Assembly (NCBI RefSeq): GCF_003574735.1
Contig: NZ_QORW01000029.1
Location: 1-54,568 of the forward strand
Length of the DNA: 54,568 bases
Direction of reading: 5' to 3'
Source of the DNA: Dongia deserti
GTDB taxonomy: Bacteria; Pseudomonadota; Alphaproteobacteria; Dongiales; Dongiaceae
The notes beneath the pieces are model-generated. The model ran no database searches. It was not told the DNA's origin and worked only from the letters and a program-made list of their open reading frames with translations. Below are positions 1 to 54,568 of the stretch, one piece after another. The position numbers were made by a program, and so were the translations under genes. The first letter of the stretch is position 1; each line of letters opens with the position of its first letter.

Positions 1-139
1 CCCACGGCACGCCGATCAGCGCGATATCGAGCCGCGCCGCATCGGTGACGTGCGGCAGGCGCATGAACGTTGGAATGGCGCCGAACCGCGGCACCAGCGC
101 AGCGTCAACCGGCTGCGGATTGCTATCCGTCAGATTCAT
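1..139 (-). CDS. Agmatinase-like ureohydrolase, N-terminal fragment (runs off the window)
   Basis: Only the first 46 codons are present, reading leftward from an ATG at 139. The peptide contains PRFGAIPTFMRLPHV followed by a beta-strand segment ending IALIGVPW, which is the characteristic amino end of agmatinase/arginase-family ureohydrolases. These manganese enzymes hydrolyse agmatine or related guanidino compounds to urea and an amine such as putrescine. The metal-binding His and Asp residues lie beyond the window, so substrate cannot be judged. The gene is divergent from the LysR regulator at 242 with about 100 bases between them, which suggests control by that regulator. A polyamine-type importer lies nearby. 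The family call is fairly secure; agmatine as substrate is inference. Confidence 0.72.
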   Translation of the reverse strand, partial: MNLTDSNPQPVDAALVPRFGAIPTFMRLPHVTDAARLDIALIGVPW

Positions 140-241
140 GCGACCAAGACCCTCTCGCCAGCCCGTAGAGTCCACCCCGGAATTCAATTGCAAAAAAGCG
201 CGAATATTGGAAACATAGTTTTGGCTTTAATAATGTGATAC

Positions 242-1168
242 ATGACCGCCGGCGCACTCCACGACATCGACCTGAAGCTGCTCCGTGTCTTCGCCGCAGT
301 GGTGGAGCATGGCGGTTTCGGGCCGGCCCAGGCTGTTCTGAACATCAGCCTGTCGCGCCTCAGCTCGATGATCGCGGAGCTGGAACGGCGGCTCGGCGTG
401 CGGCTCTGCCATCGCGGGCGCGTCGGTTTCCGCCTCACCGATAAGGGCGCGCAGGTCTATCAATCCAGCCTGAAGCTCATGAACAGCCTGGAAGGGTTCC
501 GCGCCGAGGTGGGCGCACTGCGTGGGCGGCTGGTTGGCAAGCTCTCCATCGGCATGGTCGACAACATCGTCAGCAATCCGGAATGCCGGTTGAGCGAGGT
601 CATCAGTCGCTTCTGCGCACGCGACCAGGAGGTGCGCGTCTCGCTCCACATCGATGCGCCGCCGGAGCTCGAGCAACGCGTCATGGACGGGCGTCTAGAC
701 CTGGTGATCGGTGCCTTTCACCACACGCTGCCCGCACTCGAGTACCGCCCGTTGTTCGAGGAAGAGCAGACGCTCTATTGCGGCGCCAGCCATCCCTTGT
801 TCCGGCGCGCCGATGCATCGATCGCGCTCGAGGATGTGCGGGCGGCATCGTATGCCGGCCGCGGCTATCCCGAAGAGACGCTCCCCATCCAGCTGAAGCC
901 CGCGACCACGTCGGACTCGATGGAGGGGCTGGCGATGTTCGTCCTGTCCGGCCGCTTCATCGCGTTCCTGCCGACGCACTACGCCTTGCAGTGGGTCGAG
1001 CGGGGCCAGATGCGCCCCATCCTTCCGCGCCGCCTCGCCTACCGCTCGCAGTTCCACGCGGTCATCCGCAAGGCCGGCATACCGACCTTGGTGATGCGGG
1101 CATTTCTCGCCAATCTGGTGGAGGCGCACGCGAGGAAGCGATCAAGGCGCAAAATCGGGCAACCGTAA
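242..1168 (+). CDS. LysR-family transcriptional regulator
   Basis: A 308-residue protein of normal LysR length. The amino-terminal winged helix-turn-helix covers about residues 8-67, with the typical pattern LLRVFAAVVEHGGF and an ELERRLGVRLCHR recognition/wing region. It is followed by a linker helix and a periplasmic-binding-protein-like effector domain from about residue 95. It is transcribed away from the ureohydrolase gene, and the 102-base A+T-rich spacer must hold both promoters; this is the classic arrangement for a LysR activator and its target. The ATG at 242 has no strong Shine-Dalgarno sequence, but the next residues fit the family start well. The co-inducer cannot be read from the sequence; a guanidino or amine compound is only a guess from context. 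Confidence 0.88.
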   Translation: MTAGALHDIDLKLLRVFAAVVEHGGFGPAQAVLNISLSRLSSMIAELERRLGVRLCHRGRVGFRLTDKGAQVYQSSLKLMNSLEGFRAEVGALRGRLVGKLSIGMVDNIVSNPECRLSEVISRFCARDQEVRVSLHIDAPPELEQRVMDGRLDLVIGAFHHTLPALEYRPLFEEEQTLYCGASHPLFRRADASIALEDVRAASYAGRGYPEETLPIQLKPATTSDSMEGLAMFVLSGRFIAFLPTHYALQWVERGQMRPILPRRLAYRSQFHAVIRKAGIPTLVMRAFLANLVEAHARKRSRRKIGQP

Positions 1169-1489
1169 ACGCCACTCCGGCATGCGCCTTCTGACTTTCC
1201 GTGAAGCTGGCATTGAACGCATCGGAATAATGAACGAGGAGTCCGTTCTCGATGTTACGGCCGCCGACCCGTCGATTCCGACATGCATGCTCGCTCAGAC
1301 CATACAGCTGCGCCGACGCTAGTCCGGTTCACCTCCCTCAGTGGACATTTGGCGGACGCTGTCGCCCGCAAACCGCAAGAGCGGCCTCTCAGTCCCAGTT
1401 GTTCAATGCGGCTCGGCGGATGTCGCGGTGCTTCAACTAGCCAGGTAGGTCGAAGATGTCAGCGGGTCAGTATGCCGAGGTCACTTGGC
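1169..1489. other. Intergenic region between convergent genes
   Basis: This 321-base stretch separates the end of the LysR gene from the end of the ABC ATPase gene, which converge on it. I see no credible coding frame, RNA gene or strong intrinsic terminator in it. Only short, weak inverted repeats are visible. Confidence 0.5.
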
Positions 1490-2590
1490 TCAGTATTTTT
1501 TGTACACGCGATTCTGATTGATGGCGATGTGCATGTATGCATCCGTCCCTGGACCGACGCACCGCCCCTGATTTCGGGCCCGATCCTCGCGGACAAGCAC
1601 AGATTGACCATCTCGTGTCGCCACTTCGTAACTGATCGTATCACCCAGAAATATCCTCTCACGCACAGTAACCGGAATGACTGCGCCCGCCGCATCGCTT
1701 AACGCATGCGATAGCTTGATCTCCTCGGGACGGATCATGATCCTCACTTCGCTTCCGACGCCTCCAACAGCGTCGACAGGGACGCACACCGCGCTGTTCT
1801 CTCCCAGCTTAACAATCGCTGCGTCGCTCCGGCGCTCAGCCACGGAGCCGCGGAGGAAATTGGAGTTGCCGATGAAGCCGGCAACAAAGGCGGTAGCTGG
1901 ACAATGATAGAGATCCTCGCCGCTCCCCACCTGGACTATGCGCCCATGCTCGAACACGGCGATCCGGTCGCTCATGCGTAACGCCTCCTCCTGGTCGTGG
2001 GTGACGTAGAGGATGGTGACGCCGAGCCGGTGGTGCAGCTTGCGGATCTCGATCTGGATCTCCTCGCGCAGCTTCTTGTCGAGCGCGCCCAATGGCTCGT
2101 CCATCAGCAGCAGCTGCGGCTCATAGACCAGGGCGCGCGCCAGCGCGACGCGTTGCTGCTGGCCGCCCGACAGCTGGCTGGGCCGCCGCCCGGCGAAGCG
2201 GTCGAGCTGCACCAGGCGCAGGGCGTCGAGCACACGGCTGTTCACCTCGTCCTTGCTCAGGCGTCGGACCGAGAGCGGGAATCCGACGTTTTCGGCGACA
2301 GTCATGTGGGGAAAGAGGGTATAGCGCTGGAACACCATACCGATGTTGCGCTTCTGCGGCGGCAGGCCGGTCACCGCGCCGCCGTTGAGCAGGATCTGGC
2401 CGCTGGTCGGATCGTCGAAGCCGGCGATCATGTTGAGCGTCGTGGTCTTGCCCGAGCCGCTGGAGCCGAGGAAGGTCAGGAACTCACCCTTGCGCACGTC
2501 GAGCGAAACGCCGTCCACCGCTGCGAAGTCGCCGTAACGTTTGTGCAGATCCATCAGCCGGACGGCGGGAAGAGGCGTGTCCATTTTCAT
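1490..2590 (-). CDS. ABC transporter ATP-binding protein, polyamine/PotA type
   Basis: ATPase of a PotABCD-like importer, 366 residues. Visible motifs are Walker A (GSSGSGKTT), Q-loop (VFQRYTLFPHMTV), signature LSGGQQQRVALARAL, Walker B (LLLMDEPLGALD) and the switch histidine in VTHDQEEAL. A carboxy-terminal TOBE-like regulatory segment covers about residues 270-366. The start at 2590 was chosen because it gives a four-base ATGA overlap with the upstream permease stop; longer upstream in-frame sequence is permease shadow. It is the last gene of the nine-gene leftward operon. It should energise uptake of the substrate bound by the product of the gene at 4290. Polyamines are the family default, but the operon context suggests the real ligand may be the compound degraded by the neighbouring enzymes. 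Confidence 0.9.
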   Translation of the reverse strand: MKMDTPLPAVRLMDLHKRYGDFAAVDGVSLDVRKGEFLTFLGSSGSGKTTTLNMIAGFDDPTSGQILLNGGAVTGLPPQKRNIGMVFQRYTLFPHMTVAENVGFPLSVRRLSKDEVNSRVLDALRLVQLDRFAGRRPSQLSGGQQQRVALARALVYEPQLLLMDEPLGALDKKLREEIQIEIRKLHHRLGVTILYVTHDQEEALRMSDRIAVFEHGRIVQVGSGEDLYHCPATAFVAGFIGNSNFLRGSVAERRSDAAIVKLGENSAVCVPVDAVGGVGSEVRIMIRPEEIKLSHALSDAAGAVIPVTVRERIFLGDTISYEVATRDGQSVLVREDRARNQGRCVGPGTDAYMHIAINQNRVYKKY

Positions 2591-3402
2591 TGCATTTTGC
2601 TCCGGCCGGCGCGTGTCGCGCTCAGTCCCAGCAGGGCCATCAGGATCAGCGAGGCCAGCACCAGCAGCGTGGACGCTGCGGCGATCACCGGCGTGAGGTC
2701 GCTGCGCAGCGAGGTCCACATGCGCACCGGCAAGGTCTGCAGCTGCGGGCTGGCCATGAAGATGCTCACCACCACCTCGTCCCAGGACGCCAGGAAGGAA
2801 AAGACCGCCGCCGCCAGGAGGCCGGGCGCGATCGACGGAATGGTCACGCGGCGCAGCGTCTCCAGCCGTCCCGCGCCGCAGATCGCCGCCGCCTGCTCCA
2901 GAGCGGGATCGAAGCCGCGCAGCGAGTTGCTGATGCAGATGACGGAGAACGGCACCGCGATGATGAGATGCCCGGCGACAAAGCCGGCGAAGGTGCCGTT
3001 CAGCCCGACCTTGAGCGAGAAGGCATAGAGCGCGATCGCGACGATGACCACTGGAACGATCATCGGCGCCACGAAGAACGCCTTCAGGACCCGCCGGCCG
3101 GCGAAGCGGCCGCGCACCAGCGCGAAGGCTGCGGCGCCGCCCAGGAGGACCGACAGGACCGTGACGATGAGCGCGAGGCGCAGGCTAAGCCACATCGCCT
3201 CGGCCCAGCGCGGATCGGTCGCCAGCTCCTCGTACCAGCGCAGCGTCCACTCGGGCGGCGGGAACATCATCCAGCGCGACGATCCGAAGGACAGCAGCGC
3301 GATGAAGATGATCGGCAGTAGCAGGAACGCCATGACCAGCACCGCATGCCCATAGAGCACGAAGCGGAACAGCCCCAGCCTGTTGCGCGTCAGGATCATC
3401 AC
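2587..3402 (-). CDS. ABC transporter permease (PotC/second inner-membrane subunit type)
   Basis: A 271-residue integral membrane protein with about six hydrophobic segments. The first is LVMAFLLLPIIFIALLSF near residue 20. The central cytoplasmic EAA-like loop (residues about 175-200, ALEQAAAICGAGRLETLRRVTIPSI) docks onto the ATPase. It pairs with the permease at 3399 to form the channel of a polyamine-type importer. The start overlaps the preceding permease stop by four bases and the stop overlaps the ATPase start by four bases, so all three are translationally coupled. Membership of the binding-protein-dependent permease family is secure; the PotC label is by position and length. Confidence 0.88.
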   Translation of the reverse strand: MMILTRNRLGLFRFVLYGHAVLVMAFLLLPIIFIALLSFGSSRWMMFPPPEWTLRWYEELATDPRWAEAMWLSLRLALIVTVLSVLLGGAAAFALVRGRFAGRRVLKAFFVAPMIVPVVIVAIALYAFSLKVGLNGTFAGFVAGHLIIAVPFSVICISNSLRGFDPALEQAAAICGAGRLETLRRVTIPSIAPGLLAAAVFSFLASWDEVVVSIFMASPQLQTLPVRMWTSLRSDLTPVIAAASTLLVLASLILMALLGLSATRAGRSKMQ

Positions 3403-4229
3403 GCATCCTCATCGAGATAGCGCATGTGCAGCGCGTAGAGCGCGAGGGTCGCACACAGCAGGACCAGCGCGGCCGCGGCGCCCAGCCCCCAGTTCAGGAA
3501 GGATTGCACCGTCTGTGCGATCAGCTCCGCCAGCATCATGTTGCCGGTGCCGCCCAGCAGCGCGGGCGTCACGTAGTAGCCGAGCGACATCACGAACACC
3601 ATGAGCCCCGCTGCGCCGATGCCCGGCAGGCTGAGTGGCAGCAATACGCTGCGGAACAGCCGCCACGGGCTGGCGCCGCAGACGGCGCCGGCATGCATCA
3701 AGGCCGGGTCGAGGGTCGCCAAGGTCGCGCGCAGCGGCAACACGACAAAGGGCAGCATGATGTAGGTCATGCCGATGACGACCCCGGTCAGGTTGTTGAC
3801 CAGCGGCAACGGCGCATCGATCACGCCCACGGACAGCAGGATGCGATTGATGACTCCGGTCTTCTGCAGCAGCACCAGCCAGGCGTAAGTGCGCGCCAGC
3901 AGGCTGGTCCACATGGACATGAGCAGGATCGCCAGCAAAACCTGCTGCCAACGCGCCGGCAGCATCACGAGCAGCCACGCCAGCGGGTATCCGATCAGCA
4001 GCGACATCAGGGTGACGACTGCCGCCACCAGGAAGGTGTTGAACAGTACGCGCGCGTAGGTCCCGGTCGCCAGCAAGTCTGAGAAGTTCTGCAGTCCCCA
4101 TTGCGGATCGGTGACGCTGCGCAGCATCAGGGCGCCGACCGGCAGGGCGAAGAACACGAACAGAAACGCGATCGCCGGCCAGGCCGCGCGTGCTTCCCTG
4201 AATGTTCCCGATGTCGCCGCTGCGTTCAT
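3399..4229 (-). CDS. ABC transporter permease (PotB/first inner-membrane subunit type)
   Basis: A 276-residue membrane protein with an amino-terminal transmembrane helix (IAFLFVFFALPVGALML) and further helices. It carries the permease coupling loop ALMHAGAVCGASPWRLFRSVLLPLSLPG at about residues 180-207. It is the partner of the next permease in the operon. It begins 60 bases after the binding-protein gene; that gap contains a perfect stem-loop (4251-4283), so translation of the membrane subunits is physically separated from that of the abundant binding protein. Substrate is not determined by the sequence. Confidence 0.88.
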   Translation of the reverse strand: MNAAATSGTFREARAAWPAIAFLFVFFALPVGALMLRSVTDPQWGLQNFSDLLATGTYARVLFNTFLVAAVVTLMSLLIGYPLAWLLVMLPARWQQVLLAILLMSMWTSLLARTYAWLVLLQKTGVINRILLSVGVIDAPLPLVNNLTGVVIGMTYIMLPFVVLPLRATLATLDPALMHAGAVCGASPWRLFRSVLLPLSLPGIGAAGLMVFVMSLGYYVTPALLGGTGNMMLAELIAQTVQSFLNWGLGAAAALVLLCATLALYALHMRYLDEDA

Positions 4230-4250
4230 GGCTCTCGGATCCAGAAAAGT

Positions 4251-4283
4251 GGGCGCGCCGGACCGGGAGGTGCCGGCGCGCCC
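4251..4283 (-). promoter_or_regulatory. Intercistronic stem-loop after the binding-protein gene
   Basis: Arms GGGCGCGCCGG (4251-4261) and CCGGCGCGCCC (4273-4283) pair perfectly over 11 bp with an 11-nt loop. The structure lies just after the stop of the solute-binding protein gene in the leftward transcript and has only a short T-rich tail. It probably acts as a partial terminator or a 3' exonuclease barrier that keeps binding-protein mRNA more abundant than permease mRNA. Confidence 0.7.
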
Positions 4284-4289
4284 GTTGAG

Positions 4290-5312
4290 CTACTTCGCTT
4301 GCCAGTCGTACCAGCGCTTGCCGATCTCGTCCCTGTGTTCCGCCCAGTAGTTGAGATCGAGGGTGATCTGCGTCTCCGCATGCTGCGAGGGCATCAGCGG
4401 CACCAGGTCCTTGTTCAGCAACGCCTCCGACTTTAGGTTGACCGGCGCATAGGCGGTGGCGTTGGCTAGGTCGGCTTGGCCCTGCGCGCTGGTGGCGAGG
4501 GCGATGAACTTCATCGCCGCTTCCTTGTTCTTGCTACCCTTCGGCACCACCAGAAAATCGGCGGTGGCGAGATTCTGCTCCCACACCGCGTCGACCGGCG
4601 CGCCTTCCTTCTGCAAGGCATAGATGCGGCCGTTCCAGAACATGCCGAGCGGCGCCTCGCCCGAGGCGAGCTGCTGCTGGGACTCGGCGCCGCTGCCCCA
4701 CCACAGAATGTCCTTCTTGATGCTGTCGAGCTTGGCGAAGGCGCGGTCGAGGTCGAGCGGATAGAGCTTGTCGGGCGCCACGCCATCGGCCAGCAGCGCG
4801 ATCTCCAGCACGCCTGGTGATGCCCATTTGTAGAAAGTGCGCTTGCCGGGGATCTTGGCGGTGTCGAACAGATCGGCCCACGAGGTTGGGACCTGGTCGC
4901 CGATGGCCTGCGGGTTGTAGCCGAGCACGAAGGAGAAATAGAAGCTGCCGATGCCATGCTCGAACACAAAGCGCGGATCGATGTCCTTCTTGTCGATCAC
5001 GCTGAAGTCGAGCGGCTCCAGCAATCCCATCTTTGCGGCCTGGTAGGCGAAGTCCGGCTCGACGTCGACCACGTCCCAGTCGACCTGGCCGCTGTCTACC
5101 ATGGCCTTGAACTTGCCGTAGTCGGTCGGTCCGTCCTGCAGCACCTTGACCTTGTATTCGGCTTCGAACTTGTCGGCCCAGGCTGCTTTCTGCGCGTCCT
5201 GGGTGGTTCCGCCCCAGCTCGTGAACGTGATGCTATCCTCGGCCAGCGCGCCGGACGTGGCGCCGATCGCCAGAATGGCGGCTCCCAAGAGCCGCTTGAT
5301 CTTCACTCCCAT
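4290..5312 (-). CDS. Periplasmic substrate-binding protein, PotD-like (spermidine/putrescine family)
   Basis: A 340-residue exported protein. A Sec signal peptide covers residues 1-24 (KRLLGAAILAIGATSGALA, cleavage before EDS). The mature start ITFTSWGG is typical of the PotD/PotF cluster. The chosen ATG at 5312 is preceded by a strong GAGGAGG Shine-Dalgarno sequence; in-frame sequence further upstream is not part of the protein. It captures the transported solute in the periplasm and delivers it to the two permeases downstream. It lies 38 bases behind the NIPSNAP gene, inside the catabolic operon, which implies the imported molecule is the pathway substrate. Polyamine binding is possible but not shown. 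Confidence 0.88.
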   Translation of the reverse strand: MGVKIKRLLGAAILAIGATSGALAEDSITFTSWGGTTQDAQKAAWADKFEAEYKVKVLQDGPTDYGKFKAMVDSGQVDWDVVDVEPDFAYQAAKMGLLEPLDFSVIDKKDIDPRFVFEHGIGSFYFSFVLGYNPQAIGDQVPTSWADLFDTAKIPGKRTFYKWASPGVLEIALLADGVAPDKLYPLDLDRAFAKLDSIKKDILWWGSGAESQQQLASGEAPLGMFWNGRIYALQKEGAPVDAVWEQNLATADFLVVPKGSKNKEAAMKFIALATSAQGQADLANATAYAPVNLKSEALLNKDLVPLMPSQHAETQITLDLNYWAEHRDEIGKRWYDWQAK

Positions 5313-5350
5313 CGTAACCTCCTCGGTTTCGTTGTTGTTGTGGTGTGCCC

Positions 5351-5665
5351 TCAAGCAGGCGGCGAGAACGGCGCCGGCTTCATGATCTTGTTCTCCATCG
5401 TCTCGATGTGGCTCTGGATGCGCGGCAGAATCGCCTGCCACCTAGGATCAGCGGCGAGCGTACCGCGCCGGCGCTCGCGGTCGGCGAGGTCCTCGTAAGC
5501 CCAGATGTGCACGATCTCGTTCAGTGGCCCGATCTCGGAATGGAAGTAGCCGATAAGCCTGCCGAGATGGCCACGCTGAATCGCGATCCCTTCCTCCTGG
5601 ACCAGCCGGAGATAAGCGGGAACCGCTCCGCTCTTCAGGCGATAGGTGCGGATCTCGTAGATCAT
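5351..5665 (-). CDS. NIPSNAP-family protein
   Basis: A 104-residue protein beginning MIYEIRTYRLKSGAVPAYL and continuing to VHIWAYEDLADRERRR, the standard signature of the NIPSNAP ferredoxin-like dimeric barrel. The family often accompanies catabolic oxygenase and dehydrogenase operons, but its biochemical role is mostly unknown. Its start codon overlaps the stop codon of the aldehyde dehydrogenase gene (TGATG-type overlap at 5665), so it is translationally coupled to that enzyme. It may bind or isomerise a small intermediate of the pathway; this is inference. The family call is confident. Confidence 0.85.
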   Translation of the reverse strand: MIYEIRTYRLKSGAVPAYLRLVQEEGIAIQRGHLGRLIGYFHSEIGPLNEIVHIWAYEDLADRERRRGTLAADPRWQAILPRIQSHIETMENKIMKPAPFSPPA

Positions 5666-7140
5666 CAGCGCATCACGAACGGATCGGGGATGGGGTCATC
5701 GGAGGTGCGGATCCACACCGCCTTGCTGCGGGTGTAGTCGCGGATCGAGTCCGCACCGCCTTCGCGGCCGAGGCCGGACAGGCCGAATCCGCCGAACGGC
5801 GCCAAGGGCGAGATCGCGCGGTAGGTGTTGACCCACACGATGCCGGCGCGGATGCGGCGCACCAACCGATGCGCGCGCGTCAGGTCGCGGGTGAAGACGC
5901 CGGAGGCGAGGCCATAGCGCGTGTCGTTCGCCAGCGTCACAGCCTCCTCCTCGCCATCGAACGCGATCACGCTCAGCACCGGGCCGAACAGCTCCTCGGC
6001 GACGCACGGCACCTGGTTGTTGGCGCAAGCGACGATGGTGGGCTCGAAGTAAAAGCCGTCCTTGCGGTCGGGTGGAATCTGGCCGCCGGTCAAGATGCGC
6101 GCGCCGGAAGCAACGCTCTGGCTCAGCAGCGCTTCAATATGTGCGCGCTGTCGTGCCGTCGCCAGCGGCCCCATCTCGGTAGCCGGATCCTGCGGATCTC
6201 CCATACGGATGGCGCGCGCCTTCGCGACCAGCATATCCACCAACTTGTCGTAGATTGGCCGCTCGACATAGAGTCGTGAGCCGGCGACGCAGCTCTGTCC
6301 GGTTGCGGCGAAAATGCCGGCCACGATCGCATTGGCGACACTGTCCAGGTCGGCGTCGCGGAACACCAGCACCGGCGACTTGCCGCCGAGTTCGAGCGAG
6401 ATATTGGCGAGATTCTCTGCGCTGTTATGCACGATCTGTTGCGCGGTTGCCGGTCCGCCGGTGAAGGCGATGCGCGCTACCAACGGATGCGAGGTCAGCG
6501 CCTTGCCGCAGCTCTGGCCGAAGCCGGTGAGGATGTTGACGACGCCCTTGGGGAACCCAGCCTGCTCCACCAGCTTGCCGAACTCGAGCAGCGGCGCCGG
6601 TCCCTCTTCGGAGGCTTTCAGCACCACCGTGCAGCCGGCCGCCAGCGCCGGCGCGAGCTTGACCGCGGACAGGAAAAGCTGCGAGTTCCACGGCACGACT
6701 GCGGCGACGACACCGATGGGCTCGCGGCGCAGATATACTTCCATGTCCGGCTTGTCGATCGGCAGGTGCGCGCCCTCGGCCTTGTCGGCGAGGCCGCCGA
6801 AATAGCGGTAGAAGTCGGCGATGTAGCCGATCTGCGCGCGCGTCTCGCGGATGATCTTGCCGGTATCGCGCGTCTCCAGCTCCGCCAGCCGCGGCGCATG
6901 CTCGGCCAGCAGGTCGCCGAGCTTGTAGAGCAGCTTGCCGCGTTGCGTCGCGGTCAGGCCCGCCCATGCCGCATCGCTCAACGCGCGATAAGCGGCGCGC
7001 ACGGCGCGGTCGGTGTCCACCGCGCTGGCGGCGGGCATGACGGCCCAGGCCCCGCCGGTCGAAGGATCGATGCTCTCGAACGTTTCGTCTGTGTCGACGA
7101 ATGCACCGTCGATGTAGCAGCGGAAGCGTGGGAGCGTCAT
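5665..7140 (-). CDS. NAD(P)-dependent aldehyde dehydrogenase
   Basis: A 491-residue enzyme of normal ALDH-superfamily length. Visible catalytic features are the Asn in VVPWNSQL, the general-base Glu in LELGGKSP, the nucleophilic Cys in GQSCVAGSR, and the cofactor motif FTGGPATAQQI. It oxidises an aldehyde to the carboxylate using NAD(P). The ATG at 7140 (MTLPRFRCYIDG) was chosen; in-frame sequence beyond it overlaps the LLM gene and is not conserved-looking. The gene sits 16 bases behind the monooxygenase gene, so its likely substrate is an aldehyde released after monooxygenation and hydrolysis. The family is certain; substrate is unknown. Confidence 0.92.
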   Translation of the reverse strand: MTLPRFRCYIDGAFVDTDETFESIDPSTGGAWAVMPAASAVDTDRAVRAAYRALSDAAWAGLTATQRGKLLYKLGDLLAEHAPRLAELETRDTGKIIRETRAQIGYIADFYRYFGGLADKAEGAHLPIDKPDMEVYLRREPIGVVAAVVPWNSQLFLSAVKLAPALAAGCTVVLKASEEGPAPLLEFGKLVEQAGFPKGVVNILTGFGQSCGKALTSHPLVARIAFTGGPATAQQIVHNSAENLANISLELGGKSPVLVFRDADLDSVANAIVAGIFAATGQSCVAGSRLYVERPIYDKLVDMLVAKARAIRMGDPQDPATEMGPLATARQRAHIEALLSQSVASGARILTGGQIPPDRKDGFYFEPTIVACANNQVPCVAEELFGPVLSVIAFDGEEEAVTLANDTRYGLASGVFTRDLTRAHRLVRRIRAGIVWVNTYRAISPLAPFGGFGLSGLGREGGADSIRDYTRSKAVWIRTSDDPIPDPFVMR

Positions 7141-7156
7141 GAGCAGCCTCGCTTTC

Positions 7157-8194
7157 TCAGCGGAACGCCGGCAGGACATGCCGAATGAAGAGATCGAGCG
7201 ACTTCTTCTTGCGCTCATGGCTGATGCCGCTGTCGATCCAGATGGAATACTGGTCGTAGCCGAGCTGCTCGTAGCCCTTCAGGCGCTGGACGACTTCGTC
7301 CGGCTCACCGATCACCAGGGTGCGCCGCACGACGTCCGGCGCGTAGTTCGGCATCGCAGCCATCTCGGCCTCGCTGAGCGGGTCCATGATGCCCTGATGG
7401 ATCGGCCGCTTGTTCTGGAACCAAGCGCCGAACATGCAATAGAAGACGCTGAGGTCCTTGGCCAGGCGATCGGTCTCTGCGGCCGAGTCTGACACGAAGG
7501 TGTGCTGCAGCAGCATGATCTGCGGCCGAGCCCGCTCCGGATGATTGGCGCACGCTGCGTTGAAGCGCGTCATCAGGCTCGCCACCTCCTCGTCGCCGGA
7601 GGCGAGCGGCGTCACCTGCACGTTGCAACCCTTGCCCACCGCGAAGTCGTGCGAGCTGGGATCGCGCGCGGCGATCCAGATCGGCGGCCCGGGCTGCTGC
7701 ACTGGTTTGGGCGATGTGGTGGTGGTCGGGAACTTCCAGAACTCGCCGTCATGGGCATAGTCGCCCTGCCACAGCCGCTGGATGGCCGGCACCATTTCGC
7801 GCAGCCGCTTGCCAGCGCCCATCGCATCGAGCCCCGGCAACAACCGCTCATATTCAAAGGAATAGGCGCCACGCGCGATGCCTAGGTCCAGCCTGCCGCC
7901 GGTCGCGAGGTCGGCCAATGCCGCCTCGCCCGCCAGTTTGATGGGATGCCAGAACGGCGCGATGATGGTGCCGGTGCCGAGCCGGATCTTGCGCGTCCGG
8001 CCGCCAAGGTAGGCGAGATGAATGAAGGGATTTGGCGCGATGGTGAATTCCATCGCGTGATGCTCGCCGATCCAGGCGGTCTCGAAGCCCGCCTCTTCCG
8101 CCATGAACACCAGTTCCTCGAGCTCGGCGAACAGCTCGGCATGCGGCTTCGCCGTATCCGGGCGTTCCATATGCACGAACAGGGAAAAGCGCAT
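7157..8194 (-). CDS. LLM-class flavin-dependent monooxygenase (bacterial luciferase-like)
   Basis: A 345-residue luciferase-fold protein. The amino end (MRFSLFVHMERPD), the AWIGEHHAMEF strand and the block IRLGTGTIIAPFWHPIKLAGEAA are hallmarks of the luciferase-like monooxygenase superfamily, as is GRLDLGIARGAY at about residue 100. These enzymes use reduced FMN delivered by a separate flavin reductase to oxygenate a small organic substrate. Here the reductase domain is encoded immediately upstream as part of a fusion protein (12-base spacer). The combination parallels RutA with RutF in pyrimidine catabolism. RutA orthology is not claimed; overall similarity is only to the superfamily. Confidence 0.9.
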   Translation of the reverse strand: MRFSLFVHMERPDTAKPHAELFAELEELVFMAEEAGFETAWIGEHHAMEFTIAPNPFIHLAYLGGRTRKIRLGTGTIIAPFWHPIKLAGEAALADLATGGRLDLGIARGAYSFEYERLLPGLDAMGAGKRLREMVPAIQRLWQGDYAHDGEFWKFPTTTTSPKPVQQPGPPIWIAARDPSSHDFAVGKGCNVQVTPLASGDEEVASLMTRFNAACANHPERARPQIMLLQHTFVSDSAAETDRLAKDLSVFYCMFGAWFQNKRPIHQGIMDPLSEAEMAAMPNYAPDVVRRTLVIGEPDEVVQRLKGYEQLGYDQYSIWIDSGISHERKKKSLDLFIRHVLPAFR

Positions 8195-8206
8195 GTCGCC
8201 GGTCTC

Positions 8207-9946
8207 CTATGCCTGCTTGGCGAGCGCCTGCACGGTGCCGCGCTCTGCATCGCCGATATAGACGCCGAAGGTGTCCTCGGTCCGCTCATGCACGTAGCGC
8301 CGCAGCATGGAGCGGATCGCATCGTCGCGCAGGCCGGCCCACGGAATCTGGTCGAGCGGAATGACGCGCAGCCCGGCCGCTTGGGGCATAGGCGGTGTAA
8401 GCGCGCCGCGATAATAGACACTGACAGAGCCGGCGCCGCTGCGCGGATCTTCGAACACCGCGAACAGGAAGCCAAGCTGCGCCGAAACGCCGAGCCGGCG
8501 CAGCGTGCCGTTGAGGCTGCTGGGGTCGCTGCCCGGCTCCAGGCTGATACCCTCGGGCAGATCGAAGCGGTCGCCGTCCGCCAGGAACAGGATGCCGTCT
8601 TCGCTCTCCAGGATCGCGCCGACGCGCGGGCGCGCTGCCGCCAGTGCCGCTTGCGACAGGCCGAAGGTGACATAGGCGCCGCGGCAATAGCCGAGCGGAT
8701 TGGCGGGCGTATCGCCGAAATCCACCACGCGTCCGATCAGGATCGCATGGTCGCCGGCATCGACCAGGCTGTGCTTGCGGCAATCGAACCAGGCGGTCGC
8801 GCCGCTGATCACCGGATTGCCGTTGCCGGACACATGCCAGGACGCGCGCTCGAACTTGTCGGCCGCCTTGGACGCGAACAGGCCCGAGGTGTCGCGCTGA
8901 TGCTCCGCCAACACGCTGATGGCGAAGCTGTCCGCCTCGGAGAAAACCACGTAGCTGGACGCGCTCTTGGCGATGCAGACCAGGACCAGCGGCGGGTCGA
9001 GCGAGACCGACGTGAAGGAGTTGGCCGTGAAACCGCGCGGCCCGCCATCGCGCTGCTTGGTCGCCACTACCGTGACGCCAGTCGCGAAAGCGCCAAGGGC
9101 GCGACGGAGGGATCTGCTGTCGATCTCGGATGTGCTTGCCAGGAAGCCGAGCAGCCGCTTGTTCACCTCCTCCGGCGCAGTCAGCGACATCATGTGCCGC
9201 TCGCCGGATAGGACTTCACAGCGACCGTTCTGCGCTTCCGACGCCATGATGCGCGACATCTCGAGCGTCGAATTGGGATCGCCGTCGCCGGTCATGAACA
9301 GGCTCGGCGCACGCAATTGCGTGAGTCGCCCGCGATGCGCCCCATCCGCAGTGGCGAATAGACGATAGGTGCGCTGGTAGCCGCGCGGATCGACCGCGCT
9401 CAGCAAGCGCCGCGTGGTGGCCGCAGCGGCCGCCATCCGCTCCGGCACCGGGTCACCGAACCACCGTGCGATCGTTCCGTCGATGGTCTCCAGGTGCCCG
9501 CCTTTTTCCAGGACCGCCGCGCGTGTCTCCACCGCCGATCGCTGCTCTGCCGACCTGCAATAGACGGCGTTCAGCGCAGCGATGCTCAAGATGCGATCCG
9601 GATGGGACAGCGCAAATTCCAGCACCACCAGGGCGCCCATGGAGTGGCCGACCAAGTGCGCACACGCGATGCCCAGCCCGTCCAAGACGGCAAGCAGCTG
9701 GTCCGCATAGTCGGACAGGCGCGCGTCACGCGGCGGCAGGTCCGAACCGCCATGCCCCAGCATGTCATATGCAACGACATCATACCGCTGGCTCAGGGCC
9801 TCGATCTGCGGCCGCCAGATCTCGGCGGACATGCCGACGCCATGCACCAGAATCACCGGCTGGCCCTGGCCCGCGCGCAAGCCGGTGGTCGCGCCGGTCT
9901 CGCCATCGCGTAAGGCATGCCGAAAGCGGATCGGCTCAGACGGCAT
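8207..9946 (-). CDS. Three-part fusion: alpha/beta hydrolase + flavin reductase + Nudix-like domain
   Basis: A 579-residue protein. Residues 1-270 are an alpha/beta hydrolase with the oxyanion motif HGVGM, nucleophile Ser102 in GHSMG, probable acid Asp221 or Asp223 and His251 in GERHMMSL. Residues about 279-430 are an HpaC/RutF-like FMN reductase (RRALGAFATGVTVVAT, GFTANSFTSVSLDPPL, GDHAILIGRVVDF). Residues 440-579 start RPRVGAILE and contain ILFLADGDRFDLPEG, resembling a degenerate Nudix fold without a full Nudix box. In the Rut pathway the hydrolase (RutD) and flavin reductase (RutF) are separate proteins. The start at 9946 overlaps the upstream gene by 11 bases. The reading frame is continuous, so the fusion looks genuine. 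It probably supplies reduced FMN to the adjacent LLM enzyme and cleaves its product. Confidence 0.85.
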   Translation of the reverse strand: MPSEPIRFRHALRDGETGATTGLRAGQGQPVILVHGVGMSAEIWRPQIEALSQRYDVVAYDMLGHGGSDLPPRDARLSDYADQLLAVLDGLGIACAHLVGHSMGALVVLEFALSHPDRILSIAALNAVYCRSAEQRSAVETRAAVLEKGGHLETIDGTIARWFGDPVPERMAAAAATTRRLLSAVDPRGYQRTYRLFATADGAHRGRLTQLRAPSLFMTGDGDPNSTLEMSRIMASEAQNGRCEVLSGERHMMSLTAPEEVNKRLLGFLASTSEIDSRSLRRALGAFATGVTVVATKQRDGGPRGFTANSFTSVSLDPPLVLVCIAKSASSYVVFSEADSFAISVLAEHQRDTSGLFASKAADKFERASWHVSGNGNPVISGATAWFDCRKHSLVDAGDHAILIGRVVDFGDTPANPLGYCRGAYVTFGLSQAALAAARPRVGAILESEDGILFLADGDRFDLPEGISLEPGSDPSSLNGTLRRLGVSAQLGFLFAVFEDPRSGAGSVSVYYRGALTPPMPQAAGLRVIPLDQIPWAGLRDDAIRSMLRRYVHERTEDTFGVYIGDAERGTVQALAKQA

Positions 9947-10523
9947 TGCCGCCCAGCTCCTTCAAGTCCTGGTAACGGTCGCCGATGCGATGGTGCGGCC
10001 GCCCGCCGATCGAGGCGCCGAGCGCGACCACGATCTCGTCCGGCGTCGGAGCGTCGAGGATCGAGAACTGCACCGTGAGATAGTGCGAGCGCATGCTCTC
10101 GTCGTGCTTGTGCATCAGCGGAATGACGATCGGGCAGTCGGGTCCGCCGCGCGTGTTGGTGAAGCTGAGATAGCTCTTCGCGCCCACCGCCTTGCGATAG
10201 TGGTTGCCGAAGCGCAGCGTGTGGATGAGCGCCGAGGCATGCTCGACCTCGCCCGCCGTCCCGACCACTGCCGCCTTGCCATAAGCCTCGACCGCGTCGC
10301 CCGACCCGGCCAGCTCGAGGATGCGCGCCGTGAGGAGCTCGCCTAGCACTGGCGCGATCGCATGGATCTCTGGCTTTAAATCATCGACGAAGCCGTGCCC
10401 GGCCCAGGGGTTGGCGAGAACGGCGCAAACGCCGAACAGCTGCAAGGGCTTGGGCGCCACCCGCTCGCCCTCGATCAGGGTCTCTTCCTTGTAGGTAACG
10501 ATCTTGCGGATCTTCGCGTCCAT
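9936..10523 (-). CDS. AA_synth / DUF1185 family protein
   Basis: A 195-residue protein with the family features: MDAKIRKIVTYKEETLIEGE at the start, VLANPWAGHGFVDDL, an AVEAYGKAAVVGTAGEVEHA core and HKHDESMRSHYLTVQFSI. The family is annotated as amino acid synthesis; known structures show a variant of the chorismate-mutase-like fold, and no reaction is established. It is the first gene of the leftward operon, 88 bases from the divergent GntR gene, and overlaps the fusion gene by 11 bases. Its position at the head of an oxygenase/hydrolase operon suggests it acts directly on the ring or amide substrate or its first product. That function is inference only. Confidence 0.82.
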   Translation of the reverse strand: MDAKIRKIVTYKEETLIEGERVAPKPLQLFGVCAVLANPWAGHGFVDDLKPEIHAIAPVLGELLTARILELAGSGDAVEAYGKAAVVGTAGEVEHASALIHTLRFGNHYRKAVGAKSYLSFTNTRGGPDCPIVIPLMHKHDESMRSHYLTVQFSILDAPTPDEIVVALGASIGGRPHHRIGDRYQDLKELGGNAV

Positions 10524-10556
10524 CGCGCCTCGCTCCGGCTTCTTGCGTTTTCGGTA

Positions 10557-10572
10557 TTATGGTATACCATAA
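10557..10572. promoter_or_regulatory. GntR operator: perfect 16-nt palindrome
   Basis: TTATGGTATACCATAA is a perfect inverted repeat in the 87-base spacer between the operon head (start 10523, leftward) and the GntR gene (start 10611, rightward). The core GGTATACC matches the style of operators bound by FCD-type GntR regulators. It lies 34 bases upstream of the leftward start and 39 bases upstream of the rightward start, so it can repress both promoters. Regulation by the adjacent GntR is inference. Confidence 0.82.
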
Positions 10573-10610
10573 GATCGGCAGTCAAGAAGATCTTGCGTAT
10601 AGGCGAGTCG

Positions 10611-11369
10611 ATGGGTCCTATTCCGGGCATGGTGATGAGCGACGAATTGGCGGCCGAACCGGATGAGCTGCGCGTTGAGCGCAGCGCGAAGACCCTGCGC
10701 GGCTTGGCGCTGGAAAAAATGCGCGATGCCATCCTCGAATTCCGGTTGCGGCCGGGAGAGCGACTGGTCGAGCGCACCTTGTGCGAGCGCCTCGGCGTCA
10801 GCCGGACCGTGGTGCGCGAGGTGTTGCGCCACCTGGAGGCCGAAGGCCTGGTGGAATCCATCCCGCAGCAGGGGCCGGCGGTGGCGCGGCCGGATCCCGC
10901 CAAGGCCGACCAGATTTACGAGTTGCGCGGCCTGTTGGAAGCCGAGGCCGCGCGCGCCTGCGCGGAGCGGGCGACGCCGGCCGATGTGAAACGCCTCGCC
11001 GCCGCCATCGACCGGATCGAGCAGGCCTTCGCCCAGCACAGCCCGCGCGACGTGATCAAGATGACGACTGCCTTCTACGAGATCCTATTCGCGTGCGCCG
11101 GCAAGCAGGTGGCGTGGGACGTGGTGCAGTCGCTCAACGCGCGGATCAACCACCTGCGCGCCATGACGATCTCCACGCCCGGCCGCGCTAAGGCCGCAAT
11201 CGGCGAGATGCATCGCATCCTAGATGCGATTCGCAAGCGAGATGTCGACGGCGCCTACCGCGCCAGCGTCGACCATGTGCAGACGGTGGCTGAGCTCGCG
11301 CGGAACGCACTCCTGAGCAACCGTGGCAGCGCCTCACCGGAGCAGCAAAGTGCGGCTCGCGCCAAATAA
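10611..11369 (+). CDS. GntR-family regulator, FadR/FCD subfamily
   Basis: A 252-residue repressor. The winged helix-turn-helix covers about residues 20-90 (LALEKMRDAILEFRLRPGERL, then ERLGVSRTVVREVLRHLEAEGLV). An all-helical FCD ligand domain follows, starting at IYELRGLLEAEAARACAE and carrying the helix GEMHRILDAIRKRD with the metal-binding-type histidine. The ATG at 10611 is chosen because it lies just after the palindromic operator; upstream in-frame sequence is the shadow of the divergent gene. Starts at 10632 or 10638 remain possible. It most likely represses the nine-gene catabolic operon and itself until an organic-acid metabolite of the pathway binds. Confidence 0.9.
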   Translation: MGPIPGMVMSDELAAEPDELRVERSAKTLRGLALEKMRDAILEFRLRPGERLVERTLCERLGVSRTVVREVLRHLEAEGLVESIPQQGPAVARPDPAKADQIYELRGLLEAEAARACAERATPADVKRLAAAIDRIEQAFAQHSPRDVIKMTTAFYEILFACAGKQVAWDVVQSLNARINHLRAMTISTPGRAKAAIGEMHRILDAIRKRDVDGAYRASVDHVQTVAELARNALLSNRGSASPEQQSAARAK

Positions 11370-11568
11370 GGCTGCAGCTTGCCGGAGGTGCAGCGGTACC
11401 ATTGAGCAGCGCTGGCGGACTTGGCGCACACAACGGTACGAGTGCGACACCGGCCAAGCGGGAGGCGATGGTGTCGGCCGATCTACATCTCCTTAAGCGC
11501 GGCGGCATGGCTTCCCAAGAGACCATCCATGCTGACCCTCGAGGGCAAGGCCACTCAAAACCCTCTCG

Positions 11569-11973
11569 TCACCTCGTAACGGTGCCTTCAAAGCGACCCG
11601 TGGCGTCACGATCGCGGTCGTATCGCCTCGTGAGAGGAAACGGTGGCAACCAGGACTCGCGACGGATAATCCAGCTTTCGTAGGTCGGCATCAGTTGGTC
11701 AGGGGCATCCAGGGATCCTAGGTTCACTTCGATCTCGTCTGCGCTGCGTGCGAAAATGGACGAGCCGCAGCGGGGACAGAAAAACCGCCCGGCGTAGTCG
11801 CGTGTTTCGCCATCGATCATCACCGCATCCTGAGGGAATATCGCGGACGCGTGAAAAAGGGCCCCATGATGCTTGCGACAGTCGAGACAGTGACAAAGGC
11901 CGACCCGGTATGGGAGTCCCGACGCCACAATTCGGACATTGCCGCACAGGCAACCGCCGGTGAATCGGTCCAT
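11569..11973 (-). CDS. GFA-family zinc protein (glutathione-dependent formaldehyde-activating-like)
   Basis: A 134-residue protein with the GFA/CENP-V zinc pattern: Cys8 and Cys10 in GGCLCGNVR, Cys27/29/32 in LCHCLDCRK, and Cys66/69 in FFCPRCGSSIF. The founding member (Gfa) was proposed to speed the reaction of glutathione with formaldehyde, but most relatives have no proven activity. It is a single gene between the GntR gene and an NAD(P)-binding protein, facing the former. A formate dehydrogenase lies 1.5 kb away, which gives only weak support for a formaldehyde-related role. The family is clear; the function is unproven. Confidence 0.85.
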   Translation of the reverse strand: MDRFTGGCLCGNVRIVASGLPYRVGLCHCLDCRKHHGALFHASAIFPQDAVMIDGETRDYAGRFFCPRCGSSIFARSADEIEVNLGSLDAPDQLMPTYESWIIRRESWLPPFPLTRRYDRDRDATGRFEGTVTR

Positions 11974-12442
11974 GCTGCGTCTCCTCTGAAATCAAGAGGT
12001 CGGCATGCCTACAACGAACAGCACTGTCATTCAACTGCCCGCTGCGGCAACAATCGTGGACCAGGAACGATGATGGTCTGGCTCGCAGAGGCATGAACCG
12101 AAGGGCTAGGCGCTCGCGCTCAGACCCTGCCTGCCTCATTCCAGTGTTGAGAGAGCAGTGATTTCAACCCGTGCAGACAAGCGCTTGTCCAAGACCCTCA
12201 TGTCGAGCGGCTAAGGGCACCGATGACGGCTCATCGCACGGTGCAAAAGCTTGCGCTAAAGGCATGCCGCGGGACCAGTTGCGCGGACGCATTTGACCTG
12301 GGCCAACACCGTCTTGAATGGTGCGCTTCTCATCGGAACTCGACGCCATGAGTGCCGTTATCGAAGCGTCGATCCAGCAGGATTGCCGAGCGCTTCTCAG
12401 TCGGTGCCAGGACCGTTTGTTCAAAATGCCACTGGCAATGCC
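11974..12442. other. 469-base intergenic region, possible gene remnant
   Basis: No convincing gene spans this gap between the divergent GFA-family and NAD(P)-binding genes. The only item of note is a 32-codon frame at 12348-12446, listed separately. Longer frames on either strand have atypical residue composition and look like chance. No strong terminator or tandem repeat was seen. Confidence 0.45.
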
Positions 12443-12446
12443 ATGA
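12348..12446 (+). other. Short ORF overlapping the next gene start (possible remnant or leader)
   Basis: A 32-codon frame (MSAVIEASIQQDCRALLSRC...) begins at an ATG with a weak GGAA nine bases upstream, and its TGA overlaps the ATG of the NAD(P)-binding gene in ATGA fashion. The first 20 residues look like the opening helix of a SnoaL/NTF2-like protein, after which the frame ends. It may be a truncated gene or a coupled leader ORF, or it may be chance. Low confidence. Confidence 0.25.
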
Positions 12447-13369
12447 CCATGATTACGGTGTTCGGCGGCACGGGGTTCCTGGGCCGACGGCTCGCATTGC
12501 GCCTCGCCGCTGAAGGGGCGAGTGTGCGCGCTGCTGTCCGGCATCCCCATTCGGCGCGGAACGCCCTGCGCACGGCGGAATTGAACCAGATCGCATTATT
12601 CGGTGCTGATGTGCGTGACCAAGCCTCGGTCGCCGCAGCCGTCGCCGGAGCTGACGGTGTCGTCAACGCGGTCTCGGCCTATGTCGAGAAGGGCGATGTG
12701 ACCTTCGAGGCCGTGCACGAGCAAGGGGCCGAGACGGTCGCGCGCGAGGCCGCCTCGGCCGGAGTGGCTCGCCTCGTGCTCGTCTCCGGGATCGGAGCAG
12801 ATCCCAGGTCGGAGTCTCCTTACATCCGCGCGCGCGGGCGTGGCGAACTGCTGGTCCAGCAGGCGTTCCCGGGCGCCACCGTCGTCCGCCCAGGCACCAT
12901 GTTCGGCCCTGGCGACGCCTTGTTCGGGACGCTCGCCGACCTTGCCCGGCTCCTCCCGGTGCTGCCGCTGATCGGCGGTGGCCGCACCCGCTTGCAACCT
13001 GTCTATGTGGAGGACGTGGCGGAGGCCATCACGCGCATGCTCGCCGACCCAGGGACCGCCGGCCGCACCTTTGAACTCGCCGGCCCTGGGGTGCACACGA
13101 TGCGTCAGCTGGTCACGATCACGATGCGCCTTATCGGCAGACGGCGACTGCTCGTGCCGCTCCCCTTCGCGATTGCGACGGTCCAAGCGCGGCTGTTCGA
13201 ATTTCTGTCGAGCCCGCCGCTCACCACCAGCCAGGTTGACCTTCTCAGGACGGACAACGTGGCGAGCGGACTCCTGCCGGGTTTCGGGGAACTCGGCATC
13301 GAGCCGAAGGCGGTCGAAGACGTCGTACCGACCTATATTGGCAGGTCGCACGTGCCGGGGTCACACTGA
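12443..13369 (+). CDS. NAD(P)-binding protein, atypical SDR (NDUFA9-like)
   Basis: A 308-residue Rossmann protein beginning MTMITVFGGTGFLGRRLALRL, with the GGTGFLG dinucleotide motif at residues 8-14. It continues with VVRPGTMFGPGDALF and YVEDVAEAITRML, features of the complex-I NDUFA9-like atypical short-chain dehydrogenase group (usual length about 300-320). In this group the catalytic Tyr-x3-Lys is often absent and the protein may be a structural or assembly factor, or a sugar or quinone reductase. The start at 12443 is chosen because it places the Rossmann strand at the amino end; ATG 12449 is an alternative. It appears monocistronic. Confidence 0.82.
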   Translation: MTMITVFGGTGFLGRRLALRLAAEGASVRAAVRHPHSARNALRTAELNQIALFGADVRDQASVAAAVAGADGVVNAVSAYVEKGDVTFEAVHEQGAETVAREAASAGVARLVLVSGIGADPRSESPYIRARGRGELLVQQAFPGATVVRPGTMFGPGDALFGTLADLARLLPVLPLIGGGRTRLQPVYVEDVAEAITRMLADPGTAGRTFELAGPGVHTMRQLVTITMRLIGRRRLLVPLPFAIATVQARLFEFLSSPPLTTSQVDLLRTDNVASGLLPGFGELGIEPKAVEDVVPTYIGRSHVPGSH

Positions 13370-13501
13370 GCCCCCTTGCTGTCGTAGATCCACCTAACGC
13401 GCCGCTGCGGCGCATCCCACGACCCACGGCTACTGCTGTTGGCGCCTTCGTTGCGGCGTCGATGGTGGTCGCCCTGCTGATGGCCCGAGCGGGTATCTTT
13501 T

Positions 13502-14704
13502 TCACATCCTCTTGAACTTGGCTGCCTCCTCTGAGCCGCCGGTGGCATTGCCGGCGCTATAGGAATGGGCCCCAGCTCCAGCGAGCTTGCCGCGGTCAAC
13601 GATCAGGTATTCCTCCCGGATCGGCCGCTGCTCGAACCAGCATTCGAGGATTTCCCGAACGCCGGCCGCGTAGCGTGCCTGGGCGGACAGCGACGATCCC
13701 GAGGTATGCGGCGTCATGCCGTGATATGGCATCGTCCGCCAGGGGTGATCTCGTGGCGCCGGCTGGGGGAACCAGACGTCGCCAGCATAGCCGGCAAGCT
13801 GGCCGCTCTGAAGCGCGGCGGCTATAGCATCGCGATTGCAGATCTTGCCCCGCGCGGTGTTCACGAGATACGCGCCGCGCTTCATCCTGGCGATCATCGC
13901 CGCGTCGAACAGGTTCTCGGTTTCCGGATGGAGCGGGCAGTTGATGGTGACCACATCGCAGGCCGGAACCATGTCCGCCGCAGCCGGATGGAAGGTGAGG
14001 CCGAGCTCCTTCTCGACACTCTTCGGCAGTCGGTGCCGATCGGTGTAGTGCAGCTTCACATCAAACGGCTTCAACCGGCGGAGCACCGCGAGGCCGATCC
14101 GCCCCGCCCCGACGGTGCCGACATGCATTCCCTCAAGGTCGTAGGACCGGGCGACGCAGTCGGCGATGTTCCAGCCGCCCTTCACCACCCACTGGTAGGA
14201 GGGAAGATAGTTCCTGACGAGGCCGAGAATCATCATGACCACATGCTCGGACACGCTGATCGAGTTGCAGTAACTGACTTCGGTGACGGTGACGCCACGC
14301 TCCATGGCGGCTGCGAGATCGACATGGTCCGAGCCGACTCCCGCGGTTATCGCAAGCTTCAGCTTTGGCGCCTTGGCGATGCGCTCCCGCGTCAGATAGG
14401 CGGGCCAGAAAGGCTGCGATATGACGATGTCGGCGTCGGGCAGCTCGCGCTCGAAGACGGAGTTCGGGCCGTCCTTGTCGGAGGTCACGACCAACGCATG
14501 GCCCTGCTCCTCGAGATATTTCCCCAGGCCAAGTTCGCCGGAAACGGTGCCAAGCAGTTCGCCAGGATGGAAATCGATCGCCTTCGGAGTGGGCAGCGTC
14601 TGTCCGCCCGGGTAGCGGTCGAGCTTGGGGATGCCGTCCCGTGCATAGGACTTGGGATGACCATCCACGGGATCGTCGTAGAGAACACATAACACCTTTG
14701 CCAT
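13502..14704 (-). CDS. fdh: NAD-dependent formate dehydrogenase (metal-free)
   Basis: A 400-residue D-2-hydroxyacid-dehydrogenase-type enzyme, the same length as the well-studied Pseudomonas enzyme. It oxidises formate to CO2 with NAD. Key residues are present: Pro98-Phe99 (SQPFWPAYL), Asn147 (SYCNSIS), Rossmann motif GAGRIG (199-204), Asp222 in YTDRHR giving NAD preference, Arg285 (TARGK), Gln314 and His333 (TPHTSG). The ATG at 14704 has a strong GGGAGGA site. It needs no molybdenum or iron-sulfur cluster. It lies 178 bases downstream of sufT on the same strand, so it may be read partly with the SUF operon, although a separate promoter in that gap is more likely. It probably recovers NADH from formate produced in C1 or oxalate metabolism. 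Confidence 0.95.
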   Translation of the reverse strand: MAKVLCVLYDDPVDGHPKSYARDGIPKLDRYPGGQTLPTPKAIDFHPGELLGTVSGELGLGKYLEEQGHALVVTSDKDGPNSVFERELPDADIVISQPFWPAYLTRERIAKAPKLKLAITAGVGSDHVDLAAAMERGVTVTEVSYCNSISVSEHVVMMILGLVRNYLPSYQWVVKGGWNIADCVARSYDLEGMHVGTVGAGRIGLAVLRRLKPFDVKLHYTDRHRLPKSVEKELGLTFHPAAADMVPACDVVTINCPLHPETENLFDAAMIARMKRGAYLVNTARGKICNRDAIAAALQSGQLAGYAGDVWFPQPAPRDHPWRTMPYHGMTPHTSGSSLSAQARYAAGVREILECWFEQRPIREEYLIVDRGKLAGAGAHSYSAGNATGGSEEAAKFKRM

Positions 14705-14881
14705 GGCATTCCTCCCTACGTGTCTTCAAAGGTTTTCGCTCAGTCTCCCTTCGTTGCTGCGATCGCTGGTCTTTGACGGAGGGCTCACCTTCGCAAACTT
14801 CGCGATCGGCCAGTGATAGAGCTCAGTCTCATCCGCCAACATCATCCAGGACGATATATTGCGGTTGCGACCATTGCTGCC

Positions 14882-15235
14882 TCACACGAGGCCAAGTTCG
14901 AGCCGCGCCGCTTCCGACATGCGCGACTTATCCCAAGGCGGGTCCCACACGAGTTCGACGTTGACGCTGGTGACACCGTCCACCGCAGAGACCTTCGCCT
15001 CCACTTCCGCGGGCATCATGCCCGCGGCTGGGCAATTCGGTGTCGTCAGAGTCATCTTGAGGTCGACCACGCCCTGGTCGGTGACACCAAGTTCGTAGAT
15101 CAGCCCCAGTTCGTAGATGTTGACCGGAATCTCCGGATCATAAACCGTATGCAGCACTGCCTCGACCCGCTCGCGCAGGGTCGGCTCGGACGCCAAACCC
15201 GCTTCGTAGTTCTTTTTGTCATCCGCCGACGTCAT
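14882..15235 (-). CDS. sufT: SUF-associated MIP18/DUF59 protein SufT
   Basis: A 117-residue DUF59 protein with VLHTVYDPEIPVNIYELGLIY, the defining DPEIPVN motif at about residues 33-39, and TLTTPNCPAAGMMP carrying the conserved Cys. SufT helps insert or mature Fe-S clusters, particularly under high demand. The start at 15235 overlaps the sufU stop by four bases (ATGA), which rejects the longer upstream frame. It is the last gene of the suf operon. The family call is strong. Confidence 0.92.
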   Translation of the reverse strand: MTSADDKKNYEAGLASEPTLRERVEAVLHTVYDPEIPVNIYELGLIYELGVTDQGVVDLKMTLTTPNCPAAGMMPAEVEAKVSAVDGVTSVNVELVWDPPWDKSRMSEAARLELGLV

Positions 15236-15690
15236 TCTGTTTTCACCGGCTCTGAGACATGGTCCAGGGCTGCGACCAGCGTATGCCACGGCAAGGTCGC
15301 GCACTTGACGCGCACGGGAAACTCACGCACCCCGGCGAAGACGGCGAGCTTGTCCAGTTCGGCGAGCGCACTCAGGGCGGCACCCTCATCCGTCACAGTG
15401 AGCCCCGCATGAAATTCTTCGAACATCGCGCGGACCTCAACCTCGGTCTTGCCCATGATCGCCTCGGTCATCAGTGAGGCCGATGCCATCGAGATGGCGC
15501 AGCCGCCGCCTTCGAACCGCACATCCGCAACCCGACCATCCGCGATCGTGAGGGTCACCGTCACCTTGTCGCCGCACAGCGGGTTATGGCCGGCCGCGCG
15601 ATGGCTGGGTCCGTGAATCGCGCCGAAATTCCGGGGCCGCCTGGCATGGTCCAGGACGACTTCCTGGTAAAGGTCACGGAGCTCGTTCAT
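15232..15690 (-). CDS. sufU: SufU-type sulfur transfer / scaffold protein
   Basis: A 152-residue IscU-fold protein. Conserved Cys39 (NPLCGD), Asp41, Cys64 (GGGCAISMASASLMTEA) and Cys130 (VKCATLPWH) form the zinc/sulfur site. The insertion of about 20 residues before the last Cys (around GLTVTDEGAALSALAEL) distinguishes SufU from IscU. In Bacillus it accepts persulfide sulfur from SufS. It starts in a four-base overlap with sufS, consistent with the SufS-SufU partnership. The SUF operon here contains SufU but no SufE or SufA, an arrangement better known from Gram-positive bacteria. Confidence 0.92.
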   Translation of the reverse strand: MNELRDLYQEVVLDHARRPRNFGAIHGPSHRAAGHNPLCGDKVTVTLTIADGRVADVRFEGGGCAISMASASLMTEAIMGKTEVEVRAMFEEFHAGLTVTDEGAALSALAELDKLAVFAGVREFPVRVKCATLPWHTLVAALDHVSEPVKTE

Positions 15691-16940
15691 AGCCGGAACA
15701 TCTCCTGGACCTTGCCCAGGCCGGCGACCAAGGCATCGACGTCGTCCCGGTCGTTGTAGATGCCGAAAGAGGCGCGGGCCGTCGCCGAGACGCCGAACCG
15801 GTCCATCGTTGGCTGGGCGCAATGATGTCCGGCGCGAACGCAGATACCGTCCTGATCCAGGATCGTGCCGATATCATGAGGATGCACGTCGCCCAGCGCG
15901 AAGGAGATTACGCCAGACCGGTGGCGTGGCTGGCCGATAATGCGCAGCGAGTTGATCTTCGACAGCTCACGCAGCGCATAGGCCAGCAGAGCGTCCTCAT
16001 GAACCCCGATGGCATCGTAGCCGATCGACTGTACATAGTCGATCGCGGCCCCGAGCCCGATCGCGCCGATGATATGCGGCGTGCCGGCCTCGAACTTCCA
16101 TGGCAACTCGTTGTACTCCGTCTTCTCAAAGGTGACGGACCGGATCATATCGCCGCCGCCCTGCCATGGCGGCATCGCCTGCAACAGCTCCGCCTTGCCG
16201 TAGAGCACGCCGATTCCAGTTGGCCCATACAGCTTATGGCCGGAGAGGACATAGAAGTCGCAGTCTAGCGCCTGAACATCGACCGCTTGGTGCGGTACCG
16301 CCTGACATCCGTCGACCAAAACCGGGATGCCATGTTCCTTGGCGAGGCGGATCACCCGTTCAATCGGCACCACGGTGCCGAGCGCGTTGGCAACATGGGT
16401 GAGCGCAATCAGCTTGGTGCGCGGCCCGATCAGTTTCTCGAAGGTCTCCAGATCCAGCTCGCCCGCGTCGTCGATCGGCGCCACTCTTAGTTGTACGCCC
16501 TTCTCTTCGCGCAGCATCTGCCAGGGCACGATATTCGAATGGTGCTCCATATGACTGATCAGCACCTCGTCGCCCGCCGACAGGAAGGCGCGGCCGAAGC
16601 TTTGCGCCACCAGGTTGATCGCCTCCGTAGCGCCGCGCACGAACACGATCTCGCGCGTCTCGCGCGCATTCAGCAGTCGACGGACCTTTTCGCGCACAGC
16701 CTCGAACTCACTGGTGGCACGCTGGCTCAGCGAGTACACGCCGCGGTGCACGTTGGCGTATGCGGTCTCATAAATGCCGCGTTCCGCCTCCATGACAGAG
16801 CGCGGCTTCTGTGCACTCGCCGCACTGTCGAGGAATACGAGCCGCTTGCCGTGGACCGGTTGGGAAAAGATCGGGAAGTCCTGCCGGATGCGCGCGACAT
16901 CCAATTCCCGGAGATTGGTCAGAGGCTGCATCGCAGTCAT
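15687..16940 (-). CDS. sufS: Cysteine desulfurase SufS
   Basis: A 417-residue pyridoxal-phosphate enzyme that removes sulfur from cysteine as a protein persulfide. Visible features: VFLDSAASAQKP near the amino end, THVANALGT, the PLP-lysine motif LSGHKLYGPTGIGVLYGK, and the catalytic cysteine in RAGHHCAQP. It overlaps sufD upstream and sufU downstream by four bases each. Its sulfur goes to SufU and then to the SufBCD scaffold. Confidence 0.95.
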   Translation of the reverse strand: MTAMQPLTNLRELDVARIRQDFPIFSQPVHGKRLVFLDSAASAQKPRSVMEAERGIYETAYANVHRGVYSLSQRATSEFEAVREKVRRLLNARETREIVFVRGATEAINLVAQSFGRAFLSAGDEVLISHMEHHSNIVPWQMLREEKGVQLRVAPIDDAGELDLETFEKLIGPRTKLIALTHVANALGTVVPIERVIRLAKEHGIPVLVDGCQAVPHQAVDVQALDCDFYVLSGHKLYGPTGIGVLYGKAELLQAMPPWQGGGDMIRSVTFEKTEYNELPWKFEAGTPHIIGAIGLGAAIDYVQSIGYDAIGVHEDALLAYALRELSKINSLRIIGQPRHRSGVISFALGDVHPHDIGTILDQDGICVRAGHHCAQPTMDRFGVSATARASFGIYNDRDDVDALVAGLGKVQEMFRL

Positions 16941-18268
16941 GGCCGGCCTCCGTCTGCTAGCCAGTGGTCGAAGGCACGACGAAAGTAGGTGCGAGCCGAG
17001 TCGACGGTGATGTGCTCGATCAGCTCTCCGATGAAGGCGTCGATCAACACGCTGCGCGCCTCGGCCTCGCCGACGCCGCGAGTGCGAAGATAGAAAAACG
17101 CCTCCTCATCGAGATCGCCGATCGTGGCGCCATGGCTGCACTTCACATCGTCGGCCAGGATCTCCAGTTCCGGCTTGGTGTCGGCAGCGGCCGTCTTGGA
17201 CAAGAGCAGGCTGCGACTGATCTGCTGGGCATCGCTCTTCTGCGCGTCAGGCGCGACGCGGACGCGGCCCTGGAAGACAGCATGTGCACGCCCGTCCACC
17301 ACGTTCTTGAACTCCTGGCCGCTGGTGCCACGGGGCATGGAATGCTCTATGCGCACAGTCGTATCGAGATGCTGCGCGCCGCGTGCGAGCGTCGTCCCAG
17401 CAAGCCGTGCCACAGCCTCGGTCGCGGCAAGGTCCACGTCGACCTCGTTGCGGCCGAGTTGCGAGCCCAGCGACGCGGCGAACATGCGATAGGCGGCTTG
17501 GTGGTCCAGCCGCACCGACGTCTCGGCCACGTGGAAAGCCGCACTGCCTTCCGCCTGCAGCTTGTAGTGCCGCAGGACCGCGTTCGGCGCGACGTCGATC
17601 TGGGTCACGGCGTTGGTCCAGTACGTGCCTTCCCCAAGGCACACGTAGGATTCCAGCACGGTGGCACTCGAGCCTGCCTCGGCTCGGATCAGATTGCGCA
17701 GATGGAAGGCCGCCGGTTCGGCTTCGGGCAAGGCGACGAACAGCAACTGCACCGGGTCAAGAATGGCGCCGCGCCCTAGATGCACGACAGCCCCACCGCC
17801 CATACATGCGGTATTGAGATCGAAGAGGGTCCGCGCCCGCGGCTCCACTGCCACGGCGGGCGGTGCGATCAAGGCCTGCAAATCGTCTTCGCCGGCGGCG
17901 ACAAGGTCCACGACGCGCGTTCCGTCGGGAACATGGTCGAGAGCGGACAGATCAGGTCGAAACCGGCCGTTCACAAACACGATGAGGTGACAGTCCGGCG
18001 TCAGCCTATACGGTTCAAGGTCAACGCGCGTGATTTTCCGGCCCTTGGTCGCCTCAGCGCTACGGAATGTCGTGCGGGCAAGCGGGCTGAGGTTCGTGAA
18101 TTTCCAGGACTCCAGCTTGGGCGACGGAAATCCGTCCTCGCGGAAGCGCTCCATGGCCGCCTCTCGGACGCCATCAAGCCAAGCGGGACTCTTGCCCAGA
18201 TGCTCACGTCCGGCGGATGGCCGGAAATCGCTCGCTTTGTGTGGGGTGTTGACATTCATGGCTGGCAC
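16937..18268 (-). CDS. sufD: Fe-S scaffold subunit SufD
   Basis: A 443-residue SufD protein. The carboxy-terminal beta-helix core includes EFKNVVDGRAHAVFQGRVRV, the block ILADDVKCSHGATIGDLDEEAFFYLRTRG and a terminal helix. The SufD hallmark Cys-Ser-His-Gly (KCSHGATIG) is present. It partners SufB and SufC in the SufBC2D scaffold that assembles Fe-S clusters. Spacing to sufC is 13 bases and its stop overlaps sufS by four bases. Length is normal. Confidence 0.94.
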   Translation of the reverse strand: MPAMNVNTPHKASDFRPSAGREHLGKSPAWLDGVREAAMERFREDGFPSPKLESWKFTNLSPLARTTFRSAEATKGRKITRVDLEPYRLTPDCHLIVFVNGRFRPDLSALDHVPDGTRVVDLVAAGEDDLQALIAPPAVAVEPRARTLFDLNTACMGGGAVVHLGRGAILDPVQLLFVALPEAEPAAFHLRNLIRAEAGSSATVLESYVCLGEGTYWTNAVTQIDVAPNAVLRHYKLQAEGSAAFHVAETSVRLDHQAAYRMFAASLGSQLGRNEVDVDLAATEAVARLAGTTLARGAQHLDTTVRIEHSMPRGTSGQEFKNVVDGRAHAVFQGRVRVAPDAQKSDAQQISRSLLLSKTAAADTKPELEILADDVKCSHGATIGDLDEEAFFYLRTRGVGEAEARSVLIDAFIGELIEHITVDSARTYFRRAFDHWLADGGRP

Positions 18269-18281
18269 TCGCGATCGCCGT

Positions 18282-19034
18282 TCATGCCGCTGCCGCCTTC
18301 ACGAAATCGGCATAACCTTTGGCTTCAAGCTCCAGGGCCAATTCCTTGCCGCCGGATTTGACGATGCGGCCGCCGGCGAGGACATGCACCTGGTCCGGCA
18401 CGACGTAGTCCAGGAGGCGCTGGTAGTGCGTGACCAGCAATATCGTGCGGTCGGGGCCGCGCAAGCTATTGACGCCCTCTGCAACGATCTTGAGCGCGTC
18501 GATGTCAAGGCCAGAATCCGTCTCGTCCAGTACGGCGAGCCTGGGATCGAGCATCGACATTTGAAAGATCTCGTTGCGCTTCTTCTCGCCACCCGAGAAC
18601 CCGACATTGATCGGGCGCGACAGCAGCGCCTCATCCATGTTCAGGAGCTTCAGTCTCTGGCGGGCGAGCTTCAGGAACTCGATGGCGTCCAGCTCCGCCT
18701 CTCCGCGATGGCGACGCACCGCGTTGATTGCGGATTTTAGGAAGTTGGCATTCACCACGCCGGGGATCTCCACCGGATACTGGAAAGCCAGGAACACGCC
18801 CTCGCGCGCCCGCTCCTCCGGTGCCATGGCGGTCAGATCTCGCCCCTGATAGAGGATGCGTCCACGCGTGATAGCGTAGCCATCGCGGCCCGCAAGAGCA
18901 TAGGCAAGAGTGCTCTTGCCTGAGCCATTCGGGCCCATCACGGCGTGCACCTCCCCCTTCGGGATCTCGAGATCGAGCCCGTGGAGGATTTCCCTATTAT
19001 CGACCTCGACGTGCAGATCTTCGATTTTAAGCAT
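18282..19034 (-). CDS. sufC: Fe-S assembly ATPase SufC
   Basis: A 250-residue ABC-type soluble ATPase. Walker A (GPNGSGKSTLAYALAG), signature region GFSGGEKKRNEIFQM, Walker B (LAVLDETDSGLDIDALK) and the switch His in LLVTHYQRLLDY are all visible. It drives conformational change in SufBC2D. The ATG at 19034 (MLKIEDLHVEV) was chosen, with GAGAGGA ten bases upstream. An in-frame ATG at 19043 is also possible, and a still longer frame would overlap sufB. Confidence 0.95.
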   Translation of the reverse strand: MLKIEDLHVEVDNREILHGLDLEIPKGEVHAVMGPNGSGKSTLAYALAGRDGYAITRGRILYQGRDLTAMAPEERAREGVFLAFQYPVEIPGVVNANFLKSAINAVRRHRGEAELDAIEFLKLARQRLKLLNMDEALLSRPINVGFSGGEKKRNEIFQMSMLDPRLAVLDETDSGLDIDALKIVAEGVNSLRGPDRTILLVTHYQRLLDYVVPDQVHVLAGGRIVKSGGKELALELEAKGYADFVKAAAA

Positions 19035-19056
19035 GCCGTCCATTTCCTCTCTTGTG

Positions 19057-20520
19057 CTACCCGACACTGCCCTCGAGGCTCACGCCGAGAAGCTTCTGCG
19101 CCTCGACCGCGAACTCCATGGGCAGCTTCTGCAGAACCTCGCGACAGAAGCCGTTGACGATGGTGTTCACGGCATCCTCCGCGGACAGGCCGCGCTGCCG
19201 GCAATAGAACAGCTGATCGTCGCTGATCTTCGACGTCGTTGCCTCATGCTCGACACGTGCCGTCGGGTTCTTGCTTTCGATATAGGGCACGGTGTGACCG
19301 CCGCACTTGGAACCGATCAGCAGGCTGTCGCACTGCGAGTAGTTGCGGGCGCCCTCCGCTCGGGGCAGGAAGCGCACGAGCCCTCGATAGGTGTTCTGCC
19401 CGTGCCCAGCCGAGATTCCCTTGGAGATGATCGTCGAGCGCGTGTTCCGCCCGATATGAATCATCTTGGTGCCGGTATCGGCTTGCTGCCAATTATTGGT
19501 CACGGCGACCGAGTGGAACTGCCCCACGGAATCGTCGCCCTGCAGAATGACGCTCGGATATTTCCAGGTGATGGCCGAGCCGGTCTCCACCTGGGTCCAC
19601 GAGATCCGCGAGCGCGCGCCGCGGCATGCGCCACGCTTGGTGACGAAGTTGTAGATTCCGCCCTTGCCTTCCTTGTCGCCCGGATACCAGTTCTGCACGG
19701 TGGCATAGCGGATCTCGGCGTCCTCGAGCGCCACCAGTTCCACCACCGCAGCGTGGAGCTGGTTTTCGTCGCGCATCGGTGCCGTGCAGCCCTCGAGGTA
19801 GCTGACGTAGGAGCCCTTGTCGGCGATGATCAGCGTCCGCTCGAACTGTCCCGATTCCTTCGCGTTGATCCGGAAGTAGGTCGACAGTTCCATCGGGCAG
19901 CGCACACCCGGCGGCACATAGACGAAGGAGCCGTCGCTGAACACCGCGGAGTTCAAGGTCGCGAAGAAATTGTCGCTGTAGGGCACGACGCTTCCGAGGT
20001 ACTTCTGCACAACCTCAGGATGCTCCCGCACGGCCTCGGAGATCGGGCAGAAGATGATCCCCAGTTCCTTGAGCCGCTCCTTGAACGTGGTGGCAACGGA
20101 GATGGAGTCAAACACCGCGTCGACCGCGACGCCTGCCAGCGCCGCGCGCTCGGCAAGCGGAATGCCGAGCTTCTCATAGGTCTTCAGCAACTCCGGATCG
20201 ACGTCGTCCAGGCTCTCCGGCTTCTTACTGCCCTTCGGTGCGGCGTAGTAATAGATGTCCTGGTAGTCGATCTTGGGATAGGTCACATGCGCCCAGGTGG
20301 GTTCGCGCGCCTGGGCCTGCTCGTCCCGCCACAAACGGAACGCCTTCAGCCGCCAATCGAGGAGCCATTCCGGTTCGTCCTTCCTGGCGGAGATGAAGCG
20401 GATAGTGGTCTCATCAAGACCTTTCGGCGCAAAATCCGATTCGATCTCGGTGACGAAGCCAAACTTGTAATCGCCGCCGAGCGACCGAAGGGTCTCAATC
20501 GTCTGCTGAGATGCAGTCAT
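19057..20520 (-). CDS. sufB: Fe-S scaffold subunit SufB
   Basis: A 487-residue protein with classic SufB segments: [89 protein letters not shown] and [12 protein letters not shown]. It binds the nascent Fe-S cluster with SufD and SufC. It is the first structural gene after the Rrf2 regulator, separated by 15 bases, and is presumably cotranscribed with it. Length and conservation are typical. Confidence 0.96.
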
Positions 20521-20535
20521 TGTCGGTCTCGATCC

Positions 20536-21003
20536 TCATGGTTGCGCCTTGGTGGCTGGCAGGCGGCGCACCGCTTCGCGCCGGACCTGCGCTAAAGGCG
20601 CCTGGACAGGTGCAGCGATGTCAGCCAGCGACACATCGTCGAGCGCCTTGTGCACGGCCACATTGATGCGATGCAGGCCGATCCGAGAGGGACATACCGC
20701 TTCGATCTCGCATCCGCCCGGCCCCGATCTGATGCACTGCGTGAGCGCCACTGGACCATCGAGCGCATTGATGATGGCGCCCACCGAGATATCAGTGGCT
20801 GGCCGGGCAAGCTGGTATCCGCCCCTCACTCCGCGACTGGAGGTCAACAGGCCTTCGCGGCAAAGCCGCGCAAGAACCTTGGCAGCGGCTGGTGCGGGCA
20901 GCTGGGTCGCAACAGCGGCCTCAGATGCCGTACGGACTCCTTGATGCTGAGCCATATGGGTCATCAGTACGACCGCAAAATCGGCCAAGCGGCTCAATCT
21001 CAT
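20536..21003 (-). CDS. Rrf2-family SUF regulator (IscR/SufR-like)
   Basis: A 155-residue winged-helix regulator starting MRLSRLADFAVVLMTHMA. The wing segment LLTSSRGVRGGYQLARP and three spaced cysteines (Cys90, Cys98, Cys104; TQC-x7-C-x5-C) match the [2Fe-2S]-binding loop of IscR-like SUF regulators, with His111 as a possible fourth ligand. It likely senses Fe-S status and represses its own operon when clusters are abundant. The ATG at 21003 fits the family; the ATG at 21021 would put the start inside the operator. A dyad lies 20 bases upstream. Strong family call; the SufR/IscR subtype is not resolved. Confidence 0.9.
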   Translation of the reverse strand: MRLSRLADFAVVLMTHMAQHQGVRTASEAAVATQLPAPAAAKVLARLCREGLLTSSRGVRGGYQLARPATDISVGAIINALDGPVALTQCIRSGPGGCEIEAVCPSRIGLHRINVAVHKALDDVSLADIAAPVQAPLAQVRREAVRRLPATKAQP

Positions 21004-21022
21004 GATGTCCTGCCGATCCAAA

Positions 21023-21041
21023 CATGACCAATCTAGTCATG
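21023..21041. promoter_or_regulatory. Putative Rrf2 operator of the suf operon
   Basis: CATGAC (21023-21028) and GTCATG (21036-21041) form a perfect 6-bp dyad with a 7-nt spacer, CAATCTA. The dyad begins 20 bases upstream of the regulator start codon in the promoter region of the suf operon. Such dyads are typical targets of dimeric Rrf2 proteins. Binding is inferred. Confidence 0.65.
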
Positions 21042-21328
21042 ATTTATATGGCGCTGCTCAGTTCGGTTTCAATACCGCTCCTGTCGTGACCTGGGCGCTG
21101 GCGCCGTTCCATCTGCAGCTGAACGCGAGCCAAATCGATGCCATCGCAAGTTGCCAGTCATCGAAGCCGCGGAACGGTGCGGTTGGCGGGACTTTCCGGT
21201 TAGTGGGACTTTAAGCATAAGCTGCCAGTCCCGCGTCACCAACCACCAGCTTGAGGATGCGGCGGTGAAAGCGGGCGTGCCGAGGCCAGTCGCATCCCTG
21301 CTCGATAAGACCGGCGATGGTGAGGAAA

Positions 21329-22012
21329 TCAGCCTGCGATCAGCGTCTTGGTCCAGGCCGCGAGCGCATCCAAGATTTTGCGTCTGACTTCCGCGTCCTT
21401 GCGGCCGGTCTTTGCCGGCACATGGAACGAATGATCGGCATCCTCCAACAGCGTCAGGGTTGCGCGCTTGCCGAGCCGATCCACCAGCGGCCGAAGCAGC
21501 GAGAGGTCGGCCAGGGCATCGCGCGTGCCCTGGAGGAACAGCATCGGAATCGTCACGTCGAACAGGTGTTCGGCGCGATCATCCGATGGGCGCCCGGCCG
21601 GATGCAGCGGGAATCCGAGGAAGGCGAGGCCGCGGACCCCCGGCAGCGCAGACTTGGCCTGCGCCTGCGACGTCATGCGCCCGCCGAACGAGCGCCCGCC
21701 TGCGATGAGCGGGAGCTTCAGCTCTCCGGCCTTTGCCACCGCCGCCCGGACGGTGGCATGGCAAAGGACGGGCGGGTCCGGCCGCTTCGCCCCTTGCTCC
21801 ATGTAGGGAAACTGATAGCGCAATGTGGCAACGCCGCGCTCGCCAAGCTCGACCGCCACGGACTGCATGGAGGGATGCGTCATGCCAACGCCCGCACCGT
21901 GCGCCAGCACATAGCATGCGAAAGCCCCCGGCGGCGAAATCAGCAGCGCCGAGACCCGATGCGCCGCATCGGCGGTCAGGACAATCTCCTCCGCGGCTGA
22001 CGATGCCACCAT
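21329..22012 (-). CDS. Alpha/beta hydrolase, KANL3/TEX30-like
   Basis: A 227-residue small hydrolase. CYVLAHGAGVGMTHPSM supplies the oxyanion region, the nucleophile Ser is in IAGGRSFGGRM, the acidic residue is in FLQGTRDALAD, and the His is in LEDADHSFHVP. This matches the bacterial alpha/beta-hydrolase group related to TEX30/KANL3, whose substrates are largely unknown. The gene is 15 bases downstream of the DUF2277 gene, so the two probably form a transcript. An esterase or acyl hydrolase role is likely but unspecific. Confidence 0.82.
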   Translation of the reverse strand: MVASSAAEEIVLTADAAHRVSALLISPPGAFACYVLAHGAGVGMTHPSMQSVAVELGERGVATLRYQFPYMEQGAKRPDPPVLCHATVRAAVAKAGELKLPLIAGGRSFGGRMTSQAQAKSALPGVRGLAFLGFPLHPAGRPSDDRAEHLFDVTIPMLFLQGTRDALADLSLLRPLVDRLGKRATLTLLEDADHSFHVPAKTGRKDAEVRRKILDALAAWTKTLIAG

Positions 22013-22027
22013 TTGCTCCGCGTTCGG

Positions 22028-22318
22028 CTAGCGCGTGCCGCCGGCACTCGACGTGCGAAACCGGGCCGCACCGCGCGCGCGAGCCTTGGCGGCCTCCGCG
22101 GCGCGATCGCGCGGAACGGCTGTTGTGACGAGCGAGTCCAGCAGCTCACGTGCCGCATCCGCCACCCGGTCGACCGCATGGTTGAAGGCGTGCTCGTTCG
22201 CCTTGGAGGGATGGGTGAATCCGCTCAGCTTCCGAACAAATTGTATGGCGGAGGCGCGGATCTCCTCCTCGGTTGCGGGCGGCTTGAAATTGTAAAGGGT
22301 CTTGATGTTCCGGCACAT
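22028..22318 (-). CDS. DUF2277 family protein
   Basis: A 96-residue protein beginning MCRNIKTLYNFKPPATEEEIRASA, the unmistakable signature of DUF2277, followed by the conserved FVRKLSGFTHPSKANEHAFNHAV. The function is unknown. The basic carboxy terminus (AKARARGAARFRTSSAGGTR) suggests nucleic acid or RNA contact, which is speculation. The ATG at 22318 is chosen because the family starts at MCRNIK. It precedes the alpha/beta hydrolase in a probable two-gene operon. Confidence 0.85.
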   Translation of the reverse strand: MCRNIKTLYNFKPPATEEEIRASAIQFVRKLSGFTHPSKANEHAFNHAVDRVADAARELLDSLVTTAVPRDRAAEAAKARARGAARFRTSSAGGTR

Positions 22319-22504
22319 GGGCGACCTCTTCGTGAGCGGATAGCCTCGCACGGGGCCCGCGCTGCCATCAAGCGATGCTCCGTGCGGCACTGAACCAGGC
22401 CTTGCGCAGCCTCATCCTTTTGTGGAGTTAGACAACGCGAGGCGCCGTCTGCAGCCTGACATAAAACCGCCCAATCCGCGAAGCGGCGCTGGAGCCTTTC
22501 GGTG

Positions 22505-22556
22505 AAAAAAAGAGCGGCGCGGCAAGCGCTCGGGTGCGCTTGGGGTGCCGCGCCGC
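22505..22556 (-). terminator. Intrinsic terminator (leftward) of the small gene at 22603
   Basis: Arms GCGGCGCGGC (22514-22523) and GCCGCGCCGC (22547-22556) pair perfectly. The stem extends internally with AAGCGC/GCGCTT past a five-base bulge. On the minus strand the hairpin is followed by a T run (the plus-strand A run at 22505-22511). This is a textbook Rho-independent terminator about 47 bases after the stop of the small gene. Confidence 0.85.
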
Positions 22557-22602
22557 ACGGTGTGTAGGGAAATCTCGAGAAAACGAACTTAAGCGAACGA
22601 AA

Positions 22603-22839
22603 CTACGCGGCCGTCGGGATTGCCGCCGGCACGAACTGCATCACCTTGGGCCCTTCGACCGCGAGCAGCTGACGCGTCTCGTCGCGGCTGATGCCCACCC
22701 AGCAGTGCGAGATGCCGGGGCTGTTTTCGAGCGTGGCACGCTGACGCGTGGCCGCCCCCACATTGTTGAACGGACCAACCTGAACTCGTTTCGACTTCGG
22801 TCCGGAGTTGATCGAATAGTTAACGTAGAACTCGAGCAT
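22603..22839 (-). CDS. Small conserved-looking hypothetical protein (78 aa)
   Basis: A 78-residue protein (MLEFYVNYSINSGPKSKRV...) with no family I recognise. It is mixed alpha/beta, contains a single Cys-Trp (SHCWVGI) and ends in a hydrophobic/proline tail. The ATG at 22839 has GGAG six bases upstream and is preferred over ATG 22851. A strong intrinsic terminator follows, and the codon use matches neighbouring genes, so it is likely expressed as a monocistronic message. A role in stress or envelope cannot be inferred. Confidence 0.6.
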   Translation of the reverse strand: MLEFYVNYSINSGPKSKRVQVGPFNNVGAATRQRATLENSPGISHCWVGISRDETRQLLAVEGPKVMQFVPAAIPTAA

Positions 22840-23242
22840 GCCTCGCTCCATCTGTTAGCCCAAGGGAAGCCGATGACTGAAATGGTGGGGAGTGAACCCA
22901 TTTCCGTCAACAGAAGTGCCCACACCTGGGTGTAGCCTAGCCGTTTGGGTAGAAAAGCGGTCGGCCTTTTGATTAAGGTTACTGGCCCAGGTGCGCCGCG
23001 GTTCTCGGGCCATTTTCTGCGTGCGGAGGAGGAAAACCGTCCGCACTTTCACAAATGCTTGAAGTGGTTTTTCCACGACTGTTGCGCAAATACCAAGCGA
23101 GTCTGGCTCACGAGTCGTCCGGTTGGGATGGTTAATTTGACGTCCGGCCCGCGAATCGGCGGCTGCGTCTTTCGCCGCTTTTTGGTTGACGAGACTTAAC
23201 CGAACCGACGTCCACACGCTGACGCTCGCTGCAAGAGTGCCT
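22840..23242. other. 403-base intergenic region
   Basis: It lies between the 78-codon gene and the end of the desaturase gene and must contain the promoter of the former. I see no credible gene on either strand; a plus-strand frame at 22945-23199 has scattered Cys/Trp/Arg and no recognisable pattern. No repeat or RNA gene was recognised. Confidence 0.45.
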
Positions 23243-24196
23243 CTAGGGTGCGCTCTTTGACGAGCTGAGTTCCCTGATTGGAACGGGACCGGCGAACTGC
23301 GCCATCGCCATGCGGAGCAGCGGCGCATCATACTGCTCCTTGCTGGCGGCGAATTGTGCCGGCAGCGCCCACCATGACAGAGCCGGGCGATGATGGTGCA
23401 CGCGATGCATGTTCATGTTGAGAATGAGCAACCTGAGCGGCACCGGCAGTGACAAGTTGCGCGCATAGTCCGGCCGATCGATCGGCGTGCCGAAATGATA
23501 GACATTGTCGAACACGGAGATCAGGAGGCCACGCGCGATCAGGAACCCGAGCAGCATCGGCCAATGTGTGTCGAACACAACCGCCGATGACGCGAGCAGC
23601 GACCAGGCCAGCACTGTATCGATGCGAATAAGGCGAAGCCGCTTCGGATCGAGGAACTGGCGATGCGCCGCGAGGCGGATCGCGTGCAGTGCCGGATCGT
23701 CTCCGCGATAGACCCGATCGATGATACGCCCGATCGCCGGCCGCGGAAGCCAGCACGCGATCGGCGCAAGCACCTCCGCCAGATAGAGGCCGAACAACAG
23801 CGTGCCGAGAAAGGACAGGCGCGCCTTCAACCGGGATGTCGATGCCGGATCGTAGGTGTCGGGCCGGTCGATCGGGTTGCGGTTGTACTGATGATGCATC
23901 AGATGCCCGAAGCGTAGCACGTGGAACGACGAGCCGAGCAGAACGGCCATCAGGCGCCCGGCCTGCAGGTTGCGCTGACGGTCGTCATGGAACCCGCCAT
24001 GGATCGCTTCGTGATGCAGCGCCCAGAAGAGGTTGGTCAGCAACGCGATCGGCAGCAGCAGCCAACCCCACTGCGAATCAAGCGGCAGCAGCCACAGCGG
24101 TAGAACGATCAGTCCCCCGATGGTGAAACTCGCCATGACGCCAAGTAACGCCAGATTGATCCGGCGGTAGCGCGCCGCGCCAGAAGTTCCCCGCAA
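23243..24196 (-). CDS. Membrane fatty acid desaturase
   Basis: A 317-residue integral membrane di-iron enzyme. The three histidine boxes are visible: HHEAIH (61-66), HLMHH (98-102) and HRVHHH (about 265). They are separated by hydrophobic segments at about 15-35, 42-60 and 190-215. It should introduce a double bond or hydroxyl into an acyl chain or a related lipid in the inner membrane. It appears to be a single gene. The exact lipid substrate and position cannot be read; a carotenoid hydroxylase/ketolase-like activity is a less likely alternative. Confidence 0.87.
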   Translation of the reverse strand: MRGTSGAARYRRINLALLGVMASFTIGGLIVLPLWLLPLDSQWGWLLLPIALLTNLFWALHHEAIHGGFHDDRQRNLQAGRLMAVLLGSSFHVLRFGHLMHHQYNRNPIDRPDTYDPASTSRLKARLSFLGTLLFGLYLAEVLAPIACWLPRPAIGRIIDRVYRGDDPALHAIRLAAHRQFLDPKRLRLIRIDTVLAWSLLASSAVVFDTHWPMLLGFLIARGLLISVFDNVYHFGTPIDRPDYARNLSLPVPLRLLILNMNMHRVHHHRPALSWWALPAQFAASKEQYDAPLLRMAMAQFAGPVPIRELSSSKSAP

Positions 24197-24424
24197 GCCC
24201 CCAATCCCCCCGAACGCCGATCCCCAAAGCAGCTAGTGCAGCTGTTCGCCGGCATGCCTCCCCAGATGACGGCTTACCCGGCGGCTGCGCGCTGGCGCGA
24301 CAGCAACAGCTGGCTTCAAAGAACTGGCGAGCGCACTCTTCGTCAACAAAATCTTTACTCAGAAATAGGAAACAAGAGGCCGAGATCCGCAGCGCCTGAG
24401 CGCGCTGTGTGGGGGGTGAGACCA

Positions 24425-24452
24425 GGCGCTCCGCAGGCAACTGCGGAGCGCC
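24425..24452. terminator. Perfect 12-bp hairpin with GCAA tetraloop, no T run
   Basis: GGCGCTCCGCAG and CTGCGGAGCGCC pair perfectly around a GCAA loop (plus strand). It lies 18 bases beyond the stop of the leftward GlcG-like gene. Without a T tract it is more likely an mRNA-end stabiliser or a Rho-dependent processing barrier than a strict intrinsic terminator. Confidence 0.6.
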
Positions 24453-24470
24453 GCTCATCCCAGTCGGTCG

Positions 24471-24902
24471 CTACAGGGCCTTCGCGCCGGCCTCTGCGAC
24501 TTGCGCGTCCTGAGTTGAGCGCATGCCGGAAACGCCGATGGCGCCAACGATCCTGCCGGCCGCGATCAATGGCAGCCCACCCTCCAGCGGCAGCATGCCC
24601 GGGGCTGCCAATACCCGCAGGTTGAAGCCGCCCTCGGCGAGCGCATCCTCAAACGCCTTGGTGGGCCGCTTGAAATTCACGGCACAACGCGCCTTCTCCT
24701 GCGCGATCACGACGCTGCCATGCTGCGCGTGGTCCAGGCTGTGCAGCATCACCAGATTGCCCCCGCTATCGACGATCGCGATCACCATGGGCCAGTCATT
24801 GGCATGCGCTTCGGCTTCGGCGGCCACCATCACGCGCTTGGCGGCCTCAAGGGCAATCGGGGGGCCGTACTCCAACGGGCGCGACACAGCGACATTCGAC
24901 AT
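24471..24902 (-). CDS. GlcG/HbpS family heme-binding-like protein
   Basis: A 143-residue protein with the family features AAKRVMVAAEAEAHANDWPMVIAIVDSGGNLVML, KARCAVNFKRPTKAFE and GGLPLIAAGRIVGAIGVSG, typical of the GlcG/HbpS fold. HbpS of Streptomyces binds heme and modulates a sensor kinase; other members lie in glycolate or diol operons. Here it is isolated, so no pathway is implied. No signal peptide is visible, so it is probably cytoplasmic. The ATG at 24902 is chosen over an upstream in-frame ATG at 24956. It is followed by the strong hairpin at 24425. Confidence 0.85.
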   Translation of the reverse strand: MSNVAVSRPLEYGPPIALEAAKRVMVAAEAEAHANDWPMVIAIVDSGGNLVMLHSLDHAQHGSVVIAQEKARCAVNFKRPTKAFEDALAEGGFNLRVLAAPGMLPLEGGLPLIAAGRIVGAIGVSGMRSTQDAQVAEAGAKAL

Positions 24903-25055
24903 GAGCAAAGATCCTTCGCGGGAAATGGACGAGCGCTCCGGTCGAAGCGCCCGCAAAGATCAGTATAAGACTGGCAAGACGCGGCGTCGGCAACAAACGC
25001 GAAGGGCCGCCGCATCACGCGGTCAGCCCTTCCCGACTTCCGAATGGAGACGTGG

Positions 25056-25229
25056 TCAGCCGAAGGCGGCCAAAGCGGCCAGGGCGATCACCGAGATACC
25101 GATGGCGATCCAGAGCGGCGTGCTGAAGCGATCGAACACGCTGGGCTTGCTGGCGCGCGCGGCAGACATAGCAGGCTTCGGGCCTGCGACCAGATCGGAG
25201 GTATGCGGAATATCGTGGCTTGCAGTCAT
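25056..25229 (-). CDS. Small single-pass membrane protein (57 aa)
   Basis: A 57-residue protein: a polar amino half (MTASHDIPHTSDLVAGPKPAM...) and a single carboxy-terminal hydrophobic helix, LWIAIGISVIALAALAAFG. The ATG at 25229 has GGAA seven bases upstream. It resembles no family I know. Short tail-anchored proteins of this kind often modulate larger membrane complexes. It is leftward, between the GlcG-like and thioesterase genes; no strong operon link. Moderate confidence that it is a gene. Confidence 0.5.
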   Translation of the reverse strand: MTASHDIPHTSDLVAGPKPAMSAARASKPSVFDRFSTPLWIAIGISVIALAALAAFG

Positions 25230-25349
25230 CGAACGTTCCCTCAGGTACTGACCGCCCCGTCCCCACGGGAGCCGCAACGATTGCAAATGGCGATCGCCCC
25301 ATCGGCCGGCGGATGCTAGGAGCACTTGATTAAGGATTTCTGAGGAAGC

Positions 25350-25799
25350 CTAGGAAGACATGACGATCAAGCTCGATGTTGCAGATGCATAAAGTTTGCC
25401 CGCAATGTCTGTCAATCGCGCCTCGGTGAAGGCGGCGCGACGGCCGATCGATACGATCTTGCCTTCGGCCCGAACCGGGCCGGTCTCCTCAGTCATAGCC
25501 TTGTGATAGGCGACCTTGAGCTCAAGCGTCGTGCACATCTGACCGGGCGCCATCATGGACTGGGCGGCATAGCCACAAGCATTGTCGAGAATCGAGGCGG
25601 CATAGCCGCCATGCACTACTCCGAACGGATTGTAGACCTGCAGGCTCGGCGTGCCCTCCACCACAACACGCCCTTCTTCGACCTCGATCAGGCGCAAGGC
25701 GAGCGTCCGTTCAATCCCGGTCAGGCGCCCGTCTTTCATCATGGTTCGCAGCCGATCGAGGCCGGAGAGATGAGTGCCGATTTCGGCGAAAAGATTCAT
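25350..25799 (-). CDS. PaaI-family hotdog thioesterase
   Basis: A 149-residue hotdog-fold protein. The motif NPFGVVHGGYAASILDNACGYAAQS (about residues 57-80), with the catalytic Asp in LDNACG and the HGG loop, is the PaaI thioesterase signature. It continues through TTLELKVAYHKAM and GRRAAFTEARLTD. It hydrolyses acyl-CoA or aryl-CoA esters. It stands alone, so substrate is open. Length and motif order are normal. Confidence 0.88.
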   Translation of the reverse strand: MNLFAEIGTHLSGLDRLRTMMKDGRLTGIERTLALRLIEVEEGRVVVEGTPSLQVYNPFGVVHGGYAASILDNACGYAAQSMMAPGQMCTTLELKVAYHKAMTEETGPVRAEGKIVSIGRRAAFTEARLTDIAGKLYASATSSLIVMSS

Positions 25800-25983
25800 G
25801 GCGTACGCCTGCCGATGTGAGAGTGCCGAGCCTTATAGCAGGTGTTCGATCAAAGGACAGTGCGTCGGCAAAAGGCAGTCGACGGCACCAAAGCCGTCTA
25901 GGCACACATCCGATAGAGCAAGGGGCATTCTTGACGGCCTTGGTCTATCGTCCTAACTCAGCTACCGACCTTGCGAGGCGCCG

Positions 25984-26670
25984 ATGACGGCCGATGAACT
26001 CTATCAGCAAGCATTCCGCAGCGAGATCGCAGCGCTGAAGCCGGCGAGCCTGTGCGATGTCGGTTGCGGCGCCGGCGCTCTGCTCGCCCACGCGAAATCC
26101 CTCGGTATCGCGGCCACGGGTGTCGAGCCGGATGACGCTAGGGCGGCGGAAGGCCACGCGGTCGGCCTGGATATTCGGCCAGGAACGGCAGAGACCCTGC
26201 CTTTTCCCGATGAGTCCTTCGACCTCGTTACCTTCGAGAACGCGCTGCACCATGTCGGCGACATCAACCAGGCACTCGCCGAAGCGATGCGCGTCGCGCG
26301 GCGCGCTATCGTGATCGTCGATCCCTGGTTCGATCTCTCAATTCCATCCCAGCGCGGCGGCGACCGGTTCGAGCGCTGGCTGAAGAAGCTGGATCGCATG
26401 GCCGGCATGGTGCATTGGGATCCGATCCCGGCTGGCGAGATCGTTGCGGCGTGCAATGGCGCCCGCTCGGTTGCGGTTCGTCACCTGCTCCATCTGACAC
26501 AGATGTCACCGGAAGCCTTCGCCCACTTTGCGAGCCGGGCAGACCCGCACAAGGTGGCGGCCGCCTACCGGGCCGATCAGATGGACGCGGAGATCGCCGC
26601 CCTGCGCGCCGAATTCGATCGCACCGGGATCACGGAAGCCGGCACGCTGCTGGTGACCATCGGCAAGTGA
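25984..26670 (+). CDS. SAM-dependent class I methyltransferase
   Basis: A 228-residue Rossmann methyltransferase. SAM motif I is SLCDVGCGAGALLAHA (residues 22-37), motif II GVEPDDA, motif III-like LPFPDESFDLVTFENALHHV. This is the Methyltransf_11 pattern seen in UbiE-like or small-molecule methyltransferases. The substrate-binding carboxy half (MAGMVHWDPIPAGEIV...) is not diagnostic. It is transcribed toward the leftward terminator region at 26689. The GGCGCC-rich start is preceded by a weak GAGG-like site. Substrate unknown. Confidence 0.85.
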   Translation: MTADELYQQAFRSEIAALKPASLCDVGCGAGALLAHAKSLGIAATGVEPDDARAAEGHAVGLDIRPGTAETLPFPDESFDLVTFENALHHVGDINQALAEAMRVARRAIVIVDPWFDLSIPSQRGGDRFERWLKKLDRMAGMVHWDPIPAGEIVAACNGARSVAVRHLLHLTQMSPEAFAHFASRADPHKVAAAYRADQMDAEIAALRAEFDRTGITEAGTLLVTIGK

Positions 26671-26688
26671 GGGGCCCGGATGACGAGC

Positions 26689-26726
26689 AAAAAAAAACGG
26701 CAGCCGCGAGGGCCTGCGGCTGCCGT
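26689..26726 (-). terminator. Strong leftward intrinsic terminator
   Basis: An 11-bp perfect stem ACGGCAGCCGC (26697-26707) / GCGGCTGCCGT (26716-26726) with an 8-nt loop. On the minus strand it is followed by nine T residues (plus-strand A run 26689-26697). It terminates leftward transcription, either from the histidine kinase operon 270 bases upstream or from a separate small RNA. Confidence 0.9.
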
Positions 26727-26820
26727 CGGCTTCGCCTCTCTTGGGGATAGAGGCGTCGGGGACTCGGCATCACATCGCGGCGATTCTTACGAATCAAAAC
26801 CTGTCGACGTGATGGCGCCT
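26689..26820 (-). ncRNA. Candidate small RNA or structured 3' UTR
   Basis: Reading leftward: a GATTC/GAATC hairpin (26795-26782), then a 7-bp hairpin CGCCTCT/AGAGGCG (26755-26733) whose loop reads AUCCCCAAG, then the terminator hairpin and U9 tail. Hairpin with C-rich loop plus terminator is the usual design of alphaproteobacterial trans-acting small RNAs, because C-rich loops can pair with Shine-Dalgarno sequences. No convincing promoter was found, so processing from the 3' end of the kinase mRNA is the alternative. The 5' end given is approximate. Confidence 0.4.
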
Positions 26821-26926
26821 AGATGCTCACAGGACGTCGGTCCTCGATGCATCGTCATCGGCGCGAATGCATGTTGAATATGGCGGCGGATGCCCGGTAT
26901 GTCGTGGGTCAAACATGTGATTAGCT

Positions 26927-26943
26927 TGTGACCTTAGGTCACA
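26927..26943. promoter_or_regulatory. 17-nt perfect dyad TGTGACCTTAGGTCACA
   Basis: An odd-length perfect inverted repeat (8-bp arms, central T) with TGTGA/TCACA ends like CRP-family sites, but with a 7-nt rather than 6-nt spacer. It lies 52 bases beyond the end of the histidine kinase gene and upstream (leftward) of the candidate small RNA. It could be an operator for that RNA. The binding protein is unknown. Confidence 0.5.
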
Positions 26944-26994
26944 GATTCTGACAAATCTTTCCAATGGGTTAATCGGTGTTGCGGCGCGTTAACT

Positions 26995-28485
26995 TTAGCG
27001 CGCGGGATAGGCCAGTGGCAGGTCGACCACAACGCGGAAGCCACCGTCGGGGCCATTGTCGGCGGAAACTACCCCACCCAACATCGCCACATTGCGCCGC
27101 ACAATGGCCAGTCCTAGGCCAAAATGCGGCTGCCCGTCCATTTGGGCTTCGTGGCCGTTCCGCGTGGAGAAATGACGCTCGAAGATGTGCGGCAGCAAGT
27201 CGGGCGGGACGCCTGGCCCCTGATCCTCCACCGACAGGCGAGCGCGGTCGCCGGCGCGCTTCAAGGTCACCTTCACTGTGCTGCGCGGCGGCGAGAAGCC
27301 GACGGCATTGTCGATCAGGTTCTCGAGCACCGTCTCGATCGTCTCTTCGCTGCCGACCACGGCGAGGTCCGGTGTCACCTTGCAATCGACCTTCGGGCTA
27401 TCATGATCCACCTGCTGCTCGTTCGCGGCGCGGGCGGCATTGGCTGCGAGCGCGCTCAAATCGACGATCGACCGGCCCTCGGCGATGCTGGTGGCGATGT
27501 CATGGTCGATACGCCGCGCCGTGCTGATCAGGCCGTCGAGCTTCTGAAGGGAACGGTCGATGGCGAGGGCCGCATCCCTCACGTCCTCCGGCCGCCCGTG
27601 GCGCAGCGATTCCAGCGCCTGGCGGATCGAGGCAACCGGCCCCTTGAGCGCGTGGGCATTCTCCTCCGCCGCCTCGCGGATCGCGCTGGCGGCGCGGCGC
27701 ATGGTATCGACCAGCCGATCCATCGCGGCGGCGATCGGCTGCAGTTCCTGCACCGGCGTCAGGTCGACGAAGCGGGCCGACGGCTCGAGGTTGGATTCGC
27801 TCATGCGACGCGCAAGACTGCCGAAGCGCCGCATCGACTGCCAGATCGAGAGACCGGCCCACACCGACAGCACCGCCATGATGATGTAGAACAAGGCTGC
27901 CCAGCGCAACTCGGGCGCGCTCGAGAACGGCTTGGTCAGCGAAGCGATCACCGGATCCTCGGGATAAGAGGTGACCACTAGCCAGCAGCCCTGCTCGGTG
28001 TGGAAGGGCGTGAGCGAGGTCAAGAGCTCGGTGACGCCGGTCGGGTTCTCGAACTGGGCGGCCAGCGGACGGTTGCCGGCACAGCTCTCGGTCGCCTTCA
28101 GCAGCTGGCCGGACGCGATCAGCGCCTCGCGCTCGGCCGACAATTGCTCGGCCGTCACATGGGGCGCGCTGGCAATGTAGAAATAGCTGGAGGCGTCGTC
28201 GGCAGGCCGCAGCAACAGCTTCAGCCATAATTCGCCACGGCTCACCGAATCCAGCAGATCCTGCGCCTCCACCGGCGCGCGTGGGCCGGCCGCGATCAGC
28301 TTTTCCTGCAAGGCCTGCGCTGCCAGCCGGCCCTGGATCTGCAGGTTGGTCACCATGAGCTGCTTGCGCTCGGCGTCCGCCTGTTCGAACCGGCCGTAAA
28401 GCAGGGCGGGCACGATCAGGAAGACCGCCGAAACCACCATCAGTTTGACGGTGACCGAAGACCGAATCCTCTCAGGCTTGGCCAT
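26995..28485 (-). CDS. Membrane sensor histidine kinase
   Basis: A 496-residue kinase. TM1 covers about residues 13-30, a ~160-residue periplasmic sensor domain follows, and TM2 covers about 195-214, then a HAMP-like linker. The H-box is EENAHALKGPVASIRQ with phospho-acceptor His278. The catalytic ATPase domain shows ENLIDNAVGF (N box), DQGPGVPP (G1), HIFERHF (F box) and GLGLAIVRR (G2). The H-box lacks the usual HE-LRTP spelling. The start at 28485 gives a 14-base overlap with the response regulator gene, so the two are coupled. A lipoprotein gene precedes them. An envelope-related signal is likely by inference. Confidence 0.9.
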   Translation of the reverse strand: MAKPERIRSSVTVKLMVVSAVFLIVPALLYGRFEQADAERKQLMVTNLQIQGRLAAQALQEKLIAAGPRAPVEAQDLLDSVSRGELWLKLLLRPADDASSYFYIASAPHVTAEQLSAEREALIASGQLLKATESCAGNRPLAAQFENPTGVTELLTSLTPFHTEQGCWLVVTSYPEDPVIASLTKPFSSAPELRWAALFYIIMAVLSVWAGLSIWQSMRRFGSLARRMSESNLEPSARFVDLTPVQELQPIAAAMDRLVDTMRRAASAIREAAEENAHALKGPVASIRQALESLRHGRPEDVRDAALAIDRSLQKLDGLISTARRIDHDIATSIAEGRSIVDLSALAANAARAANEQQVDHDSPKVDCKVTPDLAVVGSEETIETVLENLIDNAVGFSPPRSTVKVTLKRAGDRARLSVEDQGPGVPPDLLPHIFERHFSTRNGHEAQMDGQPHFGLGLAIVRRNVAMLGGVVSADNGPDGGFRVVVDLPLAYPAR

Positions 28486-29203
28486 CTGGCGCCCCTTCGC
28501 GCCACCGATATCCGAAGCCGGGAACCGAAATAATGGAGGAGAACTGGCCGTCCACATCGCAGAATTTCTGCCGGATGCGCTTGACCAGGGTGCGGACGTT
28601 GGCGCGGTAACCTTCCGAGCCGGAACCGGCAATGAAGCTCTCGCCCTTCAGCACGTCATAGAGCTGGCGATAGCTGACGTCGCCATGAGCGCGAGCCAGA
28701 CGCTCCGTCACGCGGAACTCGCCGAGCGTCAAGGACACGGGGCTGTCGTTCCACTTGGCCTGATGGATCGCCGGCTCGATCAGCAGGGAACCGCGTTTTA
28801 ATGTCGCAGCAGGCACGGCGCCGTCGCGGCGATTGCCGGCCAGCACCAACTCGATCCGCTTGCGCAGCACGGAGAAGCTGCGGGTCTTGGAAATGAAATC
28901 GACCGCGCCCGCTTCCAGCGCCGCCTCTTCGTAGAAGACGTCATCATGCGAGGTCAGCAGCAAGGCTGGCGCCTTGCAGCCGAGCTTGCGCAGCCGGTCG
29001 AGCAGATCGACGCCGGTCATGGCCGGCAGACGCCAATCAAGAATCAAGAGATCGGCGCGCGGCAAGGCGGGAACGCCGGCGATCGCGGTTTCCGGCCGAT
29101 CGAAATGAGTGGCCGAGAACCCCGCTCCGGCTAGATTGTTGATGAGGACTTTAGCGAAAACGTCGTCGTCCTCGACGACGACCAGCATCGGTTCGCCCGA
29201 CAT
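28472..29203 (-). CDS. OmpR-type response regulator
   Basis: A 243-residue regulator. The receiver domain has acidic Glu11-Asp12-Asp13 and phospho-acceptor Asp56 in LLILDWRLPAMTG. It has TSHDD and Lys in FISKTRSF, and then a winged-helix output domain ending in the OmpR signature VRTLVKRIRQKFC...SVPGFGYRW. It pairs with the kinase immediately downstream. The start is one base after the lipoprotein stop, so all three genes form an operon. Targets are not visible. Confidence 0.92.
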   Translation of the reverse strand: MSGEPMLVVVEDDDVFAKVLINNLAGAGFSATHFDRPETAIAGVPALPRADLLILDWRLPAMTGVDLLDRLRKLGCKAPALLLTSHDDVFYEEAALEAGAVDFISKTRSFSVLRKRIELVLAGNRRDGAVPAATLKRGSLLIEPAIHQAKWNDSPVSLTLGEFRVTERLARAHGDVSYRQLYDVLKGESFIAGSGSEGYRANVRTLVKRIRQKFCDVDGQFSSIISVPGFGYRWREGAPDGQA

Positions 29204-29204
29204 T

Positions 29205-29810
29205 TCAGCTCCGGCGCAGTTTTCCGTAACACGCGTCGATGGCGGTATCGTCCGGATTCTGCGGCCCGCTGGCCACCTCGGCTGAAGCGGTCTCGCCCGC
29301 CGCCGCCGGGGATGTCGGTTTTCTCGCCGCTGCCGCCGCGGATTCCGCGCTCGGCGCCACGGTCAACACACGCTCATCGGAGGTCGCCATATCCAGGAAA
29401 AAAAAGACGTCGAGGCCGCAGTCACCGCCCTGATACACCCATACCGTCGAGGCCGCGCGCTGCTCGATGCGGGCGGGCGCACCCATGAGCGCCGTCACCT
29501 CCGACTGCCGCTTGCCCATCAGTTCGGAGGCCGTATGGACCGGCGCCGCAGGGGCTGGCTCCGGCGCGGGCGCTTCTTGGGTGGGCTTCTTGGACGTGGT
29601 GATCGGTGCCTTCTGCTTCACTTCGGCCACGGCCTCCTGCGGACGAACCGCAGGTTGAGTCGGTGCGCGCCGCTCCTGCTCCGGGGTCGCCACCATCCAG
29701 GCATCATCGTTTTCCTCGACCGGCTTCATGCAGCCGCTCGCAAGCAATGCCATCGACAGCAGCGTCGCACCCAAAGCGGCACGCGCAGGATTGATCCGTC
29801 CCCTCGTCAT
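29205..29810 (-). CDS. Lipoprotein with SmpA/BamE-like domain
   Basis: About 201 residues. A short basic amino end and hydrophobic helix lead to a lipobox ending Gly26-Cys27 (LLASGC). A Pro/Ala/Glu-rich linker follows (residues about 45-90), then a segment LMGKRQSEVTALMGAPARIEQRAASTVWVYQGGDCGLDVFFFL that resembles the SmpA/OmlA (BamE-like) fold, and a low-complexity Ala-rich tail. It should be anchored in the outer or inner membrane facing the periplasm. The gene is one base from the response regulator gene, suggesting it feeds the two-component system. Starts at 29822 or 29837 are possible; there is no clear Shine-Dalgarno sequence. Confidence 0.75.
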   Translation of the reverse strand: MTRGRINPARAALGATLLSMALLASGCMKPVEENDDAWMVATPEQERRAPTQPAVRPQEAVAEVKQKAPITTSKKPTQEAPAPEPAPAAPVHTASELMGKRQSEVTALMGAPARIEQRAASTVWVYQGGDCGLDVFFFLDMATSDERVLTVAPSAESAAAAARKPTSPAAAGETASAEVASGPQNPDDTAIDACYGKLRRS

Positions 29811-29862
29811 GTCAGCGATCATAGTGCACATGCACAATCAATCCAGTCCTTTTGCACTACAA

Positions 29863-30219
29863 TCATTTGTGACGCCCGGCTAACAGCACAAGCGAAGCCG
29901 GTCCCAGCAAATCTTTCTCACACAAGTCGGTGAAGAAGGGGAAAGAGTGCGACGCGAAGATCCGGCGCGCGGCGCCTTGAGCCGCAAGACGCTGCGCCTG
30001 TGGCGCGGCCATTATCGGCATCTGGGCGGCACCGTCGTCCCAATTCGGCCGAGGCAGCGAACTTTGTGGAATCCAGATCCCTTGCAAGCCCTCGTCATCG
30101 AACGCCTCCCACCAAACCGGCGTCGACCGTCCGCTGCCCCGCAGCGCGGTACGGTCCGGGGGTGCAACAGTCTCGGCGGCGAATGGTTCCACGCAAATTT
30201 TCCCTCTGTTTCGAGCCAT
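29863..30219 (-). CDS. Orphan hypothetical ORF (118 aa)
   Basis: A 118-residue frame (MARNRGKICVEPFAAETVAP...) containing TPVWWEAFDDEGLQGIWIPQS. I recognise no family. Apart from the first ten codons, third positions are mostly G or C, as in real genes of this window, which supports coding. The amino end and the region upstream are noticeably A+T-richer. There is no clear Shine-Dalgarno sequence. It may be a real lineage-specific gene at the border of the glycan patch, or chance. A competing plus-strand frame (29947-30255) has atypical composition. Confidence 0.35.
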   Translation of the reverse strand: MARNRGKICVEPFAAETVAPPDRTALRGSGRSTPVWWEAFDDEGLQGIWIPQSSLPRPNWDDGAAQMPIMAAPQAQRLAAQGAARRIFASHSFPFFTDLCEKDLLGPASLVLLAGRHK

Positions 30220-30476
30220 CGCTTCGGCTCCGCATTCGAATCGCGTGCCACCTGACGCCCCTTCCAGCAAACTATTGAAATATTGTAGGACTTTTTATCG
30301 ACAGCAGAAGAAACGAGACGCTCGCATGCAATCTTCAGAGGTAGAGCCGGCAATTAATGCCGAGGTATCGGCGGCGCCCCGAAGGGACGAGCACTTGCGT
30401 TGGCTCGGGCGGCAGGCGGATGATCCAACGCAATGCCCATTCCCAGCACTCGTAAGCACTCTTGATCGGGTAATCC

Positions 30477-31007
30477 ATGATTCTGCCTGCCGACGTCAGG
30501 CTGATGCCGCTCCAGACCCATCCCGATGCGCGTGGGGAGTTGACCGAGATCTTCCGGAAGGAATGGCATGGCTCGCCTTCGCCGGTGCAGTGGACCGCCT
30601 GCCAGAGTGCCCCCAATGCGCTGCGCGGAATCCATGTGTACCGGTATCGTTGGAACTACTTGTGCGTGATTGCGGGCGAGATGTTTGTCGGCCTGCACGA
30701 TCTGAGACCCGAGGAACCGACGGCGCGCCGATCCGCGATGCTCCGCCTGAACGGCCGACAGCTGCAGATGCTGGTCATCCCGCCAGGAGTGGCTCATGGG
30801 TTCTATTCGTCGGCTGATTCAATGTTCTTCACTGGAGCATCGGTCTACGATGACCACTCCGACCATCAGCGGTGCCGATGGGATGCGCCCGAGCTGGGCC
30901 TGGAGTGGCCCTGCACCGCGCCTGAATTGTCCGCATCTGATCGCGATGCCGGCGACTATGCTGACTTGGCGGCCGCGCCTTGGCACAAGGCCGCCGCGAA
31001 CATATAG
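30477..31007 (+). CDS. RmlC-like sugar epimerase-type cupin (copy 1, catalytic residues altered)
   Basis: A 176-residue cupin of the dTDP-4-dehydrorhamnose 3,5-epimerase class. Recognisable blocks are GELTEIFRKEW, the LRGIHVYRYRWNYLCVIAGEMFVGLHDLRP core, VIPPGVAHGFYS and CRWDAPELGLEWP. In true RmlC the second block reads LRG-x-H-x-Q and the carboxy region carries Tyr and Glu before WDDP. Here Tyr-Arg replaces the Gln region and the Glu is missing (DDHSDHQRCRWDAP). It may be a sugar 3- or 3,5-epimerase of altered specificity or a non-catalytic partner of copy 2. No clear Shine-Dalgarno sequence is present. Confidence 0.8.
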   Translation: MILPADVRLMPLQTHPDARGELTEIFRKEWHGSPSPVQWTACQSAPNALRGIHVYRYRWNYLCVIAGEMFVGLHDLRPEEPTARRSAMLRLNGRQLQMLVIPPGVAHGFYSSADSMFFTGASVYDDHSDHQRCRWDAPELGLEWPCTAPELSASDRDAGDYADLAAAPWHKAAANI

Positions 31008-31048
31008 TTGACGCGCTGCTTGTATTCGTTCGTTCCGATCGCTGGTCC

Positions 31049-31615
31049 ATGCCTGATCCATCCCGATCCGCGTCTATGCAAATGCCGGCCGGCGTTGTTC
31101 TGCGCCCGCTATCCGGAGAACATCGCCAGGTCTTCCGCACGACCGAACTCTATCGGGAGGACTGGCAGCTCGACGTCACCCCGGTCCAGTGGAACCTCGT
31201 CTGCAGCCGCGCCAACACCTTGCGCGGCGTGCATGTACATCCAACGCATTTCGATTACTTGTGCGTTCTACAGGGCGAGATGTTATTGGCGCTTCGCGAT
31301 ATGCGGCCAGACTCGCCGACCTATCGGCTGGCCGTCCATCAGCTTCTGTCCGGCGAGACGCCCTGCAGTGCCACGATTCCTCCAGGCGTCGCGCATGGTT
31401 TCTACTTCGCGTGCGAGACGCGCTATGTCTACGCCGTAAGCCATTACTGGAATCCGGCGGATGAACTCGGCTGCCGCTGGGATGACCCCGAGTTGGGCTT
31501 TTCGTGGCCGGCGCACGATCCCTCGCTGTCAGCGCGGGATGCCGGCGCGCCAAGCTATGCCGAGATGGCGCTAGCCCTCGCCGCGACGCTCCGTCATGAC
31601 GGCTTGCATTCATGA
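31049..31615 (+). CDS. RmlC-like sugar epimerase-type cupin (copy 2)
   Basis: About 188 residues, paralogous to the gene before it. Shared blocks are PVQWNLVCSRANTLRGVHVHPTHFDYLCVLQGEM, IPPGVAHGFYF and ELGCRWDDPELGFSWP. This copy keeps the Tyr/Glu arrangement (SHYWNPADELGCRWDDP), so it looks more like an active epimerase. The start is uncertain: ATG 31049 avoids overlap with copy 1, and 31076 or 31082 are alternatives with equally weak ribosome sites. Its stop overlaps the oxidoreductase start by four bases. Tandem duplication followed by divergence is the simplest explanation for the pair. Confidence 0.82.
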   Translation: MPDPSRSASMQMPAGVVLRPLSGEHRQVFRTTELYREDWQLDVTPVQWNLVCSRANTLRGVHVHPTHFDYLCVLQGEMLLALRDMRPDSPTYRLAVHQLLSGETPCSATIPPGVAHGFYFACETRYVYAVSHYWNPADELGCRWDDPELGFSWPAHDPSLSARDAGAPSYAEMALALAATLRHDGLHS

Positions 31616-32523
31616 GCCGCATTGGGCTGATCGGTTGCGGCGCATGGGGCCGTCACATCCTGCGCGACCTCAAGGCGTGCGGCGCCATCGTTCACGTCGT
31701 AGCCCCGTCTGAAACGTCCCGCCGCATTGCCAGCGAACATCGTGCGGACTCGATCGTCGACCGGCTCGCCGCGTTGCCGCCGGTCGACGGCTATGTCGTG
31801 GCGGTGCCTACCAGTTTGCATGCCGAGATCATCGACGCACTCCTGCCATCCGGCCGCCCGATCTTCACCGAGAAGCCCATGACCTCCGATCTGGTCAGCG
31901 CGCGCCGCATCGCGAACGCGGCGGGCGATCGCGTCTTCGTCATGCACAAGTGGCGCTATCATCCCGGCATCGAGCGCATGCGGCAGGAGATCGCCGATGG
32001 CGCGGTGGGCGAGGTTCTCGGCATCCACATCCAGCGCTGGGGCTGGGGCTGCCCGCATGCCGATGTCAATGCGATCTGGATCCTGATGCCGCACGACCTC
32101 TCCATCGTACTTCACTGGCTGGGTGCCATTCCGCCGCTGAGGTTCGTCCGGCCGACCCTGCAACGGGCGATCGATACCGGCCTCGTCGTGCAACTAGGGG
32201 AAACGGGCGGGCCGCCGATCACCATCGACATGTCGATTGCGGCGCCGGAGCATCGCCGCACCTTCACCATCGTCGGCAGCCGGGCCAGCCTGGAGCTGCG
32301 CGACTCCTATGACACGGCCATTCGCGTGCGCCGCGGCGCGCCGGCCGATGCGCACGCGAAGGCCGAGACAATCGAGATTGCCCAGGACATGCCGCTGCTG
32401 CTCGAGATCAAGGCATTCCTGGCCCATCTGAACGGCGGACCGCCTCCGATGAGCTCCGCGCATGAGGGCGCACGCATCGTCGAGCGGACTGCGGAAATCG
32501 AAGCTGCCGCGCGCTCGGCGTAG
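31612..32523 (+). CDS. Gfo/Idh/MocA-family sugar oxidoreductase
   Basis: A 303-residue NAD(P)-dependent enzyme. The Rossmann motif IGLIGCGAWGRHIL is at residues 3-16, followed by the family EKPM motif (GRPIFTEKPMTSD, about residue 88) and the catalytic-domain segment HKWRYHPGIERMRQEIADGAVGEVLGIHI. It probably oxidises or reduces a nucleotide sugar. It is coupled to the upstream cupin by an ATGA overlap and is followed 12 bases later by the glycosyltransferase gene, so these genes likely build or modify a surface sugar. The exact sugar is not predictable. Confidence 0.88.
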   Translation: MSRIGLIGCGAWGRHILRDLKACGAIVHVVAPSETSRRIASEHRADSIVDRLAALPPVDGYVVAVPTSLHAEIIDALLPSGRPIFTEKPMTSDLVSARRIANAAGDRVFVMHKWRYHPGIERMRQEIADGAVGEVLGIHIQRWGWGCPHADVNAIWILMPHDLSIVLHWLGAIPPLRFVRPTLQRAIDTGLVVQLGETGGPPITIDMSIAAPEHRRTFTIVGSRASLELRDSYDTAIRVRRGAPADAHAKAETIEIAQDMPLLLEIKAFLAHLNGGPPPMSSAHEGARIVERTAEIEAAARSA

Positions 32524-32535
32524 GCGCAAGTTGGC

Positions 32536-33458
32536 ATGAGCGATCCGACGTTCACCATCCTGCTCCCGATCTGTCGCCCGCCGGCGATGCTGCCTTATGC
32601 GATCGAATCAGTGCTCGCGCAGGAGCGTCGAGACTTCGAGCTGTTCGTGATTTGTGATGGGGCACCCGCCGAGACGGTGTCGTGCGCTCGGAGTTTCGCA
32701 GCGAGAGACCATCGGATCAGGCCATTTGTCCATCCCAAGGGCGAACGGCACGGGGAAGCCTACCGCCACGACGCGCTCCAGGATGCGCGCGGCGCTTACA
32801 TTTGCCAGATCGGCGACGACGATCTCTGGTTTCCCAATCACCTCACCGAAATGACGGCACTGCTCCAGGGTGTCGATTTCGGAAATCTGTCGCACGTGGA
32901 CATCCGTGCCGATGGTCGCATCATGCTGCTGCCCGGCGACTTGGGTGAGGCTGCCGTGCGAGAGCGGATGCTCTGCACCGGTTTCAATTTCTTCGGCCGA
33001 CCGTGGCAGGATACCGCCTGAGTGCCTACCGATACTTGTCGGAGGGCTGGAGCCCGGCGCCCCCCGGCCTGCCAACGGACCTGCATATGTGGCGCAAGTT
33101 CCTGGCTCGGAAGCATCTGCGGTTCGGCACCAGGGTGGCCGTGACAGCGGTCAAGTTTGGAGCCAATCGTCGCCGTGACTGGCCCATGGAGCGGCGCGCG
33201 GCCGAGGTGAAGGAATGGGCCGCTCGCGTGGCGGATCCTTGCGGCCGCGACGACATCGTCCAGATGGCGCTCGGCGGATTGAGCCGCAGCTCCTATAGCG
33301 CGAGTGTCGGCAAGGATGTGTCGGCGTTGCGTATGCAGCTCAAGGCGAAAGCGAAGGAAATCTCGAAACTGCAACAGAGGGTCAAGTGCATGAAGCAGAC
33401 GTGGTCGTGGCGCCTCACGCGGCCCTTTCGGAAGGCCGCACGCCTGCTCGATCGATGA
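32536..33458 (+). pseudogene. Family 2 glycosyltransferase split by a -1 frameshift
   Basis: The first frame (32536-33021) has GT2 features: FTILLPICRPPAMLPYAIESVLAQ, the Asp motif in ICDGAP and the metal-binding DDD in QIGDDDLWFPNH. It ends at a TGA soon after GFNFFG. The second frame, from about 33003, continues as AGYRLSAYRYLSEGWSPAPPGLPTDLHMW and a basic coiled carboxy terminus. Adding one C to the CC at 32997-32998 joins them as FFGPTVAGYRLSAYR with no other change, giving about 307 residues. So a single-base deletion (real, or a sequencing error in a C run) broke an otherwise intact transferase. As written, the product is truncated and loses the carboxy domain. Confidence 0.85.
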
Positions 33459-33474
33459 GCAGGATGGCGAGGCG

Positions 33475-35349
33475 TCAGATCTCGATCTGCGTGCCCAGCT
33501 CCACCACGCGGTTGGGTGGAATGTTGAAGAAATCCATCGCGCTGGTGGCGCTGCGCGACATCCAGGCGAAGAGATGTTCGCGCCACATCGCCATGCCGGG
33601 CTTGGTCGAGGGGATCACGGTCTCGCGACTCAGGAAGTAGGAGCTTTGCATCGGGTCGCAATGCAGACCCTTGCCCTCCGCCTTGCGCAAGGCGTCGGGA
33701 ATGTTCGGCCCTTCCATGAAGCCGTAGCGCAGCCGCAGGCGGTAGAAGTTCTTCGGCAGGACCGTCAGCTCGAAGCGCTGGTCCTCCGGCACATAGGGGA
33801 TCTCCTCGAACCGGACGGTCAGGACCACCACCTGCTCGTGCAGCACCTTGTTGTGCTTGAGGTTGTGCAGCAGCGATCCGGGCGTGCCGGTGGCCGTGCC
33901 GGTCATGAAGATGGCCGTGCCGGGCACGCGCGGCACGCGATCGGAGACCGCCTTGAGAAACGTGTCGAGCTCCAGTGCGTCCTTGCTCACCCGCTCCCAC
34001 AGCAGGGCGCGGCCGCGCTTCCAGGTGGTGAGGACGAGGAATATGACCAATCCGACCGCCAGCGGGAACCAGCCGCCATGGGTGAGTTTGGTCAGGTTCG
34101 CGGTGAAGAAGCTGAGATCGACGAACAGGAACAGCCCGATCACAAGCACTAGCACGATCGGCTTCCATCTCCACAGCAGCGCCGCCACGATCGCCAGCAG
34201 CAACGCATCGATGATCATGGTGCCGGTGACCGCAATGCCGTACGCCGCAGCAAGATGCGTGGAGGATTGGAAGCCGAGCACCAACAGCGCGACGAAGAAG
34301 GCCAGCATCCAATTGACGAAGGGCAGGTAAATCTGCCCCATCTCCGCCGCCGAGGTATGGATGATCTGCATGCGCGGCAGGTAGCCGAGCTGGATCGCCT
34401 GCCGCGTTACCGAGAAGGCGCCGGTGATCACCGCCTGCGAAGCGATGATGGTGGCTGCCGTCGCCAGTCCCACCATTGGCAGCGCCGCCCAGTCCGGCAC
34501 CATGCGGAACAGCGGATTGTCCAGGGTTCGTGCATCGCCGAGGATCAACGCACCCTGGCCGAAATAGTTGATGACGAGGGCCGGCAGCACCACACCGAAC
34601 CAGGCGAGGCGGATCGGAAAGCGGCCGAAATGCCCCATGTCGGTGTAGAGCGCCTCGGAACCCGTTACCACCAGGACCACGGAGCCGAGCGCCAGGAACG
34701 CAATCCAGCCATCGAGCATGAAGAAATTGACGGCATAGTAGGGATTGAGCGCCCACAGGACGACGGGATGCTCGACGATCTGGATCAGGCCGATTACGGC
34801 CAGCACCGCGAACCAGACCATGGTGATCGGCCCGAACAGCGCGCCGACGCGGGCAGTGCCGTGCTTCTGCAGTGCGAATAGCGCAATCAAGATCGCCAGG
34901 GTCAGCGGCACCACATAGGGCTCCAGCGCCGGCGCGGCGACCTGCAGGCCCTCCACGGCACTCAGCACCGAGATGGCGGGCGTGATCATGCTGTCGCCGT
35001 AGAACAAGGCGGCCGCAAATATGCCGAGGATGATGACGATCGGCGTCAGGTTGGAGCCGTGCGTCAGGCGGCTCGCCAGCGCGAGCAGCGCGAGGCTGCC
35101 GCCCTCGCCCTTATTGTCGGCGCGCATCATGAGCGCGACGTACTTGGTTGTCACCACCAGCATGATCGCCCAGAAGATGAGCGACAGAACGCCGAGGACA
35201 TGCGGCTCGTCCGGCGCCAACGGGTGCGCGCCGCCGAAGGATTCCTTGATGGCATAGAGCGGCGAGGTGCCGATGTCTCCGAAGACGACACCGACGGCGG
35301 CGAGCGCGAGGGCAGCGGCGCTCTTCTGTTTGGGCGTGGTTGTCTCCAC
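33475..35349 (-). CDS. kup: Potassium uptake protein Kup
   Basis: A 624-residue membrane transporter of normal Kup length. The amino end AAVGVVFGDIGTSPLYAIKESF is the Kup signature, followed by about 12 transmembrane helices and a soluble carboxy domain (VVLTVRFEEIPYVPEDQRFELTVLPKNFYRLRLRYGFME). It is a K+/H+ symporter in the inner membrane, active at low pH or low K+. The start is probably GTG at 35349 (VETTTPKQKS), with AGGA just upstream; a longer TTG start at 35421 lacks a ribosome site. It is divergent from the FAD oxidoreductase and ends 16 bases from the frameshifted transferase. Confidence 0.92.
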   Translation of the reverse strand: METTTPKQKSAAALALAAVGVVFGDIGTSPLYAIKESFGGAHPLAPDEPHVLGVLSLIFWAIMLVVTTKYVALMMRADNKGEGGSLALLALASRLTHGSNLTPIVIILGIFAAALFYGDSMITPAISVLSAVEGLQVAAPALEPYVVPLTLAILIALFALQKHGTARVGALFGPITMVWFAVLAVIGLIQIVEHPVVLWALNPYYAVNFFMLDGWIAFLALGSVVLVVTGSEALYTDMGHFGRFPIRLAWFGVVLPALVINYFGQGALILGDARTLDNPLFRMVPDWAALPMVGLATAATIIASQAVITGAFSVTRQAIQLGYLPRMQIIHTSAAEMGQIYLPFVNWMLAFFVALLVLGFQSSTHLAAAYGIAVTGTMIIDALLLAIVAALLWRWKPIVLVLVIGLFLFVDLSFFTANLTKLTHGGWFPLAVGLVIFLVLTTWKRGRALLWERVSKDALELDTFLKAVSDRVPRVPGTAIFMTGTATGTPGSLLHNLKHNKVLHEQVVVLTVRFEEIPYVPEDQRFELTVLPKNFYRLRLRYGFMEGPNIPDALRKAEGKGLHCDPMQSSYFLSRETVIPSTKPGMAMWREHLFAWMSRSATSAMDFFNIPPNRVVELGTQIEI

Positions 35350-35654
35350 GGATCCTGGCCTGAACTTTTCTTTCGCTGCCCTGGTGTCGCGCCGGCCAAA
35401 CTTGCTGGCGGTGCGATGCAAAATGAGGGACGCTATTTAGGTCGGTATTGCTCCCGTGACAAGCGCGGCCAATGGCCCAGCCTCCGCTGCTTCGAAGCAA
35501 GATATTGGTTCAATTGCATATTTCTCATGCAAGCCAGTCCATAAAGGCGTCGAAACAGCGCTGAAACAGGCCGCGGAAAGCGTTCCGGCGCGCGGCAAAT
35601 CCGGGTAAAAGAGCGCCCGAGATTGCTCAAGATTCCACCCTTCGGAGGATCCAG
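35350..35654. other. Divergent promoter region between kup and the FAD oxidoreductase
   Basis: This 305-base spacer must contain both promoters. The rightward gene has a clear GGAGGA ribosome site at its end. I see no gene, terminator or strong dyad in it; the only alternative coding use is the longer TTG start for kup at 35421. Confidence 0.5.
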
Positions 35655-37118
35655 ATGGTCCGGCAGGCACCCAACCCGACGCCACAGAATCAGTTCTACC
35701 CCTTTGGCGAGCGGCCCATGCCGCAGGTCAAGCACGGCAAGCCCGTCAATCCGGCGGTCGTGCCGTTGCACGATGTCAGCAAGCTGCCGGACGGCGCCAA
35801 GTTCGTCGTGGTCGGCGCCGGCATGCACGGCATGTCGACCGCCTATCACCTCGCCAAGTACCTGACCGAGAGCGGCAAGGGCAAAGGCTCGGACGTGGTG
35901 CTGATCGACAAGGCCGGGCCCGGCGCGGGTGCCACCGGCCTCGCCTGCGGCTGCGTGCGCAACCTCTATATGACCAAGCCGCTGCACGCGATCCTGCGCG
36001 AGAGCGTGAAGGTGTGGAAGTCCGATCCCGTCAATTTCGGCTTCCAGCAGGTGGGCTATGTCTCGGTCGGCGAAGCGAACCAGGAGAGCGACTACATCGC
36101 GCTCCACAAGTCGCAGAACGACCAGGGCTACCCTTCCGATCTGTATGTCGGCAAGGACGCGCACAAGTTCCTGAAGAGCATCTGGCCGGACTTCAACACC
36201 GAGAAGGCCGATCTCGTGCTGCACGAGAAGCCCTCGGGCTATGCCGGCACGCACATGGCGGTCTGGGGGCTGGACCAGAAGTGCATGCAGTATGGCGTGC
36301 GGCGCTGCTATGGCCCGGAAGTCATCGGCTACGAGATGCAGAACGGCCGCGTCACGGCGGTGAAGACCGATCAGGGCGACGTGAAGTGCGACGTGGTGGT
36401 GATCGGCGCCGGCGCCTGGACCCCGATGCACTGGGGCTGGCTCGGCAAGGGCGACAAGCTCGACCTCAAATACAAGGATGGGCGCATCGCCAAGGATCAC
36501 GACATGTGGACCTATTGGCGCCTGCTGGAAGGCGAGGTTTATCTGCCGGAAGGCGTCGACTTCCGCACCGCCGACGATCGCGACAGCCCGGTGCTGCATG
36601 TCGAACTGATGAACACGCCGGTGGTCACCGAAGATGGCCGCGAGTTCCCGGACAAGCACTTCTATATGTATGCGCGCTATGCCGCAGAGCGCGTCGGCGC
36701 GCCGGGCATCCAGGGCGGCACCATCCCGATCAAGATCGGCGGCAAGGCCGACGTCGAGCCATACGGTCATCTCAATGACAAGTACCAGGCCGATGACTGG
36801 TTCGCGGACTATTACTGCGCCACGCTTGCCTACCTGTTCGGCCGGTTCAAAGGCTCGCGCAAATTGTTCAAGGAACGGCGCAACGGCGGCGTTGGCGCCT
36901 TCACGCCGGACAACGTGCCGGTGTTCGACTGGGTTGCACCCAACGCCTGGATGATCGCCGACTCGAACCACGGCTTCAAGATGATCGGCGTTGGCGAGCT
37001 CAGCGCCCGTCACCTGACCGGCGGCGCGCTGCCCGACGAACTCAAGCCCTTCAGCCTGAAGCGCTACAGCGACGGCTGGACCTATGGCGGCGGCAACTCG
37101 AACTGCCCGTGGGTGTAG
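35655..37118 (+). CDS. FAD-dependent oxidoreductase, DAO/sarcosine-oxidase type
   Basis: A 487-residue flavoenzyme. The FAD-binding motif FVVVGAGMHGMSTAYHL (GAGMHG, 54-59) is followed by DKAGPGAGATGLACGCVRNLY. The substrate domain holds AVWGLDQKC and the second FAD strand CDVVVIGAGAWTP. The carboxy end has NAWMIADSNHGFKMIGVGELSARHLTGG, typical of the D-amino-acid oxidase fold. It should oxidise an amine or amino acid (sarcosine, glycine-betaine-derived or D-amino acid). The GGAGGATCCAG ribosome site supports the start. It is monocistronic and divergent from kup. The ~45-residue extension before the FAD motif is longer than usual. Confidence 0.88.
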   Translation: MVRQAPNPTPQNQFYPFGERPMPQVKHGKPVNPAVVPLHDVSKLPDGAKFVVVGAGMHGMSTAYHLAKYLTESGKGKGSDVVLIDKAGPGAGATGLACGCVRNLYMTKPLHAILRESVKVWKSDPVNFGFQQVGYVSVGEANQESDYIALHKSQNDQGYPSDLYVGKDAHKFLKSIWPDFNTEKADLVLHEKPSGYAGTHMAVWGLDQKCMQYGVRRCYGPEVIGYEMQNGRVTAVKTDQGDVKCDVVVIGAGAWTPMHWGWLGKGDKLDLKYKDGRIAKDHDMWTYWRLLEGEVYLPEGVDFRTADDRDSPVLHVELMNTPVVTEDGREFPDKHFYMYARYAAERVGAPGIQGGTIPIKIGGKADVEPYGHLNDKYQADDWFADYYCATLAYLFGRFKGSRKLFKERRNGGVGAFTPDNVPVFDWVAPNAWMIADSNHGFKMIGVGELSARHLTGGALPDELKPFSLKRYSDGWTYGGGNSNCPWV

Positions 37119-37134
37119 GTCAGAGAGCGAAGCG

Positions 37135-37159
37135 CGTGGCCGGCATCGAGCCGGCCACG
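37135..37159. terminator. Symmetric hairpin between convergent genes
   Basis: CGTGGCCGGC (37135-37144) and GCCGGCCACG (37150-37159) pair perfectly over 10 bp around a 5-nt loop. It lies 16 bases after the oxidoreductase stop and 27 bases beyond the stop of the convergent DUF6130 gene, so it could serve both strands. A T run is lacking, so termination may be only partial. Confidence 0.65.
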
Positions 37160-37185
37160 ACGTCTCTCCATAGTTGCCTTTCGGC

Positions 37186-37632
37186 TCATTGATCGCTCGC
37201 GGTCCGTTCAGGGACCACGAGATCTACGGTCTTGCCGTCAATGACCGTGTGGGTCGGATCGGCGAGCTCGATCAGAACCTTGTGCGGCCCGGCGGGCAAC
37301 TTGTTGATGATGAGCGGCTCGCCGCTCGCATCCACCCAACGCCATGGCCCATCGTCCACCGTGACGTGGAGATGCCCAATCCGCGGTGAGACATCGCGGG
37401 CAGCCGGGCCGTAGACCGGCAAGATCCTGACATTCTCGGCGCGATAGCGGATGACGACCCGTCCCTCGGCCAACTGGTCGGCGAGCGGAGCGTCGACGTG
37501 AAGGCGGGGTGTGGGCTCTGATGCAAGGGGCGCGAGCGCAGCGGGCTCATAATCGTCTGCCAAGGCGCCGCACGTGGCAGCGAAGCTGCCCGCGCCGACG
37601 AGCATCGCCGCAGCGAGAAACCGGCGAACCAT
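37186..37632 (-). CDS. Exported DUF6130 protein
   Basis: A 148-residue protein with a Sec signal peptide (RRFLAAAMLVGAGSFAATCGALA) and the mature motif IGHLHVTVDDGPWRWVDASGEPLIINKLPAGPHKVLIELADPTHTVIDG, the DUF6130 signature. The fold is likely an immunoglobulin-like beta-sandwich with conserved HLHV; function is unknown. The ATG at 37632 has a GGAAAGGAGA ribosome site. It lies 58 bases beyond the ohr gene on the same strand, so it may be under OhrR control by read-through. The periplasmic location is inferred. Confidence 0.82.
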   Translation of the reverse strand: MVRRFLAAAMLVGAGSFAATCGALADDYEPAALAPLASEPTPRLHVDAPLADQLAEGRVVIRYRAENVRILPVYGPAARDVSPRIGHLHVTVDDGPWRWVDASGEPLIINKLPAGPHKVLIELADPTHTVIDGKTVDLVVPERTASDQ

Positions 37633-37690
37633 GTGCAATCTCCTTTCCTGATAGAGAATGGAAGGCCTGCCCGACGGGCAGGCCTCTCGT

Positions 37691-38092
37691 TCAAAAGACG
37701 TTGGTGGTGACGTCAATATTCCCGTAGATCGCCTTGGAGTACGGGCAGATCCCGTGCGCGGCCTCGGCCAGCTCCTCAGCGACCGCGCGGTCCACGCCCG
37801 GCACGTTGACGCTGAGGCGCGCCTGCAGAAAGAACTCGTCGCCGGCGCGGTTCAGATCGATCTCGGCGTCCACGGCTGGAGAGGCCGGAAGCTTGATCTT
37901 CCTCTGGGCGGCGGCGAGCTCGATCGCGCCGATGTAGCAGGCTGACCAGGCGGCGGCGAAGAGCTGCTCGGCAGCCGGGTGCGGCTGCGGCAGCTTGAGG
38001 TCGACAAAACCGTCGCTGCTGCGCGCCGCACCGTCACGGCCGCCCGTGGTACGGGTCCGGCCGGTGAAGAGAACTTTAGGAGTGGTGGTCAT
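37691..38092 (-). CDS. ohr: Organic hydroperoxide resistance protein Ohr
   Basis: A 133-residue OsmC/Ohr-fold peroxidase. Reactive cysteines are Cys52 (WSACYIGA) and Cys116 (GICPYSKA), the pair that reduces organic hydroperoxides and is reduced by lipoylated partners. The ATG at 38092 has an AAGGAAG site. A perfect 17-nt palindrome lies 37-53 bases upstream, and the MarR regulator OhrR is encoded divergently. This is the standard peroxide defence pair. Confidence 0.95.
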   Translation of the reverse strand: MTTTPKVLFTGRTRTTGGRDGAARSSDGFVDLKLPQPHPAAEQLFAAAWSACYIGAIELAAAQRKIKLPASPAVDAEIDLNRAGDEFFLQARLSVNVPGVDRAVAEELAEAAHGICPYSKAIYGNIDVTTNVF

Positions 38093-38128
38093 GTCAGGCT
38101 TCCTTCTGAAAGTGGTCATTTTTACCGG

Positions 38129-38145
38129 ATACGATTAAATCGTAT
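38129..38145. promoter_or_regulatory. OhrR operator 1 (ohr side)
   Basis: ATACGATTAAATCGTAT is a perfect 17-nt palindrome with a central A, located upstream of ohr. A sister palindrome, TGCGATTTAATCGCA, lies 38 bases to the right. Both share the core CGATT-x-AATCG and both are followed by CGATCTAT, indicating duplicated OhrR sites. Confidence 0.88.
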
Positions 38146-38182
38146 GCGATCTATATTGTGAAACAACCCGGATTGTCAAGCT

Positions 38183-38197
38183 TGCGATTTAATCGCA
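38183..38197. promoter_or_regulatory. OhrR operator 2 (ohrR side)
   Basis: TGCGATTTAATCGCA is a perfect 15-nt palindrome with a central T, 54 bases upstream of the ohrR start. It would allow OhrR to repress its own gene while operator 1 controls ohr. It is followed by ACGATCTAT, nearly repeating the flank of operator 1. Confidence 0.85.
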
Positions 38198-38251
38198 CAC
38201 GATCTATCTATGGCCTTGAGAGGTCAACTTTTCGTGTGAGGACGCGGTGCC

Positions 38252-38713
38252 ATGAAGCCTAAAGACGCGAAAAAGCCGGCCGGTCCGAAGCTTGCCGACT
38301 TTCTGTGCTTTGCAATCTATTCCGCCAATCTGGCCTATGGCCGGGCGTACAGGCCGATTCTCGAGGAACTGGGCCTCACCTATCCGCAGTACATCACCAT
38401 CGTGGCGCTCTGGGAGGAAGACAACCAGACCGTCAGCAGCCTGGGTGAGAAGCTGTTTCTCGAATCCAACACGCTGACGCCGATGCTCAAGAAGCTGGAG
38501 AGCATGGGCTACATCCGCCGGCAGCGCAGTTCCGAAGATGAGCGGCAGGTCGTTGTCAGCCTGACCGAGTCGGGTCGCCGCTTGCGTGAGAAGGGCCTCG
38601 AGATGAATCTGGTGAAGGCGTCGGGACTGACCCCGGAAGAATTCAGGAAGATGCAGAAGGGCGTCGTCACGCTGCGCGACAATCTCATGAAGGTGGCGCG
38701 GGCTCAGGATTGA
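38252..38713 (+). CDS. ohrR: Organic hydroperoxide sensor OhrR (MarR family)
   Basis: A 153-residue MarR-type repressor. The sensor cysteine is Cys19 in LADFLCFAIYSANLAYGRAY. The winged helix shows YPQYITIVALWEEDNQTVSSLGEKLFLESNTLTPMLKKLE and the wing RRQRSSEDERQVVVSLT. Oxidation of the cysteine by organic peroxides releases the operators upstream and induces ohr. It is divergent from ohr. The call is strong because sensor Cys, operators and gene order all agree. Confidence 0.95.
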   Translation: MKPKDAKKPAGPKLADFLCFAIYSANLAYGRAYRPILEELGLTYPQYITIVALWEEDNQTVSSLGEKLFLESNTLTPMLKKLESMGYIRRQRSSEDERQVVVSLTESGRRLREKGLEMNLVKASGLTPEEFRKMQKGVVTLRDNLMKVARAQD

Positions 38714-38777
38714 TGGTCGAGACGAGAGCAGCAAGAAGCGGACAGCGGCCGACAACCAGCTTCGGCACACTCCGAGC

Positions 38778-39707
38778 ATGACCCCAGCCGCCCCTGTTTG
38801 CATGAGTCCGCTCGACTGGTCGCTACTGCTCGCTCTCTCAATGCTCTGGGGCGGATCGTTCTTCTTTGTCGGCGTCGCGGTCGAAGCGCTGCCGCCCTTC
38901 GCCATCGTGCTGCTGCGGGTCGCGATTGCAGCGCTCGCGTTGCATGCCGTGGTGCGGCTCACGCGAACGGCCATGCCATGGGACGGCCACACCTGGCTCG
39001 CTTTCTTCGGCATGGGACTGCTGAACAACGCGATCCCCTTCTCGCTCATCGTATGGGGGCAGACACAGATCGCGAGCGGGCTCGCTTCCATTCTCAATGC
39101 AACGACACCACTGTTCACGGTCCTGGTTGCGCATGTTCTGACGGCGGATGAACGGCTGTCGCGAGGCCGCTTCGCTGGAATCCTGCTGGGTCTTGCCGGC
39201 GTCGTCGTGCTGATCGGTCCCGAGGCCTTGCATGGCCTGGGAAAGGATGTGCTGGCGCAGCTTGCGATCCTTGGCGCAGCGCTTTCCTATGGCTTTGCCG
39301 CGATCTTCGGCCGGCGCTTCAAGCGCATGGGTGTGCCGCCGCTGGCCACGGCGGCAGGCCAAGTCACGGCATCGAGTCTGATGCTTCTGCCGGTCACAAT
39401 GCTGGTCGATCACCCATGGCACCTGGAGGTTCCAGGCCTGCCGGTCTGGGGAGCGGTTCTGGGACTCGCCTTGCTATCCACCGCGCTCGCCTACGTCGTG
39501 TTCTTCCGCATTCTCGCGTCGGCCGGCGCGGTCAACCTCTCGCTGGTGACGTTCCTGATCCCGGTCAGCGCGATCGTGCTGGGCAGTGCCTTCCTTCACG
39601 AAACCTTGGCGCCGGTCGACTTCATCGGCATGGCGCTGATCGGGCTGGGGCTCGCGGCGATCGATGGGCGCCTGCTACCGCGCCTCGGGATCCGCCCCGC
39701 CGAGTGA
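38778..39707 (+). CDS. EamA/DMT-superfamily exporter
   Basis: A 309-residue membrane protein with about ten hydrophobic helices in two EamA repeats (LLLALSMLWGGSFFFVGVAVEALPPF at the start; AILGAALSYGFAAIFGRRF begins the second half). This family exports metabolites such as amino acids or other small solutes. The reading end overlaps the convergent substrate-binding protein gene by 33 bases (39675-39707). No operon partner. Substrate unknown. Confidence 0.88.
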   Translation: MTPAAPVCMSPLDWSLLLALSMLWGGSFFFVGVAVEALPPFAIVLLRVAIAALALHAVVRLTRTAMPWDGHTWLAFFGMGLLNNAIPFSLIVWGQTQIASGLASILNATTPLFTVLVAHVLTADERLSRGRFAGILLGLAGVVVLIGPEALHGLGKDVLAQLAILGAALSYGFAAIFGRRFKRMGVPPLATAAGQVTASSLMLLPVTMLVDHPWHLEVPGLPVWGAVLGLALLSTALAYVVFFRILASAGAVNLSLVTFLIPVSAIVLGSAFLHETLAPVDFIGMALIGLGLAAIDGRLLPRLGIRPAE

Positions 39708-40775
39708 GGAGCGCCACAGCGCGAGGAAATTGTCGCGCGTCTGCCGGTCAAGGCCGATCAGCAGAGCGGGCGAGAGCGCGATCGGCCGCAGAGTCGGGAC
39801 TGCGCCGGACAGGGCCGCCAGCCCGCCGCCTGCATCGTCGAACGAGACGAGCAGGCCGCTTTCAGAGAGGGAGCGCCGGCCTGCACCCGACAAAGCGAAG
39901 TCGATGAATTGCCGCGCCAGCTCGGCGTTCTTGGCGCGCTTCGGGATGAGGGCCGCTCGCGAGAGGATCAGCGTGTAGTCGGACGGCGCAACGATGCCGA
40001 TGCGATGGTCCTCGGCCGCTCTGACGAGTGCGTAGGAGCCGAGCATGTTGTAGGCGATCAGGAAGCGCCCCGACGCCACGTCATCGATGATCTCCGCCGA
40101 ACAGCAGGTTGCCACCACCTTGTTGCGGCCGAAGGCCTCGATCAAGCGGCCGAAAGTCGTCGCCTGCTGCGCATCGACAAAGGCGAACAGATAGCCGACA
40201 CCCGAGGCCTCGATATCGTAAGTGCCGATGCGCCCGTTGAATGGATTGTCAGCCGGTCGCAACAGATCGATGAGGTCAAAGCGCGAGCGCGGCACCTGCG
40301 CGGGCGCCACGAGATCGCGGTTGTAGACGATGACGGCCGGCTCGTAGGTCAAGCCGACCACCTCGTCGCGCCACTTCGCCCAGGCCGGCAGGGCACTTAC
40401 CGCCGCGGAATGGTTCGGCTGCGCGCAGCCATCATTCGCAAGCTTGACCTGCTGATCAATCGAGGAGCTGACCACCAAGTCGGCGGCCGGCTCCGCCCCG
40501 CTGCATCCCCGCTCGGCCAGGTCATAGAGCTCATTGGTCGTGATCTCGCGATAACGGATGGCGACGTCCGGAACGCGTTTGGCAAAGGCTTCCAGGATCG
40601 GCGCAAACACCTCCGTATCGGTGGAGCCATCGATAGCGAGTACCGCGCGTGCCGTCTGCAGCGGGGCACCGAATAGGGCGATCTCATTCTGGGTGTCGAT
40701 GCCCTGCGCATCTGCCCTGCCCGCAGCAAGGCCGAGCAAAGCCACAAGAACGAGGAGCCCGGTCATGCGGATCAT
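39675..40775 (-). CDS. Extracellular substrate-binding protein linked to the TctDE kinase
   Basis: A 366-residue exported binding protein with a signal peptide (MTGLLVLVALLGLAAGRADA) and features of the iron/thiamine-type (AfuA-like) group: VLAIDGSTDTEVFAPILEAF, DLVVSSSIDQQVKLANDG, LTYEPAVIVYNRDLV. The start at 40775 overlaps the kinase stop by four bases (ATGA), so it is the third gene of a response regulator-kinase-binding protein operon. No ATPase or permease follows, so it may be a ligand-sensing accessory for the kinase rather than a transport subunit. Its carboxy end overlaps the convergent exporter gene. Confidence 0.82.
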   Translation of the reverse strand: MIRMTGLLVLVALLGLAAGRADAQGIDTQNEIALFGAPLQTARAVLAIDGSTDTEVFAPILEAFAKRVPDVAIRYREITTNELYDLAERGCSGAEPAADLVVSSSIDQQVKLANDGCAQPNHSAAVSALPAWAKWRDEVVGLTYEPAVIVYNRDLVAPAQVPRSRFDLIDLLRPADNPFNGRIGTYDIEASGVGYLFAFVDAQQATTFGRLIEAFGRNKVVATCCSAEIIDDVASGRFLIAYNMLGSYALVRAAEDHRIGIVAPSDYTLILSRAALIPKRAKNAELARQFIDFALSGAGRRSLSESGLLVSFDDAGGGLAALSGAVPTLRPIALSPALLIGLDRQTRDNFLALWRSSLGGADPEAR

Positions 40776-42154
40776 GGAGCGCCCTCTACCACCGGGATCT
40801 CCAACGCGACCCGGAATCGGCCTTCCGGGGTGCGCGAGAAGGCAAGGCGCCCGTGATGCGCTTCGGCGACCGCGTTCACGATGGCAAGTCCGAGCCCGGC
40901 GCTGTCGGGCAGCGAGCCTGCCGATCGCGCGAACCGGCGGCCGCTGTCGCGCCAGTCCGATTCCGGGATGCCGTGGCCACAATCCACGACCGCGAACTCA
41001 GCGATCCCCTCGGCTGCCTTGTGCTCCACCGAAAACGAGACCGGCGGCGCGCCGTAGCGCAGGGCATTGCTCAGCAAATTCTTCGAGGCTTCGACCAGGC
41101 TGAGCGCGTCGCCGCGCGCATGCACGGGATGCTCGGGCAGATCGAGATGCAGATCGAGCCCGGTAGAAAGGAGATCGTGGTCCGTCTCGTCGGTTGCGCG
41201 GATCGCGACCTCGCGCAGATCGATCACTTCCTGCGCGGCGGCATCCGAACGATGGATGATCAGCGCCTGGTTGAGCAGCTGGTCGGCCAGCCGGCTCAAT
41301 CCGACGGCACGGGTATGAATTCTGCCCGCGATTGTCCGCAGACGCGCCGGATCCTGTTCCTCGCTTGCCAGTTCTGCCTGTGCGCGCACGGCGGCGATCG
41401 GCGTCTTCAACTGATGCGTCGCGTCGGCGATCAGGTTCTGCATGATGGTCACGCGACTCGCCAGCCGGCCCATGAAGCGGTTGATGGCCGCGACGATGGT
41501 CTCGACCTCGCGCGGCGTGGAAACGGTAAGCGGCGACAGATCCTTCGGATCGCGCGATCGCAAGGCCTGTTCGATGCGTGCCAGGGGTCCCAGCGACGAG
41601 CGCACGGCGAAGGCGACAAGCGCCACCAGGGCAACACCCGCAATCGCCACCAAACCCAGCGCCTTGGTCGTGATGTCCCGGGCCAGCGCGCCGCGCGCCC
41701 GCGTCGTATGACCGACGATGATCTGGACCTGGCCGGTGAACCCACGCTCGGCAAAGCGGCGCAGCGCCGCTGCGAGCCGCACCGTCTCGCCGCTATATTC
41801 GTCGGAATAGAAGGCGACATCCTCGCTCGCTGCCGCGGGCGTCGGCAGATCCTCATACCCGGTGATGGTGCCTCCGTCGGGGCCGATGATGCGATAGAAC
41901 ACGCGATCATCAGGCGCCAGCGCCAGCAGTTCGAAAGCCGAGACGGGCAGGTTGACGACGATCCGTCCTTCGAGCACGGCGATGGACTGCACGATCTGGA
42001 ACGCCGCTCCCGCGAGCAGGCGGTCATACGCCTCCTGCGCGGCTTGCCGGCCATAGGCGTAGGCCGCCACGCTGATGACGATGCCGCCCGCCGCGATGAT
42101 CAGCGCGATCGTGACCGCCAGCCGGACGGTGATGGAGGTCGTGCGCCTATTCAT
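40772..42154 (-). CDS. tctE: Tricarboxylate-type sensor kinase TctE
   Basis: A 460-residue membrane kinase. TM1 is at about 12-30, the periplasmic 2CSK_N-type domain spans about 35-160, TM2 at about 163-185, then a HAMP region. The H-box ADATHQLKTPIAAVRAQAEL carries the phospho-acceptor His. NLLSNALRYG, VVDCGHGIPESD and SAGLGLAIVNAV are the ATPase boxes. TctE kinases sense tricarboxylates in the periplasm. It overlaps the response regulator gene by eight bases and the binding protein gene by four. Confidence 0.9.
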   Translation of the reverse strand: MNRRTTSITVRLAVTIALIIAAGGIVISVAAYAYGRQAAQEAYDRLLAGAAFQIVQSIAVLEGRIVVNLPVSAFELLALAPDDRVFYRIIGPDGGTITGYEDLPTPAAASEDVAFYSDEYSGETVRLAAALRRFAERGFTGQVQIIVGHTTRARGALARDITTKALGLVAIAGVALVALVAFAVRSSLGPLARIEQALRSRDPKDLSPLTVSTPREVETIVAAINRFMGRLASRVTIMQNLIADATHQLKTPIAAVRAQAELASEEQDPARLRTIAGRIHTRAVGLSRLADQLLNQALIIHRSDAAAQEVIDLREVAIRATDETDHDLLSTGLDLHLDLPEHPVHARGDALSLVEASKNLLSNALRYGAPPVSFSVEHKAAEGIAEFAVVDCGHGIPESDWRDSGRRFARSAGSLPDSAGLGLAIVNAVAEAHHGRLAFSRTPEGRFRVALEIPVVEGAP

Positions 42155-42818
42155 CGAGGGCGATCTGATAGCCGAGGCCGCGCAGGTTCCGGATCACCAG
42201 GCCGGAGCCCGCGAGCTTGCGCCTGAGGCGGGCGATGTAGAGCTCGACCGCGTTCAGGCCAACCTCCTCCCGGTCAAACGAGAACAGCTTCTCGAAGATC
42301 CGCTCTTTCGGCATCACTCGGCCGCGATTGAGCATCAGAATTTCGAGCACGCTGAATTCCCTTCGCGTGAGCTGGAGCGGCGTACCGGCAATGCCGGCAG
42401 TCCGTCCGGCTGGATCAAGCGACAGCTTGCCGTATTCGATCACGCCGCTGCCTTCGCCGCTGCTGCGTCGGATCAGCGCCCGCGCCCGCGCCTCGAGTTC
42501 GCGCAGATCGAACGGCTTCATCAGATAGTCGTCGGCGCCGATATCGAGCGCGCCGATCCTATCCTCGACCTCGCGCCGCGCAGTGACCACCAGGATCGGC
42601 GTCGGGTTCTTCGCACTGCGCAGGGCGCGCAGGAAGTCGAAGCCGGAACCGTCCGGAAGATTGATGTCGAGAATCACCAGATCGTAGTCCTGCACGGCCA
42701 CCGCGTCGCGCGCCGCGCCGCACCCCGTCACGCGATCGATCGCGTGACCGCTGCGCGAAAAATTCGCGACGATTGCTTCCGCAACATCTTCGGTATCCTC
42801 GACCAGGAGAACGCGCAC
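42147..42818 (-). CDS. tctD: Response regulator TctD (OmpR family)
   Basis: A 223-residue regulator. Receiver motifs: VRVLLVEDTEDVAEA at the start, acidic pair at residues 7-8, phospho-acceptor Asp51 (LVILDINLPDGSGFDFL), and KPFDLRELEARARAL. The output domain ends VELYIARLRRKLAGSGLVIRNLRGLGYQI. The start is GTG at 42818 behind GAGGGACGAGG; longer ATG starts at 42893 or 42926 lack the receiver fit. It should activate the divergent tctCBA operon in response to citrate-like ligands. Confidence 0.9.
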   Translation of the reverse strand: MRVLLVEDTEDVAEAIVANFSRSGHAIDRVTGCGAARDAVAVQDYDLVILDINLPDGSGFDFLRALRSAKNPTPILVVTARREVEDRIGALDIGADDYLMKPFDLRELEARARALIRRSSGEGSGVIEYGKLSLDPAGRTAGIAGTPLQLTRREFSVLEILMLNRGRVMPKERIFEKLFSFDREEVGLNAVELYIARLRRKLAGSGLVIRNLRGLGYQIALDE

Positions 42819-43232
42819 GCCTCGTCCCTCTTCAGACAAGCCAGAACCCGCGCCCTGCCCTGTCGCTGGCCCCTCATAAGACCCAGCTATCATATCGCGC
42901 CCGGCGCGGCGACAGCTTCGCGACAACTTCGCGCGCTAGGCTCAGCACCCAGCAGCGGAACTCAGTCTTAATCCGCCAAGAAAACACCAAAAAAACATCT
43001 GTGGGAGGAACTGTACTGGATCACTTCATCCTGAAGTTGTGCTCATAACGCGATCGGCGGATTTGCCAATTGCGCCATCGGCACACCAGTCCTAGCCTTC
43101 GACCCGATCAACAGGTCTTGGATTGCCGCTTACAGCCATCGCGACGGCTGGCATCCCACCTGCCGGCGGGTCGGCAAGGTTCACTAAGAAAACTCGTATC
43201 GAACCCGTTCAGGTTACCAATGGGAGGAATGC
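42819..43232. other. Divergent promoter region of tctD and tctC
   Basis: A 414-base gap between the two divergent operons. It holds both promoters, a 15-nt dyad (43023-43037) and a GGGAGGA ribosome site for tctC at its end. No additional gene is credible. Confidence 0.6.
43023..43037. promoter_or_regulatory. Dyad in the tct promoter region, possible TctD site
   Basis: ACTTCA (43023-43028), spacer TCC, TGAAGT (43032-43037) form a perfect inverted repeat about 200 bases upstream of both starts. OmpR-type regulators usually bind direct repeats, so assignment to TctD is weak. Confidence 0.4.
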
Positions 43233-44201
43233 ATGAACGCAACCACGCTTCGTAAGCTCGCCACGGCCGTCGTCCTGTCGGCCGGGTTGACCACCGCGTC
43301 TGGCGCTCTCGCCGTGGACAATCTCAGAATCATCGCGCCCGCCAATCCCGGCGGCGGCTGGGACCAGACCGCGCGCGCCATGCAGGAGGTGATGCAGAGC
43401 GCCGGCATCGTCAAATCGGCCACGGTGGAGAATGTCGGCGGCGCAGGCGGCACCATCGGCCTCGCGCAACTGGCGGACAAGGAGAAGGGCAAGCCCAACG
43501 TGCTGATGGTCAATGGCTTGGTCATGGTCGGCGCCATCCTGACCAACCAGTCCGCCGTCACCCTGGAGCAGACGACGCCGATCGCGCGCCTCACCGGCGA
43601 ATACGAGGTCGTCGTGGTGCCGGCCTCTTCCGACATCCAAAATCTCAGCCAGCTGGTGGAGAAGCTGAAGGCCGACACCGGCGCGGTCGCCTGGGGCGGC
43701 GGCTCGGCCGGCGGCACCGACCACATCCTGGCTGGCCTCATCGCACAGGCGGCGGGTGCTGACGCCACCAAGATCAACTACGTTCCGTTCTCCGGCGGCG
43801 GCGAGGCGCTGGCTGCGATCCTGGGCGGACACGTGACCGCCGGCATCAGTGGCCTCGGCGAATGGATCGGACAGATCGAGGCCGGCGAACTCCGCGCACT
43901 CGCCATCTCCTCCCCCGAGCGGCTGGAAGGGGTCGACATCCCAACGCTCAAGGAGCAGGGCGTGGATGTCGAGCTCGCCAACTGGCGCGCCGTGGTGGCG
44001 GCACCCGGCATCAGCGACGCGCAGAAGCAGGAGCTGGCCGCCGCAGTGGATGCGATGGTGAAGAGCGACGGCTGGAAGAAGGTGCTGTCCGACAAGGGCT
44101 GGATGGATCTCTACATGCCCGGCGACGCGTTCGCCAAATACCTGGCCGATGAGAACGCACGCGTGAGCGCGATCCTGAAGACCTTGGGATTGGTGTCGTA
44201 G
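43233..44201 (+). CDS. tctC: Tripartite tricarboxylate transporter binding protein TctC
   Basis: A 322-residue Bug/TctC-type periplasmic binding protein. The signal peptide is residues 1-27 ([20 protein letters not shown]). The mature start includes [24 protein letters not shown], the family signature, and [15 protein letters not shown]. It captures citrate or another tricarboxylate for the TctAB membrane complex. The ATG has GGGAGGA upstream. It is first in tctCBA and divergent from tctDE, which should induce it. Confidence 0.93.
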
Positions 44202-44205
44202 CGTG

Positions 44206-44697
44206 ATGAAGCGGGGGGCGGCAGCAGCCGAGCTCGTGCTCGGTCTCGGCATTGCCGCCCTCGGCGCATTTCTTTTGTGGGAGACCGGCGAGATTCGCGT
44301 CTCGCCGGTCTATGCCAAGGTCGGTCCGCGGGTCATTCCGAACCTCGTCGGCGGCATCATGACCGCGCTTGGTCTTCTGCTCGCCTGGCAGAACTGGCGC
44401 GCGATGCAGGCGGCCGGGCCGGCGCCGTCACGCGCAAGCGCAGAGGATCGCACCGATTGGCTGCCGATCGGCGCGATCGCGATCGCCCTCATCCAGCAGA
44501 TCCTGCTGTTCGAGCTCCTCGGTTTCATGCCGACCGCCGCCATCCTGTTCTACTGCGTTGCCTATGGCTTCGGGAGCCGACGCTATCTGCGCGATGCCCT
44601 GATCGCCATCGCCATCGCCGTCGTCGCCTATGTCGGGTTCGTCCATGTACTCGGGCTCAATCTGCCTGCCGGCAGCCTGTTCTTCGGAGAAGACTAG
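44206..44697 (+). CDS. tctB: Tripartite tricarboxylate transporter small membrane subunit TctB
   Basis: A 163-residue membrane protein with four hydrophobic segments (AAAELVLGLGIAALGAFLLWE, VGGIMTALGLLLAW, IAIALIQQILLFELLGF and LIAIAIAVVAYVGFVHVLG). It forms the smaller half of the secondary transporter with TctA. ATG 44206 is preferred; an adjacent GTG at 44203 is possible. It lies 4 bases after tctC, and its stop abuts the tctA start. Confidence 0.88.
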   Translation: MKRGAAAAELVLGLGIAALGAFLLWETGEIRVSPVYAKVGPRVIPNLVGGIMTALGLLLAWQNWRAMQAAGPAPSRASAEDRTDWLPIGAIAIALIQQILLFELLGFMPTAAILFYCVAYGFGSRRYLRDALIAIAIAVVAYVGFVHVLGLNLPAGSLFFGED

Positions 44698-46185
44698 ATG
44701 GGCGCGCTGCTCGACGGATTCGCCACGGCTCTCACCGTCGTCAACCTTGGTTGGTGCCTGGTCGGCGTGACGCTCGGCACGGCGATCGGCATCCTGCCGG
44801 GTATCGGCCCCGCTCTCACCATCGCACTGCTGCTGCCGGTCACGGCGCACCTTGACCCGACCGGTGCCTTCATCATGTTCGCCGGGCTTTATTACGGCGC
44901 GATGTATGGCAGCTCCACTACCTCCATCCTGCTCAACACGCCGGGCGAGACCGGCTCGATAATCACCGCGATCGAGGGCAACCTGATGGCGCGCCAGGGC
45001 CGCGGCGCGGCCGCGCTGGCAACCGCTGCCATCGGCTCCTTTGTCGCCGGCACTATTGGCACGGTGCTGCTGACCGTGCTGGCGCCGCTCGTCGTCAAGC
45101 TTGCGCTGAAGTTCGGGCCCGCGGAATATTTCGCGCTGATGGTGGTGGCCTTCACCACCGTCTCCGGCCTGCTCGGCACTTCGCGCCTGCGCGGCATGAT
45201 CAGCCTGTTCTTAGGTCTTGCCATCGGGCTGGTCGGCACAGATGCCCTGACCGGGCAAGCGCGGTTCACCTTGGGCATCCTGCAGCTGCTCGACGGCATC
45301 GACATCACTGTTGTCGCGGTTGGCCTGTTCGCGGTCGGCGAGGCGCTCTATGTCGCGTCGCGCCCGGAACTGCGCAGCGCCCAGGTCATCCCGATCAAGG
45401 GCTCGCTCTGGATGACCAAGGAAGAATGGGCACGGTCCTGGAAGCCGTGGGTACGCGGCTCGTTCCTCGGCTTCCCGTTCGGCGCGCTGCCGGCCGGCGG
45501 TACTGAGATCCCGACCTTCCTCTCCTATTTCCTCGAGAAGAAGATGTCGAAGAGGCCGGAGGAATTCGGCAAGGGCGCGATCGAAGGCGTGGCGGGGCCG
45601 GAGGCCGCGAACAACTCAGCCGTCGCCGGCGTGCTGGTGCCGCTGCTGACGCTCGGCCTGCCGACCTCCGCCACCGCGGCAATCCTGCTGGCAGCCTTCC
45701 AGCAATATGGCCTGCAGCCGGGGCCCCTGCTCTTCACCAGCAACAGCGCGCTCGTCTGGGGCCTGATCGCCAGCCTTTATCTCGGCAACATCGCGCTGCT
45801 GTTGCTCAACCTGCCACTGGTCGGTATGTGGGTTCGCCTGCTGGCTATTCCGACACCGTTGCTCTATGGCGGCATCCTCGTGTTCGCGACGCTCGGTGTC
45901 TATTCGTACAACCAATCGGTGTTCGATCTCGGCCTGCTGTTCATCTTCGGCATCGTCGGCTATCTGATGCGGCGCTTCGATTTCCCGGTCGCGCCCGCCA
46001 TCATCGGCATGATCCTGGGCCCGCTCGCCGAGCAGAATTTCCGCCGCGCCCTTAGCATCACCCAGGGCGATTACACGGTGTTCTTCACCCACCCGATCTC
46101 CGCGACCCTGCTGGCGATCGCGGCGCTGATCATCGTCGCGCCGTTCCTGCTGCGGCTGCGTCAACGACGCTTGGCGTCCTCGTAA
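44698..46185 (+). CDS. tctA: Tripartite tricarboxylate transporter large subunit TctA
   Basis: A 495-residue polytopic membrane protein with about twelve helices and the TctA hallmark [19 protein letters not shown] near residue 33, repeated in the second half in [15 protein letters not shown]. It transports the ligand delivered by TctC using an ion gradient. The ATG follows the tctB stop immediately. Its end overlaps the convergent DUF4112 gene by 25 bases. Confidence 0.93.
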
Positions 46186-46589
46186 GGCACATCGATCGGC
46201 AGCCCGCCGACATGGCGCGCCAGGATCTGCATGTTGCGTTGATTGGACCGGAAGAAGAAGTCCCAGATATCGCCCGCGATGGGCAGTGCGCCGACGGCGG
46301 TGTCGAACGCGACATTGGCAATCATGCGCACAAGGGCGGAGCGAGGAATTCCGAGCCGGTGCGCTTCGTAGATGAGATAGGCGCCGACGGCGCCGGACAG
46401 CACGTCGCCCACCCCGGGCACCAGCCCCAGGATGGCGTCCGCGCCGATGCGGACGCCAAGGCCCGGCACGCGAAACTGCGAATCCATCAGGCGCGCCAGC
46501 CGACGCAGCCGTCGCTGGGCCTCCTCGCGGCCTTTCAGCGCCGCAATGCGCTGGTCGGTCGGACCGGTGCTATCGATCCGCGGTCGCAT
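46161..46589 (-). CDS. DUF4112 membrane protein
   Basis: A 142-residue protein with [38 protein letters not shown], the DUF4112 signature, plus a second hydrophobic region [31 protein letters not shown]. It is probably an inner-membrane protein of unknown function. The ATG at 46589 (MRPRIDST) is preferred over 46604. It converges on tctA with a 25-base overlap. Confidence 0.85.
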
Positions 46590-46776
46590 GACGCAGCTTA
46601 CCACGCTTCATCACATTTGGTCGCAGGGAGAGTCGAACAGGTTCAAGACGAATCGTGCAAGTCACCCCCTGGAGCCCGGGTCTATGCTTCCGGCATACGG
46701 CCGTTGAGCACTGGATCGCGGCCTGGGCCGGGACGACGAGTGCTCGCCACGGACGTCCGCGAAAGGCAGCTATACG

Positions 46777-47163
46777 CTACTTCTTCGTGCCGTCGGCGTT
46801 GAATTGGTCGAGGTAGGCGATGATGTCGGCGATCTTGGCGTCGTCCTTCACGCCGGCGAACACCATCTTATTGCCCGGCACCTTCGTCTTGGGCGCCTTG
46901 ATGTATTCGGCCAGGTTCGCCTCATCCCACGTGATGCCGGATTCCTTCATGGCGTCGGAGTAGTTGTAGCCTTCGACGGCGCCAGCCTGCCGGCCGACCA
47001 CGCCATTGAGCATGGGACCCACGCCGTTCTTGGCGCCTTCGCCGACACGGTGGCACGCCTTGCACACGGCGAATGCCTTTTCCCCGGCGGCAGGATCGGC
47101 TGCCATCGCCGGAGCCGCAGCGGCCGAGAGCGCCACGGCAGCCATCATCGCACGCAGCATCAT
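46777..47163 (-). CDS. Periplasmic cytochrome c (c2/c550 type)
   Basis: A 128-residue class I cytochrome. Signal peptide residues 1-21 (MMAAVALSAAAAPAMA). Heme attachment CKACH at Cys34-Cys37-His38 with axial Met100 in GNKMVFAGV; the KTKVPGNKM pattern is typical of cytochrome c2. It lies 61 bases after the molybdenum hydroxylase gene on the same strand. It is the likely periplasmic electron acceptor from that enzyme to the terminal oxidase. A start at 47205 is not supported because it precedes the signal peptide. Confidence 0.92.
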   Translation of the reverse strand: MMLRAMMAAVALSAAAAPAMAADPAAGEKAFAVCKACHRVGEGAKNGVGPMLNGVVGRQAGAVEGYNYSDAMKESGITWDEANLAEYIKAPKTKVPGNKMVFAGVKDDAKIADIIAYLDQFNADGTKK

Positions 47164-47224
47164 GATTGACCTCTTCGATGGGAGCCAGCCGCCCGGCGCG
47201 GACACCGGGCGGCTTCAATGCTAG

Positions 47225-49411
47225 CTAGGCCGAGAGGCCTTTGGCAAATGGCAAGATGCGAACGCGCTTTCCGGTCGCAGCGGCCAGCGCGTTCGCCACC
47301 GCCGGTCCGATCGGCGGGACGCCCGGCTCGCCGACGCCGCTTGGCGGCGCGTCGGAGGGGACGATGTAGGTCTCGACCTTCGGCATCTCCTCGATCCGCA
47401 AGGGCAGATAGGAATCATAGTTGGTCTGATCCACCTGGCCCTTGGTGAGCGTGAGTTCCTCATGCAGGACGGAGCCGAGGCCGAAGCCGATCCCGCCCTC
47501 CATCTGCGCGCGAATCTGATCGGGGTTGATCGCCGTGCCGCAATCGACCGCGCACACCACGCGCTCGACCTTGAAGGCGCCTTTGTCCTGCATCCGGATG
47601 TCGGCGATTTCAGCGACCACGGTACCGAAGGATTCGTGCAGGGCCACGCCACGGAACACGCCCTGGGGCATTTCTTTGCCCCACTCGGCCTTTTCCGCGG
47701 CAAGGTTCAAGGTCGCGATATGCCGCGGATGATCCTTGAGCAGCGCGCGGCGCAGGTCGACCGGATCCTTGCCGGTCTGCCGCGCGATGTCGTCGATCAT
47801 CGTCTCCATCACATAGGCCGTGTGGGTGTGCCCGACGGAGCGCCACCACAGAACCGGCACGTCGACCTTGGCGTTCGCGATCTCGGAGCGGAAGTTCTCC
47901 ACCGCATAGCGATGGTCGGAGACGCCCTCCACCGAGGTGGCATCGACGCCGTCCTTCACCAGCATCGCCTCGAACGGCGTGCCGATCAGGATCGATTGAC
48001 CGACCTGCCGGTGGTGCCAGGCAACGATGTTGCCGTCGTCGTCCAGTCCCACCTTCACCTTGTGCACGAAGAGCGGGCGGTAGCGGCCGCCGCGCATGTC
48101 GTCCTCGCGCGTCCACAGCACCTTGACCGGCGCCTTCCAGTCGATCGCCTTGGCGGTCTCCACCGCTTCGGTGATGACGTCGGCATCGGTGACCGCGCGC
48201 CGGCCGAAGCCGCCGCCAGTCTTCATCACGTGCAGCTGGACGTTCTCCGGCTTGAGTCCGGCGATCTCCGCGGCGGCGGCCTGGTAGAGATCAGGCATCT
48301 GGTGCCCGCCCCAGATTTCCAGCACATCGCCGTTCTTATACGCGACAGCATCCAACGGCTCCAAGGCAGCGTGTGCCAGGTACGGGAACTGGTACGTCGC
48401 CTCGATCATCTTGGTTGCCCGCTTCATCGCGCCTTCGACGTCGCCACGACTGGCGGCGATCGCCTCGCCGGGCTGGTCCGCCTGCTTGAGATACTCGGCG
48501 AACAGCTCGGCCGAGCCGCGTTTCTCCGCGGCGCTGTCGTCCCATTCCACTTTCAGGGCCTCACGCCCTTTCATGGCGGCCCAGGTGTTCTCGGCTACCA
48601 CGGCGACGCCGCGCGAGATCTGCACGACATCGACGACGCCCTTCACCGCCTTGGCCGGCGCGGCATCGAAGCCTTTGACCGTGGCACCGAACAGGGGCGG
48701 ATGCGCCACCATCGCCGTCAGCATGCCGGGCAGCTTCACGTCGATGGTGTAGTCCTGCCGGCCGGTCGACTTCTCACGGGAATCGATGCGGCGGAACTCC
48801 TCCGAGCCGATTAGCTTCCATTGCTGCCGCGGCTTCAGCGCGACATCCGCCGGTACCTTTTGCTTTGCCGCCGCATCGGCCAGCTCGCCGAAGGTCGCCT
48901 GCTTGCCGCTGCCGTGGGAAAGCACGCCTTTCTCGACCTTGATCTCCGATACAGGCACGCCCCACTGCTCGGCCGCCGCTTTCACGAGCATGGTACGCGC
49001 CAGCGCGCCTGCCTTGCGGTAGCGGTCGAAGGACGAGAACATGGCGGAGGACCCGCCGGTGCCCTGCGCTTCACCGCCCCAGGCGATGTTGCCATAGAGC
49101 TTGGGATTGCCGGCTGCACCGACGACAACGAGCTGGCTGCGGTCCGCCTCCAGCTCTTCGGCCACCAGAGTGGCGATGCCGTGATAGCAGCCCTGGCCCA
49201 TATCCATGTGGGCCGAGAGGATCGTCACCGTGTTGTCGGGCGAGATGGTGACATACGCGTTGAACGGATTCGGAGTGGGCGTGGCTCCTGCCGCTCGCAC
49301 GCCCGGCACGCGGAACGAGATGGAAAGGCCGGCGCCTGCTGCCGCCGCGCCGATCAGGAACTGACGGCGGCTGGGCTTGAACGTCTCGGTTTTCAGCTTG
49401 AGGGGTAGCAT
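47225..49411 (-). CDS. Molybdopterin hydroxylase large subunit, IorB/aldehyde-oxidase type
   Basis: A 728-residue xanthine-oxidase-family catalytic subunit. The amino end has a Tat signal ([15 protein letters not shown]), so it is exported folded. Molybdopterin-binding blocks include [31 protein letters not shown] and the catalytic Glu695 in [14 protein letters not shown]. Two-subunit members such as isoquinoline 1-oxidoreductase hydroxylate N-heterocycles or oxidise aldehydes. It lies nine bases after the 2Fe-2S subunit gene and before cytochrome c, which together make a complete periplasmic electron chain. The substrate is unknown; ring hydroxylation or aldehyde oxidation are both possible. 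Confidence 0.92.
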
Positions 49412-49420
49412 GGTGTCACC

Positions 49421-49873
49421 TCATCCCAGCATCTTGGCGGCTTCATGGATGCCGGCGCGGATGCGCTGATAGGTGGCGCAGCGGCAGAGATTGCCGCTCA
49501 TCGCCGCATCGATGTCGGCATTGGTCGGCTTCGGGTTCTCGGTGAGCAACGCGGTCGCCGCCATCACTTGGCCGGACTGGCAGTAGCCGCATTGCGGCAC
49601 GTCGAGCTCAGTCCAGGCGGTCTGCACCGCCTCCGCCACCTTGCCGTTGAGGCCTTCGATGGTGGTGATCTTCGTGCCTTCGACATCGGAGACCGGCGTG
49701 ATGCAGGAGCGGATGGGCACGCCGTCCTGATGCACGGTACAGGCGCCGCATTGCGCCATGCCGCAACCGAACTTGGTGCCTGTCAATCCGACCATATCGC
49801 GAACTGCCCACAAAAGCGGCATGTCCGGATCGGCATCGACCTCATGGACTTGCCCGTTGATGTCAAGTTTCAT
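49421..49873 (-). CDS. 2Fe-2S subunit of the molybdenum hydroxylase, IorA type
   Basis: A 150-residue protein with two 2Fe-2S sites. The plant-type cluster is held by Cys37, Cys42, Cys45 and Cys57 (CGMAQCGACTV). The second is held by Cys95, Cys98, Cys130 and Cys132 (CGYCQSG, GNLCRC). It passes electrons from the molybdopterin in the large subunit to the cytochrome. No Tat signal is present, so it should be exported with the large subunit as a hitchhiker complex. First gene of the operon; divergent from LysR. Confidence 0.93.
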   Translation of the reverse strand: MKLDINGQVHEVDADPDMPLLWAVRDMVGLTGTKFGCGMAQCGACTVHQDGVPIRSCITPVSDVEGTKITTIEGLNGKVAEAVQTAWTELDVPQCGYCQSGQVMAATALLTENPKPTNADIDAAMSGNLCRCATYQRIRAGIHEAAKMLG

Positions 49874-50179
49874 CGACCTCTCCCTGTACGCAGACGGTGC
49901 GGAAATGTGAGTGGGATGGAATCATCCGAGCGGTTGACGGTCCCAGGCACCGCGCCGGTGATTGAGCGATTTGGGTAGCGAAGCGCGTGAGTGCAAGATC
50001 CCATCGCGCGCGTTCCTCATCTGTCGCGGAAAATTTCCGGCGCAGCGCCAGACAGCGAACGCGAGTCACGCAAGAGCCCACCTCGTCGACGTGGTCTTGC
50101 AGCCCGCCGACGCCGTTTGGCTTCAAGATGATGAGGCAGGGTATCGCCAAACCAATTGCCGTGATATTGAAAAAGCATC
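49874..50179. other. Divergent promoter region with a 13-nt dyad
   Basis: A 306-base spacer between the hydroxylase operon and the LysR gene. The dyad CGGAAA-A-TTTCCG at 50027-50039 is a possible LysR-family operator. No gene is credible inside it. Confidence 0.5.
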
Positions 50180-51115
50180 ATGAACAATTTCGGCCAGGTT
50201 CAACTCCGCCGGCTTGACCTCACGCTGTTACTGGTCTTTGCGGAGGCCATGCGCACCCGCAAGCTCGGCACCGTCGCGCACCGGCTGGGGCTGACGCCGT
50301 CGGGCGTCAGCCACGCGCTGGCGCGGCTGCGCGACATACTTCAGGATCCGCTCTTCCTGCGCCACGCGAGCGGCGTGCGGCCCACGCCCCGCGCCATCGC
50401 CATCCTGGATGATGTGAATGCCGCCATCGCGGCCCTCACCCGCACGATCGAGCGGGACGCGTTCGATCCCGCCAGCATCCGCCGCACCTTCCGCATCGCG
50501 GCGCTGGATTTCGGCGTCACCATGCTGGCGCCGCACCTGATCGAGGTGATCGCCAGACACGCGCCGGGTGTGCAGCTTTCCTTCATCGCGCTGCCCAAGG
50601 CGGAGGCGCTGCGCAGCCTCGCCGACGGCCAGATTGATATCGCCATCGCCGTGTTCCATGAAGCGCCGCCAGGCTTCCGCCGCCGCGTCCTGGCCAAAGA
50701 GAGCTTCGTGACGGTCGCGCGCAAGAAGCATCCCAAGCTGCGCGGCGGCCTCACGCTGCGCAAGTTCGTGAAGCTTGACCATCTGCTGGTCTCGCCGGTC
50801 GGCGATCTGGATGGACCGGTCGACGAAGCATTGCAAAAGGTCGGCAAGGGCCGGCGCGTGGTCGCGGCCTTGCCGCAATTCCTGGCCGCACTCGCCACCG
50901 CCGCCGCTTCGGATGTGTTGGTGACCGTGCCGAAGGGCCTCGCCAAGGCCTATGCCCCGACCTTCGGCCTTTCGATCTATGACACACCGATCGCGATGCC
51001 CGGCTACGAGATGGCGGCGATGCAGGGGCCGCTGTCGGCACGCGATCCCGCGGTCGATTGGCTCGTGAATAATTTGTTACCGGCCGGCCGCCGCGAGTGG
51101 GGCGCTGCGGCCTAG
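50180..51115 (+). CDS. LysR-family regulator next to the molybdenum hydroxylase
   Basis: A 311-residue LysR protein. The DNA-binding helix-turn-helix is at about residues 10-70 (LTLLLVFAEAMRTRKLGTVAHRLGLTPSGVSHALARLRDILQDPLF), matching the NodD/PcaQ-like branch. The effector domain follows from about residue 95. It is divergent from the hydroxylase operon, whose substrate it probably senses. A 13-nt dyad lies in the spacer. The ATG has no strong Shine-Dalgarno sequence but fits the family start. Confidence 0.9.
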   Translation: MNNFGQVQLRRLDLTLLLVFAEAMRTRKLGTVAHRLGLTPSGVSHALARLRDILQDPLFLRHASGVRPTPRAIAILDDVNAAIAALTRTIERDAFDPASIRRTFRIAALDFGVTMLAPHLIEVIARHAPGVQLSFIALPKAEALRSLADGQIDIAIAVFHEAPPGFRRRVLAKESFVTVARKKHPKLRGGLTLRKFVKLDHLLVSPVGDLDGPVDEALQKVGKGRRVVAALPQFLAALATAAASDVLVTVPKGLAKAYAPTFGLSIYDTPIAMPGYEMAAMQGPLSARDPAVDWLVNNLLPAGRREWGAAA

Positions 51116-51420
51116 ACACCGCGAAGCAAACATGTCGCGAGCGCCGTACCCCGAACTGCACCTTTTAGTGAGCATTTTCAAAGTTTTGGCGGAGGCAACG
51201 GGATCTGATTTTCGATTGACTGCCGCCTAGGCACAGTGTCATATGGTCCGCGCAATCGAGTTTTGGCCTGCCTTGGCTATTCGTGCCGACGGTTCTCCCG
51301 ACGGTGCCTGATCAAGTCGCTACCCAAAAATCAGGTTGTTGCAAACGCCGTGCGGCAGTCGCGCGGCACGAGAAACGGCATGCATCGATATCGCATGCCT
51401 AGAGAGCCTAGGAGACGAGA
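51116..51420. other. Upstream region and long 5' leader of the cold-shock gene
   Basis: 305 bases between LysR and the cold-shock gene. It carries the promoter at 51216-51244 and a predicted untranslated leader of about 170 bases, as is usual for cold-shock mRNAs. No gene is visible. Confidence 0.6.
51216..51244 (+). promoter_or_regulatory. Sigma-70-type promoter of the cold-shock gene
   Basis: TTGACT (51216-51221) and TCATAT (51239-51244) are spaced by 17 bases, close to the bacterial consensus. Transcription would start near 51251, giving a ~170-base leader before the cold-shock ATG. Read by eye, not tested. Confidence 0.65.
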
Positions 51421-51624
51421 ATGGCTACTGGTACCGTGAAGTGGTTCAACGCGCAAAAGGGCTTCGGTTTCATCCAGCCGAGCGACGGTTCGCGTGATGT
51501 GTTCGTGCACGTAACCGCCGTTGAGCGCGCCGGCCTGCCCGGCCTCACGGAAGGTCAGAAGGTGAGCTTCGACGTCGTGAGCGAGCGCGGCAAGCAGGCC
51601 GCCGGCAACCTGAAGCTGGCCTAA
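51421..51624 (+). CDS. Cold-shock protein (CspA family)
   Basis: A 67-residue OB-fold RNA chaperone: [42 protein letters not shown]1 (KGFGFI) and RNP2 (VFVHV) are intact. It binds single-stranded RNA and melts structures after temperature downshift or in stationary phase. Full family length; GAGACGAGA ribosome site. Promoter and terminator flank it, so it is monocistronic. Confidence 0.96.
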
Positions 51625-51654
51625 CTGCCACCCAAAGATCTTCGGATCGTGCGA

Positions 51655-51685
51655 AGCCCCGGCGGAAACGCCGGGGCTTTTGCTT
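51655..51685 (+). terminator. Intrinsic terminator of the cold-shock gene
   Basis: AGCCCCGGCG (51655-51664) and CGCCGGGGCT (51669-51678) pair perfectly over 10 bp around a GAAA tetraloop and are followed by TTTTGCTTTT. It is a textbook terminator 31 bases after the cold-shock stop. Confidence 0.93.
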
Positions 51686-51737
51686 TTGCGTGTTCGCGCA
51701 TCAGCCGTCCCGTTTGTCAGGGTCGGAGCGTGTTCTC

Positions 51738-52214
51738 TCACTCTGATTCAGTCTCATCCAGCCGTGCGCTGATGCGATCCAGCGTCCAATGCAGGTGCGC
51801 GATGTCGGCCTTTGACAATCCTTTCGTTACCTCGGCCTCAATTGCGCGCGCCCGAGGGATCACGGCTTCATAGATCTTCCGCCCGGCCTTGCTCAGCGTC
51901 AGCTGGATCAGGCGCTGATCCGTCGCGTGGGGCTCGCGCTCGATCAGGCCGCGCTTCAGGAGGTTGGCGACGGCGCGGCTTACCTTGGCCTTGTCCATGG
52001 CAGTGCGCTCGACGATCCCGTTGGAGGAGAGCGGCGCGAAGGCGCCGAGCACGGCGATGGCGCGCCATTCGGGAATCGAGATGCCGAATTCCTGTTGATA
52101 CTGCGCGGCGAACGCCCGGCTCACCCGGTTGGTCGTGACCGACAGCCGATAAGGCAGGAAGCTTTCCAGATCGAAGCCGGGGGATCGTTTCACTCGGAAG
52201 GCTTTCCTTGACAT
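51738..52214 (-). CDS. MarR-family repressor of the adjacent aromatic pathway
   Basis: About 158 residues. MarR winged-helix features: LSVTTNRVSRAFAAQYQQEFGISIPEWRAIAVLGAF, SNGIVERTAMDKAKVSRAVANLLKRGLIERE and the wing HATDQRLIQLTLSKAG. It is divergent from the dioxygenase gene. The ATG at 52214 (MSRKAFRVKRSPGFD) is chosen; an in-frame ATG at 52223 lies inside an 18-bp operator. No Shine-Dalgarno sequence is visible for either, so the message may be leaderless or nearly so. It most likely represses the homogentisate-type genes until an aromatic acid binds. Confidence 0.87.
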   Translation of the reverse strand: MSRKAFRVKRSPGFDLESFLPYRLSVTTNRVSRAFAAQYQQEFGISIPEWRAIAVLGAFAPLSSNGIVERTAMDKAKVSRAVANLLKRGLIEREPHATDQRLIQLTLSKAGRKIYEAVIPRARAIEAEVTKGLSKADIAHLHWTLDRISARLDETESE

Positions 52215-52232
52215 TCGTTTCATTTGAAACGA
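52215..52232. promoter_or_regulatory. MarR operator, perfect 18-nt palindrome
   Basis: TCGTTTCA-TT-TGAAACGA is an exact inverted repeat directly upstream of the MarR start and 46 bases upstream of the divergent dioxygenase start. It resembles known MarR sites containing TTTCA...TGAAA. It would block both promoters and also sits on the MarR translation start. Confidence 0.85.
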
Positions 52233-52277
52233 TCGTAATGGATCGAATTTCATCCGGCAAGCCGGAGGAGAGTCGCT

Positions 52278-53408
52278 TTGAAGACCTACATCTCGTTTCC
52301 CCGCGTCGAAGGCAATGCCTCGCGCCAGGCTCATGCGTCGCTGCCTACCGGCACCTACGAGCGGGAGCTGGGCAAGGAAGGGTTCTTCGGTCCCGCCACG
52401 CACATGTATCACCGCAACCCCCCGACCGGCTGGGTCGATTGGGAAGGGCCGCTAAAGCCCCGCGCCTTCGACCTCAACAAGATCGGAGGCGGTCACAGCT
52501 CGCCGTGGGATTCCGCGACGATTCTCTCCAACGCCAACGTGAAGCTGCGCTTCTGGCGGGTGCCGCAGCACATGGAAGCGCTCGCGCGCAACGGCGACGG
52601 CGACGAATTGCTGTTCGTGCATGAAGGCCGAGGCGAGCTCTACTGCGACTACGGCCACCTCGCGATCAAGGCGGGCGATTATGTGATGCTGCCCCGCGGC
52701 ACCATGTGGCGCATCGAGAGCGCCGCGCCGACGACCGCCCTTCTGATCGAGGCGACCAACGGCTCCTACCTGTTGCCCGAGAAGGGACTGGTCGGGCCGC
52801 ATGCCATCTTCGATCCAGCGATGCTGGATACGCCGAAGATCGACGATGCGTTCCTGAAGCAGCAGGGCCCCGGCACCTGGCGCGTGCAGATCAAGCGCGG
52901 TGGTGCCATCTCTACCGTCACCTTCCCCTACAATCCGCTCGATGCGGTGGGCTGGAAAGGCGACCTGGCGCCGGTGCGCATCAATGTCGCGGATATCCGG
53001 CCCCTGACGAGCCACCGCTATCACCTGCCGCCATCGGCGCACACCACCTTCGTCGGCAACCGCTTCGTGGTCTGCACCTTCTGCCCGCGGCCGTTCGAAT
53101 CCGCGGAGGATGCGCTGAAGGTGCCGTTCTTCCACAACAACGACGACTACGACGAGGTGCTGTTCTATCACGCCGGCGACTTCTTCAGCCGCGACAACAT
53201 CAAGCCGGGCATGATGACGTTCCATCCCTGCGGCTTCACCCACGGCCCGCATCCCAAGGCGCTGAAGAACGCGTTCAAGTCGGCCAAGCCCGCGACCGAC
53301 GAATATGCCGTGATGCTCGACGCGCGGGACGCGCTGCAAGTCGGCGACGCAGCGAGCGCAATCGAGTGGACCGGCTATGTCGACAGCTGGAAGGCACCCG
53401 GCGCATGA
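52278..53408 (+). CDS. Homogentisate 1,2-dioxygenase-like protein
   Basis: A 376-residue double-cupin protein. The amino domain includes FGPATHMYHRNPPTGWVDWEGPL and ELLFVHEGRGELYCDYGHLAIKAGDYVMLPRGTMWR. The carboxy domain carries the iron-ligand region PFFHNNDDYDEVLFYHAGDF (His, Glu) and TFHPCGFTHGPHP (His). Homogentisate dioxygenase opens the ring of homogentisate to maleylacetoacetate. Canonical bacterial HmgA is about 430-450 residues, so this is a shorter, divergent member that may use a related hydroquinone-type acid. The start is TTG at 52278 behind GGAGGAG. Its stop overlaps the next gene by four bases. Confidence 0.85.
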   Translation: MKTYISFPRVEGNASRQAHASLPTGTYERELGKEGFFGPATHMYHRNPPTGWVDWEGPLKPRAFDLNKIGGGHSSPWDSATILSNANVKLRFWRVPQHMEALARNGDGDELLFVHEGRGELYCDYGHLAIKAGDYVMLPRGTMWRIESAAPTTALLIEATNGSYLLPEKGLVGPHAIFDPAMLDTPKIDDAFLKQQGPGTWRVQIKRGGAISTVTFPYNPLDAVGWKGDLAPVRINVADIRPLTSHRYHLPPSAHTTFVGNRFVVCTFCPRPFESAEDALKVPFFHNNDDYDEVLFYHAGDFFSRDNIKPGMMTFHPCGFTHGPHPKALKNAFKSAKPATDEYAVMLDARDALQVGDAASAIEWTGYVDSWKAPGA

Positions 53409-54427
53409 AGCTCGCGACTTTGAAAATGAGCGGTCGCGACGGCAGGCTCCACCTGGTCAGCCGCGATCTGACACGCTGCGTGGCGGCACGGGACGCGACG
53501 ACCTTGCAGCAGGCGCTGGATTCCTGGGCGGTTTCGGCGCCCATGCTGGAGGAGGAAGCGCGCGGGCTCGAAGCCGGCGAGTGGTTAGGCGTCGAGGAGT
53601 TCGTGCCGGAGCAGTGTGCCGCGCCCCTACCCCGCGCCTATCAATGGGCTGACGGCTCGGCCTACGTGAACCACGTCGAGCTGGTGAGGAAGGCGCGCGG
53701 CGCGGAGATGCCCCCCAGCTTCTGGACCGATCCTCTCATGTACCAGGGTGGATCGGACTCGTTCCTCGGCCCGCGCGATCCGATCCAGATGGCAGACGAA
53801 GCGTGGGGCATCGATTTCGAGGCGGAGATCGCGGTCATCACCGACGACGTCCCGATGGGCGTCGGCGCCGATGAAGCCCGCAGCCACATCAAGCTGCTGA
53901 TGCTGGTCAATGACGTGTCGCTGCGCAACCTCATTCCGGGCGAACTTGCCAAGGGATTCGGTTTCTTCCAGTCCAAGCCGAGCAGCGCCTTCTCTCCGGT
54001 CGCCGTGACGCCGGACGAGTTGGGGGCGGCCTGGGGCGACGGCAAGGTCCATCTGCCGCTCATCACGCATCTCAATGGTCAGCCGTTCGGCCGGCCCAAT
54101 GCTGGCATCGACATGACGTTTGACTTCGGCCAGCTGATCGCCCACGCCGCGCGCACGCGCCCGCTTGCCGCCGGCACCATCGTCGGCTCCGGCACAATCT
54201 CCAACAAAGGCGCGGACGGGGGGCCGGGCCGCCCCGTGTCGGAAGGCGGCGCCGGCTATTCCTGCATCGCCGAGCAGCGCACGGTGGAGACGCTGCTGAC
54301 CGGCAGCCCCAAGACCCCGTTCATGAAGTTCGGCGACCGCGTGCGCATCGAGATGCTGGGCGCCAACAGCAACAGCCTGTTCGGCGCGATCGAGCAGGAG
54401 GTGGTGCGATACCAGCGGCAGTCGTAG
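53405..54427 (+). CDS. Fumarylacetoacetase-family hydrolase
   Basis: A 340-residue FAH-family enzyme. Metal-site motifs WGIDFEAEIAVITDDVPMG (Glu-x-Glu), LVNDVSLRNLIPGELAKGFGFFQSKPSSAFSP and GTISNKGADGGPG are present. FAH hydrolyses fumarylacetoacetate to fumarate and acetoacetate. It is coupled to the dioxygenase by an ATGA overlap; the in-frame sequence upstream of 53405 is shadow. No maleylacetoacetate isomerase is encoded nearby, so either it acts elsewhere in the genome or this hydrolase accepts the non-isomerised product. Confidence 0.88.
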   Translation: MKLATLKMSGRDGRLHLVSRDLTRCVAARDATTLQQALDSWAVSAPMLEEEARGLEAGEWLGVEEFVPEQCAAPLPRAYQWADGSAYVNHVELVRKARGAEMPPSFWTDPLMYQGGSDSFLGPRDPIQMADEAWGIDFEAEIAVITDDVPMGVGADEARSHIKLLMLVNDVSLRNLIPGELAKGFGFFQSKPSSAFSPVAVTPDELGAAWGDGKVHLPLITHLNGQPFGRPNAGIDMTFDFGQLIAHAARTRPLAAGTIVGSGTISNKGADGGPGRPVSEGGAGYSCIAEQRTVETLLTGSPKTPFMKFGDRVRIEMLGANSNSLFGAIEQEVVRYQRQS

Positions 54428-54465
54428 CTCAGCGCAGTCCTTGCGCGCCGAAACTCGTGATGGTG

Positions 54466-54568
54466 TGGACGGCCCCCGCGCGGCATCGATGTGCCAGAAT
54501 GAGGTCGTTGCAGATCTCATTGAAGGGAGCCGTCCATGGATAAGCTTATCCGCATTGGCATTGACACG
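54466..54568 (+). mobile_element. Left part of an IS110-family insertion sequence (truncated by window end)
   Basis: From about 54466 the sequence stops resembling the host operon. A 12-nt imperfect inverted repeat (54466-54477 and 54525-54536, one mismatch) flanks a 47-nt stretch directly before the transposase start. The exact left end is unknown and may be anywhere in 54428-54466. IS110 elements have no classical terminal repeats and use a bridge RNA encoded in a non-coding end; the inverted repeat may belong to such a structure. Confidence 0.6.
54536..54568 (+). CDS. IS110-family transposase, first 11 codons
   Basis: The frame begins MDKLIRIGIDT, the typical opening of IS110/IS1111-type DEDD transposases, in which the first catalytic Asp follows IGID. 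An AAGGGAG ribosome site lies upstream. Only 33 bases are in the window, so activity or completeness cannot be judged. Confidence 0.7.
   Translation, partial: MDKLIRIGIDT

Follow-up and report, generated by a model that had tools for sequence, protein, structure and literature searches.

What does the nine-gene operon close to one end of this DNA take up and degrade? A preliminary description of the window (the whole stretch analysed, 54,568 nucleotides of Dongia deserti) had presented it as a possibly undescribed oxidative catabolic operon with its own importer, following the logic of Rut pyrimidine catabolism and perhaps related to polyamines. The ORF list and a Pfam scan of ten ORFs recovered all nine minus-strand genes (1490-10523) at their coordinates and with the families named for them (Table 1). 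Adjacent genes either overlap or are separated by no more than 60 bases, making a single transcript plausible. As set out below, the operon would most probably (about 84%) encode uptake and ring opening of the plant compound trigonelline (N-methylnicotinate), as in clusters of the tgn/trc kind. In line with the preliminary description, it is very likely that an oxidative operon with its own importer opens a nitrogen-containing ring here. What the sequence shows is gene content, synteny, a palindrome that is conserved and genes for downstream steps; every reaction, the substrate, the importer ligand and the repression we infer. The trigonelline pathway is already known from other bacteria and the operon as such is no discovery: the tgn pathway of Acinetobacter baylyi, and with it the catabolic gene set, is in print (Perchat et al. 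2018, as described in excerpts of PMC7913881, PMC8269262 and PMC11354265). What is new here is that the "PotD-like" solute-binding protein (SBP) of a probable trigonelline operon belongs, by its sequence, to a family known as GABA binders.

Table 1 Features of the operon and its upstream region
Feature	Coordinates	Strand	Basis
DUF1185 (PF06684) protein, TgnF-like	9936..10523	-	Pfam E 1e-68, 230.6 bits vs gathering 27
Alpha/beta hydrolase (TgnD-like, ~residues 1-268) and flavin reductase (TgnA-like, ~273-579) fusion	8207..9946	-	Pfam
LLM flavin-dependent monooxygenase, TgnB-like, candidate ring-opening enzyme	7157..8194	-	PF00296, luciferase-like
Aldehyde dehydrogenase (ALDH), TgnC-like	5665..7140	-	PF00171; start taken as 7140
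NIPSNAP protein	5351..5665	-	PF07978
Periplasmic SBP, Atu4243/Pf622 clade	4290..5312	-	SBP_bac_8
ABC importer permease	3399..4229	-	PF00528 (BPD_transp_1)
ABC importer permease	2587..3402	-	PF00528 (BPD_transp_1)
ABC importer ATPase	1490..2590	-	PF00005 (ABC_tran), PF08402 (TOBE_2)
GntR/FCD regulator, divergent, proposed repressor	10611..11369 (ORF 10395-11369; start probably 10611)	+	PF00392, PF07729
Operator-like palindrome ATGGTATACCAT, perfect	10559-10570	no strand	Sequence conservation
Sigma-70-like promoter match TTGACT-18-CATAAT	10585..10556	-	10/12 consensus positions

One of the closest described counterparts is the probable tgn cluster of A. baylyi, in which a divergent GntR gene is likewise followed by genes for DUF1185, hydrolase, flavin reductase, LLM monooxygenase and ALDH; the strain's record is unannotated and we assigned the tgn names from order and family. 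Identities to A. baylyi DSM 14961 are 63% (DUF1185), 40% (hydrolase), 39% (flavin reductase), 60% (LLM) and 61% (ALDH). In A. baylyi the hydrolase and reductase genes are separate, genes for an NCS1 permease, a porin and a semialdehyde dehydrogenase follow downstream, and a DUF1330 match lies on the upstream side; the window instead has an ABC importer, a NIPSNAP gene and the hydrolase-reductase fusion. The window operon is thus a variant of a known cluster. A second LLM gene lies nearby in the A. baylyi record, which counts against the trigonelline reading. The pSymA locus of Sinorhizobium meliloti holds all nine functions in the same order (LLM 61% and ALDH 68% identical), but with separate hydrolase and reductase genes, a semialdehyde dehydrogenase at the end and, in the annotated strain, a regulator in line rather than divergent. 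It adjoins nodL and noeA and probably corresponds to the trc genes; at E<=1e-60, a single LLM location occurs in every S. meliloti plasmid record on the list. We also take it to be SMa0799-803 (potABCD2), the record used being one without locus tags. According to excerpts of PMC4207669, wild-type S. meliloti grows on trigonelline and a strain lacking pSymA does not.

A route can be proposed. The ABC importer would take up the zwitterionic N-methylpyridinium carboxylate; the LLM monooxygenase would open the pyridinium ring with reduced flavin from the reductase half of the fusion, and the ALDH would oxidise the ring-opened aldehyde. The N-methylformamido-methylene succinate so formed would be split by the hydrolase half, yielding methylamine, succinate semialdehyde and one-carbon products; the proteins of the DUF1185 and NIPSNAP families would be putative accessories. 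The intermediates are reportedly those of Perchat et al. 2018. Completion would fall to a semialdehyde dehydrogenase and an N-methylglutamate pathway encoded elsewhere in the genome. A TgnE-like succinate-semialdehyde dehydrogenase, a 60% homologue, is found on contig C18 of the same genome, its place outside the operon counting against the trigonelline reading, and homologues of an N-methylglutamate synthase subunit (74%), N-methylglutamate dehydrogenase (52%) and GMAS (43%) are grouped on contig C1 at 268-280 kb. N-methylglutamate-pathway genes adjoin the operon in Aquabacterium, Azospirillum and one Agrobacterium genome, in favour of trigonelline; against it, methylamine genes lie near only 10 of the best 80 of at least 535 relatives, adjacency not being required. 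As for homarine, excerpts of PMC8269262 argue on grounds of steric hindrance that it is an unlikely substrate of TgnA/TgnB, and report that Ruegeria pomeroyi grows better with trigonelline than with homarine. Among the 54 genomes of the genus group examined for R. pomeroyi, none held the 2QTP protein at 100% identity, the best match being 94%.

A search for the same gene order in other genomes showed the genes to be co-conserved. The relatives examined are the best 80 of at least 535 confirmed, drawn from an alignment headed by an LLM from an Acinetobacter plasmid, and so favour close kin of that query; the order DUF1185-hydrolase-flavin reductase-LLM-ALDH is exact in 75 of these 80, and one co-location count omits sister-clade and partial rows. 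In a tree of plus-strand matches that omits sister-type loci L003, L004, L005, L007 and L008 (of L002-L009), and whose long outgroup branch makes the position of the root uncertain, the window LLM forms a small branch of its own, apart from the branches that hold the S. meliloti and A. baylyi enzymes. Identity to the A. baylyi LLM is 60%, and that between window and sister operon 42%. The fusion occurs in the window and in L013, L156, L159, L043 and L056, while the genes are unfused in L016, L022, L023, L024 and, in its window-type copy, L094. We rejected it as a mark of the window branch, L043 and L056 belonging to other branches. The reductase half, which carries an extra C-terminal stretch, matches 3RH7, itself a near-full-score match of the S. 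meliloti operon reductase. For a candidate Nudix-like domain at this C-terminus, neither the window piece nor that of S. meliloti had a Pfam match, and the A. baylyi piece had only a spurious one (E 0.16); besides 3RH7, the stretch has one weak PDB match (3f13, E 0.44).

The divergent GntR/FCD regulator and the palindrome at 10559-10570 are absent from the preliminary description. The promoter match precedes the first gene (one seen against 0.1 expected in shuffles) and is overlapped by the palindrome. With up to 2 mismatches, ATGGTATACCAT occurs within 160 bases upstream of the DUF1185 gene in 91 of 94 regions, the window included, compared with 58 of 4700 random control segments, and loci of the window branch and of other branches share the same palindrome. 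The exact sequence occurs once in the 6.1-Mb genome, which alone is weak evidence because a control pattern also occurs once. A GntR match lies near 72 of the best 80 of at least 535 relatives. The GntR protein would keep the operon repressed from ATGGTATACCAT for as long as neither substrate nor an intermediate is bound.

DUF1185 is present in 79 of the best 80 of at least 535 relatives. The preliminary description held that it has no assigned reaction, and our literature search indeed returned none; however, excerpts of PMC7913881 state that TgnF, its A. baylyi homologue, stimulates TgnE-dependent oxidation of succinate semialdehyde. A predicted model (pLDDT 87; built with the window protein and 29 relatives out of 78 listed) matches at E<=0.001 only 3byq and 2qtp, two DUF1185 entries. 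Chorismate-mutase-like and YjgF folds are grouped together. A role for DUF1185 as a stand-in for RutC/RidA was discarded on the predicted model, no RidA appearing among the 50 matches listed of 480. NIPSNAP occurs in 17 and DUF1330 in 52 of the best 80 of at least 535 relatives, and in none do both.

The SBP matches 4EQ7 (E 1.2e-140) and 6DGV (E 2.4e-130) in phmmer, is ~65% identical to a protein identical to Atu4243, and has Pf622 as its nearest row (69% over 274 columns); by sequence, it belongs to the Atu4243/Pf622 clade. Both proteins are described in the excerpted literature as GABA binders, Pf622 of Pseudomonas fluorescens being the core of iGABASnFR. All seven GABA-contact positions named for iGABASnFR2 (T37, F124, F126, W226, R229, D252 and Y288), a list excerpted from its source that may be incomplete, are kept in the window SBP. 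Its predicted model has a pLDDT of 90.5 (input of 27 of 31 relatives, one a 33% outlier, plus the window protein). A gene 100% identical to the 4EQ7/Atu4243 crystal chain lies in a full operon copy of an Agrobacterium genome, i.e. in the same gene set as in the window, and a GntR gene that we infer to be Atu4232 lies 11 genes before it (counting plus-strand ORFs). Excerpts of PMC3907764 describe the Atu4232 regulon and Atu4243 in terms of selective GABA, with an unknown derepressing signal. Two 96% relatives of Pf622 likewise stand beside genes for LLM, DUF1185, hydrolase, reductase and ALDH but, unlike the window, in a rearranged order and with NCS1 and ABC genes together. We advance, at slightly less than even odds, that Atu4243 and Pf622 may be substrate-binding subunits of trigonelline importers for which GABA would be a mimic of similar charge spacing. 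Their pocket, lined by aromatic residues and containing a single Arg and a single Asp, would have evolved for an N-methylpyridinium carboxylate.

Several other readings of the catabolic genes were weighed. Two-component LLM chemistry with a hydrolase is indeed common to the operon and the Rut pathway, and sub-threshold RutD and RutF matches exist, but the likeness ends there: scores are 98.8 against a cut-off of 238.5 (RutD) and 90.2 against 254.75 (RutF), and of the 29 LLM matches the 25 listed include no Rut model. The Rut pathway has RutB and RutC, neither family of which is found in the ten ORFs scanned, in agreement with the preliminary description. Trigonelline clusters match much more closely, synteny with A. 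baylyi and S. meliloti contradicts a Rut assignment, and a pathway for pyrimidines, hydantoins or lactams is extremely improbable. Only marginally less improbable is a polyamine importer and catabolic operon. The importer had been called PotABCD-like, which holds for the ATPase, where the PotA subfamily model passes (373 vs 356 bits), and S. meliloti SMa0799-803 is named potABCD2 in excerpts of PMC7268258; PotB, PotC and PotD matches are all sub-threshold, the last at 70 bits against a cut-off of 582, so that the SBP is not of PotD type. The closest solved structures to the SBP are GABA binders and, because Atu4243 and Pf622 bind GABA, its identity to them makes a polyamine link unlikely. Moreover, in the 20 loci retrieved to address this point, it accompanies the pyridinium gene set. 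A nearer rival is that the window branch opens another N-alkylpyridinium (e.g. 1-methylnicotinamide or N-methylpyridinium) by the same chemistry. The separate LLM branch, together with the side-by-side presence of both LLM types in a single Caballeronia pedi locus, indicates that the substrate may have shifted; in Burkholderiaceae there are cases of a window-type reductase, sometimes with the hydrolase, beside the other LLM type, and window-branch SBPs group together to some extent (2 changes, compared with a mean of 4.6 after shuffling). Yet SBPs are not cleanly sorted by LLM type, that of the window being 59-69% identical within its own or the neighbouring branch and 59-68% to the other. In Azospirillum, a member of the same branch, and in Aquabacterium, from the neighbouring one, the operon likewise lies beside N-methylglutamate genes, and the palindrome is the same across branches. 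We regard such a shift as improbable.

More serious for the importer is the proposal that it serves GABA rather than trigonelline, and is placed here since both end at succinate semialdehyde. The reported GABA binding of the studied SBP relatives counts against the trigonelline reading, and the kept contact residues favour the GABA one. With Atu4243, PA0222 of Pseudomonas aeruginosa shares 33% identity and recognition residues that are the same or similar; excerpts of PMC6829864 give 290 nM for its binding of GABA and tie it to another operon. Four of the 8 loci drawn (L157, L158, L160 and L161) combine the ABC genes with an NCS1 permease that might carry trigonelline, as do, by subtraction, 6 of the best 80 of at least 535 relatives. 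Because of this second transporter a GABA role may hold and, with the PA0222 pocket occurring in another context, the case for trigonelline as ligand is weakened. On the other hand, all 8 other SBP carriers in a draw of 398 genomes have LLM, DUF1185, hydrolase, reductase and ALDH genes within 20 kb; in 22 of the best 80 of at least 535 relatives an NCS1 permease occurs without the SBP, as if the two were alternatives, and no aminotransferase is present among the ten ORFs scanned. On balance, a GABA importer appears unlikely, albeit less so than the rivals above.

With trigonelline as the preferred reading, one conserved operon would connect three bodies of work: on the use of trigonelline by Acinetobacter and rhizobia, on the selective uptake of GABA by Agrobacterium, and on a GABA sensor of neuroscience. 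The DUF1185 and NIPSNAP proteins of this group would also be placed in a single pathway. If trigonelline is the ligand of Atu4243 and Pf622, the Atu4232 regulon would be a trigonelline regulon derepressed by trigonelline or an intermediate, and its inducer becomes directly testable. Likewise, S. meliloti potABCD2 would be an importer of trigonelline and not of putrescine, putting in question the putrescine label on a symbiosis-essential transporter. Finally, a possible cross-reacting ligand is predicted for iGABASnFR, the brain GABA sensor.

The gene families and positions of the preliminary description were borne out, with neighbouring genes of the operon overlapping or separated by gaps of at most 60 bases; a divergent regulator, a promoter match and a palindrome, all absent from that description, are added here. 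The proposal that these genes form an undescribed Rut-like pathway did not hold: the operon matches probable trigonelline (N-methylnicotinate) clusters and, judged from its sequence, is a variant of that known pathway. Elsewhere in the window, ORF reading places a SUF iron-sulfur assembly cluster (SufB, SufC, SufD, SufS, SufU-like) at 15232-20520.

Features of the operon and of its upstream region
Feature	Position	Remarks
DUF1185, hydrolase-flavin reductase fusion, LLM monooxygenase, aldehyde dehydrogenase, NIPSNAP, complete ABC importer	10523 down to 1490	minus strand
GntR/FCD regulator	about 10611-11369	divergent
Sigma-70-like promoter match	before DUF1185	
Perfect palindrome ATGGTATACCAT	10559-10570	on the sigma-70-like promoter match

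A search of named genomes found the cluster of Acinetobacter baylyi DSM 14961 (L106), which comprises, in order, a divergent GntR gene, DUF1185, hydrolase, flavin reductase, LLM, aldehyde dehydrogenase (ALDH), what we take to be an NCS1 permease and a porin, and a semialdehyde dehydrogenase. The window shares the divergent GntR gene and, in unchanged order, the five catabolic genes (63, 40, 39, 60 and 61% identity from DUF1185 to ALDH), whereas downstream of ALDH it has NIPSNAP and the ABC importer in place of the permease, porin and semialdehyde dehydrogenase. The L106 stretch holds a further LLM-like ORF at 19311-20702. Based on order and family, we assign the L106 genes as the probable tgn genes; the original description of the tgn pathway is reportedly that of Perchat et al. 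2018. According to the literature, trigonelline degradation was worked out in A. baylyi strain ADP1 (PMC7913881), the ring is opened by TgnA/TgnB (PMC8269262), and TgnB is listed with luciferase-like proteins as a flavin-dependent trigonelline monooxygenase (PMC11354265). TgnF, a homologue of a DUF1185 protein, is described as stimulating TgnE-dependent succinate-semialdehyde oxidation, and the same paper could detect no such effect for HcdD, its own DUF1185 protein (PMC7913881).

Searching other genomes for the same gene order, as the preliminary description had suggested, showed the five catabolic genes to be co-conserved: among 80 genome loci, a non-random sample closest to one chosen query among the matches listed, 75 have the exact order DUF1185-hydrolase-reductase-LLM-ALDH. 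The five exceptions are L032 and L057, each with two successive hydrolase matches, L053, a 3.3-kb contig, L042, without an in-line reductase match, and L102, without in-line hydrolase and reductase. Of the 80 loci, 32 have an ABC binding protein and 28 an NCS1 permease within about 10 kb (54 have one or the other, 6 have both). NIPSNAP (17/80) and DUF1330 (52/80; locus kinship uncorrected) never occur together, suggesting that they replace each other at these operons.

The products of the trigonelline pathway are reportedly methylamine and succinate semialdehyde. A TgnE-like dehydrogenase lies within about 10 kb of 26/80 loci and N-methylglutamate genes near 10/80. The genes flanking the Aquabacterium olei operon include a succinate-semialdehyde dehydrogenase and others annotated as type III glutamate-ammonia ligase and glutamate-synthase-like subunits, which we read as GMAS and N-methylglutamate synthase, respectively. 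In the window's own genome, contig C18 encodes a 60% homologue of the semialdehyde dehydrogenase from A. baylyi, and contig C1 has, clustered at 268-280 kb, homologues of N-methylglutamate dehydrogenase (52%), N-methylglutamate synthase (74%) and GMAS (43%).

All nine functions recur in the window's order, followed by a second dehydrogenase, on pSymA of Sinorhizobium meliloti 1021; identity is mostly 55-70%, dropping to 39-42% in hydrolase and reductase. One annotated S. meliloti pSymA has nodL and noeA close to the locus and labels the second dehydrogenase a succinate-semialdehyde dehydrogenase. The reductase encoded there matches 311 residues of the solved structure 3RH7 (E 2e-203); about 150 C-terminal reductase residues common to 3RH7 and the window (8207-8660) fall in no Pfam family and give a weak Nudix-like hint. 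The importer genes of the S. meliloti locus (L015, about 15934-19622), inside the probable trigonelline operon, are probably SMa0799-803. In PMC7268258, SMa0799-803 bear the name potABCD2, for putrescine, and figure among the genes essential for symbiosis. Trigonelline genes of S. meliloti are described as being induced during symbiosis-like conditions (Boivin et al. 1990), and the trigonelline literature cited here for this species, that paper included, does not name the pSymA locus of the operon.

The window's LLM clusters in the tree with those of Mesorhizobium amorphae (97/91) and Azospirillum B510 (95/94); copies from Paraburkholderia, Caballeronia and Aquabacterium are nearby, and the groups of S. 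meliloti and A. baylyi are separate. A long outgroup branch makes the rooting unsure. Caballeronia pedi carries one copy of each LLM kind. The hydrolase-reductase fusion appears to have been gained or lost more than once. Because the window's own is the only full-length match to the fusion among 17 genomes of its order (two others match the reductase half) and the best relatives sit on plasmids of other orders, horizontal gain is suggested. Identical LLMs occur on plasmids of Pantoea eucrina (L017) and Acinetobacter venetianus (L021), with matching neighbourhood and replicon type, reflecting either a plasmid that recently passed from one genus to another or an error in how one record is labelled. 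A sister operon type (L019 6466-12255, on Agrobacterium pAt; L028; L002-L009) has an LLM 39-44% identical to the window's; in L019 it comprises reductase, ALDH, hydrolase, a carboxymuconolactone-decarboxylase-like protein, NIPSNAP and DUF1185 and adjoins a ProXWV betaine importer, and our guess for its substrate is a betaine-like N-heterocycle. Both operon types are adjacent, as partial or whole copies, in Burkholderiaceae loci L094, L040, L045, L074 and L102.

By sequence, the best solved relatives of the window's substrate-binding protein (SBP) are 4EQ7/4EUO, 6DGV and 9D57. According to the literature, 4EUO is Atu4243 of Agrobacterium (PMC6829864) and Pf622 of Pseudomonas fluorescens is the iGABASnFR scaffold, with 6DGV and 9D57 (PMC12999171). 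The GABA-site residues named in the latter, a list that may be incomplete, are T13, F100, Y102 (F102 before engineering), W202, R205, D228 and Y264; by alignment they correspond to T37, F124, F126, W226, R229, D252 and Y288 of the window SBP, the last four being invariant across 28/28 aligned rows. In a quick SBP tree the row nearest to the window is Pf622 (69%), with both branches long and the join flagged unsure.

In the genus of Agrobacterium rosae (L095), the SBP is present at E<=1e-100 in 16/39 genomes, and in genome G049 it is 100% identical to the 4EQ7 chain. Around that gene lie, in order, N-methylglutamate synthase, GMAS, GntR, other transporter genes, DUF1185, hydrolase, reductase, LLM, ALDH, NIPSNAP, binding protein, permeases, ATPase and a TgnE-like dehydrogenase. 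The five catabolic genes occur in all 12 stretches fetched from the 16 SBP-bearing genomes of this genus. In a phylum-wide draw of 398 genomes (E<=1e-90), eight besides the window's own carry the SBP, all with LLM, DUF1185, hydrolase, reductase and ALDH within 20 kb; the SBPs of two (L160, L161) are 96% identical to the Pf622 stretch, those of two more are at 84-85%, and all four loci also have an NCS1 permease. On plasmids, where 94 LLM and 71 SBP rows were taken from larger match sets, the LLM-SBP distance is <=12.5 kb in the 27/27 records common to both and <=3.1 kb in 24.

Because the SBP travels with pyridinium ring-opening genes, we take trigonelline as the candidate natural ligand of the window importer; GABA binding in vitro might reflect a positive charge and a carboxylate that are similarly spaced in both compounds. 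Two observations speak against certainty. At loci with both transporters, trigonelline could enter through the NCS1 permease and GABA through the ABC importer. In addition, PA0222, only 33% identical to Atu4243, has the same or similar GABA residues, is reported to bind GABA at 290 nM and is tied to another operon (PMC6829864). In literature coverage mostly outside subscription papers, trigonelline was not found alongside Atu4243, Atu4232, iGABASnFR or SMa0799. PMC3907764 describes atu4243 as totally repressed by the Atu4232 protein, with derepression unexplained, and our literature search found no paper that assigns Atu4232 to a protein family. Counting plus-strand ORFs and the NIPSNAP gene, the GntR gene stands 11 genes ahead of the 4EQ7-identical SBP gene, a distance that fits GntR being Atu4232 and the SBP Atu4243.

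The pattern WTGGTATACCAW occurs in the 6.1-Mb genome only at the palindrome and, because a control (the reversed pattern) also occurs once, this is at chance level; the case for the site rests on conservation. The loose pattern TGGTNNACCA was searched in about 400 bases upstream of DUF1185 in 94 regions, including the window and three from L094, and matches 71/94, with TA at the centre in all 71. Regions lacking a match mostly have 1-2 mismatches to the palindrome; L047 has three and L054 no meaningful site. A site with <=2 mismatches is present within 160 bases in 91/94 regions versus 58/4700 segments drawn at random from the same loci, a background that may include some real sites. The palindrome is a candidate operator, to which the GntR protein would bind. 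In the Atu4243-bearing genome (L137), two mirror-image palindrome-like sites at 5371 and 9136, before the extra transporter genes and before DUF1185, suggest a possible regulon of at least two units. The value of the operon lies in joining a clade of 'GABA' binding proteins, its regulator and a common operator-like site to the trigonelline pathway.
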